From assembly GCA_002069765.1 (NCBI GenBank), contig MWBZ01000026.1, positions 1 to 46,512 of the forward strand: a stretch of DNA of 46,512 bases. Direction: 5' to 3'. The position numbers were made by a program, and so were the translations under genes. The notes under the pieces were generated by a model that saw only the letters and a list, made by a program, of their open reading frames with translations, searched no databases and was not told the DNA's origin. This DNA is from a bacterium ADurb.Bin243. GTDB lineage: Bacteria; Muiribacteriota; UBA9980. Below are positions 1-46,512 of the stretch, piece after piece (position 1 is the first letter of the stretch; every line of letters starts with the position of its first letter).

Positions 1-52
1 AAAGGGCGCCCTTTTACCGGCGCCTTTTTTTTATACGCCCGCGCGGACGTAT
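1..52 (+). terminator. Rho-independent terminator-like hairpin at window edge
   Basis: A GC-rich inverted repeat (GGCGCC arms at 5-10 and 20-25, flanked by AAAG/CTTT pairing) is followed by an 8-T run at 25-32, which suits termination of a plus-strand gene lying before the window. A second palindrome, ATACG..CGTAT at 33-52, follows directly. It has no T-run on either side, so its role is unclear. Confidence 0.5.
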
Positions 53-108
53 AATATATTAAGAATATTGAATGCTTTAAAAATAGAGCGCATGGATTTT
101 GAGAATTT

Positions 109-705
109 TCAGGCGGAAAGGCCGTTTCGCGTTTTTTCGCCGAAGACCTGGGCGGAATAATAATAAACGTCAGCGCCGTTCTTATAAGCGTTTCGCGGAA
201 GGCCGGCCTTGCGGCAGGTCTCCTCTAAAAAAACTTCCACGCTCATGTTCCACTCTACGGCGACCTGCGGCAGAAGAAGCCCGGAATAATATCCCTGCCT
301 GACGAGAAGGCCGTGCACGCCTATTATTATTTTTGAAAAGTCGGTGATTTTTTCCAGCGGCGACAGGACCGAAAGCTCGATGTCTATTTCGCCGAGCTCG
401 CCGGGAGTGACCGGCTCGAAACGGCTGTCTTTGGTGGATGCGGCCTGGGCCATTTCTATTATGGTCTGATAAAGGGGTTTGTAAGCTTCTATATATCCGA
501 TGCAGCCGCGTAAATCGCCGTTTTTGTGAAGCGTTACGAACGCCCCGCATTTCGTATTCAAAATCCCGCTTTCCGTTTTGAAATCAGGCGTCTTTCTTTC
601 TTTTACATGCATTTCGAGCGCGCGCCGCGCGAGCTTTAATAACTCGTCTTTTTCGGATTCGTTGAGCTCGAAAGATAATTTTGGTTCTTTACCGCTTTCA
701 TTCAT
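109..705 (-). CDS. AMMECR1 domain protein
   Basis: This 198-residue protein is a full-length AMMECR1 family member. The family signature LRGCIGY lies near residue 64, followed by a block ending in RFEPVT and the C-terminal LLLPQVAVEWN and FLEETCRKAGL segments typical of the family. AMMECR1 proteins are widespread in archaea, bacteria and eukaryotes; a catalytic role in redox or radical-linked chemistry has been suggested but is not established. The ATG is preceded by AAGGAGT. It lies 77 bases downstream of the response regulator gene on the same strand, and no terminator is visible between them, so the two are probably co-transcribed. Family assignment is firm; the biochemical function is unknown. 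Confidence 0.9.
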   Translation of the reverse strand: MNESGKEPKLSFELNESEKDELLKLARRALEMHVKERKTPDFKTESGILNTKCGAFVTLHKNGDLRGCIGYIEAYKPLYQTIIEMAQAASTKDSRFEPVTPGELGEIDIELSVLSPLEKITDFSKIIIGVHGLLVRQGYYSGLLLPQVAVEWNMSVEVFLEETCRKAGLPRNAYKNGADVYYYSAQVFGEKTRNGLSA

Positions 706-782
706 CGCTTAATGACTCCTTGCCGCGAAGACGCCCTGTAATAATTTGCGGGCGCCGCGTATTTGAAAACCGCGCTTCGAAT

Positions 783-1403
783 TTAATTCTGCTGCGACTG
801 AAGCGTCTTCCCTTTTTTTTCGGCCATCATCTGCAGAGCTTTTACTATTCTGTCGGGCGTGAAAGGCTTCATTATATAATCTACGATTCCGAGCTTTTTG
901 GCCACCACTACGTCTTCTATGGTTTTTTTGGCGGTGACCATCACTACGTTCACGTTTCTTCCGAGTTCGTTTCTTACTTTATTGAGAAATTCGATCCCGT
1001 TCATTTCCGGCATCATTATATCAAGAAAAACATCGTTTATAGAAGGATCGCTCGCCAGGCGGTTCCATGCGTCGGCCGCGCTCAGCGCGACTCTTGGCTT
1101 GAAGCCCTGGCTGGTGACCACTTCGCCGATATAATTGCATATCTCGCGCTCGTCGTCAACTATGAGTACCTGCCTGACCTTCTGGCCTTTATCGGCTTCG
1201 GCGGCGGCTTCGAGGGCCATTTCCCTGAGCTCGCTTTCTTCGTAAACGCTGACTTCGTTTATTCCCATGCTTTTAAGCAGCAAAACGGCCGGCTCGTTGA
1301 GCATCGTCCCGCATTCAACCAGCGTGACTTCGGTAAACGGAATCGTAATCGTCTGTGCTATTTTCATTTCTGCTTCAAGGCTGTCCAGGCTGACTTTCTT
1401 CAC
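783..1403 (-). CDS. Response regulator with a short N-terminal domain and C-terminal receiver
   Basis: The 206-residue protein has a canonical receiver domain at roughly 77-196: acidic pair D83/D84, phosphoacceptor D128 in FLDIMMPEMNG, switch T157 and conserved K179 before PF. There is no DNA-binding output domain. Residues 1-75 form a separate region (hydrophobic beta-like start, then a helical Glu/Ala-rich linker) that I do not recognise; it could be an output or partner-binding domain. The start is GTG with GAGGTGAT upstream. A sigma-70-like promoter lies at 1472-1500. No sensor kinase is adjacent. It is likely co-transcribed with the AMMECR1 gene. Confidence 0.85.
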   Translation of the reverse strand: MKKVSLDSLEAEMKIAQTITIPFTEVTLVECGTMLNEPAVLLLKSMGINEVSVYEESELREMALEAAAEADKGQKVRQVLIVDDEREICNYIGEVVTSQGFKPRVALSAADAWNRLASDPSINDVFLDIMMPEMNGIEFLNKVRNELGRNVNVVMVTAKKTIEDVVVAKKLGIVDYIMKPFTPDRIVKALQMMAEKKGKTLQSQQN

Positions 1404-1471
1404 TATATCACCTCAAAAAGCGCGGCCGTTAAATTAACGATAAAAAACGATCGCAAAATTATCATATGTCA

Positions 1472-1500
1472 TTTATAACATTTTTTGACGCATAAGTCAA
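1472..1500 (-). promoter_or_regulatory. Sigma-70-type promoter for the response regulator
   Basis: On the minus strand there is a TTGACT -35 (1495-1500), a 17-base spacer and a TATAAA -10 (1472-1477) with a TG extension. It lies about 70 bases upstream of the GTG start at 1403. Confidence 0.6.
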
Positions 1501-1531
1501 GATTTGCAGGGTATTATATATAAATTTATGA

Positions 1532-1741
1532 CTCTTATTCATTTCATGTGGGTAAGTTTATCAGTGGATAGTGTAGAGTGGATAGTGAATAGTTGAGGCT
1601 GGGGCTCGCCCTGCGAGCTTTATATATAAAATATTAAAAACGCCTTATAGAAATTTTCAAAAGTCCTTTAGTTCTCAACTCTCCACTCTGAACTCTTAAC
1701 TTAATTTAAATATTTTACCCATACTATATGAAAAATAACCA
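1532..1741 (-). repeat. Dispersed intergenic repeat, copy A (inverted relative to copy B)
   Basis: These 210 bases align without gaps to the reverse complement of 6308-6517, with about a dozen mismatches counted by eye. The core is the hairpin GCTCGC-AGG-GCGAGC (1604-1618), next to short degenerate CACTATYC-type repeats. The two ends are imperfect inverted repeats of each other (TTTTTCAT..TATGGGTAA against ATTTCATGTGGGTAA), as in a MITE. No coding potential is seen. It fills the space between two divergent promoters, and together with them accounts for the 1404-1815 gap. Confidence 0.8.
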
Positions 1742-1747
1742 AATTTA

Positions 1748-1776
1748 TTGATTTATCCGGCCGGATGATGTAAAAT
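1748..1776 (+). promoter_or_regulatory. Promoter of the cyclase gene, with a palindrome in the spacer
   Basis: A TTGATT -35 (1748-1753), a 17-base spacer and a TAAAAT -10 (1771-1776) lie about 40 bases before the cyclase ATG. The spacer contains a perfect 12-base palindrome, ATCCGGCCGGAT (1755-1766), placed where a repressor or MerR-type regulator could act. The regulator is not identified. Confidence 0.5.
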
Positions 1777-1815
1777 TATAAAACCATGAAATTTATATTA
1801 TGCGCAGGGTAAAAA

Positions 1816-3369
1816 ATGAACGATGAATTAAAGCCGGATTCTAAAAAACTTCCGCTTGGAAACCTTTATCAGGTAATGATAACGCCGTTTTACACTCTCG
1901 GCGTAGATTCCATCTTCACTATATTTTTTTATATGGCGGTCACGGGCCTCGGGGATAAAGAGAAGATCCGCTCCGTCATCGATTACGGCTCCGGCGTAAA
2001 ATTCAACTGGATAGCTTTCGGCTTTTCTTTTATGCTGGTGATGTTTGGCTTATGGTTTATCCCGCTATGGCGCTTTTCAAAAAATCCCACGCCCGAAAAC
2101 CGCTCGGCCGCCCGCCGGAAAATCGCTTTTATATACCGCGACATATTCGGCATTTTCATATCGGTCTTTGTGGCTAAAGTCTGCGCCCATATCGTAATTT
2201 ATAGAAATTTTATCGTCTGGGCGTATTTTTTTAAATATAACCTTCCGGCAATGGCGCTTTCGGTTATTGTGCAGCTATGCTTCGCGGCCGTATTTTTAGA
2301 CACCCTTCTATTCGGCGGCGCGGGAGATTATATCGGTTTTTTATACGAAGAAGAAGAGCTGTACCGAATGAAAGAAGGCTATCAGATATCCATAGCCGCT
2401 AAAATAATAATGCTCGTAATATCCACCGCTGTTATTCCGCTTACGCTGATTTATCTTTTTACGGTTAATTCGTTTCCCGTTTCCGGCGACCAGTCCGATT
2501 TTCTCTGGAACCTGGTTTTAGTCGGAGCTTTCACGCCGATGACGCTCGGCGTGGCATTTATCGTTAAAAATCTTCAAAAACCTCTCGACGACCTTTCGGA
2601 AAAAATGAAAAGGCTTGCCGCCGGAGATTTTAACGTTAAATCAAGGATTTATTTCACCGATGAAATCGCCAGGATAAAGTCTCACTTTAACGTGATGACC
2701 TCCCAGCTTCGCGAACGCGAACTTTTGCGCGAAACTTTCGGCAAGTACGTATCCATAGAAGTCGCGCGCGAACTTTTGAAAAGCGGCAAAATGGACCCCG
2801 GCGGCGAAGAGATAGAAGCCACTGTTTTGTTTTGCGATATAAGGAATTTCACGAGCATATCCGAAAAAATCAGCGCAAGGCAGCTCGTCGAAATGCTCAA
2901 TTCTTATTTTTCTTACATAACCGCGCCGATTATCGAAAATCACGGCGTCATAAATAAATTTATAGGCGACGCCGTGATGGCGATTTATGTGCCTTCTCTC
3001 GGTTCCGCCGATCACGTGCGCGACGCGGTGCTGTCGGCCGTTAAAATGCGCGGCGCGCTCGAAGAGTTCAATAAAAACGGCGTCAAGCCCGCCGGAGAAA
3101 TTAAATTCGGGATCGGAATCCATACCGGAACGCTGGTGGCCGGAAATATAGGCACTTCGTCGCGCCTTGAATATACCGTCATCGGCGATACCGTCAATAT
3201 AGCTTCCCGCATAGAATCGAAAACTAAAGATTACAAGGCCGATATCCTCATAACTTCAGACGTTTATAAAAAGATTTCACCCGCTCCTGCGAATATTGAA
3301 TTCGAAAAAGCGGGTGAAACCTTGCTTAAAGGCAAAGAAGCTCCTGTGGAAATTTACAGGATATTATAA
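1816..3369 (+). CDS. Membrane-bound class III adenylate cyclase with HAMP linker
   Basis: This 517-residue protein probably makes cAMP from ATP at the inner membrane. About six hydrophobic segments occupy residues 15-250, followed by a HAMP-like linker (about 250-300) and a class III catalytic domain (about 325-517). Both metal-binding aspartates are present, D341 in FCDIRNFT and D385 in KFIGDAVMA. The substrate-selecting pair is K381 and T454, the combination expected for ATP in bacterial class IIIb enzymes, and the transition-state residues N461 and R465 are present. Adenylate rather than guanylate cyclase is therefore inferred. It is a single gene facing tldE, with 3 bases between the stop codons. 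No cAMP receptor is seen in the window. Confidence 0.9.
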   Translation: MNDELKPDSKKLPLGNLYQVMITPFYTLGVDSIFTIFFYMAVTGLGDKEKIRSVIDYGSGVKFNWIAFGFSFMLVMFGLWFIPLWRFSKNPTPENRSAARRKIAFIYRDIFGIFISVFVAKVCAHIVIYRNFIVWAYFFKYNLPAMALSVIVQLCFAAVFLDTLLFGGAGDYIGFLYEEEELYRMKEGYQISIAAKIIMLVISTAVIPLTLIYLFTVNSFPVSGDQSDFLWNLVLVGAFTPMTLGVAFIVKNLQKPLDDLSEKMKRLAAGDFNVKSRIYFTDEIARIKSHFNVMTSQLRERELLRETFGKYVSIEVARELLKSGKMDPGGEEIEATVLFCDIRNFTSISEKISARQLVEMLNSYFSYITAPIIENHGVINKFIGDAVMAIYVPSLGSADHVRDAVLSAVKMRGALEEFNKNGVKPAGEIKFGIGIHTGTLVAGNIGTSSRLEYTVIGDTVNIASRIESKTKDYKADILITSDVYKKISPAPANIEFEKAGETLLKGKEAPVEIYRIL

Positions 3370-3372
3370 GCT

Positions 3373-4722
3373 TTAAAACTCCGTTTTTGAAGTGAAGTTG
3401 AAGCCCTTTATTTTCATCGTCGGAAGCACGGTGCCGCCGAACGAATCGCCCATGAGTTTCGGGTCGTTTCCGAGCGCCTCTACGTTAGAAAGCGCCGTGC
3501 AGATGCTTTCGGTAAAGCGCAGGTTCTTGATGGGGCGGGTCACTTTTCCGTCTTCTATCATGAACGTGCCGTTTCTTGTCATGCCGGTTATCGTGGTTTC
3601 ACGCGGATTCACTATATTTACATAATGAAACGAAGTTATCAGAAGCCCTTTTTTAGTGGACTTGATCATTTCTTCTTTGGTTTTGTCGCCGGGTTTGACG
3701 AAAAGGTTCCATGGCAGCGGGCCGTAGGAAGAATTGGCCGGAAGCGCATGCCCGGTGGATTTTTTATTGTCTTTTTTCGCGGTTTTGGTGTCGTAGACTA
3801 TATTTTTTGCCACTCCGTTTTCAATGAGCGTCACTTTTTCTTTTTTAACGCCCTCGAAATCGAAGGGCATCGGCTGACCGTTTACGTCCAGGCCGTCGTC
3901 CCACAGAGTTATATTTTCGCCGCATATTTTAGTTCCAAGTTTTCCGCAGAGGAAGCTTCGGCCTTCCTGGTAACTGCGCGCCGAAAACCCCAGATAGCTG
4001 AGCATGCCGAAAAGGTGCTCGCCGGCCTGATGCGACAAAATTACGTCGTAGCGGCCCGGCTCTACGTCCACGGGATTTTTGGCCCTAAGGCATATGCCGC
4101 AGGCTTCGTCGCCGATAGCGTCGAAATCGAGCTTTGAAACGTCGCAGTTGCGCCCGAGCGAAAGCCCGGCGTATGTGTATTGATCGCCCATGGCGGTCAC
4201 GTTGACCGAAGCCATGGTGACGGGATTGTACCTTTTAAGCCCGAAGGAGTTCGCGAAGAACAGCTCCGATAAATTCACTTCGAACGCGCCGAACGCGTCT
4301 ATTTTATTGCTTTTCGCTTTTTTAAGGATGACGTCAACGGATCTGGCCATCTGCTCCGGAGTGTGTTTGGCCGTGTTTTCGTTCCAGAATTGCGTGTAGG
4401 ACGGCATTTCTTCCCATTTATCAACTATGCAGGCGTCTTCGTCCTCTTTTTTCAATGAAATTATGGTTTCTACGTTTTTAATCAGCGCTCCGAGTTTGGC
4501 GCTGTCGTTCGAATTGACCGAAGCCACTCCGACGCGGTTATTTTTGACGCCGCGCAGAAGGACCGAGAAGTTCTTTTCCGCTACGTTCTGATGTATTATG
4601 GAGTTGGCGAAGCGCGTGAGCTTGCTGTCGAACGCGTTTATGAGCACGTCGAATTTGTCGAATTTTGAATTGCTTTTTATATAATCGTAAATTTTATTGA
4701 ATTCTTTTTCACCGAAAATCAT
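3373..4722 (-). CDS. TldE/PmbA family metalloprotease subunit
   Basis: The 449-residue protein has the PmbA/TldE pattern. The N-terminal half contains the RxGVASVNSND segment, and the C-terminal half contains conserved blocks ending with NGTFMIEDGKVTRPIKNLRF and a Gly-rich end. It lacks the HExxxH zinc motif found in its upstream neighbour, which is normal: in characterised TldD/TldE pairs TldE is the non-catalytic partner in a heterodimer that degrades unfolded peptides or trims modified peptides. It starts 2 bases after the tldD stop, so the two are co-translated from one mRNA. Confidence 0.9.
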   Translation of the reverse strand: MIFGEKEFNKIYDYIKSNSKFDKFDVLINAFDSKLTRFANSIIHQNVAEKNFSVLLRGVKNNRVGVASVNSNDSAKLGALIKNVETIISLKKEDEDACIVDKWEEMPSYTQFWNENTAKHTPEQMARSVDVILKKAKSNKIDAFGAFEVNLSELFFANSFGLKRYNPVTMASVNVTAMGDQYTYAGLSLGRNCDVSKLDFDAIGDEACGICLRAKNPVDVEPGRYDVILSHQAGEHLFGMLSYLGFSARSYQEGRSFLCGKLGTKICGENITLWDDGLDVNGQPMPFDFEGVKKEKVTLIENGVAKNIVYDTKTAKKDNKKSTGHALPANSSYGPLPWNLFVKPGDKTKEEMIKSTKKGLLITSFHYVNIVNPRETTITGMTRNGTFMIEDGKVTRPIKNLRFTESICTALSNVEALGNDPKLMGDSFGGTVLPTMKIKGFNFTSKTEF

Positions 4723-4724
4723 AA

Positions 4725-6164
4725 TTATTTAACACCTACCCTTACATTTCTGAATCTGGCCGGAGAAGTGCGGTGCGCGACGTGCATTACCTGCCCGGGC
4801 TCGCCCTTGCCGCAGTTCGGAGTTCCCCATATTACCTGATGGTCTTTATTGCATATGGCGTCGCAATTGCCCCAGAATTCGGGAGTGATGCCGTAATATG
4901 TGGGGTTTTTAAAGATTTTTCCGAGTTTTCCGTCTTTTATTTCCCACGCGATTTCGCAGCCGAACTGAAAGTTTACGCGCTTATCGTCTATAGACCATGA
5001 AGTGTTGGTGTCTATGAAATAGCCGTCTTTGGTGTCGGCGATTAACTCTTCCAGCGAGGGTTCTCCGGGTTCCAGATTTATGTTGGTCATTCTGACTATG
5101 GGGATCCTCGCCCAGCCGTCGGCGCGCGCCGTGCCGTTGGATGCTTCGTTCAGGCAGGCCGCCGTGTCGCGCGAAGAAAGATAATTCATGAAAATTCCGT
5201 CTTTGACTATTTCGATCCTCTGCGCCGGAACGCCTTCGTCGTCGTATTTGAACGAGCCCAGGCCGCCCGGGATCGTGCCGTCGGCCACCAGATTGACTAT
5301 TTTAGAGCCGTACTTGAAAGTGCCGCGCTTGTCCAGCGTTAAAAAAGAAGTGCCGGCGTAGCTCGCTTCAAGGCCCAGCACGCGGTCGAGTTCTACCGCG
5401 TGGCCGCATGATTCGTGCACCTGAAGGCCGAGCTGGGAGCCGCCGATTATAAGGGTGGCCAGGCCCGAAGGCATCTGGGGAGCGTCTATGAGGGCGGCGC
5501 ATTCGCGGGCTATTCTTTCGGAATTTTCTTTCAGGCCGAGCTTTTTGATATATTCGTATCCGGCCGTGCCGTAGTTGCCGCGGAACGAATTGGGGAAAGA
5601 GCGTTTCTGAAAGTCGCCGTTGGCGATCGAATAGCATTCGATGCCGCCGCCCGATTCGTATATGGTTTGCTCTATATCTGCGCCGTCGGACGAATAGAAT
5701 TTTTTATCGGTTTTCCAGAATTTTAAAAATCCCTTGGTGAGCGAAACGCCTTTTACCGTTCTCATAAGGTCTTCGCAGTCGAATAAAAGGCCGAGCTTTT
5801 CATCGAGCGACACTTTAAACGGATCGATTTCTATATGAGTGGCGTATTTGTCTTTTACGGGGTCGCACGGGGCGAGTTTAGCCGGCTTATCTACCGTCAG
5901 GGCCGAAGCTTTAGCTATGGAAAAAGCGAAATCCGCCACGCGCCTGATTTCGTTCTCGTTTACTATATTAGACGAGGCGAAGCCCATGGCGCCGTTATAA
6001 AATACCCGTATTCCGAAGCCTTCGTCGGTGGAAATATTATAATTATCGACTTTAACGTTATTTGTAGCGACCCCTTCTTCGGTCATGTTTATAATTCTGA
6101 TGTCCGAATAGCTGGCGCCGCCGTTTTTAAGACGCTTGAACACGTCTTCGATAACACTTTTCAT
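4725..6164 (-). CDS. tldD: TldD family zinc metalloprotease
   Basis: The open frame runs upstream to 6275, but the ATG at 6164 is preferred. It has GGGAGG 6 bases upstream and begins with the usual TldD N-terminus, whereas the extra residues look like untranslated leader and overlap the promoter. The resulting 479-residue protein carries the zinc motif HESCGH (H250, E251, H255). Family blocks such as the C-terminal GxPNCGKGEPGQ region are also present. TldD is the catalytic half of the TldD/TldE protease, acting in the cytoplasm on small unfolded or modified peptides. No peptide precursor gene is recognisable nearby. Confidence 0.92.
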   Translation of the reverse strand: MKSVIEDVFKRLKNGGASYSDIRIINMTEEGVATNNVKVDNYNISTDEGFGIRVFYNGAMGFASSNIVNENEIRRVADFAFSIAKASALTVDKPAKLAPCDPVKDKYATHIEIDPFKVSLDEKLGLLFDCEDLMRTVKGVSLTKGFLKFWKTDKKFYSSDGADIEQTIYESGGGIECYSIANGDFQKRSFPNSFRGNYGTAGYEYIKKLGLKENSERIARECAALIDAPQMPSGLATLIIGGSQLGLQVHESCGHAVELDRVLGLEASYAGTSFLTLDKRGTFKYGSKIVNLVADGTIPGGLGSFKYDDEGVPAQRIEIVKDGIFMNYLSSRDTAACLNEASNGTARADGWARIPIVRMTNINLEPGEPSLEELIADTKDGYFIDTNTSWSIDDKRVNFQFGCEIAWEIKDGKLGKIFKNPTYYGITPEFWGNCDAICNKDHQVIWGTPNCGKGEPGQVMHVAHRTSPARFRNVRVGVK

Positions 6165-6212
6165 TTCATACCTCCCGTTTGATATATATGCTGCCGTAAA
6201 TTTAATGGATAT

Positions 6213-6241
6213 ATTATACAATATCCTGCCGCAAAATGCAA
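6213..6241 (-). promoter_or_regulatory. Promoter of tldD-tldE
   Basis: On the minus strand there is a TTGCAT -35 (6236-6241), a 17-base spacer and a perfect TATAAT -10 (6213-6218), about 50 bases before the tldD ATG at 6164. It supports the shorter tldD start, since the longer frame would run through this promoter. Confidence 0.6.
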
Positions 6242-6307
6242 ACCCGCTTTTGAGCGTTTTTAAAGAAAAAGACATAGAATATATTTAAAACTGAATATAC
6301 TATTTGA

Positions 6308-6517
6308 TGGTTCTTTTTCATCTCGTATGGGTAAAATATTTAAATTAAATTAAGAGTTTAGAGTGGAGAGTTGAGAACTAAAGGACTTTTGGAAATTTCT
6401 ATAAGGCGTTTTTAATATTTTATATATAAAGCTCGCAGGGCGAGCCCCGGCCTTAACTATTCACTATCCACTCTACACTGTTCACTAATAAACTTGCCCA
6501 CATGAAATGAATAAGAG
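6308..6517 (+). repeat. Dispersed intergenic repeat, copy B
   Basis: This is the inverted partner of copy A (1532-1741), nearly identical over 210 bases. It contains the hairpin GCTCGCAGGGCGAGC at 6431-6445 and ends one base before the stop codon of the next minus-strand gene. With the tldD promoter it accounts for the gene-free stretch 6165-6518. Confidence 0.8.
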
Positions 6518-6518
6518 C

Positions 6519-7571
6519 CTATTTGATAAGCGGTTCGCCTATGGCGGAAATTAATTCGCGCGCGAGCCCGGCGGCCTCTATTCCGCCCGTCCCCGGTTCG
6601 CAGAAAGTCATGATCGCGTATTCTGGATTTATATACGGAGTATAGCATAAAAAAACGCCGCTGGTTATTATAATCTTTTTCCCCTTTTCTATGCGTGCTG
6701 AAATCCCCGCTGAACCGGTTTTGGCCGCGCAATCCGTTCCGGCCATGGCGTTAAATGCAGTGCCGCGGGTTACGACGCCGCGCATCGCGAAGTTGATTTT
6801 TTCGGCGCAGCCGCCGTCGAAAACCAGACGGTATCCGCCCGCATCGGCCGAGGCCGGCGAATCGGGAGCCGCGAGAAACGTTACGAGTTCGATTAATTTT
6901 TGCGGCGTAACTTTTACGGGGCCGTCGCCTATCGCGGCCTGCAGGTAACGCTCGCTCGAAGCTTTTAAAAGGGCTTTTTCTTCGGCTTCATCTATAAAAC
7001 CGCACCTTTTTAAAGCGCCGGCGAACTCGCGCCGAGGTATAAGACCCATGAATTTTTTGAAATATAAATTGCATGAATTGCAAAAGGCCGACTCCAGATC
7101 TACTTCTCCGTGCCCGCCTTTTTGAGAGCAGTTGTAGCGCCGCCCGCCGGAGACGCTTTCGTCTTTGCAATAAAACTTTACGCTTGAAGCGTTTTTGATA
7201 TGCTTTAATATAAGCGCGTAATCGAATATCTTAATAATCGAGCCCGGCGAGATCTTGCGCCCGTAAAAAAAATCGCGGTCGCTCGCGAAAACGACCTTGC
7301 CGGTATTAATATTTACCGCCGCCGCGAATATCTCTTTTTTTGAATATTTGCCGCCGCGCATACTGTCGAACTTATCGGCCATGCGGTTATAGATTTGTAT
7401 CTCGCCGCTCGAAAGCTCGCCGCGGTAAAAGCTGTTTTTAAGACCTTCCGCCCGGGCGGAAAAGATGAAAAACGGCGAATCGAACGCCGTTAAAAGAGCC
7501 GCTGCGGCTAATAGAACCGCAAACCGGCGTATATATAAAAAAAATAATATTGCGTCGGTATATTTTTTCAT
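6519..7571 (-). CDS. Penicillin-binding-protein-like transpeptidase, exported
   Basis: The 350-residue protein starts with a hydrophobic signal or anchor segment (about 8-40). It then carries the three motifs of the serine DD-transpeptidase/class D beta-lactamase fold in order and at plausible spacing: SIIK (S111-K114), SCN (S166-N168) and KTG (K284-G286). It is shorter than ordinary class B PBPs (usually above 550 residues) and has no recognisable dimerisation domain, so it is a minimal transpeptidase-like protein. It lies 54 bases downstream of a secreted beta-propeller gene and is probably in its operon. Cross-linking, carboxypeptidase or regulatory penicillin-binding activity cannot be separated from sequence alone. 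Confidence 0.75.
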   Translation of the reverse strand: MKKYTDAILFFLYIRRFAVLLAAAALLTAFDSPFFIFSARAEGLKNSFYRGELSSGEIQIYNRMADKFDSMRGGKYSKKEIFAAAVNINTGKVVFASDRDFFYGRKISPGSIIKIFDYALILKHIKNASSVKFYCKDESVSGGRRYNCSQKGGHGEVDLESAFCNSCNLYFKKFMGLIPRREFAGALKRCGFIDEAEEKALLKASSERYLQAAIGDGPVKVTPQKLIELVTFLAAPDSPASADAGGYRLVFDGGCAEKINFAMRGVVTRGTAFNAMAGTDCAAKTGSAGISARIEKGKKIIITSGVFLCYTPYINPEYAIMTFCEPGTGGIEAAGLARELISAIGEPLIK

Positions 7572-7625
7572 AACCGGCCTGCCTATACACTAAAAATAGC
7601 CTTCAGGAAATCAGCCGCAATGCCT

Positions 7626-9703
7626 TTAAAACTCGAACGCGCTTTGCAGGTCTTTTTGCCTTATGAACGAAATGCCCGAAAAAGTGCCCGCCGCTATCAT
7701 GTCCTTATAAACGGCAAATGAGGTGACCATGTTGGACATGATCGCGTTTCTGGAGTTGAAATGCCTAAAGCGGCCGCCGCGGCCTCGGTCTATTAAGGCG
7801 AGCCCGCCGTTATACGTTCCTGCGAAAATGAAATCGCCGTGATTAAAAAGCGCGTTGGCGTTTACCATTTTTGAAGGCAGAGTGTTTTTCGCGCCGAACG
7901 GCGTAAATTTTTTAGTCCTGACGTTGAAAAGCGATATGCCCCGATCATAGGTGGCCGCGAGTAAATTATCTGCGCCGTAAGGCGCTATGGCCGTTATCCA
8001 GTTATCGGCTATCGCGGAATTGATCGTAAAATAAGTCTTGAGCTGCCGCGATGAATACTTCATTTCGCCGAAACCCCTGTAAGTGCCGAAATAAATTATA
8101 TCCGCCGCCCGGTCGTAATAAACGCAGTAAACGCGTTTATCTATTATATTCGGGTCCAGGCTTATATTTTCGACGCTCATGTCGGCCTTCAGAACCGATA
8201 TTCCGGCGGAAGTGCCTATGAACGCCCTGTCGGAGGAAACGTGCAGGGCATTTACGCGCGGGCTTTCCAGCTGATTTTTAAGCGGAACCAGGCGGCGCGA
8301 AGAGTAATCGAATACGTCCAGCCCGCTGGTAGAGCCTATTAAAAGGTAATTTCCGAATGCCGCCAGGGCGTTGGTCTGCGCGCCCGAAAGCTTCTGCGCG
8401 CAGAGCGAACCGAAATCCGCCGCGCGCCCGCGGTCGTAAACGAAAACTCCGCCGTCGAACGTGGCGCAGAACAAATAGCCGGCATATTCGCAAAGCGCGG
8501 TTATTTTATCGGAAAAACCGCGCCTGTTTTCCTCGATTATTTGCAGCCGCGAACCGCCGTATTTGAATAATGCGTTTTTTGAAAGAAGATAAAGGCCGTC
8601 CCCGCCGGCTTCGACCTTTTTGATGCCTTCGGCTGCCTTGAGCGAAGCGAGCCTGGATTGCGTTATCAATTTTATAGGAGCGCCGCCGCGGCAGTCGAGC
8701 CTGAATACGCCCGACGCGTAGGTGGAAAAGATTATGGCCGGGTTTCCGTCCGCAGCTGTTTTTCCGCCGCCCGCGCCGGTTATCGAAGTCACGAATATAT
8801 CTTTTAAAACGAGGGCTTTTTCAAAATTAACGGCGCACATTTCAACCCGTTCGAGGCCCGAAGCCCCGCCGAAATAAACGCTGCCGTCCGCGTAAAAAGC
8901 CGCGTCGAACGAAGAAGCCGATTTCTGTAAATAAACCCGCTCTAAATCGTTGGCTTCGAAGCTGTTGACTTTTAAAATAACGCTCCCGCCGGAAAGGGCG
9001 AGCGCCAGATATGTTATATTATCTTTTTCGAATATATCTATGTCGTTTACGTCGTTCGATGGAAGGCCGTGAGAGCGGTCTGATATTTTATAAATCCTGT
9101 TTTTAACGTAAATATAAAGCCCGCCGCCGGCCGTCAGTATGAAAAGCGCGCCGCCCCGAGATTTAAGCTTGTTGATGCCGAAACGGCCCGCCGCGCTGAT
9201 TATTGAAATGCGCCTGATTGACCTGTCGTTTAATTCTATTAAATCTCCGCCCCTGGCGCCGAAATAAAAATTATCGCCGTCGAAGGCCGCCGCGCTTAAC
9301 TCGGCGCCGAAACAGCCGCCGCCGTTTAATGTTTTAAATGCGTTTTCGTATTTGCGCTCTTCGAATAAATTTCCCGCGCCGCCGCTTTCGCCCGCGAATG
9401 CCATGCGCGTTAAGCCTGCGCCGAAATCGCCGGCCGTTACAAGAAGCCCCCCGTCGAGCGTGAAATCGTTTATTACACGGCTGTTGCGAAAGTTTTTAAA
9501 AAGGCTTCCGCCCGCCTCCGAACGGCTGTCTTCCTCTAAAAAAGCGGACGATATGTTTATTTCATCGACCGCTTTATAGCGCAGCTTTACCTCGAGCGTG
9601 CGGGTGTTTTCACTTATCGGCGCCGCCGCCGCGTTATTAAAAATGGCGGGATGTATAATATGATTATAAGATGCTTTAATCCGGAAATATTTTTAAAATT
9701 CAT
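7626..9703 (-). CDS. Secreted beta-propeller (Reg_prop-like) protein, with an apparent frameshift near its start
   Basis: The intact part from the first in-frame ATG (9404) gives 592 residues of repeated blade-like units (for example LLIGSTSGLDVFDY, FIGTSAGISVL and MIAAGTFSGISFI). These resemble two-component-regulator propeller repeats and suggest one or more beta-propellers. The same frame continues upstream, without any ATG, GTG or TTG, through 80 further convincing residues beginning AAAAPISENTRTLEV. An ATG at 9703 in another frame encodes a good signal peptide (MNFKNISGLKHLIIILYIPP). The two frames join if one base is added to the A5 run at 9639-9643 (T5 on the coding strand). So this is either a sequencing/assembly indel or a recent frameshift. 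The product is probably periplasmic or extracellular. Confidence 0.7.
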
Positions 9704-9727
9704 CTTTGAGTTTTTACGAAAAACCGC

Positions 9728-10072
9728 TTATTTATTTTCATCGACATCGGATTCTATCTCGTTTTCCGTTTCGTCGAAAAAACCGCACCCGGAAAGGATA
9801 TCGAACGCGCGCTCAAAATCTTCGGCCGGCACGTAAAGCGCCGGAGGAAACATGCTCACTCCGAAGATGCCCTTCGCGCTGTCGGATTTTTTGATCACTT
9901 CGATATCGTTGTCGTTTAAAAGCCCTTCGGCCATATCGGCCATTATAAGGTCTTTGGCCTTTAAAACCAGGACGTATTCGCGGTCGTTTTCATCCCTGTA
10001 ACGCTCTTCGGCGTTTCTGAGGATTTCGTCCTCGACCTGGTTTTCTATGTCTTCGATCGAGCGTAATCCCAT
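9728..10072 (-). CDS. DUF2007-type small protein
   Basis: The 114-residue acidic soluble protein has a segment (about residues 30-95) in which EYVLVLKAKDLIMADMAEGL is followed by a ligand-pocket-like LYVPAEDFERAFDIL. This is the pattern of DUF2007, a ferredoxin-like fold called a putative signal-transducing protein. Its function is unknown. Its ATG lies 2 bases after the ssb stop, so it is translated from the ssb transcript. Confidence 0.65.
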   Translation of the reverse strand: MGLRSIEDIENQVEDEILRNAEERYRDENDREYVLVLKAKDLIMADMAEGLLNDNDIEVIKKSDSAKGIFGVSMFPPALYVPAEDFERAFDILSGCGFFDETENEIESDVDENK

Positions 10073-10074
10073 CT

Positions 10075-10554
10075 TTAAAACGGTACCTCGTCGTCGCTTC
10101 CGAGATTTTGCATGGAAGCCGCGTATTTATCCATGTCCTGCGAAGAAAAGTCCGCCGCCGGTTCCGGAGCGTAATCGGCGTTCGGTTCGTTGGAAAAAGA
10201 ACGCCCGCCGCCGGCCGATTCATCTTTGGAACCCAGAAATACCATGCTGTTGGCGACTATTTCAGTCACGTAACGCTTGATATTGTCGCGGTCCATATAG
10301 TCACGGTAGGTAATGCGGCCTTCTATAAAGACCTGGCGGCCTTTGCGAAGGTAATTGCCCGCCAGCTGGCCGAGCTTGTCCCATAATATGATCTTATGCC
10401 ATTCGGTTTTTTCTTTGCGGTCGGCGTCTTTTCCGAAAGTTTCGGAAGTGGCGAGGGTTATGGTTGTAACCGTGCGGCCCGTCGGCGTGGAACGCACTTC
10501 GGGGTCTTTGCCCAGGCGCCCGATTAACTGCACTTTATTTAATGATGATGCCAT
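10075..10554 (-). CDS. ssb: Single-stranded DNA-binding protein
   Basis: The start at 10554 has GGAGG six bases upstream and gives a 159-residue protein beginning MASSLNKVQLIGRLGKDPEV, the standard SSB start; the open frame up to 10695 would add an implausible leader and overlap the promoter. The OB fold occupies about residues 5-112 (GRTVTTITLATS, KTEWHKIILWDKLGQ). A flexible linker leads to the acidic tip DDEVPF that recruits partner proteins. It works as a tetramer coating single-stranded DNA in replication and repair. It heads an operon with DUF2007, propeller and transpeptidase genes, not rpsF or rpsR as is common elsewhere. Confidence 0.95.
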   Translation of the reverse strand: MASSLNKVQLIGRLGKDPEVRSTPTGRTVTTITLATSETFGKDADRKEKTEWHKIILWDKLGQLAGNYLRKGRQVFIEGRITYRDYMDRDNIKRYVTEIVANSMVFLGSKDESAGGGRSFSNEPNADYAPEPAADFSSQDMDKYAASMQNLGSDDEVPF

Positions 10555-10587
10555 TTTCGTCCTCCATATAGTTATTAAGGTGAGGCT

Positions 10588-10616
10588 ATTATAACATAAA
10601 CCGTAACAAAAATAAA
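10588..10616 (-). promoter_or_regulatory. Promoter of ssb
   Basis: On the minus strand there is a perfect TATAAT -10 (10588-10593) with a TG extension (TGTTATAAT) and a weak TTTATT at the -35 position, 17 bases away. It lies about 35 bases before the ssb ATG. Confidence 0.5.
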
Positions 10617-10682
10617 GAACATTAAAAAAATGCCGTATTACAGGCTTTTTAAAACTTTTTACGCGGCGCGCGGCCAGCGGAT

Positions 10683-10712
10683 TTGACTTGCGCATTACTT
10701 TTATAGTATAAT
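10683..10712 (+). promoter_or_regulatory. Promoter of the MFS transporter gene
   Basis: A TTGACT -35 (10683-10688), an 18-base spacer and a perfect TATAAT -10 (10707-10712) lie 60-70 bases upstream of the Shine-Dalgarno AAAGGA at 10776-10781. Confidence 0.6.
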
Positions 10713-10789
10713 CGGCATCAACTTATTTATCGTATTAAATGATTAACAACCTCTTGTTTTTTTAATTTTTAGCCGAAAGGACAATAGCT

Positions 10790-12208
10790 ATCAAAACAGA
10801 TATTATACAAAATTATCAGGCGTCCGATTCCGAAAAAAAAGCCGTTCTTATCATGGCGATATCTACGGCCTTCATCAACCCTTTCGTGGGTTCCGCCATT
10901 AACGTGGCGCTTCCGGCCATAGGAAGCGAATTTGCCGCCGACGCCGTTCTTATGAGCTGGGTGGCCATGTCGTATCTTCTCGTTTCGGCCGTTTTAATGG
11001 TGCCTTTCGGCAGGCTCGCCGACATTTACGGACGCAAAAAAATATATCTTACCGGAATAACCTTGTTTACCCTGTCGAACGCGTTTTGCGCGTTTTCAGG
11101 GTCCATCCATTCTTTAATAGCGTTTCGCACCTTTCAGGGCATAAGCTCGTCGATGATTTTTTCCACTTCTATGGCCATTTTAATGTCCGCCTTCCCCGGA
11201 GAAGGCCGCGGCCGCGCGCTCGGCCTTACCGTCGCTTCCACATACACCGGTTTATCCGCGGGGCCTTTCGCCGGCGGGTTCATGACCCAGGCTTTCGGAT
11301 GGCGCAGCATATTCTGGTTTTCTTTCGCCGTAAGCCTGCAGGCGGCCCTGTTGACTTATTACGGAGTAAAATCGGAGCGCAGCGAATCGCACGGCGAACG
11401 CTTCGACTATGCAGGCTCAGCCGTTTTCTCTCTTTCGATGTGCCTTCTTTTATACGGTTTTACAAAACTGCCCACCCCGGCAGGATTTTATATAATCGCG
11501 GCCGGCATGCTGACCGGCTTCGTTTTTATACGCATTGAAACCGTCGTGGATAGCCCCGTTTTGAACGTTAACATTTTTAAAGGCAACCGGCAGTTCGCGC
11601 TGTCGAACCTTGCCGCGCTCATACATTACAGCGCGACTTTCGGCCTCACTTTTCTCCTTAGCCTCTATCTTCAGTATAATAAAGGCATGGCGCCCCGCCA
11701 GGCCGGGGCCGTTTTAATAGCCCAACCGATTATGATGGCCGTTTTCTCGCCCGTGATCGGAAAGCTTTCCGAAAAAATAGAGCCCATGCTTCTGGCTTCC
11801 GCCGGAATCGGGCTCACAGGAATTGGCCTTTTTTTATTCGCTGCTATTTCGGCCGATACTTCGCTTAATATGATAGTTTTGAATTTATTGATGATAGGCT
11901 TCGGGTTCGCGCTGTTTTCATCGCCGAATATCAACGCGGTTATGAGCTCCGTCGAAAAAAGATACTACGGCGTCGCTTCCGGCATTCTTTCCACCATGCG
12001 CTCTACCGGCCAGGCCATGAGCATGGGTATTTCAAGCATGCTCATCGCCCTTTACGTCGGTAAACAACAGATCGGCCCCGCTAACCTGGATAAATTCCTC
12101 GCCTGCTCACGAACGGCTTTTACAATTTTCGCCGTCCTGTGCCTTGCCGGTATGTTCTGCTCGCTCGCGCGCGGAAAAGTTCATAAACAGACAGTAGAGA
12201 ATAAATAA
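10790..12208 (+). CDS. MFS drug exporter, DHA2 (EmrB/QacA) type
   Basis: The protein (451 residues from the ATG at 10853, 472 from 10790) is a 14-helix-type major facilitator. It shows INVALPAIGSEF in helix 1, motif A as GRLADIYGRKK and antiporter motif C as TGLSAGPFAGGF. Such proteins expel drugs or metabolites using the proton gradient. No adaptor (EmrA) gene is adjacent. The start is odd: the ATG at 10853 has no ribosome-binding site and sits inside the conserved N-terminus. The only good Shine-Dalgarno (AAAGGA, ending 10781) points, with 8-base spacing, at an in-frame ATC at 10790, giving a natural lead-in (KTDIIQNYQASDSEKKAV). A non-AUG start is therefore suspected. The gene converges on the next one with a 12-base gap. 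Confidence 0.85.
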   Translation: MKTDIIQNYQASDSEKKAVLIMAISTAFINPFVGSAINVALPAIGSEFAADAVLMSWVAMSYLLVSAVLMVPFGRLADIYGRKKIYLTGITLFTLSNAFCAFSGSIHSLIAFRTFQGISSSMIFSTSMAILMSAFPGEGRGRALGLTVASTYTGLSAGPFAGGFMTQAFGWRSIFWFSFAVSLQAALLTYYGVKSERSESHGERFDYAGSAVFSLSMCLLLYGFTKLPTPAGFYIIAAGMLTGFVFIRIETVVDSPVLNVNIFKGNRQFALSNLAALIHYSATFGLTFLLSLYLQYNKGMAPRQAGAVLIAQPIMMAVFSPVIGKLSEKIEPMLLASAGIGLTGIGLFLFAAISADTSLNMIVLNLLMIGFGFALFSSPNINAVMSSVEKRYYGVASGILSTMRSTGQAMSMGISSMLIALYVGKQQIGPANLDKFLACSRTAFTIFAVLCLAGMFCSLARGKVHKQTVENK

Positions 12209-12220
12209 CAAGTTTTTAGT

Positions 12221-13531
12221 TTAAAGTTTAATGTCCCGGCTGTCTTTAAAACTGCCGCCGTCGTCTATGGCGTTATACCCCGCGCTGTAAAGCGTTATTT
12301 CGCCGGTCTCGCTTTTTTTGTAGATTAACGGTTTGCCCGTGAACGGATCGTTTAATATCCATTCCTTGCTTTTTATTTCCGGAATTCTTTTAAAATCCTC
12401 TATTTTCACGGGGATTTTATCCGCGCCTTCGCCGTCTTTTATGGCGCGCGCGGCTAATTTAATTACGGCGGCGCTCGTAAACGCTCTCTGTGCAGTAAAT
12501 TTATTGTAATATTCCGCGCAGGAAGGGGTTACCCATAAAACCAGCGGGTTGATCTTAGACTGAAGCACGGCCAGAATATAAATCCGCGCTTTATTTATGG
12601 CGCGCTCCGCTTCGTTGAGCTCTTCGAATTTTTTTACGGCCTTGCCGTATTCAAGGCCCGCGGCCGCTATTAAATCGTCCATGATTTTTTTGTACTGCGC
12701 GGCGATATCGCCGTAGTAAAGCTCCGTCCCCTTTATGAACATTATCGTTAAAATGCGCTCCAGGCGTTCCGCTTTGGGGTTGATGCCGTAGAAATTGGCT
12801 TCTATCATTCTCAAGCAGGCCTCTTTTTCATGCTTTATCGTCTTCGCGAAATCGTCGCTCGCGGCTTCGTACCTTATAAGTTTTACGCAAAGCTTATTCA
12901 GGTCTTGCGTTTCGATTTTGACGCCCGAATTCAACAGCTCTTCTATAAGCTTTGTGGCGCGGGCTTTGAATGAATAGGTGAAGATGTTGCAAATCAAAGG
13001 TTTTTCGGAATCAAAGCCGGTCTGAGGCGTCATCGCCATCGATAAAATTGAATTTATCGCCGCTGCGGCCTTTTTTGGTTCGTTATTTTTGATCTTTATT
13101 TTTGCGTAATCCTCGAGTACGCGAGCGATCGTCCTTAAATTTTTAAGCGAATATCCGCGGTTGAATATGATCCTGCTCGAAAGAAGCACCGATTCCAGAG
13201 TATCGCCGACCGCCGAATCCAGCTCTTTGATGAATAAATTTTCGACGGTGTCCATATTGTCTTTTAAATGCGTTTCTTTTATTTTATCGTTGAAGAGCCG
13301 GCCGCCGGTTTCTAATATCCCGGCGAGCTTCGATATATAAATTTCTTCGGTTTTATCGAGTATTATTTTTGGCGCCGTCGCGCTGTAAGAGACGTTGAAA
13401 CTCAAAAAAACCGCGTAAATCAAAACGCTCTGAAACGCCAGAAAGAGAAGGACGCATGTTAATATTACGATATTTTTTACTCTGCCCGCCGCCGGTAAAA
13501 ATACGAATGCCCCGTTTTTATTTATTTTCAT
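12221..13531 (-). CDS. Hypothetical single-pass membrane protein
   Basis: The 436-residue protein has one transmembrane segment (about residues 18-48) and a long, mainly helical extracytoplasmic part. It ends in a small domain containing DPFTGKPLIYK and ITLYSAGYNAIDDGG. That ending resembles a C-terminal motif seen in many exported or membrane proteins of unknown function. I do not recognise the family. It has a strong ribosome site (GAGGGGGG). It is third in the likely operon sigma factor - small membrane protein - this gene, so it may be a target or sensor part of that regulatory unit. Confidence 0.75.
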   Translation of the reverse strand: MKINKNGAFVFLPAAGRVKNIVILTCVLLFLAFQSVLIYAVFLSFNVSYSATAPKIILDKTEEIYISKLAGILETGGRLFNDKIKETHLKDNMDTVENLFIKELDSAVGDTLESVLLSSRIIFNRGYSLKNLRTIARVLEDYAKIKIKNNEPKKAAAAINSILSMAMTPQTGFDSEKPLICNIFTYSFKARATKLIEELLNSGVKIETQDLNKLCVKLIRYEAASDDFAKTIKHEKEACLRMIEANFYGINPKAERLERILTIMFIKGTELYYGDIAAQYKKIMDDLIAAAGLEYGKAVKKFEELNEAERAINKARIYILAVLQSKINPLVLWVTPSCAEYYNKFTAQRAFTSAAVIKLAARAIKDGEGADKIPVKIEDFKRIPEIKSKEWILNDPFTGKPLIYKKSETGEITLYSAGYNAIDDGGSFKDSRDIKL

Positions 13532-13617
13532 ATGCTTTTCCCCCCTCGCTTATTTCTGCTGTTTTTAACTCTTTAACGGATAGCGCCGCCCGGCCGCTCT
13601 TCCGCCCTTTAAAAGCG

Positions 13618-14118
13618 TCACGATAAAATATTGATTTTTTTATTCAGCGCGCCTGATTTAAAGAAAACGCAGCTTAATAAAAACCTTAAAATTATTATTA
13701 AAACGAATATGGCTGCGCCTTCGAGCGCAAAAAACGCCAGAGCGCTCAACGGGTCGAGATATTTGCCCGCCGCCGAATAATTATCGCCCGCATCGCCTTC
13801 CGGTTCGTAAGGCGCGTTGAAATATCCTCCCGGCCCGCCGGAAGATAATTTTTCATTCGCCACCTGCGATATGTTATACGCCATGAAGATTATAAACAAA
13901 ACCAAAAACGCGCTCAGAAAGTAATAGAATGAAACTCCCCTCGAACCCTGAGCGCCGGTTATTCTGGAATATTCTATATTTCTTATGCTTGATATTTCCG
14001 CTTTTTTGTCGGCTTCGGCCTGGGCTGCGAACAGTTTCCCGATTTCGCTTTCAAATTTTTCTTCCCCGCCATCTGCGCCGTATGCCACGCCGCGTTCCTT
14101 ATCGTTGTCCCGGTTCAT
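13618..14118 (-). CDS. Small two-helix membrane protein, candidate anti-sigma factor
   Basis: The 166-residue protein has about 60 charged N-terminal residues, a first transmembrane segment near 64-85, a polar loop rich in Gly/Pro/Tyr, and a second transmembrane segment near 130-155. Its start overlaps the end of the ECF sigma gene by 20 bases, so the two are translationally coupled. That position and topology (cytoplasmic tail before a membrane helix) are those of an anti-sigma factor. No zinc-binding HxxxCxxC motif is present, so it is not a standard ZAS-type anti-sigma. The role is inferred from context only. Confidence 0.65.
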   Translation of the reverse strand: MNRDNDKERGVAYGADGGEEKFESEIGKLFAAQAEADKKAEISSIRNIEYSRITGAQGSRGVSFYYFLSAFLVLFIIFMAYNISQVANEKLSSGGPGGYFNAPYEPEGDAGDNYSAAGKYLDPLSALAFFALEGAAIFVLIIILRFLLSCVFFKSGALNKKINILS

Positions 14119-14665
14119 CGCTCATCACTTCCTTCAACCTTTCCTTCGCCCTGTGGAGCCTCGACATTACCGTTCCCGCCTCTATGCCTGCCGATTCCGC
14201 GATCTCTTCGTAAGAAAAGCCGTTGTAATACCTCAGCGTTATTATCAAACGGTCTTTTTCATCGAGCTTTTTAAGGGATTCGCGAAGCCTGGTCTTATCG
14301 CACGCCTCGCTCGCCCGCTCTATAAATTTGATTTCAGCGTCTTCGGGAGGGTCTATCAGCCTGTATATATTGTTTATGTAATATTTGACCCTTCTGTAAT
14401 ACGAACGCTTATATTCATAAAAACAATTGGCCGCCACTCTGAAAAGCCAGGCTTTTATTTTGAATTCTTCGATTCCGGACTGATTATAAGCTTTTATAAA
14501 AACGTCGTGCGTTAAATCCAGCGCAAGCTCGCAGTCCGCCGACATATTCAATAAGAAATAATAAATGTCCGAATAGTAAAAATTGTAAAGCTCTTCAAAA
14601 CCTTTACCGCGGTCCAATGTATAAGCGTATTTAATTTTGTCGTCCCCGGAAATTTTATCGTTCAT
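14099..14665 (-). CDS. ECF-family RNA polymerase sigma factor
   Basis: The 188-residue protein has sigma region 2 at about 20-85 (ALDLTHDVFIKAY) and region 4 at about 125-185 (KDRLIITLRYYNGFSYEEIA, then GTVMSRLHRAKERL), the two domains of an ECF sigma factor. The ATG follows GGGTGAA. Upstream on the minus strand lies GGAAT, 16 bases, then CGTTA, which fits the -35/-10 layout of ECF-dependent promoters, so autoregulation is plausible. The gene overlaps a membrane protein that is the natural anti-sigma candidate. The signal and regulon are unknown. Confidence 0.9.
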   Translation of the reverse strand: MNDKISGDDKIKYAYTLDRGKGFEELYNFYYSDIYYFLLNMSADCELALDLTHDVFIKAYNQSGIEEFKIKAWLFRVAANCFYEYKRSYYRRVKYYINNIYRLIDPPEDAEIKFIERASEACDKTRLRESLKKLDEKDRLIITLRYYNGFSYEEIAESAGIEAGTVMSRLHRAKERLKEVMSDEPGQR

Positions 14666-14679
14666 CGCTTCACCCGGTA

Positions 14680-14706
14680 ATATAACGGCCGGCGTTTTAA
14701 TTTATT
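14680..14706 (-). promoter_or_regulatory. Possible ECF-type autoregulatory promoter
   Basis: Minus strand: GGAAT, 16 bases, CGTTA, ending about 15 bases before the sigma-factor ATG. The layout matches ECF-sigma promoters (GGAAC..CGTC types) better than sigma-70. Only one instance is seen, so confidence is low. Confidence 0.3.
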
Positions 14707-14750
14707 CCCGATTTTTTTAAATAAATTTATTTTTTATCTTGAATTAAAAT

Positions 14751-14785
14751 AAAAAAAAGGGCTTTGATCTTCAAAACCCTTTTCA
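14751..14785 (-). terminator. Rho-independent terminator of the lipoprotein gene
   Basis: Read on the minus strand, AAAAGGG..TTTG/CAAA..CCCTTTT forms a hairpin followed by a run of eight T, about 45 bases after the lipoprotein stop. Confidence 0.7.
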
Positions 14786-14826
14786 TTTTTATTTTACATT
14801 GCTAAGCTCAATTTTTAAAAACCTTT

Positions 14827-15156
14827 TTACCGCTGAGTGGAATATGTTGAAAAATGGTCCTCTTTGACTATCTGGCCGGTGTCGTAAAGGTATTTTATGG
14901 CCACGCCCTTCGAACGCCACGTCATGGTTTCATATACCCTTCCGGCTTCGATAGCCTGGGTTTTTTCAAAATCATTGCCGTACTTGTCTATATATGAAAT
15001 CACTTCGGGCGCGTTATAACGCTCGGTGAATAAATAATTCGGCGCCGACGACGAAGAATCGCTGGAACCGCTGCAGCCGGCCATCGCAAAAGTGACCAGT
15101 GAAACCGATAGAAAAAGGTAAATGATATGCAATTGTTTAAATTTTAAACTTTTCAT
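14827..15156 (-). CDS. Small lipoprotein of unknown function
   Basis: The 109-residue protein begins with a lysine-containing n-region and a hydrophobic stretch ending in the lipobox-like TFAMAGC (lipidated Cys about residue 28). A Gly/Ser-rich tether and a mature domain of about 70 residues with several Tyr follow. It is predicted to be a lipoprotein in the outer leaflet of the inner membrane or at the outer membrane. I do not recognise the domain. The gene is monocistronic, with its own terminator. Confidence 0.7.
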   Translation of the reverse strand: MKSLKFKQLHIIYLFLSVSLVTFAMAGCSGSSDSSSSAPNYLFTERYNAPEVISYIDKYGNDFEKTQAIEAGRVYETMTWRSKGVAIKYLYDTGQIVKEDHFSTYSTQR

Positions 15157-15220
15157 GTTTTACATATCGGCAATTTTTGTAGATTATTAATATCGGTTTT
15201 ATGATGAAAAAGATATTTCT

Positions 15221-15445
15221 TTTTTTGATAAGGGAAGGCCAGGGGCCAATGGCCCCTGCCTTCCCTTAAAATCCCTTCCAACCCCTGATTAGCCTGACGC
15301 TTTATTTTTGTGAAGTGCCAGCTTTTCTATCGGCGCTTTAATTCTGCTAGGCTCTTTTCTTATGTTGCTATAATTTCTTTTATGCTCAGCTTTTTATTTA
15401 TGTTTTTTTTGCAGACGCGCGCTTCGCTCGCGTCTGCGCTGCAAT
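15221..15445 (+). repeat. Two-hairpin intergenic element, copy E1
   Basis: Hairpin 1 (15230-15267) has 17 base pairs: arms AAGGGAAGGC.AGGGGCC and GGCCCCTGCCTTCCCTT, one bulged C. A pyrimidine-rich spacer leads to hairpin 2 (15411-15437, arms GCAGACGCG and CGCGTCTGC). The same arrangement recurs at 30435-30750. Hairpin 1 is not followed by a T-run, so it is not a simple terminator. With the repeat at 15505-15597 it accounts for most of the gene-free stretch 15157-15705. Confidence 0.7.
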
Positions 15446-15504
15446 AATGGCTTACGGGTTAGTTACCTTAAGGGTTTTATATTTACCTTTCGGTTAATCA
15501 AATA

Positions 15505-15597
15505 GAGCTCGCAGGGCGAGCCCCAGCCTTCACTATCCACTATGCACTATCAACTCTGCACTTCACTGATGCCCTTTCCCATACAAAATGAAAGGGA
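15505..15597 (+). repeat. Dispersed intergenic repeat, copy C (partial)
   Basis: It shares the GCTCGCAGGGCGAGC hairpin (15507-15521), the CACTATYCACT-type microrepeats and the right-hand end (GGG..CATACAAAATGAAAG-like) with copies A and B. The left half of the element is missing or unrecognisable. Confidence 0.65.
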
Positions 15598-15610
15598 ACC
15601 CAAAAAAAAC

Positions 15611-15639
15611 TTTATTAAATAGCTTTTATATGATAGAAT
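15611..15639 (+). promoter_or_regulatory. Weak candidate promoter of hldD
   Basis: TTTATT, a 17-base spacer and TAGAAT lie about 65 bases before the hldD ATG, between the copy C repeat and the gene. The -35 is poor. Confidence 0.3.
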
Positions 15640-15705
15640 AAGCGATGGATTACATAATATTGCGGTTAATTTATAAATGAAATATCAATGATTAGAGGTC
15701 GTTAA

Positions 15706-16704
15706 ATGATTATAGTTACGGGCGGCGCGGGATTTATCGGAAGCGCCATAATATGGAAACTCAACTCCATGGGTGAAAAGAATATAATAGCGGTCGATAA
15801 CCTCGCCAGTTCCAACAAGTGGATGAACCTGCGCGGGCTCGCCTTCAGCGATTATCTTGAAAGAGACGCTTTTATAGAGTATATCAGGAACGGCTCGTTT
15901 AAAAACGATAAAATAGATTGCATAATTCATATGGGGGCGTGCTCTTCTACAACCGAAGCCGACTGCCGCTATTTAATTAACAATAATTACGAATATACCA
16001 AAACTCTCGCATGGTACTGCGTTAATAACGGCATCAGATTCATTTATGCCAGCAGCGCGGCCACATACGGCGCCGGCGAAAACGGATTTTCCGACGATGA
16101 CGCCGTCATGGAAAAACTCCGCCCGCTTAATATGTACGGCTATTCCAAACAGCTTTTCGATCTGTACGCGCGCTCTAACAACCTTCTCGATAAAATCACC
16201 GGCCTTAAATTTTTTAACGTCTTCGGGCCCAACGAATACCATAAAAAAGATATGAGAAGCCTCGTAAATAAAGCGTACTACCAGATAAAAGAAAACTCGT
16301 CGATCAGCCTTTTCAAATCGCATATGCCCGAATATAAAGACGGCGAACAGATGCGCGATTTCATATACGTGAAACATGCCGTGGACCGCGTGAGATTTTT
16401 CATCGAAAACCCCCATAAAAACGGAATATTCAATATAGGCAGCGGGACCGCTTCTACATGGAACCAGCTGGCGTCCGCTATTTTCAGCGCGCTTAAAATG
16501 AAGAAGAAGATTAACTACATCGATATGCCGGTCGAGATCCGCGACAAATACCAATATTACACCAGAGCCGAAATGTCTAAATTCGAAAACGCCTCCGCCG
16601 GCGCCACGCTCGAAACGTATTCGCTCGAAGACGCCGTGAAGGATTATGTTTTGAATTATCTGGAAAAGGGCGAAAAACGCCTCAGCGCACGGGACGATCT
16701 TTAA
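15706..16704 (+). CDS. hldD: ADP-L-glycero-D-manno-heptose 6-epimerase
   Basis: The 332-residue protein is a full-length HldD (RfaD). It has the NAD(P) Rossmann motif TGGAGFIGS at 5-13, the HldD-specific HMGACSSTTEAD segment, catalytic YxxxK (Y144, K148), FFNVFGPNEYHKKDMRS, and DGEQMRDFIYV. It converts ADP-D-glycero-manno-heptose to the L-glycero form, the last step in making the heptose donor for the inner core of lipopolysaccharide, so the host is very likely an LPS-bearing diderm. Start ATG follows AGAGG. It stands alone, apart from other heptose genes, and overlaps the end of the convergent EFR1 gene by 4 bases. Confidence 0.93.
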   Translation: MIIVTGGAGFIGSAIIWKLNSMGEKNIIAVDNLASSNKWMNLRGLAFSDYLERDAFIEYIRNGSFKNDKIDCIIHMGACSSTTEADCRYLINNNYEYTKTLAWYCVNNGIRFIYASSAATYGAGENGFSDDDAVMEKLRPLNMYGYSKQLFDLYARSNNLLDKITGLKFFNVFGPNEYHKKDMRSLVNKAYYQIKENSSISLFKSHMPEYKDGEQMRDFIYVKHAVDRVRFFIENPHKNGIFNIGSGTASTWNQLASAIFSALKMKKKINYIDMPVEIRDKYQYYTRAEMSKFENASAGATLETYSLEDAVKDYVLNYLEKGEKRLSARDDL

Positions 16705-17699
16705 CGCGCCGGAATGCGCCCTGCCGCCTCCAGCTTTTCGAATCCCCTGAAACGCGCCCTGCCGTCGCTTAACGGCGCGTAAGATACCGCTTCGACCGGG
16801 CAGATGTTTATGCAGCGCAGACAGTACATGCAGTGGCTGGTTCTGACTGGATATCCCGTATCGGCGTCCATGCGGATCATTTTCATGGGACAGCTGCTCG
16901 CGCAAAGGCCGCATTTGACGCATTTTTCTTTTATGATGCGGCTGCCCATCGAAAATTTAAGAGTGGCGTAAAGCGCCTTTTCTACCAGGCCGCCTACGAG
17001 CTGGTCCATCTGCGGGACCGGCCCGGCTTCGGCCGGCTGGATTTGATCGGGAGCGGCGCCTTTTACTAAATTCACCGAATCCAAAAACGCTTTTATTTTC
17101 TTATTTATCCTCGGACGGCGGTATCTTAAATAAGCTTTTTGAACGCCCTCGCCGGCGATGAATTTAGGCATTACCGGCAGCAGCTCTGTATGAATTATGT
17201 GATCGTCGGCATGCCCTATTATGCGAAAACCCCTCGCCTCGAGAGCTTCCCTGATGTTTTTACGGAACCATACCGGCCCTTCCATGTGCGTAGCGAATGT
17301 GAACGCCTTTTTTCCGGTCTGGACGGGGATGAGTTTAATGAAACTCGAAAATACCGCCGCCGGTTCGAAAAAATAAACGGGCGAGCCGAAGCCTATTATA
17401 TCGAAATTGGCGATATACCTGTCGAATTTATCGAAAGCTTCTATCAAGGCCTCGTTTTTTATTTCATTTTCGCTCGAAACGAGCGAACCGACAGGAGTCT
17501 CCAGCGGAATGCGCGCCTGCGCTTCTATCATATAACGCGGCACCACGGGGGCCGCATGCCATACGGCCCTTAAATCGAAACGCTTTTCTACGTCTAAAAG
17601 ATCGCAGCGATGGCCTCGCCCCGCGATAGCCGAAGCGAGACTTCTGGCGTAAAAAGCGGTGTTTCCGGTCGCCGAAAAATATACCAGCAGGATTTTCAT
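16701..17699 (-). CDS. EFR1-type protein: flavodoxin domain fused to a 2[4Fe-4S] ferredoxin
   Basis: The 332-residue protein starts with a flavodoxin fold (VYFSATGNTAFYA, FMN-phosphate loop) and ends with two 4Fe-4S clusters, CVKCGLCASSCP and CMYCLRCINICP. This architecture is the EFRI/EFR1 family, thought to carry electrons between low-potential donors and acceptors; partners are not known here. Between the two domains is a region of about 100 residues that binds neither cofactor. It follows the HD-protein gene by about 80 bases on the same strand and could be co-transcribed. It converges on hldD. Confidence 0.85.
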   Translation of the reverse strand: MKILLVYFSATGNTAFYARSLASAIAGRGHRCDLLDVEKRFDLRAVWHAAPVVPRYMIEAQARIPLETPVGSLVSSENEIKNEALIEAFDKFDRYIANFDIIGFGSPVYFFEPAAVFSSFIKLIPVQTGKKAFTFATHMEGPVWFRKNIREALEARGFRIIGHADDHIIHTELLPVMPKFIAGEGVQKAYLRYRRPRINKKIKAFLDSVNLVKGAAPDQIQPAEAGPVPQMDQLVGGLVEKALYATLKFSMGSRIIKEKCVKCGLCASSCPMKMIRMDADTGYPVRTSHCMYCLRCINICPVEAVSYAPLSDGRARFRGFEKLEAAGRIPAR

Positions 17700-17780
17700 A
17701 TATCATCAATTCCTTATATACTAGATGTTCTTTTTTTTAAAATCATGGCCCGGCGCCATCGAATGCGCGCTAATATACGC

Positions 17781-18326
17781 TTAAAGCCCTATTTCCGAAT
17801 GTATCGCCTGCATCGCCTTGAGCGATTCGTCTATGAATTCCGAAAGCGGTATTCCCATTTTTTCGACGGCCTTTATCCGGTCGCGGTTGGCGCCCGCCGC
17901 GAACCGCTTTTCATTGAACCGCTTCATTATGAAATCGCCGTTGATCGCGGCGAGCTTTTTATCCGGATGGATAAGCGCGCCCGCGACTATCAGGCCGGTT
18001 ACCTGGTCAGCGGAATATAACATTTTAGACATATTATCGCCCATGGGTTCGTCCTTGGGATGGTTGGCCACCGCTTCTATTATTCTGTCGGAAAAACCGT
18101 TCGCTTTAAGAATTTCGGCGCTTTTTTTGCCGTGCAGCCCGGGACAGTCTTTAGTCATCTCTACGTCTATGTCGTGGACAAGACCCGCTATGGCCCAATC
18201 TGAACCGTCTTCGCCGAAGCGCGCGGCGAAATGCTTCATTACGGTTTCGGCCGCGAGCATGTGCTTGATTAAATTATTGTTTTTAACGTATTTTTTGACC
18301 AGATTTAAAGCTTCTTCCCTTTGCAT
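17781..18326 (-). CDS. HD-domain phosphohydrolase-like protein
   Basis: The ATG at 18326, preceded by GGAGG, is preferred over the longer frame to 18365, which would begin in the promoter region. The 181-residue protein has the HD pattern: H22, the HD pair H51-D52 (LVHDID), further histidines in the HGKKSAEIL and NHPKDEP segments, and an aspartate in YSADQVTG. These ligands suggest a metal-dependent phosphohydrolase of the single-domain type often annotated for nucleotide or other small phosphate esters. The substrate cannot be told. Confidence 0.8.
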   Translation of the reverse strand: MQREEALNLVKKYVKNNNLIKHMLAAETVMKHFAARFGEDGSDWAIAGLVHDIDVEMTKDCPGLHGKKSAEILKANGFSDRIIEAVANHPKDEPMGDNMSKMLYSADQVTGLIVAGALIHPDKKLAAINGDFIMKRFNEKRFAAGANRDRIKAVEKMGIPLSEFIDESLKAMQAIHSEIGL

Positions 18327-18355
18327 AATCGCCTCCGTGAAAAAATATAAAAACG

Positions 18356-18384
18356 ATAATAGCATATAATTAAAATAATTTCAA
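18356..18384 (-). promoter_or_regulatory. Promoter of the HD-protein gene
   Basis: On the minus strand there is a TTGAAA -35 (18379-18384), a 17-base spacer and a TATTAT -10 (18356-18361) with a TG extension, 30 bases before the ATG at 18326. Confidence 0.5.
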
Positions 18385-18419
18385 TATTATTAATGATTTA
18401 TGCGCATTGATATTTTATG

Positions 18420-18448
18420 TTGACAAATGCCGGATTAAAGAGTAAGAT
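18420..18448 (+). promoter_or_regulatory. Promoter of the CheB/CheR - kinase - sigma-54 activator operon
   Basis: A consensus TTGACA -35 (18420-18425), a 17-base spacer and a TAAGAT -10 (18443-18448) lie some 90 bases before the proposed ATT start at 18541. Confidence 0.5.
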
Positions 18449-18540
18449 TTAAATAAATTATGAACCCGGGCATAAAATCTTTTTTAGAGCCTATACGCGG
18501 TTGAACGTTTTTGAAATATTTAGCGATTAGAAGGTGTGCT

Positions 18541-21204
18541 ATTACAAAGAAGAAAAAGATAATAACGCCGGATGATAAGATTTCCGCAATATCCGTCGCG
18601 GGCCGCGGCCCCGTTATTACCGGCGATAATCATAAAAAAAACGCCGATAACTCAAATTTTGCGGTAGTGGGCATCGGCGCGTCGGCCGGAGGGCTCGGCG
18701 CTTTCGAGGCTTTTTTTTCAGCCATGCCGCCCGGCGTCGAAACCGGAATGGCTTTCGTACTCGTGCAGCACCTTGCGCCCGACCACAAAAGCATCCTCGC
18801 CGAGCTCGTTAAACGCTATACGCGAATGAAGGTTTTTGAGGTCGAGGATGCGATGAAGGTCCAGCCCGACTGCGCCTATATAATTCCGCCTAATAAAGAC
18901 ATGGCCTTTTTAAACGGTACGCTTCATTTGATGGAGCCGTCTTCGCCCCGTGGAATGAGGCTGCCTATAGACTTTTTCTTCCGCTCACTTGCGCAGGACC
19001 AGCGAGAACGTTCCATTTGCATAGTCCTTTCCGGAACCGGAAACGACGGCATGCACGGGATCCGCGCGGTAAAGGGCGAAGGCGGAATGGTCATGGCGCA
19101 GAGCCCCGATTCGACCGAATACGACGGAATGCCCAGAAGCGCCATTGCCACCGGACTTGTGGATTATATATTAACTCCCCAGCAGATGCCGGAACAATTG
19201 ATCGCTTACGTTAAAAACGCTTTCGGTAAAGGCCTGGTCCCTTCGGCGGCGTCCGAAGTTAAAGCGGAAAACGCTCTTAAAAAAATATTTATTATACTTC
19301 GCTCATTTACGGGCCATGATTTTTCACATTATAAATCCAATACCATATCACGCCGCGTCGAAAGACGCATGATGGTCAATAAAATAGAAACGCTCGAAAA
19401 TTACGTTCAATACATTCAAAAAAAACCGGAAGAAGTTGAAGCGCTCTTTCGCGACCTGCTTATCGGCGTAACTAATTTTTTCCGCGACGCCGAAGCTTTC
19501 GAAAATTTCGATAAAAATATCGTCGAATCTGTTTTAAGCAAAAAGCCTTCCGGAACGGCTTTACGCGTCTGGGTGAGCGGCTGTTCTACTGGCGAAGAAG
19601 CTTATTCCATAGCTATTATTTTTCAAGAACATCTCGAACGGCTAAAAGGCTCATGCCAGATACAGATTTTCGCCACCGATATCGACGCGCGAGCCATAGA
19701 GGCCGCCCGCGCCGGAATATATCCGGCTTCAATCGCGGCGGATATTTCGCCTGAAAGGTTGTCGCGTTTTTTTACTCATAATCCCGAAGACGGGACTTTC
19801 CGCATTAAAAAGATCATACGCGATATGCTCATATTTTCGGAGCAGAGCCTTATTAAAGACCCGCCGTTTTCGAAAATAGATATTATAAGCTGCCGCAATC
19901 TTTTAATTTATATGGACGGCGAGCTTCAAAAAAAAATCATACCCATGTTTCATTACGCCTTAAACGCTTCCGGCTATTTGTTTCTGGGAAATTCAGAATC
20001 GATAGGAGATTTCGCCGATTTATTTTCGGTGATAGACAGAAAATGGAAGCTTTATCAGCGAAAAGATATTACCGCGTGTTCCGGCGCCCACGCACGCGCC
20101 AGTATTATGACTCCAATGGCGGAACGCGATTTCGCGGCCAAACGTTCCCGCGAAAATGTCGCGGCCGCCAAAATTTCAATCCGTGAAATGACCGAGCGTG
20201 AGCTTCTTTTACAGTACGCTCCGCCGTGCGTTATCGTTAACGAACGCGGAGATATTTTATATATACACGGGCGAACGGGCAAGTATCTTGAACCGTCGCC
20301 GGGCGAAGCCGGAGTGAACGTATTAAAAATGGCCCGCGAAGGATTGCGCTACGAGCTCACCAGCGCGCTTCACAAGGCCGCGGCCAATAACGCCCCGGTC
20401 AGTTATCCGGGGCTTAAAGTAAAAACTAACGGCAATTTCACTAACGTCGATTTAAAAGTTAGACCGCTGCCGCTGCCCTGCGCCGAAGGATCACCCGCTC
20501 TGTTTATGATTATTTTAGAAGACGGCGGTGAAACCGCTCTCGAAAATTATATAAAAAAAGAAGATGCCGGCTCGCCGCCGGACGGCGGCGAACTTGCGAA
20601 AATAAACGAGCTGGAACTTCGTTTGAAGGCCAAGGAAGAATATTTGCGCTCTACGCTCGAAGAAATGGAGACTTCGAACGAAGAGCTTAAATCCGCCAAC
20701 GAAGAGCTTCAATCGGTCAACGAAGAACTGCAGTCGGCCAACGAGGAGCTCGAAACGTCAAAAGAGGAGCTTCAATCGGTCAACGAGGAACTCTCCACTG
20801 TAAATACTGAACTGCAGCAGAAAGTGGCCGATCTTTCCCGGGTGAATAACGATATGAATAACCTGCTCGCCGGAACTAATATAGGCACGCTTTTTCTCGA
20901 TCATCAGCTTCGCGTGCGTCGTTTCACGCCCGCCGTCAGGCGCGTCATTAACCTTATTTCCGCCGACATAGGAAGGCCCATTAGCGATATAGTTTGCAAA
21001 ATCAAAGGTTACGCCGATCTCGTTTACGATACCCGGACGGTTCTGGATACGTTGATACCGAAAGAGTCCGAAGTGCAGACGCCCGACGGCCAATGGTATC
21101 AGATGCGCATTCAGCCTTACCGTACGATGGAAAACGTTATCGAAGGCGCGGTTATAACATTTTCGGAAATTACCGAAATAAAGCGCATTAAAGGTTTACT
21201 TTGA
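18541..21204 (+). CDS. CheB-CheR fusion (methylesterase/methyltransferase) with coiled coil and PAS
   Basis: The protein is about 887 residues. Domains in order: CheB methylesterase (about 40-220; GIGASAGGLGAF, VQHLAPDHKS and LSGTGNDGMHG, with Ser, His and Asp of the triad); CheR methyltransferase (about 240-510; VWVSGCSTGEEAYSIA for SAM, ISCRNLLIY); a PAS-like region; a Glu-rich heptad coiled coil (EELKSANEELQSVNEEL type); and a final PAS domain. There is no receiver. Such fusions sit in sensory pathways rather than classical chemotaxis. The frame opens at a TTG (18511) without a ribosome site. AGAAGG at 18529-18534 instead points, at 6 bases, to an in-frame ATT at 18541 followed by TKKKKIITPDDK. 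The gene is first in an operon with a histidine kinase and a sigma-54 activator. Confidence 0.9.
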   Translation: MTKKKKIITPDDKISAISVAGRGPVITGDNHKKNADNSNFAVVGIGASAGGLGAFEAFFSAMPPGVETGMAFVLVQHLAPDHKSILAELVKRYTRMKVFEVEDAMKVQPDCAYIIPPNKDMAFLNGTLHLMEPSSPRGMRLPIDFFFRSLAQDQRERSICIVLSGTGNDGMHGIRAVKGEGGMVMAQSPDSTEYDGMPRSAIATGLVDYILTPQQMPEQLIAYVKNAFGKGLVPSAASEVKAENALKKIFIILRSFTGHDFSHYKSNTISRRVERRMMVNKIETLENYVQYIQKKPEEVEALFRDLLIGVTNFFRDAEAFENFDKNIVESVLSKKPSGTALRVWVSGCSTGEEAYSIAIIFQEHLERLKGSCQIQIFATDIDARAIEAARAGIYPASIAADISPERLSRFFTHNPEDGTFRIKKIIRDMLIFSEQSLIKDPPFSKIDIISCRNLLIYMDGELQKKIIPMFHYALNASGYLFLGNSESIGDFADLFSVIDRKWKLYQRKDITACSGAHARASIMTPMAERDFAAKRSRENVAAAKISIREMTERELLLQYAPPCVIVNERGDILYIHGRTGKYLEPSPGEAGVNVLKMAREGLRYELTSALHKAAANNAPVSYPGLKVKTNGNFTNVDLKVRPLPLPCAEGSPALFMIILEDGGETALENYIKKEDAGSPPDGGELAKINELELRLKAKEEYLRSTLEEMETSNEELKSANEELQSVNEELQSANEELETSKEELQSVNEELSTVNTELQQKVADLSRVNNDMNNLLAGTNIGTLFLDHQLRVRRFTPAVRRVINLISADIGRPISDIVCKIKGYADLVYDTRTVLDTLIPKESEVQTPDGQWYQMRIQPYRTMENVIEGAVITFSEITEIKRIKGLL

Positions 21205-21232
21205 AAATTTAGATTTGATCGTGAGGTAATTT

Positions 21233-22576
21233 ATGGCCGGTAATCAAGCTGCTATGGATGAAATAGCCAGGCTGCGATGGGTTGCGGAGCAAAAATCGCT
21301 TAATGAAGAAAATAATGCGGAACAGAATCTCTCGATTGAAGACGCCCGCCGTCTGGTACACGAACTGCGCGTGCACCAGATCGAGCTGGAAATGCAGAAC
21401 GATGAATTACGAAGGACGCGGCACGAGCTGGAACTGTCCGTGGCGCGTTACTTCGAACTTTACGATCTGGCCCCCAACGGATATCTGAGCATAGACGAAA
21501 AAGGGGTCATTACACAGGCTAACCTTACCCTTGCAAACCTTCTCGGCCTGCAGAGAAACGAACTTGTCAAAAAACATTTTACCGATTATATATATTCGGA
21601 GGACCAGGATATCTATTACCATTACAGGAAGAACCTTTTCAAAAAACCCTTCTCCGGAAATTGTGAGTTGAGGCTTAAAAGAAAAGATTCTTCATGCTTC
21701 TGGGCGAGGCTCGAATCGCTAACCGCCTGCGACGAGCAAGGGGCAATGGTTTGCCGTACCGCCGTCAGCGACATAAACTACCTTAAAACTATCGAAGAAT
21801 CGCTGATCGCCGCCAGGGAAAAAGCCGAAGCCGCCAATATCGCTAAAAGCAGGTTCCTGGCCAATGTAACTCATGAGCTGCGCACGCCTTTAAACGCCAT
21901 AATCGGTTTTTCACAGCTGGTTTCGATGAGCGGGATCGACGACAGGCAGGCCGAGCTTGTTGGCTGGATCAAATATTCGTCAAATAATCTGCTGGAAATT
22001 ATCAATGATATAATGGATTTTTCAAAAATCGAAGCGAAAAAGTTAAAGCTCGAAAAAAATATATTCGATATCAATGATATTGCCGAAAAAACTGTAAAAA
22101 TGATGTCTATACTTGCTGAAAAGAAAAAAATCGAGCTTGGCTATGAAATAGACCCCGCTATAAATTATAAATTGTACGGCGATCCTTTCAGGATTAAACA
22201 GATTATCGTAAACCTGATTGCGAACGCTATCAAATTTACCTCTAAAGGCGAAGTCAAAGTTAAAATTTATGAATCTGAAAAAAAAGAAAATGTTTCGAAT
22301 GTATCTATTGAGGTTTCCGATACCGGCATAGGAATTTCAAGCGATGACGTTGATGAAATTTTTGAAAGATTTTATCAGGTCGATGATTCCAGCACGAGGC
22401 GTTACGGCGGAACCGGGCTGGGCCTTTCAATTGTTAAAGGCATAGTCGAAATGCTTAACGGAAAAATTTTTGTCGAAAGCCGGTTGGGCTCAGGCAGCCG
22501 CTTTGTCGTAACCATACCTTTCGATATGAAAGAAAAAGCTTCGAAAAGCTTAAAAGAACCAGAAACTGCTGTTTGA
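21233..22576 (+). CDS. PAS-containing sensor histidine kinase
   Basis: The 447-residue protein is probably cytoplasmic, with no clear transmembrane segment. An N-terminal helical part (HELRVHQIELEMQNDEL) precedes a PAS domain (about 75-190). A coiled coil leads to the phosphoacceptor H214 in NVTHELRTPLNAI, then a HATPase domain (DTGIGI, GGTGLGLSI). GAGGT precedes the ATG. Its first 140 residues closely match those of the next gene product, so the two probably sense the same signal or interact. Base composition turns AT-richer from about 22,000, inside this gene. No receiver-containing partner lies nearby. Confidence 0.92.
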   Translation: MAGNQAAMDEIARLRWVAEQKSLNEENNAEQNLSIEDARRLVHELRVHQIELEMQNDELRRTRHELELSVARYFELYDLAPNGYLSIDEKGVITQANLTLANLLGLQRNELVKKHFTDYIYSEDQDIYYHYRKNLFKKPFSGNCELRLKRKDSSCFWARLESLTACDEQGAMVCRTAVSDINYLKTIEESLIAAREKAEAANIAKSRFLANVTHELRTPLNAIIGFSQLVSMSGIDDRQAELVGWIKYSSNNLLEIINDIMDFSKIEAKKLKLEKNIFDINDIAEKTVKMMSILAEKKKIELGYEIDPAINYKLYGDPFRIKQIIVNLIANAIKFTSKGEVKVKIYESEKKENVSNVSIEVSDTGIGISSDDVDEIFERFYQVDDSSTRRYGGTGLGLSIVKGIVEMLNGKIFVESRLGSGSRFVVTIPFDMKEKASKSLKEPETAV

Positions 22577-22596
22577 AAATGAAAAAAGGATAGCAA

Positions 22597-24921
22597 ATGA
22601 GCAATTTTAACGTTAATCGTAAATATATAACCGGCTGTGGAGATATTGATTCTCTTTCTCTCGAAGAAACTCGAAAACTTCTTCATAACCTCCGCATTTA
22701 TCAAATTGAGCTGGAGATGCAAAACGAAGAGTTGTGCAGAATTCACGCCGAACTTAACGTTTCGAAGGCAAAATATTTTGAATTATATGATCTTGCACCC
22801 GTGGGGTACTGTACCATTTCTGAAAACGGGCTGATTATAGAAGCTAATTATACCGCGGCCGAATTTTTAGGGCTTAAAAGAGATGCACTTGTTAATGCTA
22901 ATTTTACGAATTTTATATGCTATCAGGACCAGGATATTTTTTATATGCATTGTAAAAAACTTTTTCAAATTTGCGAGCCGCAGAACTGTGAAATAAGGCT
23001 GAATTGCGGCGATAAAAAAAAATGGGTTTTGATTCGATCTTCAATTGCGAAAGGGTGCGGCGAAGAAAAAACCTGCCGTATGACTATAAGTGATATAAAC
23101 GAGTATAAAAAGGCTGAAATAGTTATAATTGACTCTGAACTAAAGTTGAAAAAAATATTCGCTTCCATCAGCGACTCAATCATTATTACCGATTTGAGCG
23201 GAAAAATACTTGAAGTTAATGAACACGCCTGCCAAAAATTAAAATATGAAAAACATCAATTGATTGGATTGACTATCGCGGATATTAACGCTCAATTTCA
23301 TCGGTTAGAGATAGATTTTCGGCTTAAAAAAATTGAAAAGTATGGAAAATTTCTTTATGAATCCCATTATGTCGCAAGTGACGGAACTGTATTTCCGGTA
23401 GAGATAAGCGCCAGTATGACAGAATTTCAAAAAATTCCGGCGATAATTACTTTAGTTCGTGATATAAGCGCGCGCGTTAACGTTGAAAACGCCTTTATAG
23501 AGAGCGAAAAACGTTATCATGAACTTATTGAAATGTCCAGCGAAGGATTCTGGGTTATCGATAACAATGGCAATACGATATATTTGAACCGGCAAATGGC
23601 TAATATAATTGGGTATACTGCTGCCGAAATAGAAAAGAAAAACGTCGGTGAATTTATTTATCAGGACAATCTTAATTCTTATTATGACGTTTATTCAAAA
23701 TTAACTCGAGGAAACGCCAGGCATTATGAAGCATTGCTCAAGCATAAAAGCGGCAAAAAAATATATGTCAAAGTGTCAGCGTCTGCTTTAACGGACCGCG
23801 AGGGCAATGCCGCCGGAAGGCTTGCTCTGGTAACTGATGTTACTGAAAAAATCGAGCTTGAACAAAAAATCGATCTTGTAAAAAAAGAATCGTTAAAAAA
23901 TTATACGCTTGGAGATGTCGTTGGAAAAAGCGAATATATGAAATTTGTTTTTGAAACGCTGCCTTCCATTTCAGAATGCGGCGGTAACGTAATGATAGAA
24001 GGCCCGTCCGGAACCGGAAAAAGCCTTATAGCCAGAACTATTCATAATTTATCTCCACGGCATGGCGGCCCTTTCGTAGTTATAAACTGCGGGGCGATTC
24101 CTGAAACACTTCTGGAATCAGAACTTTTTGGTTATGTCAGAGGCGCTTTTACGGACGCCAAAACCGACAAACCAGGCAAATTCGCCGCCGCCGATAAAGG
24201 AACTATATTTCTTGACGAAATTGGAGAAGTTCCTATGCATCTGCAAGTTAAATTACTTAGGGTGATTGAAGAAAAAAGTTTCGAACCGCTGGGGTCGGCA
24301 AAAACCGTGAAAGTTAATTTCAGATTGATAGCGGCTACCAACAGGAATTTAAAAAAACTTGTTGAGGAAGGAAAATTCAGAGAAGATCTTTTTTACAGGT
24401 TGCGCGTGATTTATTTTAATATACCGCCTCTTCGGGAGCGCAGGGAAGATATCGAACTGCTTGCTTATAGTTTCATAAATAGACTTAACATTAAGGAAAA
24501 TAAAAATATTAACTCTTTATCGGATGAAGTAAGGACGATACTTCTAACTTATGATTTTCCTGGAAATGCAAGGCAGCTATATAATATGCTGGAATACGCA
24601 TATATAATCTGCAGGGATGGAAAAATTAAACTTAGCGATCTGCCTGAAGAATATTCTGCTTTTTATAACAAAATAATTAAAGAAAAAGTAGATTCTATAG
24701 TTGCAAATTATGATGAAACGAATTGTAAAGGCGAATCGCTTTTTGCTGAAACGAAATGTAACCAGGTAGAAACGAAATGTAAAAAATGTGAAATTGGAAT
24801 AGAAACGCTTCTGGAATATCTTGTTAAATATAAATATAACAAAATCAAAACGTCTAAAGCTCTTAACATCAGCCGGGTGACTCTCTGGCGACTCATGAAA
24901 AAATTCAATATTACCGATTAA
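22597..24921 (+). CDS. PAS-domain sigma-54-dependent transcriptional activator
   Basis: The 774-residue protein has three PAS regions (about 55-175, 180-300 and 300-420), a sigma-54 AAA+ domain (about 435-670) and a Fis-type helix-turn-helix at the end (SKALNISRVTLWRLMKKF). The AAA+ part shows Walker A GPSGTGKS, the sigma-54-contacting loop as GAFTDA (a known variant of GAFTGA), and FLDEIGEV. There is no receiver, so control is by the PAS modules directly, like NtrC-family activators that read small ligands or redox state. Its N-terminus is homologous to that of the adjacent kinase. It is last in the operon, 20 bases after the kinase stop. No sigma-54 (-24/-12) target promoter was identified in the window. 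Confidence 0.93.
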   Translation: MSNFNVNRKYITGCGDIDSLSLEETRKLLHNLRIYQIELEMQNEELCRIHAELNVSKAKYFELYDLAPVGYCTISENGLIIEANYTAAEFLGLKRDALVNANFTNFICYQDQDIFYMHCKKLFQICEPQNCEIRLNCGDKKKWVLIRSSIAKGCGEEKTCRMTISDINEYKKAEIVIIDSELKLKKIFASISDSIIITDLSGKILEVNEHACQKLKYEKHQLIGLTIADINAQFHRLEIDFRLKKIEKYGKFLYESHYVASDGTVFPVEISASMTEFQKIPAIITLVRDISARVNVENAFIESEKRYHELIEMSSEGFWVIDNNGNTIYLNRQMANIIGYTAAEIEKKNVGEFIYQDNLNSYYDVYSKLTRGNARHYEALLKHKSGKKIYVKVSASALTDREGNAAGRLALVTDVTEKIELEQKIDLVKKESLKNYTLGDVVGKSEYMKFVFETLPSISECGGNVMIEGPSGTGKSLIARTIHNLSPRHGGPFVVINCGAIPETLLESELFGYVRGAFTDAKTDKPGKFAAADKGTIFLDEIGEVPMHLQVKLLRVIEEKSFEPLGSAKTVKVNFRLIAATNRNLKKLVEEGKFREDLFYRLRVIYFNIPPLRERREDIELLAYSFINRLNIKENKNINSLSDEVRTILLTYDFPGNARQLYNMLEYAYIICRDGKIKLSDLPEEYSAFYNKIIKEKVDSIVANYDETNCKGESLFAETKCNQVETKCKKCEIGIETLLEYLVKYKYNKIKTSKALNISRVTLWRLMKKFNITD

Positions 24922-25431
24922 ACTTTTAAACCGTGAACGATGGTTATAAAAAGCTAATAAACGCTCCGCTTTTCCCGCTTATTCAAACATAATATATTTT
25001 TTAAGGCATGTATTATGCTTTAACGTTCATATGTTGTTGTATTTTTATAACAGCTTATAAAAATATAACCGGTGCTTTTGTATATTTTTTGCGTAAGTAA
25101 AAACAGAAAGGAGCGTTGGCGGATTATGGTGAAAGCTTATTTAAAATACTTCAACGAAAAACCCAATACGGCGCTTATTTTTTTAAGCCCTGTAATCTGC
25201 AAAAATAACGTGACGGATGAGTCGAAAAATACTGATTCGTCTGAATGTGTAATATGTTTAATAAAATTAGGGCTTTCACAAATAAGGACGGGCGGAAACG
25301 TGAAAAAAAACGAATGCAGCCGCCTTTGCACGAAGCTAAACTGCAGAAAATTTTCGACTTTCGCGAAAAATTTTTTATAGTCAAAATCATGAAATCGAAC
25401 CAGTCTGAAAAAAATTATATTATGTTAGAAA
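24922..25431. other. Gene-poor intergenic region between convergent genes
   Basis: This is about 510 AT-rich bases between the sigma-54 activator and the NCS1 permease. No strong terminator, RNA gene or repeat was recognised. The only coding candidate is the small frame at 25126-25380. Confidence 0.5.
25126..25380 (+). CDS. Doubtful small ORF, 84 residues
   Basis: The ATG at 25126 has AAAGGAG about 12 bases upstream and GGCGG nearer. The product (MVKAYLKYFNEKPNTALIFL...) contains five cysteines and a basic C-terminus, and resembles nothing I know. There is an overlapping frame on the other strand and the spacing is poor, so this may be chance coding in an AT-rich gap. Confidence 0.2.
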   Translation: MVKAYLKYFNEKPNTALIFLSPVICKNNVTDESKNTDSSECVICLIKLGLSQIRTGGNVKKNECSRLCTKLNCRKFSTFAKNFL

Positions 25432-26895
25432 TTATTTGCCGTAGAAAATTCTCATCAGCGACGTATAAACGGCCAGAGAAAGCGCCAGCCCGATGAACCA
25501 CGAATTATTTACGACTGCGCCGCCGAACGAACCGAAAACCAGATCCATTACGAAAGGGGTTACCGAGACGGCGTAGGCCAGATATGCCACGTAATTAACG
25601 CCGCCGCTGTAGCCGTAAAGTTTTGAATCGTCAGAATAAAGATCGTAAATGCTTAAATAACGCTTTTTGATTATATAGTAGTCGGCGATATAAAGCCCGG
25701 TAAGCGGCCCCAGAAAAGAGCCGTAAGTGCCCAGCCAGTTGAAAATATAGCCGGTAGGCTCGGCGTAAAGCTTCCATGGCATAATGATGAGCCCTATGAA
25801 GCCCGTTATTAAAACGCCGTACCTGTAAGGAATGTTTTGCGGGCTGAGGTTTGAAAAGATATTCGACGGCCCCACCACGTTAGCCGCTATATTTGTGGTT
25901 ATTATCGCTATAAAAACCAGTATGCCGCCTAAAAGGCTTAACCACGGCATTTTAAACGCCACCACCGTGTAAACCGGGTTCCATATCATTTCATTAAAGG
26001 CGATCATCGAACCGAGCGTTCCGAAAACCCCTACCATCGAAAAGAACGCCATGGCCGGCGGAAGCCCTATAAGCTGCCCCAGCGCCTGGTCTTTCTGGCT
26101 GCGGGCGAACCTTGTGAAATCGGAAATATTGAGCGCGAGCGGCGCCCAGTATGATATCATTGCGTTCAGCGACGGCAGAAAAAGCTCGCCGAAAGATTTC
26201 GTGGCCGAGGCGCGCAGCGGCGCGAACTTTTCGCCGGCGTTGAGCAGCGCCGAAAGCGAACCGGCGACGTAAATCGCCCATGCGGCTATCGCGACTCCTA
26301 TGGCGATAAGTATCGGTACGCAGTAAACTTCGAGCATCTTGACCGCTTCATGGCCGCGGTACGCGATTGCCAGATTCGCCGCCAGAAACAGCAGGAATAT
26401 TATAAATTTAGCCTGCGGGTAAAGCGCCAGCGCCGGAAAGAAGCCCGCAAACGCCATGTACATGAACTCGCCGCCTATCCAGCAGTTGATCCCGAACCAG
26501 CCGCAGGCGACCCCCGCGCGTAATAGCAAAGGCAGATGCGCCCCGCGCGTTCCAAAAGACGCGCGGCAGAAAACGGGATACGGTATTCCGTATTTTGTGC
26601 CCGCCGCCGCGATTAAAATCATGGGTATCAAAACTATAAGGTTGCCCAGAAATATAGTTAAAATCGCCTGCTGCCAGCTCATTCCGCTGGTGATAAGCCC
26701 GGACGAAAGCGTATATGTGGGTATGCATATGCTCATGCCCGCCCATAGCGAAGCTATATGCTTTTTGCTCCATGTGCGCTCTTCTATGCTTACCGGCTTG
26801 AGGTCTTCACTGTAAAGTGAATTGTTTTCTATGTTTTCACGGTGCGCGTCGGCCAGTTCGAAAAGGCCGTTTTCTTCTACCTGTCTGGAGCTCAT
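25432..26895 (-). CDS. NCS1-family nucleobase/hydantoin:cation symporter
   Basis: The 487-residue protein has about twelve transmembrane helices and the NCS1 hallmarks: SLWAGMSICIPTYTLSSGL at helix 1, the GTKYGIPYPVFCRASFG loop, and the RAGVACGWFGINCWIGGEF segment. Characterised members import uracil, cytosine, allantoin, hydantoins or thiamine precursors with Na+ or H+. The substrate here cannot be told, and no nucleobase-catabolism gene is adjacent. It stands alone between a convergent activator and a divergent transglutaminase gene. Confidence 0.9.
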   Translation of the reverse strand: MSSRQVEENGLFELADAHRENIENNSLYSEDLKPVSIEERTWSKKHIASLWAGMSICIPTYTLSSGLITSGMSWQQAILTIFLGNLIVLIPMILIAAAGTKYGIPYPVFCRASFGTRGAHLPLLLRAGVACGWFGINCWIGGEFMYMAFAGFFPALALYPQAKFIIFLLFLAANLAIAYRGHEAVKMLEVYCVPILIAIGVAIAAWAIYVAGSLSALLNAGEKFAPLRASATKSFGELFLPSLNAMISYWAPLALNISDFTRFARSQKDQALGQLIGLPPAMAFFSMVGVFGTLGSMIAFNEMIWNPVYTVVAFKMPWLSLLGGILVFIAIITTNIAANVVGPSNIFSNLSPQNIPYRYGVLITGFIGLIIMPWKLYAEPTGYIFNWLGTYGSFLGPLTGLYIADYYIIKKRYLSIYDLYSDDSKLYGYSGGVNYVAYLAYAVSVTPFVMDLVFGSFGGAVVNNSWFIGLALSLAVYTSLMRIFYGK

Positions 26896-27013
26896 TTTTG
26901 CAGTTCCTTATTCTAAAAATTTTTGGATTATTATAACATAAAAATTAACGATTATCGATAAAAAAAATCTTTTTTGTTTTTAATTATTTATGACCGGCAT
27001 GGCTTTTAATTTA

Positions 27014-27043
27014 TTGACACCTCCGCTTTGTTTGGTATATAAT
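27014..27043 (+). promoter_or_regulatory. Promoter of the transglutaminase operon
   Basis: A consensus TTGACA -35 (27014-27019), an 18-base spacer and a perfect TATAAT -10 (27038-27043) lie about 60 bases before the ATG at 27104. Confidence 0.65.
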
Positions 27044-27103
27044 GATAATGCGCCCGAGGTTTATGACTCGCGCGCGTTTGTATAAAATATACCGGAGGTT
27101 TTT

Positions 27104-28615
27104 ATGAAGTTAACGTCCAGGCTTAAAAGAGCTTCAACGCTCTTTATTTTTTTAGCTTTTTTACTTTCAACGGTATGCCCCGCTTTTGCGGCATCGGCCG
27201 ATACTTTTTCTAAAGCGTGCGAGCTCGAAAAGAACTCGTCTTACTTCAAGGCCGTTAAAATGTACGAACGCGCCGCAAGAGAAGCCGGCCGCGAAAATAA
27301 CGATGATATACTCGTTAAGTCCAACCATAGATTAAAACAAATCGAAAAAATATTCGTTACCTACCCATACGGCGAAGCCGAAGCTAAAAAACTCGCCGCC
27401 AGATCGTTTCGCGCGTTTGGCGACGGCGAGCGCGAATCGTGGTTTAAAACCGGTAAAATAAACGACTTCATACTTATCGACGGCAAACCCTATTATCAGC
27501 AGAATTTCATCGCCAACGTGCTTTTCCGCGACGACGACATTTATAAAAAAGTCGATAAAAGCAAAAGCAAACCCTGCGAAGCGCTTTATGATATCATATT
27601 CAGGCCCAGCGGCAAGAGCGTCTGCACCCCGCCTTCTATAACCAATATCAATCCCGTAGATTATCTTGGCGTCCAGACCCTTAAAGTGCCGCGCGGTAAA
27701 CTCCCCAAAACCGGCCTTCTGCAGATGTGGTTCCCGATGCCCATACTCAGCTCCGCGCAGGCCGACGTGCGCTTCATATCTTTCTCGCCGCAGAAATATT
27801 TGAAATCCCTGCCCAAACCCGATACCGACATAAGCCTTGCCTACTTCGAAGTGCCTCTGGCCGAACTCAAAGAAGACCTCGATATCGAAATCAAATTCAT
27901 GTACAAACGCTATGAACAGCGCTTCGTTATCGATCCCGCTAATTGCGGCGAATACGACGTCGAAAGCCCGCTTTATAAAAAATATACGCGCGATAATAAA
28001 AATACCGCCGTTACGCCCGAAATAAAAGCTAAAGCCCTCGAAATAACCGCCGGTGAAAAAAATCCGTACCTCGCCGCCCGTAAAATTTATTTTTACGTCC
28101 TCGACAATATAAAATACAGCCTTATGCCCCACCTGGCCCTCGGCGTTACCGGCATGCCCGAATCCGTTTACGTGCACCAGCGCGGTTACGGCGACTGCGG
28201 CGCGCAGAGCATGTATTTCGCGGCGCTCTGCCGCGCCGTCGGAATTCCCGCTAAATCCTCCGGCGGTTATCAGCTGATCCCCGGAATCGCAGGCCCACAT
28301 TTCTGGGCGGAGTTTTATCTTCCGAACTACGGCTGGGTGCCCGTTGATACTTCGGTGGCCCAGATCATCGACCGCTCCTACGGCGCTACCACGACCCAGA
28401 AGAAGCTTTTTAAAGAATACTTCTTCGGTAATATGGACCCGTACAGATACAACATACAGCGCGAAACCGACGCCGCTCTGTCGCCCGTTTCCGAAGACCC
28501 CGTGTTTTTGCCCCTGGCGGTTCAGATGCCGGTCGTCAATTTAAAAGGCTCCAGAACTAACATGGAATTTACACTCCTTGAATACTGGAAGCAGAATATC
28601 GAGCCGGTATATTAA
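27104..28615 (+). CDS. Exported transglutaminase-like cysteine peptidase
   Basis: The 503-residue protein has a signal peptide (cut near AFAASA, about residue 30). A helical N-terminal region starting FSKACELEKNSSYFKAVKMY could be a TPR-like helix pair. A transglutaminase core follows, with C365 (GYGDCGAQS), H399 (PHFWAEFY) and D415 (VPVDTS) as the triad. Bacterial proteins of this fold are usually peptidases or amidases, not cross-linkers. A ribosome site (GGAGG) precedes the ATG, and the gene has a strong promoter. It is followed by a VanX-type dipeptidase 33 bases later, which points to extracytoplasmic peptide or murein-fragment processing. Confidence 0.88.
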   Translation: MKLTSRLKRASTLFIFLAFLLSTVCPAFAASADTFSKACELEKNSSYFKAVKMYERAAREAGRENNDDILVKSNHRLKQIEKIFVTYPYGEAEAKKLAARSFRAFGDGERESWFKTGKINDFILIDGKPYYQQNFIANVLFRDDDIYKKVDKSKSKPCEALYDIIFRPSGKSVCTPPSITNINPVDYLGVQTLKVPRGKLPKTGLLQMWFPMPILSSAQADVRFISFSPQKYLKSLPKPDTDISLAYFEVPLAELKEDLDIEIKFMYKRYEQRFVIDPANCGEYDVESPLYKKYTRDNKNTAVTPEIKAKALEITAGEKNPYLAARKIYFYVLDNIKYSLMPHLALGVTGMPESVYVHQRGYGDCGAQSMYFAALCRAVGIPAKSSGGYQLIPGIAGPHFWAEFYLPNYGWVPVDTSVAQIIDRSYGATTTQKKLFKEYFFGNMDPYRYNIQRETDAALSPVSEDPVFLPLAVQMPVVNLKGSRTNMEFTLLEYWKQNIEPVY

Positions 28616-28648
28616 TAAACCACCGCTTTAAAAGAAAGGTTGATCTTA

Positions 28649-29734
28649 ATGAAAAATAAAACGAGGTTTTTTAACCTTTTAGTTTTTATATTTGCCGCGC
28701 TGGCTATATGCTTTGACGTATCTTCGCTGCCGGCTTTTCAGCCGGAACCCTCGTTCAATGAGGTTTTCGGCCAGGCGCCGCCCCGCCCCGCCGCCGATAT
28801 CGAAGCGCTGCTCGGAAGGTATGAAAATATTAACGACGCACGCGATTCCTTTATCGCTCTCGAAGACTCCGGAGTTTTAAAAATACTCCGCGACGGCAAG
28901 TATTATAACCTTTCAAAAATTAACGGCATGCGTTATTCCGCCGGCGATTCACTCCCCGGCGGGATCCGCTCCGTTGAATTTTACGCGCCCGTCAGAAGCG
29001 CCCGGTTCCATTGCGAAGTTAACGGAACTCTCTATAAACAGCTTGTTTACGGCTCCGAAAACGGCGGGACTTATAAAATAAAACCCCTCAAACCGATCGG
29101 CGAATTAAAACGCGCCGCGCTTTCCGCCGGGCCGCCGCGCGAAGCCGACGCCACATGCGAATCTGAACTCGTGGACCTTAAAAACCTCGGCGGTAACCTG
29201 ATCTTTGATATCCGCTACGCCACCGAAAATAACTTCATGGGCGCTAAATTTTATGACTCGCCCGGCGCGTTTTTACAGAAACCGGCGGCTTACGGCCTTT
29301 TATATGTCGCCCGCTCGCTCGAACGCCACGGACTCGCCATGATAGTTTACGACGCTTACAGACCCTGGTACGTCACTAAAATGTTTTACGACGCGACGCC
29401 TGCCGCGCAGAAAAATTTCGTGGCCGACCCGTCGAAAGGCTCGCGCCATAATCGCGGCACGGCAGTGGATGTCGGCCTTTACGATCTCAAAACCGGAAAG
29501 TTGATCGAAATGGGCAGCGGCTACGACGAATTCAGCGAACGCGCTTCGCCTAAATTCGAAGGCGCTACCTCTAACGCCCGCTGGCACAGAAAACTTTTAG
29601 AACGCTATATGAACAAGGCCGGCTTTACAGTTTACGAAGACGAATGGTGGCATTTCGATTATAAACTCGGCATAGTTAAATACCCGTTGATGAACGAAAC
29701 TTTCGAAAAATTAACGGCTGGTAAAATCAAATAA
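28649..29734 (+). CDS. D-Ala-D-Ala dipeptidase, VanX/DdpX family (M15D), exported
   Basis: The ATG at 28649, 9 bases after AAAGG, is preferred to the TTG at 28640, which would touch the ribosome site. The 361-residue protein has a signal peptide, about 130 residues not found in plain VanX (about 200 residues), and a complete M15D domain. The zinc site is H267 and D274 in SRHNRGTAVD and H335 in EWWH, with catalytic E332 and the family's YDAYRPW. VanX/DdpX cleave D-Ala-D-Ala. Export suggests murein-peptide recycling rather than vancomycin resistance; no vanH, vanA or vanRS is present. Confidence 0.88.
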   Translation: MKNKTRFFNLLVFIFAALAICFDVSSLPAFQPEPSFNEVFGQAPPRPAADIEALLGRYENINDARDSFIALEDSGVLKILRDGKYYNLSKINGMRYSAGDSLPGGIRSVEFYAPVRSARFHCEVNGTLYKQLVYGSENGGTYKIKPLKPIGELKRAALSAGPPREADATCESELVDLKNLGGNLIFDIRYATENNFMGAKFYDSPGAFLQKPAAYGLLYVARSLERHGLAMIVYDAYRPWYVTKMFYDATPAAQKNFVADPSKGSRHNRGTAVDVGLYDLKTGKLIEMGSGYDEFSERASPKFEGATSNARWHRKLLERYMNKAGFTVYEDEWWHFDYKLGIVKYPLMNETFEKLTAGKIK

Positions 29735-29757
29735 TTTCCAAAAAGCAAGGCGGTCAT

Positions 29758-30405
29758 ATGAAAATTTTCAAAGTAATAGTGGCGCTCAAGACGCCTTCAG
29801 AAAAGGGCCTGAACGCCGACTTCCGCAAACGGTCGAAAGACATATTCGACGCCGCGGATTTCTTCAACAATAAATTCGCACGCTGGAATAAACGCATATT
29901 CATAACCGATATCGATAACAGCAAGATATATATGCTTCTCATCAAAGAAGCGGGCGCCGACGCGGCCGTCATATCGCCGCTCGAAATAGGCGTATTTTCA
30001 AGATTTCTTTACCATGACAGGAAATGGGCCGAATTTTCCAGCGAACAGTCCAAACTTTTTAAATCGGTCATGTTCAACGAAATCGACGCCGCCGAAGCGC
30101 TTCATATTGTGGATGAAAGCCCGATCGAAAAAGGCGACCGCGAAGGCGTGACCGAACTTCTTAAAACAGCCGAAACCCATGCGGCCCCGGCTCCGCAGGC
30201 CGACTCCGCGGAACGCTCCGTAGAGGCCGGCGAAGAAACCGCCTCCGGATTTTCTTCGGGCAGACAAACCCAAATATCCGACGAACTGGCCGTGAAAACC
30301 TTTCAATTCCTTCTGGATACGCAGTATATAGGCAAAAGCAGCCCCGAAAAACGCAGGGCCGTAAATAATATCAAATCCATACTGACCGAATGGCTGGAAA
30401 AATAA
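29758..30405 (+). CDS. Hypothetical soluble protein
   Basis: The 215-residue protein has an N-terminal domain of about 120 residues with alternating beta/alpha character (MKIFKVIVALKTPSEKGL, RIFITDIDNSKIYMLL). An Ala/Glu-rich linker (about 135-180) and a C-terminal helical segment (LDTQYIGKSSPEKRRAVNNI) follow. No signal peptide or catalytic motif is seen, and I do not recognise it. It lies 23 bases after the dipeptidase stop and is likely the last gene of the transglutaminase operon. Confidence 0.7.
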   Translation: MKIFKVIVALKTPSEKGLNADFRKRSKDIFDAADFFNNKFARWNKRIFITDIDNSKIYMLLIKEAGADAAVISPLEIGVFSRFLYHDRKWAEFSSEQSKLFKSVMFNEIDAAEALHIVDESPIEKGDREGVTELLKTAETHAAPAPQADSAERSVEAGEETASGFSSGRQTQISDELAVKTFQFLLDTQYIGKSSPEKRRAVNNIKSILTEWLEK

Positions 30406-30434
30406 AACCCCGATTATTCCATTTAAATATCCTG

Positions 30435-30750
30435 TTTTTTGATAAGGGAAGGCAAGGTGCCGATGGCCCCTTCCTTCCCTTAAAATCCCTTCCAACCCCT
30501 AAACTGCCTGACGCTTTATTGCCTTGCGGCGACTGCTTTTCTGACGCGGCTTTAATTCGGTTTGCTTTTCTCTTTTTTTTGTTTTACTTTATTTAGCCTT
30601 TCTTTCTCTCTTCTCTCTTTTTCTATAAAATTTCTACTCAACTTTACTCTGCTCTAATTTATTATTTCTTTTTCTCAAATCTACTCCGCTCATCTCTGTT
30701 TTTTTATTTTGCAGACGCGCGCTTCGCTCGCGTCTGCGCAGCAATTATGG
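30435..30750 (+). repeat. Two-hairpin intergenic element, copy E2
   Basis: It matches E1 (15221-15445). Hairpin 1 at 30444-30481 keeps its stem although its sequence differs, including a C-G pair changed to A-T. A conserved AAAATCCCTTCCAACCCCT stretch and GCCTGACGCTTTATT follow. An expanded C/T-rich tract (about 30,556-30,710) then leads to hairpin 2 at 30711-30737, identical to that of E1. With the promoter and the copy D repeat it accounts for the 690 gene-free bases at 30406-31097. Confidence 0.7.
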
Positions 30751-30906
30751 CGTTCAGTAAATTGAAATTATGGTTTTATGGTAAGCGTTTTAATTATGCC
30801 GCCTGATGTGGGAGCTTTTGGGTATAAAGGAATGCATTGATAAATCAACTTAAAACAGAAGGGGGTAATAATATTTAAAAAAGGGTAAAAATATTTTTGA
30901 ATATTA

Positions 30907-30935
30907 TTGACTTTTTTATAATATTTTGCTAAAAT
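30907..30935 (+). promoter_or_regulatory. Promoter of the nuclease-TPR operon
   Basis: A TTGACT -35 (30907-30912), a 17-base spacer and a TAAAAT -10 (30930-30935). The copy D repeat lies between it and the ATG at 31098, so it would be transcribed as part of a leader of about 155 bases. Confidence 0.5.
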
Positions 30936-30949
30936 TAAAAGTAGGTAGA

Positions 30950-31066
30950 ATATTTTTATATTTTATATATAAAGCTCGCAGGGCGATCCCCAACCTTAAC
31001 TATTCATTATTCACTATTCACTGTACACTATTCACTAATACCTGCCCGCATGAAATAAAAATGAGT
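30950..31066 (+). repeat. Dispersed intergenic repeat, copy D (partial)
   Basis: It shares ATTTTATATATAAAGCTCGC with copy B, then the hairpin core with one mismatch (GCTCGCAGGGCGATC, 30974-30988), the TATTCACT-type microrepeats and the right end (CCCGCATGAAAT). Order and orientation relative to the preceding two-hairpin element match those of E1 and copy C. Confidence 0.65.
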
Positions 31067-31097
31067 CTTATTTTATAATTTAAAAAGGGGTGATAAT

Positions 31098-32213
31098 ATG
31101 CAAGGCGTTGTTGAAAACATTACCGTATTTTTGGAGTCTGCGGGGCTATGCAAGCTTATGAAGCTCGGGATAATCAACGGTGAAAAGCTTATTCTTACTG
31201 GCGCGAGCGTTGCGCCGCTTATGGCTTTTATGGAGCAGAAAGGCGTTTCCGGGCTGGAATTCGGCGAAGACTGGTCGCTGGAGTCCGGCGGCGTTTTCGT
31301 AAACCGTTATGGCGGCCATGACGAACCGGTTAAGCTAACATCGGTTTCTTCTATGGGTGAGGTATTTAGAGGGGCCAACAGGCGCATTAATCCCTTTTAC
31401 TGCAAGAAACCTGGCGGCTTGAACCCGTCCGGGCGCCCCGAACTCCCGGGCTCTGCAGCCCGCGCCTTTCGCGCAACCGATCTCGAGCGCGCCGGTGAAA
31501 TGAACGATATGATAAACTCGCTGCCGCTTAACAGGAAAGAACGCTACTGGACTTCATGCGTATTTCCGAATATAGTCTGCGGCGGCCGTTTCAGCCGTCT
31601 GCATATTTTTCTTAAAATGGCCGGCGTTCCGGATAAATTTATCAAAACTGAATATTCGAATTCTGAAATATGTTTCTACACCGAATATTCGCTCAAAGAA
31701 TCCGCCCTGGATTGGCGGGAAGTATGGCATATAAAGCGCGACACGCCGGATATCGTTATATTGCTGCGCGCGGCGTGCGGCGAAAAATTCCTGGTGGTGG
31801 TCGAGGCGAAGATGTACGACTACGTGACGGCGTCCGATCTCGCCGCCCAGATGCGCAGGCAGATGCCTGTTATAAATACTATCATGGAGCGCAACGCCAT
31901 GCCGCCCGAAAACTTTGCGCATGTCGGCCTTATTCTTTCTCCTACGGCTGAATTTGAAGCCGGATTGCTGGCCGAATTAACCGGCGCCCCCCGCGGCGAG
32001 GGAAGCGCGCCTGACTATGAAGAAGGATTGCGTCCGGCGGGCTGCAATCCTTCGCGGGTAAGGCTTATCGGCTGGAAAGATATACTTGACGCCTACCGGG
32101 AGCTCGAAGGCGATTATTTTTATGAGATGCTGAAGGTCGCCTGCGCTAACCCGCAGCTTGCGGTCACGCTGGAGGCTTATTTAAAAAGAAAGCCCGCGGG
32201 CGGAAGAAGGTGA
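31098..32213 (+). CDS. FVNR domain fused to a PD-(D/E)XK nuclease-like domain
   Basis: The 371-residue protein has two parts. Residues 1-105 contain a domain with GVFVNRYG, MGEVF and NRRINPF that recurs twice in the product of the gene at 35989. I do not recognise it as a named family. Residues about 130-370 show a PD-(D/E)XK-like pattern: acidic FYTEYSLKES, then P217-D218, then E236-A-K238 at the end of a hydrophobic strand (FLVVVEAK), as in restriction-type nucleases. Cleavage of DNA is inferred, not shown. The ribosome site is GGGGTGAT. It is first in an operon with a TPR protein 7 bases downstream. Confidence 0.75.
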   Translation: MQGVVENITVFLESAGLCKLMKLGIINGEKLILTGASVAPLMAFMEQKGVSGLEFGEDWSLESGGVFVNRYGGHDEPVKLTSVSSMGEVFRGANRRINPFYCKKPGGLNPSGRPELPGSAARAFRATDLERAGEMNDMINSLPLNRKERYWTSCVFPNIVCGGRFSRLHIFLKMAGVPDKFIKTEYSNSEICFYTEYSLKESALDWREVWHIKRDTPDIVILLRAACGEKFLVVVEAKMYDYVTASDLAAQMRRQMPVINTIMERNAMPPENFAHVGLILSPTAEFEAGLLAELTGAPRGEGSAPDYEEGLRPAGCNPSRVRLIGWKDILDAYRELEGDYFYEMLKVACANPQLAVTLEAYLKRKPAGGRR

Positions 32214-32220
32214 AGTTATT

Positions 32221-33660
32221 ATGGGCGATTCAGAATTTTTAGACAGGCTCGATGAATATTTTCAGACCCCTCACGGAGAGGGCGCCGCTCAAAACGATCC
32301 CGCCGATGAACCGGTCCCTTCGATAAGTGAACTTTCTGCTCTTGCAGCCTCGCGTATTGACGAATTTGCCGGCTCGAGCGCCGACCGAGCGCGTGCGCTG
32401 CTCGAAGAAGCCTGGCGTGAGTATGACGCCGGCCGTTTCGAGCAGGCGCTTAAATTAATAGAATCGGCGCTCATAACTTTCGTGCGCGGCGGCGCGGTGG
32501 ACAAAGCCGGCATTGCTACCGCATTTTACTCGGCGGCATATATCCATATTGAGAACGGGAGCTTCGAAGAAGCGTTAAAGGCCCTCGACGACTCAGAAAT
32601 GTGGCGTGACGCAGCCGGCGCGGCGTCCGACCTGGATAGTAGCGAAAGCGTTCAAAAATATATGATATTAAAAAAGCGCGCGGCCGCGCATTGCGCCCTT
32701 AAAGAATATGCCGGCGCGTGCGAAGACATGCGTCTTGCGCTGATCGAGATATTGAAGGCGCGCGGTCTCAACGATCCGGCCGTCGCCGATTATTATTGCT
32801 GCTACGGCCGTTATTTGTTGGAGGCCGACAGATATGAAGAAGCGTTCCGCCAGTTAAACAGCGCGATATCCGTTTATGAGGGCTTAATTGAAAAGCACGG
32901 CTATGCGGCGGTGGAGCATTCGGGCAATATTCCGCCAAAACCCTTTTCGGCGGTTTCTTTTCCATATGCCGATCTTCGCGAAGCCTATGAGCTCGCTTTT
33001 CTTGCCTGCGCCGAGCTGGGCTGGTACGGCATGGCGATCTCTTATAACGCCGATCTGAAGCGCCATACGATAGAGTGCGGCATTAACGATCCCGAGGTAT
33101 TCGCTTCTATCGAAAACACCGGCGGCTCTTCACTTATGTGTGTAACCGACTATCGCGGCGCCTTAGAAGCGTTCAGCGCGGCGTCCGGCCTGCTTGCGGA
33201 TATGCCGTCTTCGCCTGGCCGCGACATTCTGCTTGCCGATGCATACAAAGGCATTGCCGAAGCCGCAATCGCCATTAGCGAAACCGGTGCGGCGGAAACT
33301 TATCTGCCTCTCGCCGCCGAATTATACCTGGGCCTGATATCCGATGATAACGTGAGGCCCCTGCGCGATTTATTGAGCATTTGCGACGCGTATTCAAACG
33401 CGCTTGACGATCATGAAACTACTCTAAAACTTTACTGCCGTGCTATCGCAACTGCCGGCGAGCGCGGCGTTACCAATGCGCTTTACATGGGCCGGCTCCA
33501 CTATTCGGCCGGGCTCGAGTTCGCCGCCTATGGCGCGATGCGGGGCGCGCGAGAACATTTCCGTCTGTCTATTGAATATTACGAAAAATGCGGCCGGGCG
33601 GACCTCGCCGAAAGGTCACGGAACGAATATGTACAGATACCAGATGATGAAGCGATTTAA
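32221..33660 (+). CDS. TPR-repeat protein
   Basis: The 479-residue soluble acidic protein is built of helical pairs with the TPR spacing. Examples are AWREYDAGRFEQALKLIESA near 62, YIHIENGSFEEALKALDDSE near 100, GRYLLEADRYEEAFRQLNSA near 200, and a final YSAGLEFAAYGAMRGAREHF. It has no enzyme domain and is likely an adaptor for the nuclease encoded immediately upstream (7-base gap, with its ribosome site inside the end of that gene). TPR proteins paired with nucleases are common in defence loci; the target here is unknown. Confidence 0.8.
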   Translation: MGDSEFLDRLDEYFQTPHGEGAAQNDPADEPVPSISELSALAASRIDEFAGSSADRARALLEEAWREYDAGRFEQALKLIESALITFVRGGAVDKAGIATAFYSAAYIHIENGSFEEALKALDDSEMWRDAAGAASDLDSSESVQKYMILKKRAAAHCALKEYAGACEDMRLALIEILKARGLNDPAVADYYCCYGRYLLEADRYEEAFRQLNSAISVYEGLIEKHGYAAVEHSGNIPPKPFSAVSFPYADLREAYELAFLACAELGWYGMAISYNADLKRHTIECGINDPEVFASIENTGGSSLMCVTDYRGALEAFSAASGLLADMPSSPGRDILLADAYKGIAEAAIAISETGAAETYLPLAAELYLGLISDDNVRPLRDLLSICDAYSNALDDHETTLKLYCRAIATAGERGVTNALYMGRLHYSAGLEFAAYGAMRGAREHFRLSIEYYEKCGRADLAERSRNEYVQIPDDEAI

Positions 33661-33755
33661 TCATATGAAGGCAAATTTAGTGAATTAGCGCAAACTTTTC
33701 GTATTCATGTTATTGCCATTTCCGGCTATTACAAATATGATGAGGAGGTATTTAT

Positions 33756-34145
33756 ATGGTAACGCTGTTTGATTTTATATGGGTATACGTCAAATCGATG
33801 ATTTTTATTATCGCCGTCATCTTTATATGCGGCAACTATGCTTTAGAAAATCCCTATATCGCGATCCTTGGACCTATAATTGGATTTGCACCGCTTTACG
33901 TCAAGTTATACCGGCAGCAAATCCAGGCAAAGCAAAAAGAAAAACTGGACGTGCTAAAACGTCAGTACGAAGAGCAGAAGCGGATTGAGCTTGAGAAAGA
34001 AGAAAGACGGCAGGCGAAACTAAGAGAAAGAGCGCTAAGCGAAATGAGAAGCGAAATGCTGTTCCGGAAGATGAACATGTTCCAATTATTAATGGAATTA
34101 AGAAAACGCATCGCGAGGATTGAAAGTCAGGAAGACGGCAGATAG
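33756..34145 (+). CDS. Small membrane-anchored coiled-coil protein
   Basis: The 129-residue protein has two hydrophobic segments (about 5-27 and 33-50) followed by a long charged coiled coil (QQIQAKQKEKLDVLKRQYEE onward). It has a strong ribosome site (GAGGAGG). I do not recognise it. The hairpin-like membrane anchor with a cytoplasmic helical tail could tether or oligomerise another component. It lies 95 bases after the TPR gene on the same strand, so it may belong to the nuclease operon. Confidence 0.65.
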   Translation: MVTLFDFIWVYVKSMIFIIAVIFICGNYALENPYIAILGPIIGFAPLYVKLYRQQIQAKQKEKLDVLKRQYEEQKRIELEKEERRQAKLRERALSEMRSEMLFRKMNMFQLLMELRKRIARIESQEDGR

Positions 34146-34181
34146 CATATAAAAAAATATCAAATCTACTTAAACTATTAT

Positions 34182-34210
34182 TTGACAAATAAATTTATAA
34201 TTGATAAAAT
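34182..34210 (+). promoter_or_regulatory. Promoter of the DCD-AAA+ gene
   Basis: A consensus TTGACA -35 (34182-34187), a 17-base spacer and a TAAAAT -10 (34205-34210). The ATG at 34236 and its GGGGTGG ribosome site follow directly, which argues against translation starting upstream of this element. Confidence 0.65.
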
Positions 34211-34235
34211 TAATTCATTAACAGGGGTGGTCTTT

Positions 34236-35534
34236 ATGAGGATAAAAGTTCCGTGCTTTTTCAGGATCTGCAACAACAAAACGGAGGCCGAATGCATCGA
34301 AAAAGGCGTCTTCGGCGGCGTAAAATACGATCACGCCAACCTGCAGAGCATTGAAAAAGGCCATATAGGCTTTCTTTATAATGCCGAAAGGCAAAATCTT
34401 ATAGGCGTTTTCGCGGCGGAAGACCGGCCGGGTTATAATCTCGTTCCGGGCGCGTTCCGCGGCGAATATCCGCTTCATGTCAAAGTCCGCCCCGTCACCG
34501 CAAATATCTTATACATAGAAAACGCATTCGATCGCCTGGATAAAATAATCAAGTTAAAACTGGCGAAATTCGGATGCTTTTCATACCCGCAATATCCGGT
34601 TCACGGCCCCGATATCACCGAAAAAGTCTTGAAACTATTCTACGGCACGCTCGAAGACATGCCGCCCGAACTCAAAGAATTCCTCGAGATCGACGCCGAA
34701 CCGCCCGCCCTGCCCGGCCAGATAATAGAAGCCGGCTTCGACCTCGATCAGGTAGCCGGCCTCGACCAGGTCAAAAACTTCATCCGAAGCCGCATCATCG
34801 CGCCCGCAAAGGACCCTGAGCGCGCCGACAAATTCAAACTGCGCGTCGGGGGCGGAATGCTCCTTTACGGTCCGCCCGGCACGGGCAAGACCCTTATTGC
34901 CCGCGCGATCAGCAGCGAGATACAGGCGAAATTCTTCGAAATAACCCCTTCATTCATAATAGGCTATCCCGGCGAGGCCGAGGAGAACCTCGAAAAATTA
35001 TTCAGCGAGATCGCACGCCAGCCGCGCGCCGTGCTATTCATGGATGAGGCCGAGTGGATATTAAAGACCCGCGACGGCCAGTCGTCGTCGGTTATGGAGC
35101 GCATCACGCCGGTCCTTTTATCGCAATTAAGCACGCTCTTCAACGAAAAAGACCGCCAGATAATCATTATAGCTGCCACTAACGAGCCGCAGAAAATCGA
35201 CAAAGCTTTCCTCCGTCCCGGCCGTTTCGACAAGAAATTTTATGTAGGCCTGCCGAACGCCGAAGAACGCCTAAAAATCCTTAAAATCAACCTTAAAGAC
35301 AAAGCCTGCCAGATCGGCGAAACCGAAATGATAGACATAGCCGCCGCACTTGACGGTTATTCCGGCGCAGACATAGCGCACATCGTTGATGAAGCCGCCT
35401 TCGACGCCTTCGACCGGAATGACATCGAGCGTGACCACATTCTTAAAGACGATATAATGAAGGCTGTAACGAGAACGGAAAAGTCAGTGACCGAGAGTAT
35501 TATCGAGAAATTTAAGAAGATTGAAACATTATAA
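34236..35534 (+). CDS. AAA+ ATPase with N-terminal DCD-like (PUA/EVE-related) domain
   Basis: The start at 34236 is chosen because GGGGTGG precedes it and the promoter covers the longer frame. The 432-residue protein has an N-terminal domain (about 1-110) with the layout of the DCD domain best known from plants: FRICNNKTEAEC, then GVFGG, GHIGFLYNAERQNLIGVFAA, and PGAFRGEYPLHVKVRP. This fold is related to EVE/YTH/ASCH readers of modified bases. The C-terminal AAA+ module has Walker A GPPGTGK (K218), Walker B FMDEAE (D270, E271), sensor 1 AATNEP, and arginine-finger FLRPGRFDKKF, close to the Cdc48/FtsH class. It stands alone under its own promoter. A ligand-gated remodelling ATPase is inferred. 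Confidence 0.82.
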   Translation: MRIKVPCFFRICNNKTEAECIEKGVFGGVKYDHANLQSIEKGHIGFLYNAERQNLIGVFAAEDRPGYNLVPGAFRGEYPLHVKVRPVTANILYIENAFDRLDKIIKLKLAKFGCFSYPQYPVHGPDITEKVLKLFYGTLEDMPPELKEFLEIDAEPPALPGQIIEAGFDLDQVAGLDQVKNFIRSRIIAPAKDPERADKFKLRVGGGMLLYGPPGTGKTLIARAISSEIQAKFFEITPSFIIGYPGEAEENLEKLFSEIARQPRAVLFMDEAEWILKTRDGQSSSVMERITPVLLSQLSTLFNEKDRQIIIIAATNEPQKIDKAFLRPGRFDKKFYVGLPNAEERLKILKINLKDKACQIGETEMIDIAAALDGYSGADIAHIVDEAAFDAFDRNDIERDHILKDDIMKAVTRTEKSVTESIIEKFKKIETL

Positions 35535-35633
35535 ATTAAAAAAATTAATAATTTTTTTGATTTTAAAATAAGTTAGAATTATTAGTTATGTGAGTAAATA
35601 AATTAGATAAAAATCGGAATTGTGAGGTGCGAT

Positions 35634-35975
35634 ATGTTCGATCATGTTACTTTTATTGAAGAATTAATCAAAAAATGGCGTGATGAAGGCAAGACTTTAT
35701 TTTATACGATTGACGTTATAATTGCCATCAAAGGCCAATATTTAAGAGATAAAGATACTTCAGTATGCGATTCATATAATGCTGATATAGGAAGAATGTT
35801 AAGCGACCACTGTTTTGATAAAGAAAAAGGGACATATACTGAAAGCAACGGAAAATGGCCCAGGGGTCGTTCTACGCCGACTTTTCCAATCATCCTGCAT
35901 AAAATTAAATGTCGCGTTAAAGATGTAGAGGGCAGGCCCAGTCAGAGCGCTCAATGGAAAATTATAAATATGTAA
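35634..35975 (+). CDS. Small hypothetical protein opening the AT-rich operon
   Basis: The ATG at 35634 with AGGTG upstream is preferred over the GTG at 35622. The 113-residue protein has an N-terminal helix (FIEELIKKWRDEGKTLFYTI), a central charged part and a C-terminal strand-rich part (PTFPIILHKIKCRVKDVEG). I do not recognise it. The first half could be a small winged-helix-like fold, but this is weak. It is 13 bases from the FVNR-repeat gene, so the two are coupled. Confidence 0.6.
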   Translation: MFDHVTFIEELIKKWRDEGKTLFYTIDVIIAIKGQYLRDKDTSVCDSYNADIGRMLSDHCFDKEKGTYTESNGKWPRGRSTPTFPIILHKIKCRVKDVEGRPSQSAQWKIINM

Positions 35976-35988
35976 AGGGAGGGACGAA

Positions 35989-36675
35989 ATGAATAAACGC
36001 GATTCAATAGAATTTTTTCACGAAATAGGATTTCAAAAATTACTTGATCTTGGAATTTTAGTCCCGATCGGAAGCACATGTCAGTTGAAAGGCACAAGCG
36101 TTCACAAACTTATTAAATTAATGGAGAAGATGAATGTAGATTGCTTGTATCACAATGAAAACGGCGCCTTAAAATGGTTTTTAAAAGTCAATGGCGATTT
36201 TGTTAACAGATATGGCTCAAAGCAGGGACATGTATCTCAAGTTCCTTCACTGGGCGATGTATTTATAAGATCAAACAGAGATATACAACCTTTTTGGGAA
36301 GGAAAAAATTTAGACTATGAATTTATTGAAGACGGCGAAGTTGAAGATGGTGAAATTGAAGACGTCATAGAAGGCGAAGAAGTTGAAATATCCCAATTTT
36401 TAAAACAATTTGACGAAACAGATCTTCAAATTAGAAAAGTTTTAAATACTGTACATAATTATCTTAATAGCAATAGCGTCAAACCGTTGCTTGAATTAAT
36501 GAAAGAACATGGAATTTCTAAGTTGAAGCACGGTTACAAGTGGTATTTGCTCTCAAATGGCATGTTTGTTAACAGATTCGGAGGATATAATAATGAAACA
36601 GATTACAGAAAGGTGAGACCGATTGGCGACGTTTTTTTGCACACTAACAATGACATTAATCCGTTTAGAAGATAA
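35989..36675 (+). CDS. Protein of two FVNR domains
   Basis: The 228-residue protein is a tandem of one domain. The first copy (about 1-105) ends with GDFVNRYG, LGDVF and NRDIQPF; the second (about 142-228) ends with GMFVNRFG, IGDVF and NNDINPF. An acidic linker (EDGEVEDGEIEDVIEGEEVE) joins them. The same domain forms the N-terminus of the nuclease protein at 31098. Shared features are a helical first half with L-x-x-L-M-(E/K), a W-x-L strand, then the FVNR(Y/F)G, GxVF and N-x-x-I-x-PF signatures. There is no catalytic pattern, so a binding or recognition module is likely. The ribosome site is GGGAGGG. It lies upstream of the GHKL ATPase gene in the same operon. Confidence 0.7.
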   Translation: MNKRDSIEFFHEIGFQKLLDLGILVPIGSTCQLKGTSVHKLIKLMEKMNVDCLYHNENGALKWFLKVNGDFVNRYGSKQGHVSQVPSLGDVFIRSNRDIQPFWEGKNLDYEFIEDGEVEDGEIEDVIEGEEVEISQFLKQFDETDLQIRKVLNTVHNYLNSNSVKPLLELMKEHGISKLKHGYKWYLLSNGMFVNRFGGYNNETDYRKVRPIGDVFLHTNNDINPFRR

Positions 36676-36730
36676 AACCGCCGTTCATCGTATGTAATTA
36701 ACTATAAATTAGAAGTTTTGGAGGTTTTTA

Positions 36731-39700
36731 ATGAATGATTTTAATGAGCTGATTAATGATAGAAAAATATATCTTGACGCTCTAAAAAGACCTAACAATA
36801 ATTTCAATTTTGAAGAAATATTTTCCGGATTATACGACGATCCTTCTCATTTTATTTATGAATTAATTCAAAATGCGGAAGATCAAAAAGCTAAATCGGT
36901 CAGTTTTATTTTGTTTGATGACCGGCTTGAATTTTTTCATGACGGTGTTAGTTTTTTGTTTAAAGACGTCGCTTCGATTACCAGCATCGGTAACAGCACG
37001 AAAAAAGATGACGTCAATAAAATCGGCAAATTTGGAATTGGTTTTAAGTCGGTATATGCTATAACAAATTCTCCAGAAATTTATTCCAAAACCTACAGTT
37101 TTAATATAAAAAATTTAGTTTTGCCTGAACTTATCGAAACTCAATACAATTCGGAGATTACAAAATTTGTTTTCAAATTCGAGCATAAAAAAAGATCAAA
37201 AGACGAAATATATGATTTAATTAAAAAGAAATTGATTGAAATCGACGTAAGGACAATCCTTTTTTTAAATTATATTCAAAAACTTGAATGGCGGATCAAT
37301 CAAAGTTCCGCAGGTATAATCGAAAAGAAGGTAAATATTATCGATGACCAGTCCAGCATCGTTATAGTTTCGGATATTACAAAAAAAATTGGCGAAAAAT
37401 GGCTTGTTTTTAAGAGAAAAGTAAATAGTGAAGAAAATAATGAACTTGACTTGAAAGTTGAAATTGCTTATAAAATTGAATTCGATGATAAAACAAAAAC
37501 GGAAACTATAAGAGAAATTAGTGATTCAAAGCTTGTAGTTTATTTTCCCACTAACATAGATACGCGTTTAAAATTTCTAGTGCAAGGCCCCTATAAAACA
37601 ACTCCAGCCAGAGACAATGTGCCGCCTGCCGATGTTTGGAATTTAAAATTAAACAGTGAAATATCAACATTGATATCCGATAGCATCTTATCAATCAAAA
37701 AACTTGGTTTTTTAAATCCGGATTTTTTAAATATTTTGCCTATCAACGAATCTGATTTTCCTATAAAAAGTAGATTTAGAAGCGCGTATGAAAAAGTTTT
37801 TGAAAAACTTATGTCAGAAGAACAGTTGATTCCAAACGATGACGAGGGATATGTCGAATATAAAAACGCATATTACGCTGAAAACTCAAGATTATTAAAT
37901 TTATTATCTCAAAACAATAATTTAAATATACTAACTAAAAATATAAATGCCAGGATGATCCATCCGGATATTTTTAAATATAGAGATTTGGCTTTATATT
38001 TTAGGCAAAAACTGCGAGTAAACAATATAGATGGCAATAAATTCGCCGATCTTTTCGATATGGATTTTATATTAAAACAATCCGACGAATGGGTTATTGA
38101 CTTTTATTTTTATCTTTCTAAAAGCATTTCTTTATGGCAGAAAAAGTCCGCCGCTTGCGCGTCTGATGGCTTGTTAAGGCATAAACCATTTATCCGGCTT
38201 GAAAATGATTCCCATATTAAACCTTTTGATGAAAATGAACGGCCTCAAGTGTTTTTATTTGATGAAAACAATACATATTTTTCGATGGTTAAAAGGCGAA
38301 TATCAGAAAGTGATTTAACGAAAGATTTCTTTAGTCTTATCGGAATTAAAAAGCCTGATGAAATCGATGAAGTAATTAAATTTATTTTGCCTTTATACAA
38401 TTCAGATGTCTTGCCGTCCGTTGACCAAAACATATGCCATATAAAGAAAATAATTGAAATTTTTCGAAAAGATATTACTAATAAACAACTTTTAATTCAA
38501 AAACTTAAAGAAACCAGGATCTTTCTCGGCTTGAATAAATTATCCGGAAAATTGTCTTATTTTATGCCTGATGAATTGTTTTTGCCTTTGAAGTATTCTG
38601 GTAACGATATGTTAGAAGAGTTCTTTGAAGGAAATCCGGACATTTGCTTTTTATCTGAAGAATATGAGGACATTTTTAAAAGCAATGACATTGATTTATT
38701 AAATAAACTTGGATTTAAAACAAATCCGGTCGATAAAAAATCGATATTTAAAGAGCCTGTTATTATAGGTATTGATAATTTGTTAGATAACATTTCAATC
38801 TCTAAGTCCTGCGTTTTATGGAGATTTATAATCGATGCTTTTAAGCGAAACATAAATCCGTTTTATTACTCAACGGCAAAAAATCCAAAAGAAGAAACTG
38901 AAATTTTAAAAATTTTAAAATCAAAACCATGGCTCCCAAATAAAAAAGACATTAAATTTTATCCTCCCTTATCGATGCTTATTTCAGATCTTCCTGATGA
39001 CTTCGATACGGAAAGCGCCGAGGCAAAAAAGGTTATTAAAGAATTAAGTTTTATGCAGGATTCATTGCTTGAAGCAATCAATAAAATAAGCGACGACAAA
39101 TGCAGAGACAAGCTTAAAATAGCTTTGGAACTTGATATCGAAGATTTGAACGAAGCTCTCAGAAGAAAAAGGGGAAAAACTGAAATTCAGATCGATGAAA
39201 GTACGTCTAAAGTAGGGGAAATTAATGAAAAGAGTACAAAAAAAAGGCCTTCGTCTGTTGACCAAACTGAAAAATTCAATAACGAAATTTGGGTGCCGGA
39301 ATGCAGCAAAATCGATGATGTTAAAGTAACCAGAGCCACATCTAGCGATACAAAATGTTCTGATGATTTTCAATATGAATGTGATAATGAAGAAACCGCA
39401 ACTACGGGCGTAAAAAAAAGAAAAATGAGCAACCCTGAGTCATTGAAAAATATTGGGTTCAGAGGAGAATTAACTGTAATTAAGTTTTTAAAAGAAGTAT
39501 ATTATAAAGAATTATACCCGTCCGCAACCTGGAAAACTTGCGATGGCGAAAATATTTTCGCGCTGATTGACGACGGAAAAGAAATATTAAAATTAGAATT
39601 GGTCAACAGCTCAAAAGTTAATGCCATTGGAAGAGACATCGACGTTACAGAAAACGGAATTCGTAAGTATTTTGAAGTTAAAACGGATAATTGGGTAATG

Positions 39701-39901
39701 CCGAGCAGGGCGCAGTGGAAGAAAGCAAAAGAATTGAAGGAAAATTATTACATTTGCAAAGTTTATAACGTCGGCAAGTCGGAATCGCAGGTAGAAATAA
39801 TTCAAAATCCTTACGAAGCCTGGAGGAATATATTGGATAATCCTTATAAGGATTGGGAAAACGGAAATTATAGAGTATTACCGAGAATAAATTATGATTG
39901 A
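36731..39901 (+). CDS. Sacsin-type GHKL ATPase with C-terminal DUF3883-like nuclease domain
   Basis: The 1056-residue protein starts with an HSP90/sacsin-like ATPase domain: N-box E44-x3-N48-x2-D51 in ELIQNAED, HDG at 70-72, and glycine-rich GKFGIGFKS at 99-107. About 700 residues of helical and strand-rich middle region, which I do not recognise, follow. A charged linker (about 780-905) leads to a C-terminal domain (907-1056) like DUF3883/NO VEIN C-terminal: FRGELTVIKFL, GRDIDV (D969) and YFEVK (E982, K984), a PD-(D/E)XK-like layout. Large GHKL proteins of this sort occur in defence loci. The gene overlaps the helicase gene by 8 bases and is AT-rich compared with the left part of the window. 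Confidence 0.85.
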   Translation: MNDFNELINDRKIYLDALKRPNNNFNFEEIFSGLYDDPSHFIYELIQNAEDQKAKSVSFILFDDRLEFFHDGVSFLFKDVASITSIGNSTKKDDVNKIGKFGIGFKSVYAITNSPEIYSKTYSFNIKNLVLPELIETQYNSEITKFVFKFEHKKRSKDEIYDLIKKKLIEIDVRTILFLNYIQKLEWRINQSSAGIIEKKVNIIDDQSSIVIVSDITKKIGEKWLVFKRKVNSEENNELDLKVEIAYKIEFDDKTKTETIREISDSKLVVYFPTNIDTRLKFLVQGPYKTTPARDNVPPADVWNLKLNSEISTLISDSILSIKKLGFLNPDFLNILPINESDFPIKSRFRSAYEKVFEKLMSEEQLIPNDDEGYVEYKNAYYAENSRLLNLLSQNNNLNILTKNINARMIHPDIFKYRDLALYFRQKLRVNNIDGNKFADLFDMDFILKQSDEWVIDFYFYLSKSISLWQKKSAACASDGLLRHKPFIRLENDSHIKPFDENERPQVFLFDENNTYFSMVKRRISESDLTKDFFSLIGIKKPDEIDEVIKFILPLYNSDVLPSVDQNICHIKKIIEIFRKDITNKQLLIQKLKETRIFLGLNKLSGKLSYFMPDELFLPLKYSGNDMLEEFFEGNPDICFLSEEYEDIFKSNDIDLLNKLGFKTNPVDKKSIFKEPVIIGIDNLLDNISISKSCVLWRFIIDAFKRNINPFYYSTAKNPKEETEILKILKSKPWLPNKKDIKFYPPLSMLISDLPDDFDTESAEAKKVIKELSFMQDSLLEAINKISDDKCRDKLKIALELDIEDLNEALRRKRGKTEIQIDESTSKVGEINEKSTKKRPSSVDQTEKFNNEIWVPECSKIDDVKVTRATSSDTKCSDDFQYECDNEETATTGVKKRKMSNPESLKNIGFRGELTVIKFLKEVYYKELYPSATWKTCDGENIFALIDDGKEILKLELVNSSKVNAIGRDIDVTENGIRKYFEVKTDNWVMPSRAQWKKAKELKENYYICKVYNVGKSESQVEIIQNPYEAWRNILDNPYKDWENGNYRVLPRINYD

Positions 39902-41645
39902 CCTTAATGAAATACAGGAGTCGGTTAAATCTGAAATTACCCGTCTCGATGAGCCGCGTAACCGCGCCCGCTATTTTATGTATGGAAAGGCTGGTGAAAG
40001 CGATTCAGACGGGTCTTATTCAGTTGTTTTTCGTAACGCGCCCGAAAGGGTTTTAAGAGACATTAAATACGTTTATGAGCCGTTGTTCAGGGTCGGCGAT
40101 CTATTCGTTAACGGAAAGTTCGAAAAAGTTTCAAACGGGGTTAAAGTAACATTTGAAAAAGCGGTTTTAAGATCGAGCGGGATAGATAATTTTAATCTGC
40201 GACAAATTACAGATTTTGGAATCGATTATATTATGGACGGCAGAAGATTAACCGCCGATCTTTTGAATTTTTTGACGATTAATTCGACAAACCCAAACGA
40301 GATAGTATCGTCACTACTCGATAAATCGGTTTTATCTGATCATAAGGAAGTCGTCGCTGCATTTGCCGCCGATAAACTTAACGAATCTCAAATAAAGGCC
40401 GTCAAAAAAGCATTATCGCAAAATATCACATTCGTATGGGGGCCGCCTGGAACCGGAAAAACCAAAACTATGGGCGCTCTCGCATCTCATCTTATAAAAA
40501 ACGGTAAGCGGGTTTTGCTGACCGCTTTATCAAATAAGGCACTGGACCAGCTCCTCATATCTACACTGGAATCAGCCTCGCCGCTCAACAAATTCAATAT
40601 TACGGTCGCAAGAACGGGCAGCGTTGATAATATGCATGATTCGGTAAAGATTTTTAGCCGAGACATATATCAGAACAGGCAATATAGGATCAAGCGAAAC
40701 GCTTTTACATGGAACGAGCATGTGAGCCTTTGTACCTGCGTAGCCACTAACTTTGCGTCGCTTGCCTCGCCTAAAACCGCTGATCCGGGTCCGGTTGATT
40801 TCGTTATTGCAGACGAAATGTCCATGGCCAGCATACCGGCAATCATCGCGGCTTGTTATTACGCCAAAAAAGGCGTGGTTCTGGGTGGAGATCCCATGCA
40901 GCTTCCTCCTATATTCCCGGATGACGCCGACAAGCCGAATGCCTGGTTTAGCCGGAATATTTTTGATATGGCAAAGGTTGAACGGCACGACGAAAGAACA
41001 GCATTTCTCGATACGCAGTACAGGATGCAGGAGCCGATTGGAAATCTTGTAAGCGATCTATTTTACGAAGGCGAGTTAAAGACGGGCACGGCAAAAAAAG
41101 ACATTAAAGGAACTTTCAAAAGCAATATAGTGTTTATAAATTGTAAGGGAAAAATTGAAAACATAAACGGCGCCGTTATAAATGGAACGGAAGAAAGAAG
41201 ATTCAATGAAAAGCATGCCGAAGCGATTGCCGGAATAACAATTAAACTTGTAAACAATAAGGAATTTAAATCTGAAGAAATTGGCATTATCGCACCTTAT
41301 AACGCCCAGATAGTCAAAATTAAAGAGGTTCTCGCAAAGTCCACTGAACTCATTAAAATCAATCCAGAGTATTTTGAACAAGTACAGGTATCGACGATTC
41401 ATTCATTTCAGGGCCAGGAAAAAAGCGTCATTATTATGAATATCTGCGACGACGAAGTTAAACCGACAAGACTTACTGCAAGAAAAGAGTTAATCAATGT
41501 TGCACTTTCGCGTGCTAAAGAATTACTGATAATTGTTGGAAACCGAGATTATCTTTTGAACCAGAATTACTTCTCGAAAGATGAAACGGAAATATTTAAG
41601 AAGATTATTGAGAGTTCTGAAGTTATAAACTCTGAAAAATTATAA
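39894..41645 (+). CDS. UPF1/DNA2-like superfamily 1 helicase
   Basis: The 583-residue protein has an N-terminal beta-rich region (about 1-160) and both RecA-like domains of an SF1B helicase. Motif I is GPPGTGKT (about 183-190); motif II DEMS (about 306); motif III GGDPMQLPP; then QYRMQEPIG, HSFQGQEKSVIIMN and NVALSRAKELLIIVG as motifs IV-VI. This is the UPF1/IGHMBP2/DNA2 type, which unwinds RNA or DNA 5'-3'. No nuclease domain is fused, unlike Cas4-DNA2 proteins. Its start (ATGATTGA) overlaps the end of the GHKL ATPase gene, so the two products are made together and probably form a complex. Confidence 0.9.
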   Translation: MIDLNEIQESVKSEITRLDEPRNRARYFMYGKAGESDSDGSYSVVFRNAPERVLRDIKYVYEPLFRVGDLFVNGKFEKVSNGVKVTFEKAVLRSSGIDNFNLRQITDFGIDYIMDGRRLTADLLNFLTINSTNPNEIVSSLLDKSVLSDHKEVVAAFAADKLNESQIKAVKKALSQNITFVWGPPGTGKTKTMGALASHLIKNGKRVLLTALSNKALDQLLISTLESASPLNKFNITVARTGSVDNMHDSVKIFSRDIYQNRQYRIKRNAFTWNEHVSLCTCVATNFASLASPKTADPGPVDFVIADEMSMASIPAIIAACYYAKKGVVLGGDPMQLPPIFPDDADKPNAWFSRNIFDMAKVERHDERTAFLDTQYRMQEPIGNLVSDLFYEGELKTGTAKKDIKGTFKSNIVFINCKGKIENINGAVINGTEERRFNEKHAEAIAGITIKLVNNKEFKSEEIGIIAPYNAQIVKIKEVLAKSTELIKINPEYFEQVQVSTIHSFQGQEKSVIIMNICDDEVKPTRLTARKELINVALSRAKELLIIVGNRDYLLNQNYFSKDETEIFKKIIESSEVINSEKL

Positions 41646-41697
41646 CTGCTGATTGAATAATCATGTTTTTCAACGTTTTGAAAATAGGAGTATAATA

Positions 41698-42183
41698 TTG
41701 TTTGATGATGAAGTTACTTGTCCGGAATGTGGTTATTATGGTTATATAACTGATGACGGTGAATGTCCTATATGTGGTTGTGATATTGAAGAAACCGAAG
41801 GAGAAATTAGAAATAAAGAAGAAAGAGAAAAAGAAAAGGAAGAAAAAGAATACTTAAAAGAAAAGGAAATTGATGAAGAAGAAATAGAAAATTTAACTGA
41901 AGAGGAAATAGATCGTGATGTCGAAGAACAAATTATACATGAATCAGGAGATTATGAAATCGATCTAGATGATCTTATGGATGATGACGAAGAAATATGT
42001 CTCAGAAAAGAAGAGGAGATTGAATATGAAATAAGTGCTGATGAAGAAAGAGATTACTTAGAATATACAAGGAGGCTCAAAGAAATAACTGAAGAGGAGG
42101 AATTTGAAGAAAATAACGGATATTATGATCGGTATGAAGGCGAACGAAGATTTGAACAAGAAGACGAAGAAGATGATATATAA
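41698..42183 (+). CDS. Hyperacidic protein with N-terminal zinc ribbon
   Basis: The best start is the TTG at 41698, 7 bases after AGGAG; the open frame reaches a TTG at 41653 that has no ribosome site. The 161-residue product begins with a rubredoxin-like zinc ribbon (CPECGYYGY..CPICGCD, four cysteines). The rest is nearly all charged, with about 70 of 161 residues Asp or Glu. It could be a DNA/RNA-mimic or a chaperone-like inhibitor or assembly factor for the helicase and ATPase encoded upstream, but no function is known. It is the last gene of the AT-rich operon, 20 bases short of the convergent zorC stop. Confidence 0.65.
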   Translation: MFDDEVTCPECGYYGYITDDGECPICGCDIEETEGEIRNKEEREKEKEEKEYLKEKEIDEEEIENLTEEEIDRDVEEQIIHESGDYEIDLDDLMDDDEEICLRKEEEIEYEISADEERDYLEYTRRLKEITEEEEFEENNGYYDRYEGERRFEQEDEEDDI

Positions 42184-42202
42184 AAGTCCTGATTTTAAAT
42201 GA

Positions 42203-43414
42203 TTAGATTTTATTACCTATAGCGCTATTTATCCTCGCGAGCGCTTCGTACTGCCAGTCCTGCTTGTGTATGACCCTGAACAGAGCTTGTTCTGGATATT
42301 TCAGTTTTGACTCGTATGATGAGTTGTAAAATTTTCTGATCAGCAGGTCGGCGAATTCGGCTTTATAAACGTAACAGGCGTTGCCGATGTTGGCGAATTC
42401 GAGGATCGCGATGTTTTCGATATACATTAGAATGGCGTTTATCTGGCTGAATTTATAGGCGTTCGTGAAGCGCTGGCCGTAGTTCTTTTGCCAGAAGTTG
42501 AACCGGACGTTGTCTTTGTCGAGCTTGTCGAAAAATTTTCTTATCTCGGCGATGCTGTATCTGTTCTGCAGTTTTTTCAGAACCGGTCCCGTGACGAAAT
42601 TCCAGTTGTCCATGTTGGAAGGCGTTCCGAGCAGGTGGAAAAAATAATTCAATATCAACTCGTTCCAGGCATCGTCGGGTGTCTGGCTGAAATATTTTCC
42701 GGCGAATTGAATCGCCTCTTCTTTTGACAGGTGCTTCGTTAAATATGAAAAAATTTGGATGTCGCCCTCAAGCCTTCCGAATTCAGGCTCGTACCCCGTC
42801 ATAATCTTCTTTATCATCAGCCCGTGTAAAAAGCCGTCTTTGTGTATCGAATAATAGGCGCAAAAGTTACTCAATATGTATTTTTTATTCTGGTATAAAA
42901 TGAATAGGCCGTCGATGAAAGAGGCCGGCTGACTTTTGATGAAAAATCTCTCTGCTTCGACCATATTTATGCCCTCCGTGCCCGGCCTTTTTTGATCGCC
43001 TCCGGCCGACGTGGTTGCGATCGTCAATGAATAAAGATTTTTATTTTCGGGCGATAACACCAGCGCGTTCCAGAAAAGCGAGAATTTGAATATCTGTCTG
43101 CGAAGTCCTACTATGGCGAGGACTTTATCGCAGAATGAATCATCTTCGTTCTTTAAAGCGGTCAATAAAAATAAAGCCTCCCGCCTGGTGAGCGCGAACG
43201 CTATTTTAACGAGTTCGTTGCGGCCCCCGCGCTTTATCTTCTTGAGCAATTCGTCAAAGTTGTCGGGCCCCGACGCGGCCGAAAGCGTCTCGTCATTTTT
43301 AGAGTGCCGCTTATGCGTACGCGCGATCGTCTCGGCCGCTTCGATAAGTCTGGTCGGCGTGCAGCTGCTTAAATTTATAAATATTCCCTTGTCGCGATTC
43401 GAGTCGGATGCCAT
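42203..43414 (-). CDS. zorC: ZorC-like protein (EH_Signature domain)
   Basis: The 403-residue soluble protein is third in the zorA-zorB order. Its C-terminal half has the EH_Signature layout of ZorC: DNVRFNFWQKNYGQRF, the conserved Glu in ILEFANIGNACYVY, and the conserved His in VIHKQDWQYEA. In Escherichia coli Zorya, ZorC is a DNA-binding component thought to act with the ZorAB motor after phage DNA entry. This protein is shorter than the E. coli one, with a reduced N-terminal part. It shows no HNH motif, so it is not ZorE. No ribosome site is obvious; it starts 17 bases after the zorB stop. No zorD follows: the next gene converges. Confidence 0.75.
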   Translation of the reverse strand: MASDSNRDKGIFINLSSCTPTRLIEAAETIARTHKRHSKNDETLSAASGPDNFDELLKKIKRGGRNELVKIAFALTRREALFLLTALKNEDDSFCDKVLAIVGLRRQIFKFSLFWNALVLSPENKNLYSLTIATTSAGGDQKRPGTEGINMVEAERFFIKSQPASFIDGLFILYQNKKYILSNFCAYYSIHKDGFLHGLMIKKIMTGYEPEFGRLEGDIQIFSYLTKHLSKEEAIQFAGKYFSQTPDDAWNELILNYFFHLLGTPSNMDNWNFVTGPVLKKLQNRYSIAEIRKFFDKLDKDNVRFNFWQKNYGQRFTNAYKFSQINAILMYIENIAILEFANIGNACYVYKAEFADLLIRKFYNSSYESKLKYPEQALFRVIHKQDWQYEALARINSAIGNKI

Positions 43415-43431
43415 AGTTTGTCACTGCCCGC

Positions 43432-44253
43432 TTATTTTTGATCCAGTAATTTCGAAAGTTCTTTCAACGCCTCGTCGTCCTTTAACCTGAATTTGACCTC
43501 GATGCGGCGTGATTTGTCAAGATCGACGTTCCCGGTCGGGTCTTTGATCGGAACGCTGAACGATTTGCCGTTCGCCGTCACGAATTTCTGGAAAAGCTCT
43601 TTTTTGGCCGGATCGACCACCTGAATGAAATATTTCATGATAGACTGCGCGCGGCGCTGCGAAAGATCAAGATTATAAATGTAGTCGCCGCGGTTGTCCG
43701 CATGGCCTTCTATGACTATTTCTGCGAGATGGTCTATGAACTCCTGAGTGTCGAATAGGATGTTGACGTAAGTTTCCAGCAGCAGTTTTAGCAGAGGCTT
43801 GAATTCTTCTTTAATGGCGTCGGAGTCGGTATCGAATAAAATATCGCCGCTTATCCGGATCGCCCCTGTGAACGGATCGACTGCCAGTTTCAGATTAGAC
43901 GACGACCGTTCGAATTTTTCCTTGATCAGATTGATTATAGAGCTCTTGATGCCTATAATTTTTTCGATCTGGTCTTTGTAATATTTTAGTTCGATCTCCT
44001 TTGAGTCGAGCGCGTTTTCTTTAAGCTTTAATTGTTCGGTTTTATGGTCGAGTTCGGATTGTATTTTAGCTAATGTTTCCTTCTTGGCCTCGATTTCTCT
44101 TACGTATTGAACCACATCGGTCGTTTTGCTGTATAAGACCGCGATAAGGGTGAGCACGAAGATCATCATTATCCCGGTCATCAGGTCTGAGATCGAGATG
44201 AGAAAGTCGTTTTTATCGCTTAAATCGTGTTGTTTTAATTGCTTGTTGAACAA
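43432..44253 (-). CDS. zorB: ZorB: MotB/OmpA-like anchor of the Zorya motor
   Basis: The 273-residue protein starts at a TTG with AGGT six bases upstream. It has a short N-terminal cytoplasmic part and a transmembrane helix (about 24-42) preceded by the key ISDLMTG, whose D23 matches the ion-path aspartate of MotB-type stators. A coiled coil (about 50-100) leads to an OmpA-like peptidoglycan-binding domain (ILFDTDSDAIKEEFKPLL, IEGHADNRGDY, LSQRRAQSI, SRRIEVKF). ZorB dimers sit inside a ZorA pentamer and anchor it to the cell wall. It lies 78 bases downstream of zorA. Confidence 0.88.
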   Translation of the reverse strand: MFNKQLKQHDLSDKNDFLISISDLMTGIMMIFVLTLIAVLYSKTTDVVQYVREIEAKKETLAKIQSELDHKTEQLKLKENALDSKEIELKYYKDQIEKIIGIKSSIINLIKEKFERSSSNLKLAVDPFTGAIRISGDILFDTDSDAIKEEFKPLLKLLLETYVNILFDTQEFIDHLAEIVIEGHADNRGDYIYNLDLSQRRAQSIMKYFIQVVDPAKKELFQKFVTANGKSFSVPIKDPTGNVDLDKSRRIEVKFRLKDDEALKELSKLLDQK

Positions 44254-44331
44254 GTTGATACCTATATTTGTATTATTAACTATTATTGTTAATATAGTTT
44301 TTACTTTTGCTTCTGTTGTTGTTTCTTTAAA

Positions 44332-46419
44332 TTATTGTTTTAAATTATTATTTTTTACCGCTTCCTTTTGGATTAAACCGATCTGCGAGTCGAGCGCGTT
44401 CTGAAATTCGTTTATCACTGCTGGAATATCCTTAACCGCTGAATCGATCTCCGTTATAGTGCCACTCAGGCGCATTGAAATTTTTGACAACTGCTCGTCA
44501 AAAACGGAGAATGTCTGGTTGAAACTTTGGCTCAGGTTCGTTCCCAGCAGGCCGGCTGATTTCTCTAAGAATTCGCCTGTCTCGCGCATTTTGTCTTCGA
44601 TGCCATTTATGGAACGCTGGAAATCGCCAAAAATCTTATTGGTCTTCATGAGGAACGACTCAATGTCCTTGACGCTCGACATTACTGAGCCGCCGATGGC
44701 CCTGGCGGCTTCCTTGACCTGCGCCGAGAAATTATTGTTAAATTCATTAAGAGAGTTTTTGAACTCGCCGAACATCTTGAAGTTATCAGAACTGTCGAAC
44801 GCGGTCTGGATTTTTTTGGATATTTCAATGCTGATATCTTCCGGCAGGCTTTTCATCTGCTGCGAATATACTTCAAAGGTGTCGCCCAGATTGGCGATGC
44901 TGCCGCCGAGGCTGTCGGTCGCGTTCTTCAGCATATCCTTTATACCGATAAACTTGATCACCAGCTCGTCGCTTATCGCCTTTACCGAATCTGCGAGTTT
45001 GTTGCTGTCGAACGCCCTGTTGATCTTGTTGGCCACGACGTCCGCTATTTTATTTGGCAGGCCTTCATAGCAGCTGAGTTGTTTGTTGAATATGAAAATG
45101 GCCTTATGAACGATACGATCGAGTTCGCCGCTGAAATCAACCGCTTCGACCTTGATCTTTTCAAAAGTATCATTGAAGCTATTAGTCAAAATCGATATTT
45201 CTGACGCTAGTTTTTTGATATTTATCTCGACCTGCTGTTTCCCGTTCAGAAATTTTTCAGAGAACTGATTTAACCCGGCCTCGAATTTATCGGCCGACTC
45301 GACTATTTTATTTGAAAATTCATTCATTTTATTTACAGTTTGATTCATGTTGCCCGTCGCCTTTTCAAACGTTGCGTTGAGCGTCTTGGCGAAATCCCTG
45401 AATTTAGAAGTTATCTCGAAACTTTCCTTTATGGAGTTCATTATGGCTTTGATCTCGGTTTTGACGGTTATTGCGTTCTCTTTGTGCTCCGCGCTAACCC
45501 TCAAAAGATCGTCTTTCAGTGTGTCAAGCGTCGCGGTGAACTCCGTCAGAAAGCTCATCGCCTTATTGGTGTATTCGAACGATTGATCGATCGCTTTCTT
45601 TATTTCAGGCAGGAATTCGTCTTTAAGACCTGAGTTTATGCTCGATGATATCAAAGAGAAACTTTTGTTTTGAGATTCGATTATCCTGTCGGCCGTCAGC
45701 TCAAGCGTCTTATTTACGCTTTCAAATTTCTGGGGCAGGATCTCGTTGTTCTTAATGTTCGAGATCATGCTTTTTATGATGATGTGCTCGAGATCTATCG
45801 TCGGATAGTACTTTTCTATGTTGATATTAAATTTTTCAATCTCGATCAAAAGGTTCTTATAATGGCGCTTTTCATTAAGGATCCAGTACAGTCCGAGTAT
45901 TATTCCAACGATCGAAGTTAAGAAGGCTATGTTCATGCCCGACAGAAGGGATTGAATGTCGTTTAGTAATATCTCGCCCTTCGTTATATGGATTGAAGAA
46001 ATGCCTATTATAAGGCCGATGAAGGTGCCAAGTATGCCAAGGCCTGTCATTATGCCGGGTATGGAATTTATCATCCTTAAATTGAGCAATTTTTCTGAAA
46101 TATTTTCGGCGCTGAAAAAATCGGAATGTTTGATGTGGCTGTATGTTTTGCCAGAATATTCAATTATATTCAAAGACCTTTCTTCTATGAAGTCCGTATA
46201 AATTTCCGCAAGTGTGGCGAAATTTTTAAAATTTTCTTTTAAAAATACGGCCAGCTCGGTTTCGTCATTGAACTTGAATAAGGTCAGCCTGTTATTGATA
46301 AATGTAAGTTTTTTCCTCAAATTCTTGATGGGGATGATCAGAGATATCCTGAAAATCAAAAATGCAATGCCTATTAAGCAGCACATCGTAAGATTTATTA
46401 AATTCGAATATTCCTGCAT
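44332..46419 (-). CDS. zorA: ZorA: MotA/TolQ/ExbB-like proton channel with long coiled-coil tail
   Basis: The 695-residue protein has three transmembrane segments (about 9-30, 121-143 and 162-182). The last two carry the MotA/TolQ/ExbB signature GIMTGLGILGTFIGL and GMNIAFLTSIVGIILGL. About 500 residues of coiled coil follow, typical of ZorA, whose tail projects into the cytoplasm and is thought to transmit a phage-infection signal to the effector. The ATG is preceded by GAGGT and by a near-perfect promoter. With zorB and zorC it makes a Zorya-type set; a ZorD helicase-nuclease is missing from the expected place. Ordinary MotA/ExbB proteins lack such a tail. Confidence 0.88.
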   Translation of the reverse strand: MQEYSNLINLTMCCLIGIAFLIFRISLIIPIKNLRKKLTFINNRLTLFKFNDETELAVFLKENFKNFATLAEIYTDFIEERSLNIIEYSGKTYSHIKHSDFFSAENISEKLLNLRMINSIPGIMTGLGILGTFIGLIIGISSIHITKGEILLNDIQSLLSGMNIAFLTSIVGIILGLYWILNEKRHYKNLLIEIEKFNINIEKYYPTIDLEHIIIKSMISNIKNNEILPQKFESVNKTLELTADRIIESQNKSFSLISSSINSGLKDEFLPEIKKAIDQSFEYTNKAMSFLTEFTATLDTLKDDLLRVSAEHKENAITVKTEIKAIMNSIKESFEITSKFRDFAKTLNATFEKATGNMNQTVNKMNEFSNKIVESADKFEAGLNQFSEKFLNGKQQVEINIKKLASEISILTNSFNDTFEKIKVEAVDFSGELDRIVHKAIFIFNKQLSCYEGLPNKIADVVANKINRAFDSNKLADSVKAISDELVIKFIGIKDMLKNATDSLGGSIANLGDTFEVYSQQMKSLPEDISIEISKKIQTAFDSSDNFKMFGEFKNSLNEFNNNFSAQVKEAARAIGGSVMSSVKDIESFLMKTNKIFGDFQRSINGIEDKMRETGEFLEKSAGLLGTNLSQSFNQTFSVFDEQLSKISMRLSGTITEIDSAVKDIPAVINEFQNALDSQIGLIQKEAVKNNNLKQ

Positions 46420-46449
46420 AAATTACCTCTTTATGAATAAATATTCGGT

Positions 46450-46478
46450 ATTATAATACTAACCTATTTTGATGTCAA
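46450..46478 (-). promoter_or_regulatory. Consensus sigma-70 promoter of zorABC
   Basis: On the minus strand there is TTGACA (46473-46478), exactly 17 bases, then TATAAT (46450-46455), a perfect consensus about 30 bases before the zorA ATG. A second TTGACA without a matching -10 lies just upstream (about 46,492-46,498). Confidence 0.75.
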
Positions 46479-46512
46479 TCGTTTATATCAAAAATGTCAA
46501 AAATATGTAATA

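Follow-up and report, generated by a model that had tools for sequence, protein, structure and literature searches.

A probable anti-phage operon pairing a Tiamat-related sacsin-type ATPase with a UPF1-like helicase in a Muiribacteriota bacterium

When an operon combines an ATPase, a nuclease and a helicase and lies directly beside a known defense system, does it represent a new antiviral system or a new version of an existing one? Such an operon occupies positions 35634–42183 of the contig that we analyzed (46,512 nucleotides in all, hereafter the window), and a sequence-only reading had put it forward as an undescribed defense operon. That proposal holds for the set as a whole but not for its core. 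No named system containing all five genes was found in Pfam, NCBIfam, PADLOC or PHROGs, and no paper naming this combination turned up in the open literature that we searched, which did not surface the original description of Tiamat. The core, however, is of a known kind, resembling TmtA of Tiamat, MkoA of Mokosh, and the GHKL ATPases of restriction-type operons that also encode helicases and nucleases (Iyer et al. 2008, PMC2292703). The operon is most likely a variant of the sacsin/Tiamat–helicase–nuclease kind of defense and not a categorically new one.

All five open reading frames are present on the forward strand, and the short spacing ascribed to them is exact, with gaps of 13 and 55 bp followed by an 8-bp overlap. 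The first gene, ORF1 (35634..35975), encodes a 113-aa orphan whose best start is the ATG at 35634, with GAGG ahead of it (an alternative in-frame GTG lies at 35622). It is followed by a 228-aa protein (35989..36675) in which an acidic linker separates two copies of what we call the FVNR domain, by a 1056-aa sacsin-type GHKL ATPase with a C-terminal nuclease domain (36731..39901), by a 583-aa UPF1/DNA2-like SF1 helicase (39894..41645), and by a 161-aa zinc-ribbon and hyperacidic protein (41698..42183). The longest frame of this last gene opens at a TTG at 41653, but the start is the TTG at 41698, which sits behind AGGAG and explains the spacing of about 50 bases that had been noted.

The base composition of these genes sets them apart from their surroundings: GC content at third codon positions is 0.15–0.41 within the operon versus 0.50–0.63 in the directly surrounding genes, including a Zorya locus on one side and an upstream operon encoding an FVNR–nuclease-like protein on the other. 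Because this contrast is so sharp, the five genes were probably acquired separately from both neighbors. The window additionally contains a dispersed repeat family, with intergenic members at 30435–31078, 15221–15550, 6409–6529 and 1519–1640 that are 80–94% identical to one another. An 8.4-kb contig binned as Omnitrophota (L011) is 100% identical to positions 36168–44576, and its genome matches no other stretch of the window; this contig was probably misbinned in one of the two assemblies or is shared by both, and we do not count it as an independent occurrence of the operon.

The third gene had been read as an HSP90-like ATPase fused to a PD-(D/E)XK-like domain, and profile searches agree. 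The protein matches the sacsin GHKL family (PF25794, E=8e-18; NF047352, E=3e-26), with its ATP-binding core at residues 40–118 (36848..37084), and the NOV_C/DUF3883 family (PF13020, E=4e-7) at residues 956–1023 (39596..39799). The GHKL motifs ELIQNAEDQ (at 44) and GKFGIGFKS (at 99) are present, and E44 and N48 are invariant in an alignment of 18 homologues. In the tail, the putative nuclease residues D969, E982, K984 and Q995, which form the pattern G-x-D...E-x-K...Q, are invariant among seven diverse DUF3883 domains. DUF3883 was named a REase domain in 2013 (PMC3710099), and by these sequence criteria the tail is a predicted PD-(D/E)XK nuclease. Nine PADLOC profiles for TmtA match the protein (best E=4.8e-78), with the alignment confined to about positions 30–654 of 1302.

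The adjoining SF1 helicase, also anticipated from the sequence, matches helicase families only (AAA_12, PF13087, E=4e-35; AAA_11, PF13086, E=1e-26) and retains every SF1 motif intact, i.e., GPPGTGKT at 183 (with K189 as the Walker lysine), DEMS, GDPMQLPP, QYRM, QGQE and SRAK. Its nearest solved structures are DNA2 and UPF1 (E about 2e-28), and among defense profiles it comes closest to Mokosh MkoA, in the helicase half (E=7e-62). Among 382 genomes there were no close relatives of this helicase, the best match scoring 103 bits.

Sacsin-type genes occur with helicases in other genomes as well. Sacsin homologues were gathered from plasmids, from whole genomes (chosen by relatedness or by phylum) and from IMG/VR contigs, and their neighborhoods were then examined; apart from the window itself, loci were picked by their sacsin sequence and not by any helicase, and near-duplicates were collapsed. 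With the window helicase as the only query, a UPF1-like helicase was fused to 7 of the 40 sacsin genes outside the window, and UPF1-like matches occurred in 3 of 70 genes adjoining sacsin (one of them weak) versus none of the 165 other ORFs of the same loci. For helicases of all types the figures were 22/72 adjoining genes versus 3/189 others, a count that includes the window and is inflated because some of the query helicases came from these very loci.

These pairings take three forms. In the first, the gene for a sacsin protein with an HNH-like CxxC...CxxC tail directly follows one for a DrmD-like SNF2 helicase; such a helicase gene lies immediately upstream of sacsin in L005, L009, L010, L024, L026, L028, L055, L056 and other loci. 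(The DrmD-like plus sacsin unit, mostly with the HNH-like zinc tail, is itself a recurrent and unnamed arrangement, seen in L005, L009, L024, L026, L028, L055, L056, L072, L079 and L088.) In the second, a sacsin gene whose product has a DUF3883 tail either stands by itself or follows a gene for a UvrD-like helicase, the helicase in L069 and L073 carrying a PDDEXK_1 nuclease of its own. In the third, sacsin and a UPF1-like helicase are fused, often inside a type III restriction-modification operon (L007, L077, L078); in a locus from the same genus as the window (L032, 2–12200), the fusion lies directly downstream of apparent cas1 and cas2 genes, as read from the sequence. The window combines features of the second and third forms, since its DUF3883-type sacsin gene overlaps a separate gene for a UPF1-like helicase. 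Some sacsin genes adjoin Qat, and in two loci (L072, 11409–15164; L080, 291–3887) sacsin adjoins a conserved RecD/UPF1-like protein of about 1200 aa with the N-terminal motif KHISIRxPWHD. On this comparative evidence, the sacsin ATPase, helicase and nuclease make up a recurrent candidate defense module of which the window holds another variant.

Several known or recurrent systems resemble the operon without coinciding with it. Tiamat likewise has a sacsin-type GHKL ATPase, but PADLOC defines it by one protein, whereas the window has five genes, and the TmtA match of the window protein is not full-length, unlike that of L090 (924 bits, covering 3–1537 of 1552); like the window ATPase gene, this related L090 gene has a UPF1-like helicase gene downstream, beginning 2 bp after it and encoding a PIN domain. 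The unnamed fusions in L007, L077 and L078 join the same two activities in one polypeptide, with no detected DUF3883 tail; they occur with a methyltransferase and Res and without the FVNR or acidic proteins. The MORC/paraMORC operons (PMC2292703) and the DrmD-like plus sacsin pairs also bring GHKL, helicase and nuclease together in conflict operons, but their helicases belong to SF2 rather than SF1, and most of the sacsin proteins linked to DrmD-like helicases have the HNH-like tail in place of DUF3883. The DrmD-like SNF2 gene found directly upstream of sacsin in DISARM-like pairs is absent from the window. Mokosh shares the UPF1/COG1112-type helicase, but the match is confined to the helicase half of MkoA (best stretch 772–1099 of 1112), and nothing in the operon matched MkoB, the kinase part of MkoA, or MkoC with its PLD domain in Pfam or PADLOC.

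We therefore favor, with fair though not full confidence, the view that the five genes are an anti-phage operon gained by horizontal transfer and built around a helicase coupled to a sacsin ATPase–nuclease module related to Tiamat, the defense function being what we infer from its composition and context. The TmtA-family ATPase, the invariant residues, the helicase pairing, the foreign GC content and the position abutting Zorya all argue for this reading; counting against it are the placement of the window ATPase outside the UPF1 fusions in a sacsin-domain tree (which is poorly resolved, so that its position is not robust) and the many DUF3883-type sacsin genes that have no helicase beside them (L023, L025, L050, L053). 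These lone genes, along with the single-protein definition of Tiamat, raise the alternative that the sacsin–DUF3883 gene is a defense system by itself, with the other four genes (helicase, FVNR, ORF1 and acidic) carried along independently on the same island. The higher third-position GC of the helicase gene (0.41) relative to the ATPase gene (0.30) would fit such a patchwork. Nonetheless, the two genes overlap, and the seven fusions and the full-length TmtA/UPF1 gene pair of L090 tie the same partners together elsewhere, which makes an ATPase acting alone improbable.

The locus is distinguished by its accessory genes, which encode the FVNR protein, the 113-aa orphan and the hyperacidic zinc-ribbon protein. 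Whereas sacsin and UPF1-like helicase genes occur fused or adjacent in other genomes, these three were found in no other locus, and their membership in the system therefore rests on spacing and shared composition. ORF1 belongs to no family in Pfam, NCBIfam, PADLOC or PHROGs and has no plasmid match. The acidic protein is as extreme as had been supposed (44% D+E, pI 4.1); its zinc-ribbon matches in Pfam are all sub-threshold, and it weakly matches phrog_4852 (E=0.002).

The FVNR protein had been described as two copies of an unfamiliar binding domain, and the duplication is real: the copies at 36016–36309 and 36439–36669 share about 40% identity, well above chance, and the protein matches no family in Pfam, NCBIfam, PADLOC or PHROGs. 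Its predicted structure (mean pLDDT 58) was too poor to use, and a comparison with the PDB gave no match with E below 1. A third copy (31131–31412; E=2e-12, and 161 bits by profile) lies at the N-terminus of a protein in the neighboring operon (31098..32213, forward strand), where it is fused to the PD-(D/E)XK-like motif TPDIVIL...VVVEAK...Q (positions 216, 233 and 251). Outside the source genome, no FVNR homologue appeared in genome contigs (L011, the identical contig, being the sole match), viral contigs, plasmids or a profile search of 382 genomes, a search run without a positive control. The domain thus occurs in two contexts, as a two-copy protein in the sacsin–helicase operon and as the head of a nuclease-like protein next door.

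That neighboring protein matches no family in Pfam, PADLOC or NCBIfam, and its predicted structure (pLDDT 41) was not used. It opens a second defense-looking operon (31098–35534, forward strand) that continues with a TPR protein, a protein of 129 aa that combines a charged coil with a hydrophobic N-terminus, and an AAA ATPase bearing a DCD ('Development and cell death') domain (PF10539, E=4e-13), the AAA part of which resembles IetA. The DCD domain is known mainly from plants. It is possible, though we hold the idea only tentatively, that FVNR is a new, lineage-restricted recognition module common to two adjacent but separate defense operons, both of which read the same infection cue.

How might the sacsin–helicase operon act? 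The genes, their domains, the intact catalytic residues, the foreign composition and the recurrent pairing of ATPase and helicase are all supported by sequence, while the type of target and the sequence of steps are inferred, and what the three small proteins do is guessed from their place in the operon and their composition. Recognition of a nucleic acid or complex specific to infection may fall to the two-domain FVNR protein, perhaps together with ORF1. In the manner of HSP90 and MutL, the sacsin GHKL ATPase would then close as a clamp gated by ATP; the UPF1/DNA2-like helicase would translocate on the target strand and unwind it; and the C-terminal DUF3883 domain would cut that strand. The hyperacidic protein, encoded last, could serve as a brake or regulator that mimics nucleic acid.

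Inhibitors that mimic nucleic acids typically take the form of an acidic partner, and such a protein would also suit a different scheme, in which RNA or host nucleic acid is the substrate of the helicase and nuclease, the outcome is abortive growth arrest instead of degradation of the invader, and the acidic protein is an antidote-like partner. RNA helicases do occur within the UPF1 family, and the PIN domain of the L090 helicase is of an RNase type. But the helicase matches DNA2, a DNA enzyme, equally well, DUF3883 has been called a REase (i.e., DNA nuclease) domain (PMC3710099), and several relatives reside in DNA restriction-modification operons, so that we consider abortive arrest very unlikely.

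The operon does abut a Zorya-like locus, as had been claimed. Genes for ZorC, ZorB and ZorA, identified by PADLOC and NCBIfam matches, lie on the reverse strand at 42203..46419, convergent with the operon and with gene ends 20 bp apart; ZorC, recognized by its EH signature, is short (403 aa) and weakly matched, and the contig ends 93 bp past ZorA. Neither ZorD nor ZorE lies beside them, and in the whole genome no ZorD exceeded the cut-off, with generic helicase matches only. Of the known effectors, ZorD is an SNF2 helicase with an Mrr-like nuclease and ZorE an HNH protein, against an SF1 helicase in the operon. In the published model, Zorya is a sensor and ZorAB recruits a nuclease effector or complex (Mariano et al. 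2025, PMC11890865). The adjacency, the missing ZorD and this recruitment model would allow ZorA/B/C to sense phage while the sacsin nuclease and UPF1 helicase act in place of ZorD, but this is more improbable still, given that the two loci are separate and on opposite strands, that Zorya is host-like in composition (third-position GC of 0.56–0.61 versus 0.15–0.41), that the contig stops just beyond ZorA, and that no other case was seen.

Taking the anti-phage operon as the preferred reading, its broader meaning concerns the Tiamat family. The single-gene Tiamat ATPases are here tied to helicases: across unrelated hosts the sacsin ATPase is linked to helicases of UPF1, UvrD or DrmD type, whether fused, overlapping or adjoining, and this recurrent pairing points to a helicase-coupled machine in which Tiamat-like proteins would supply the clamp and the nuclease. 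The most interesting part of the operon is the FVNR domain, an uncharacterized module common to two neighboring defense-like operons.
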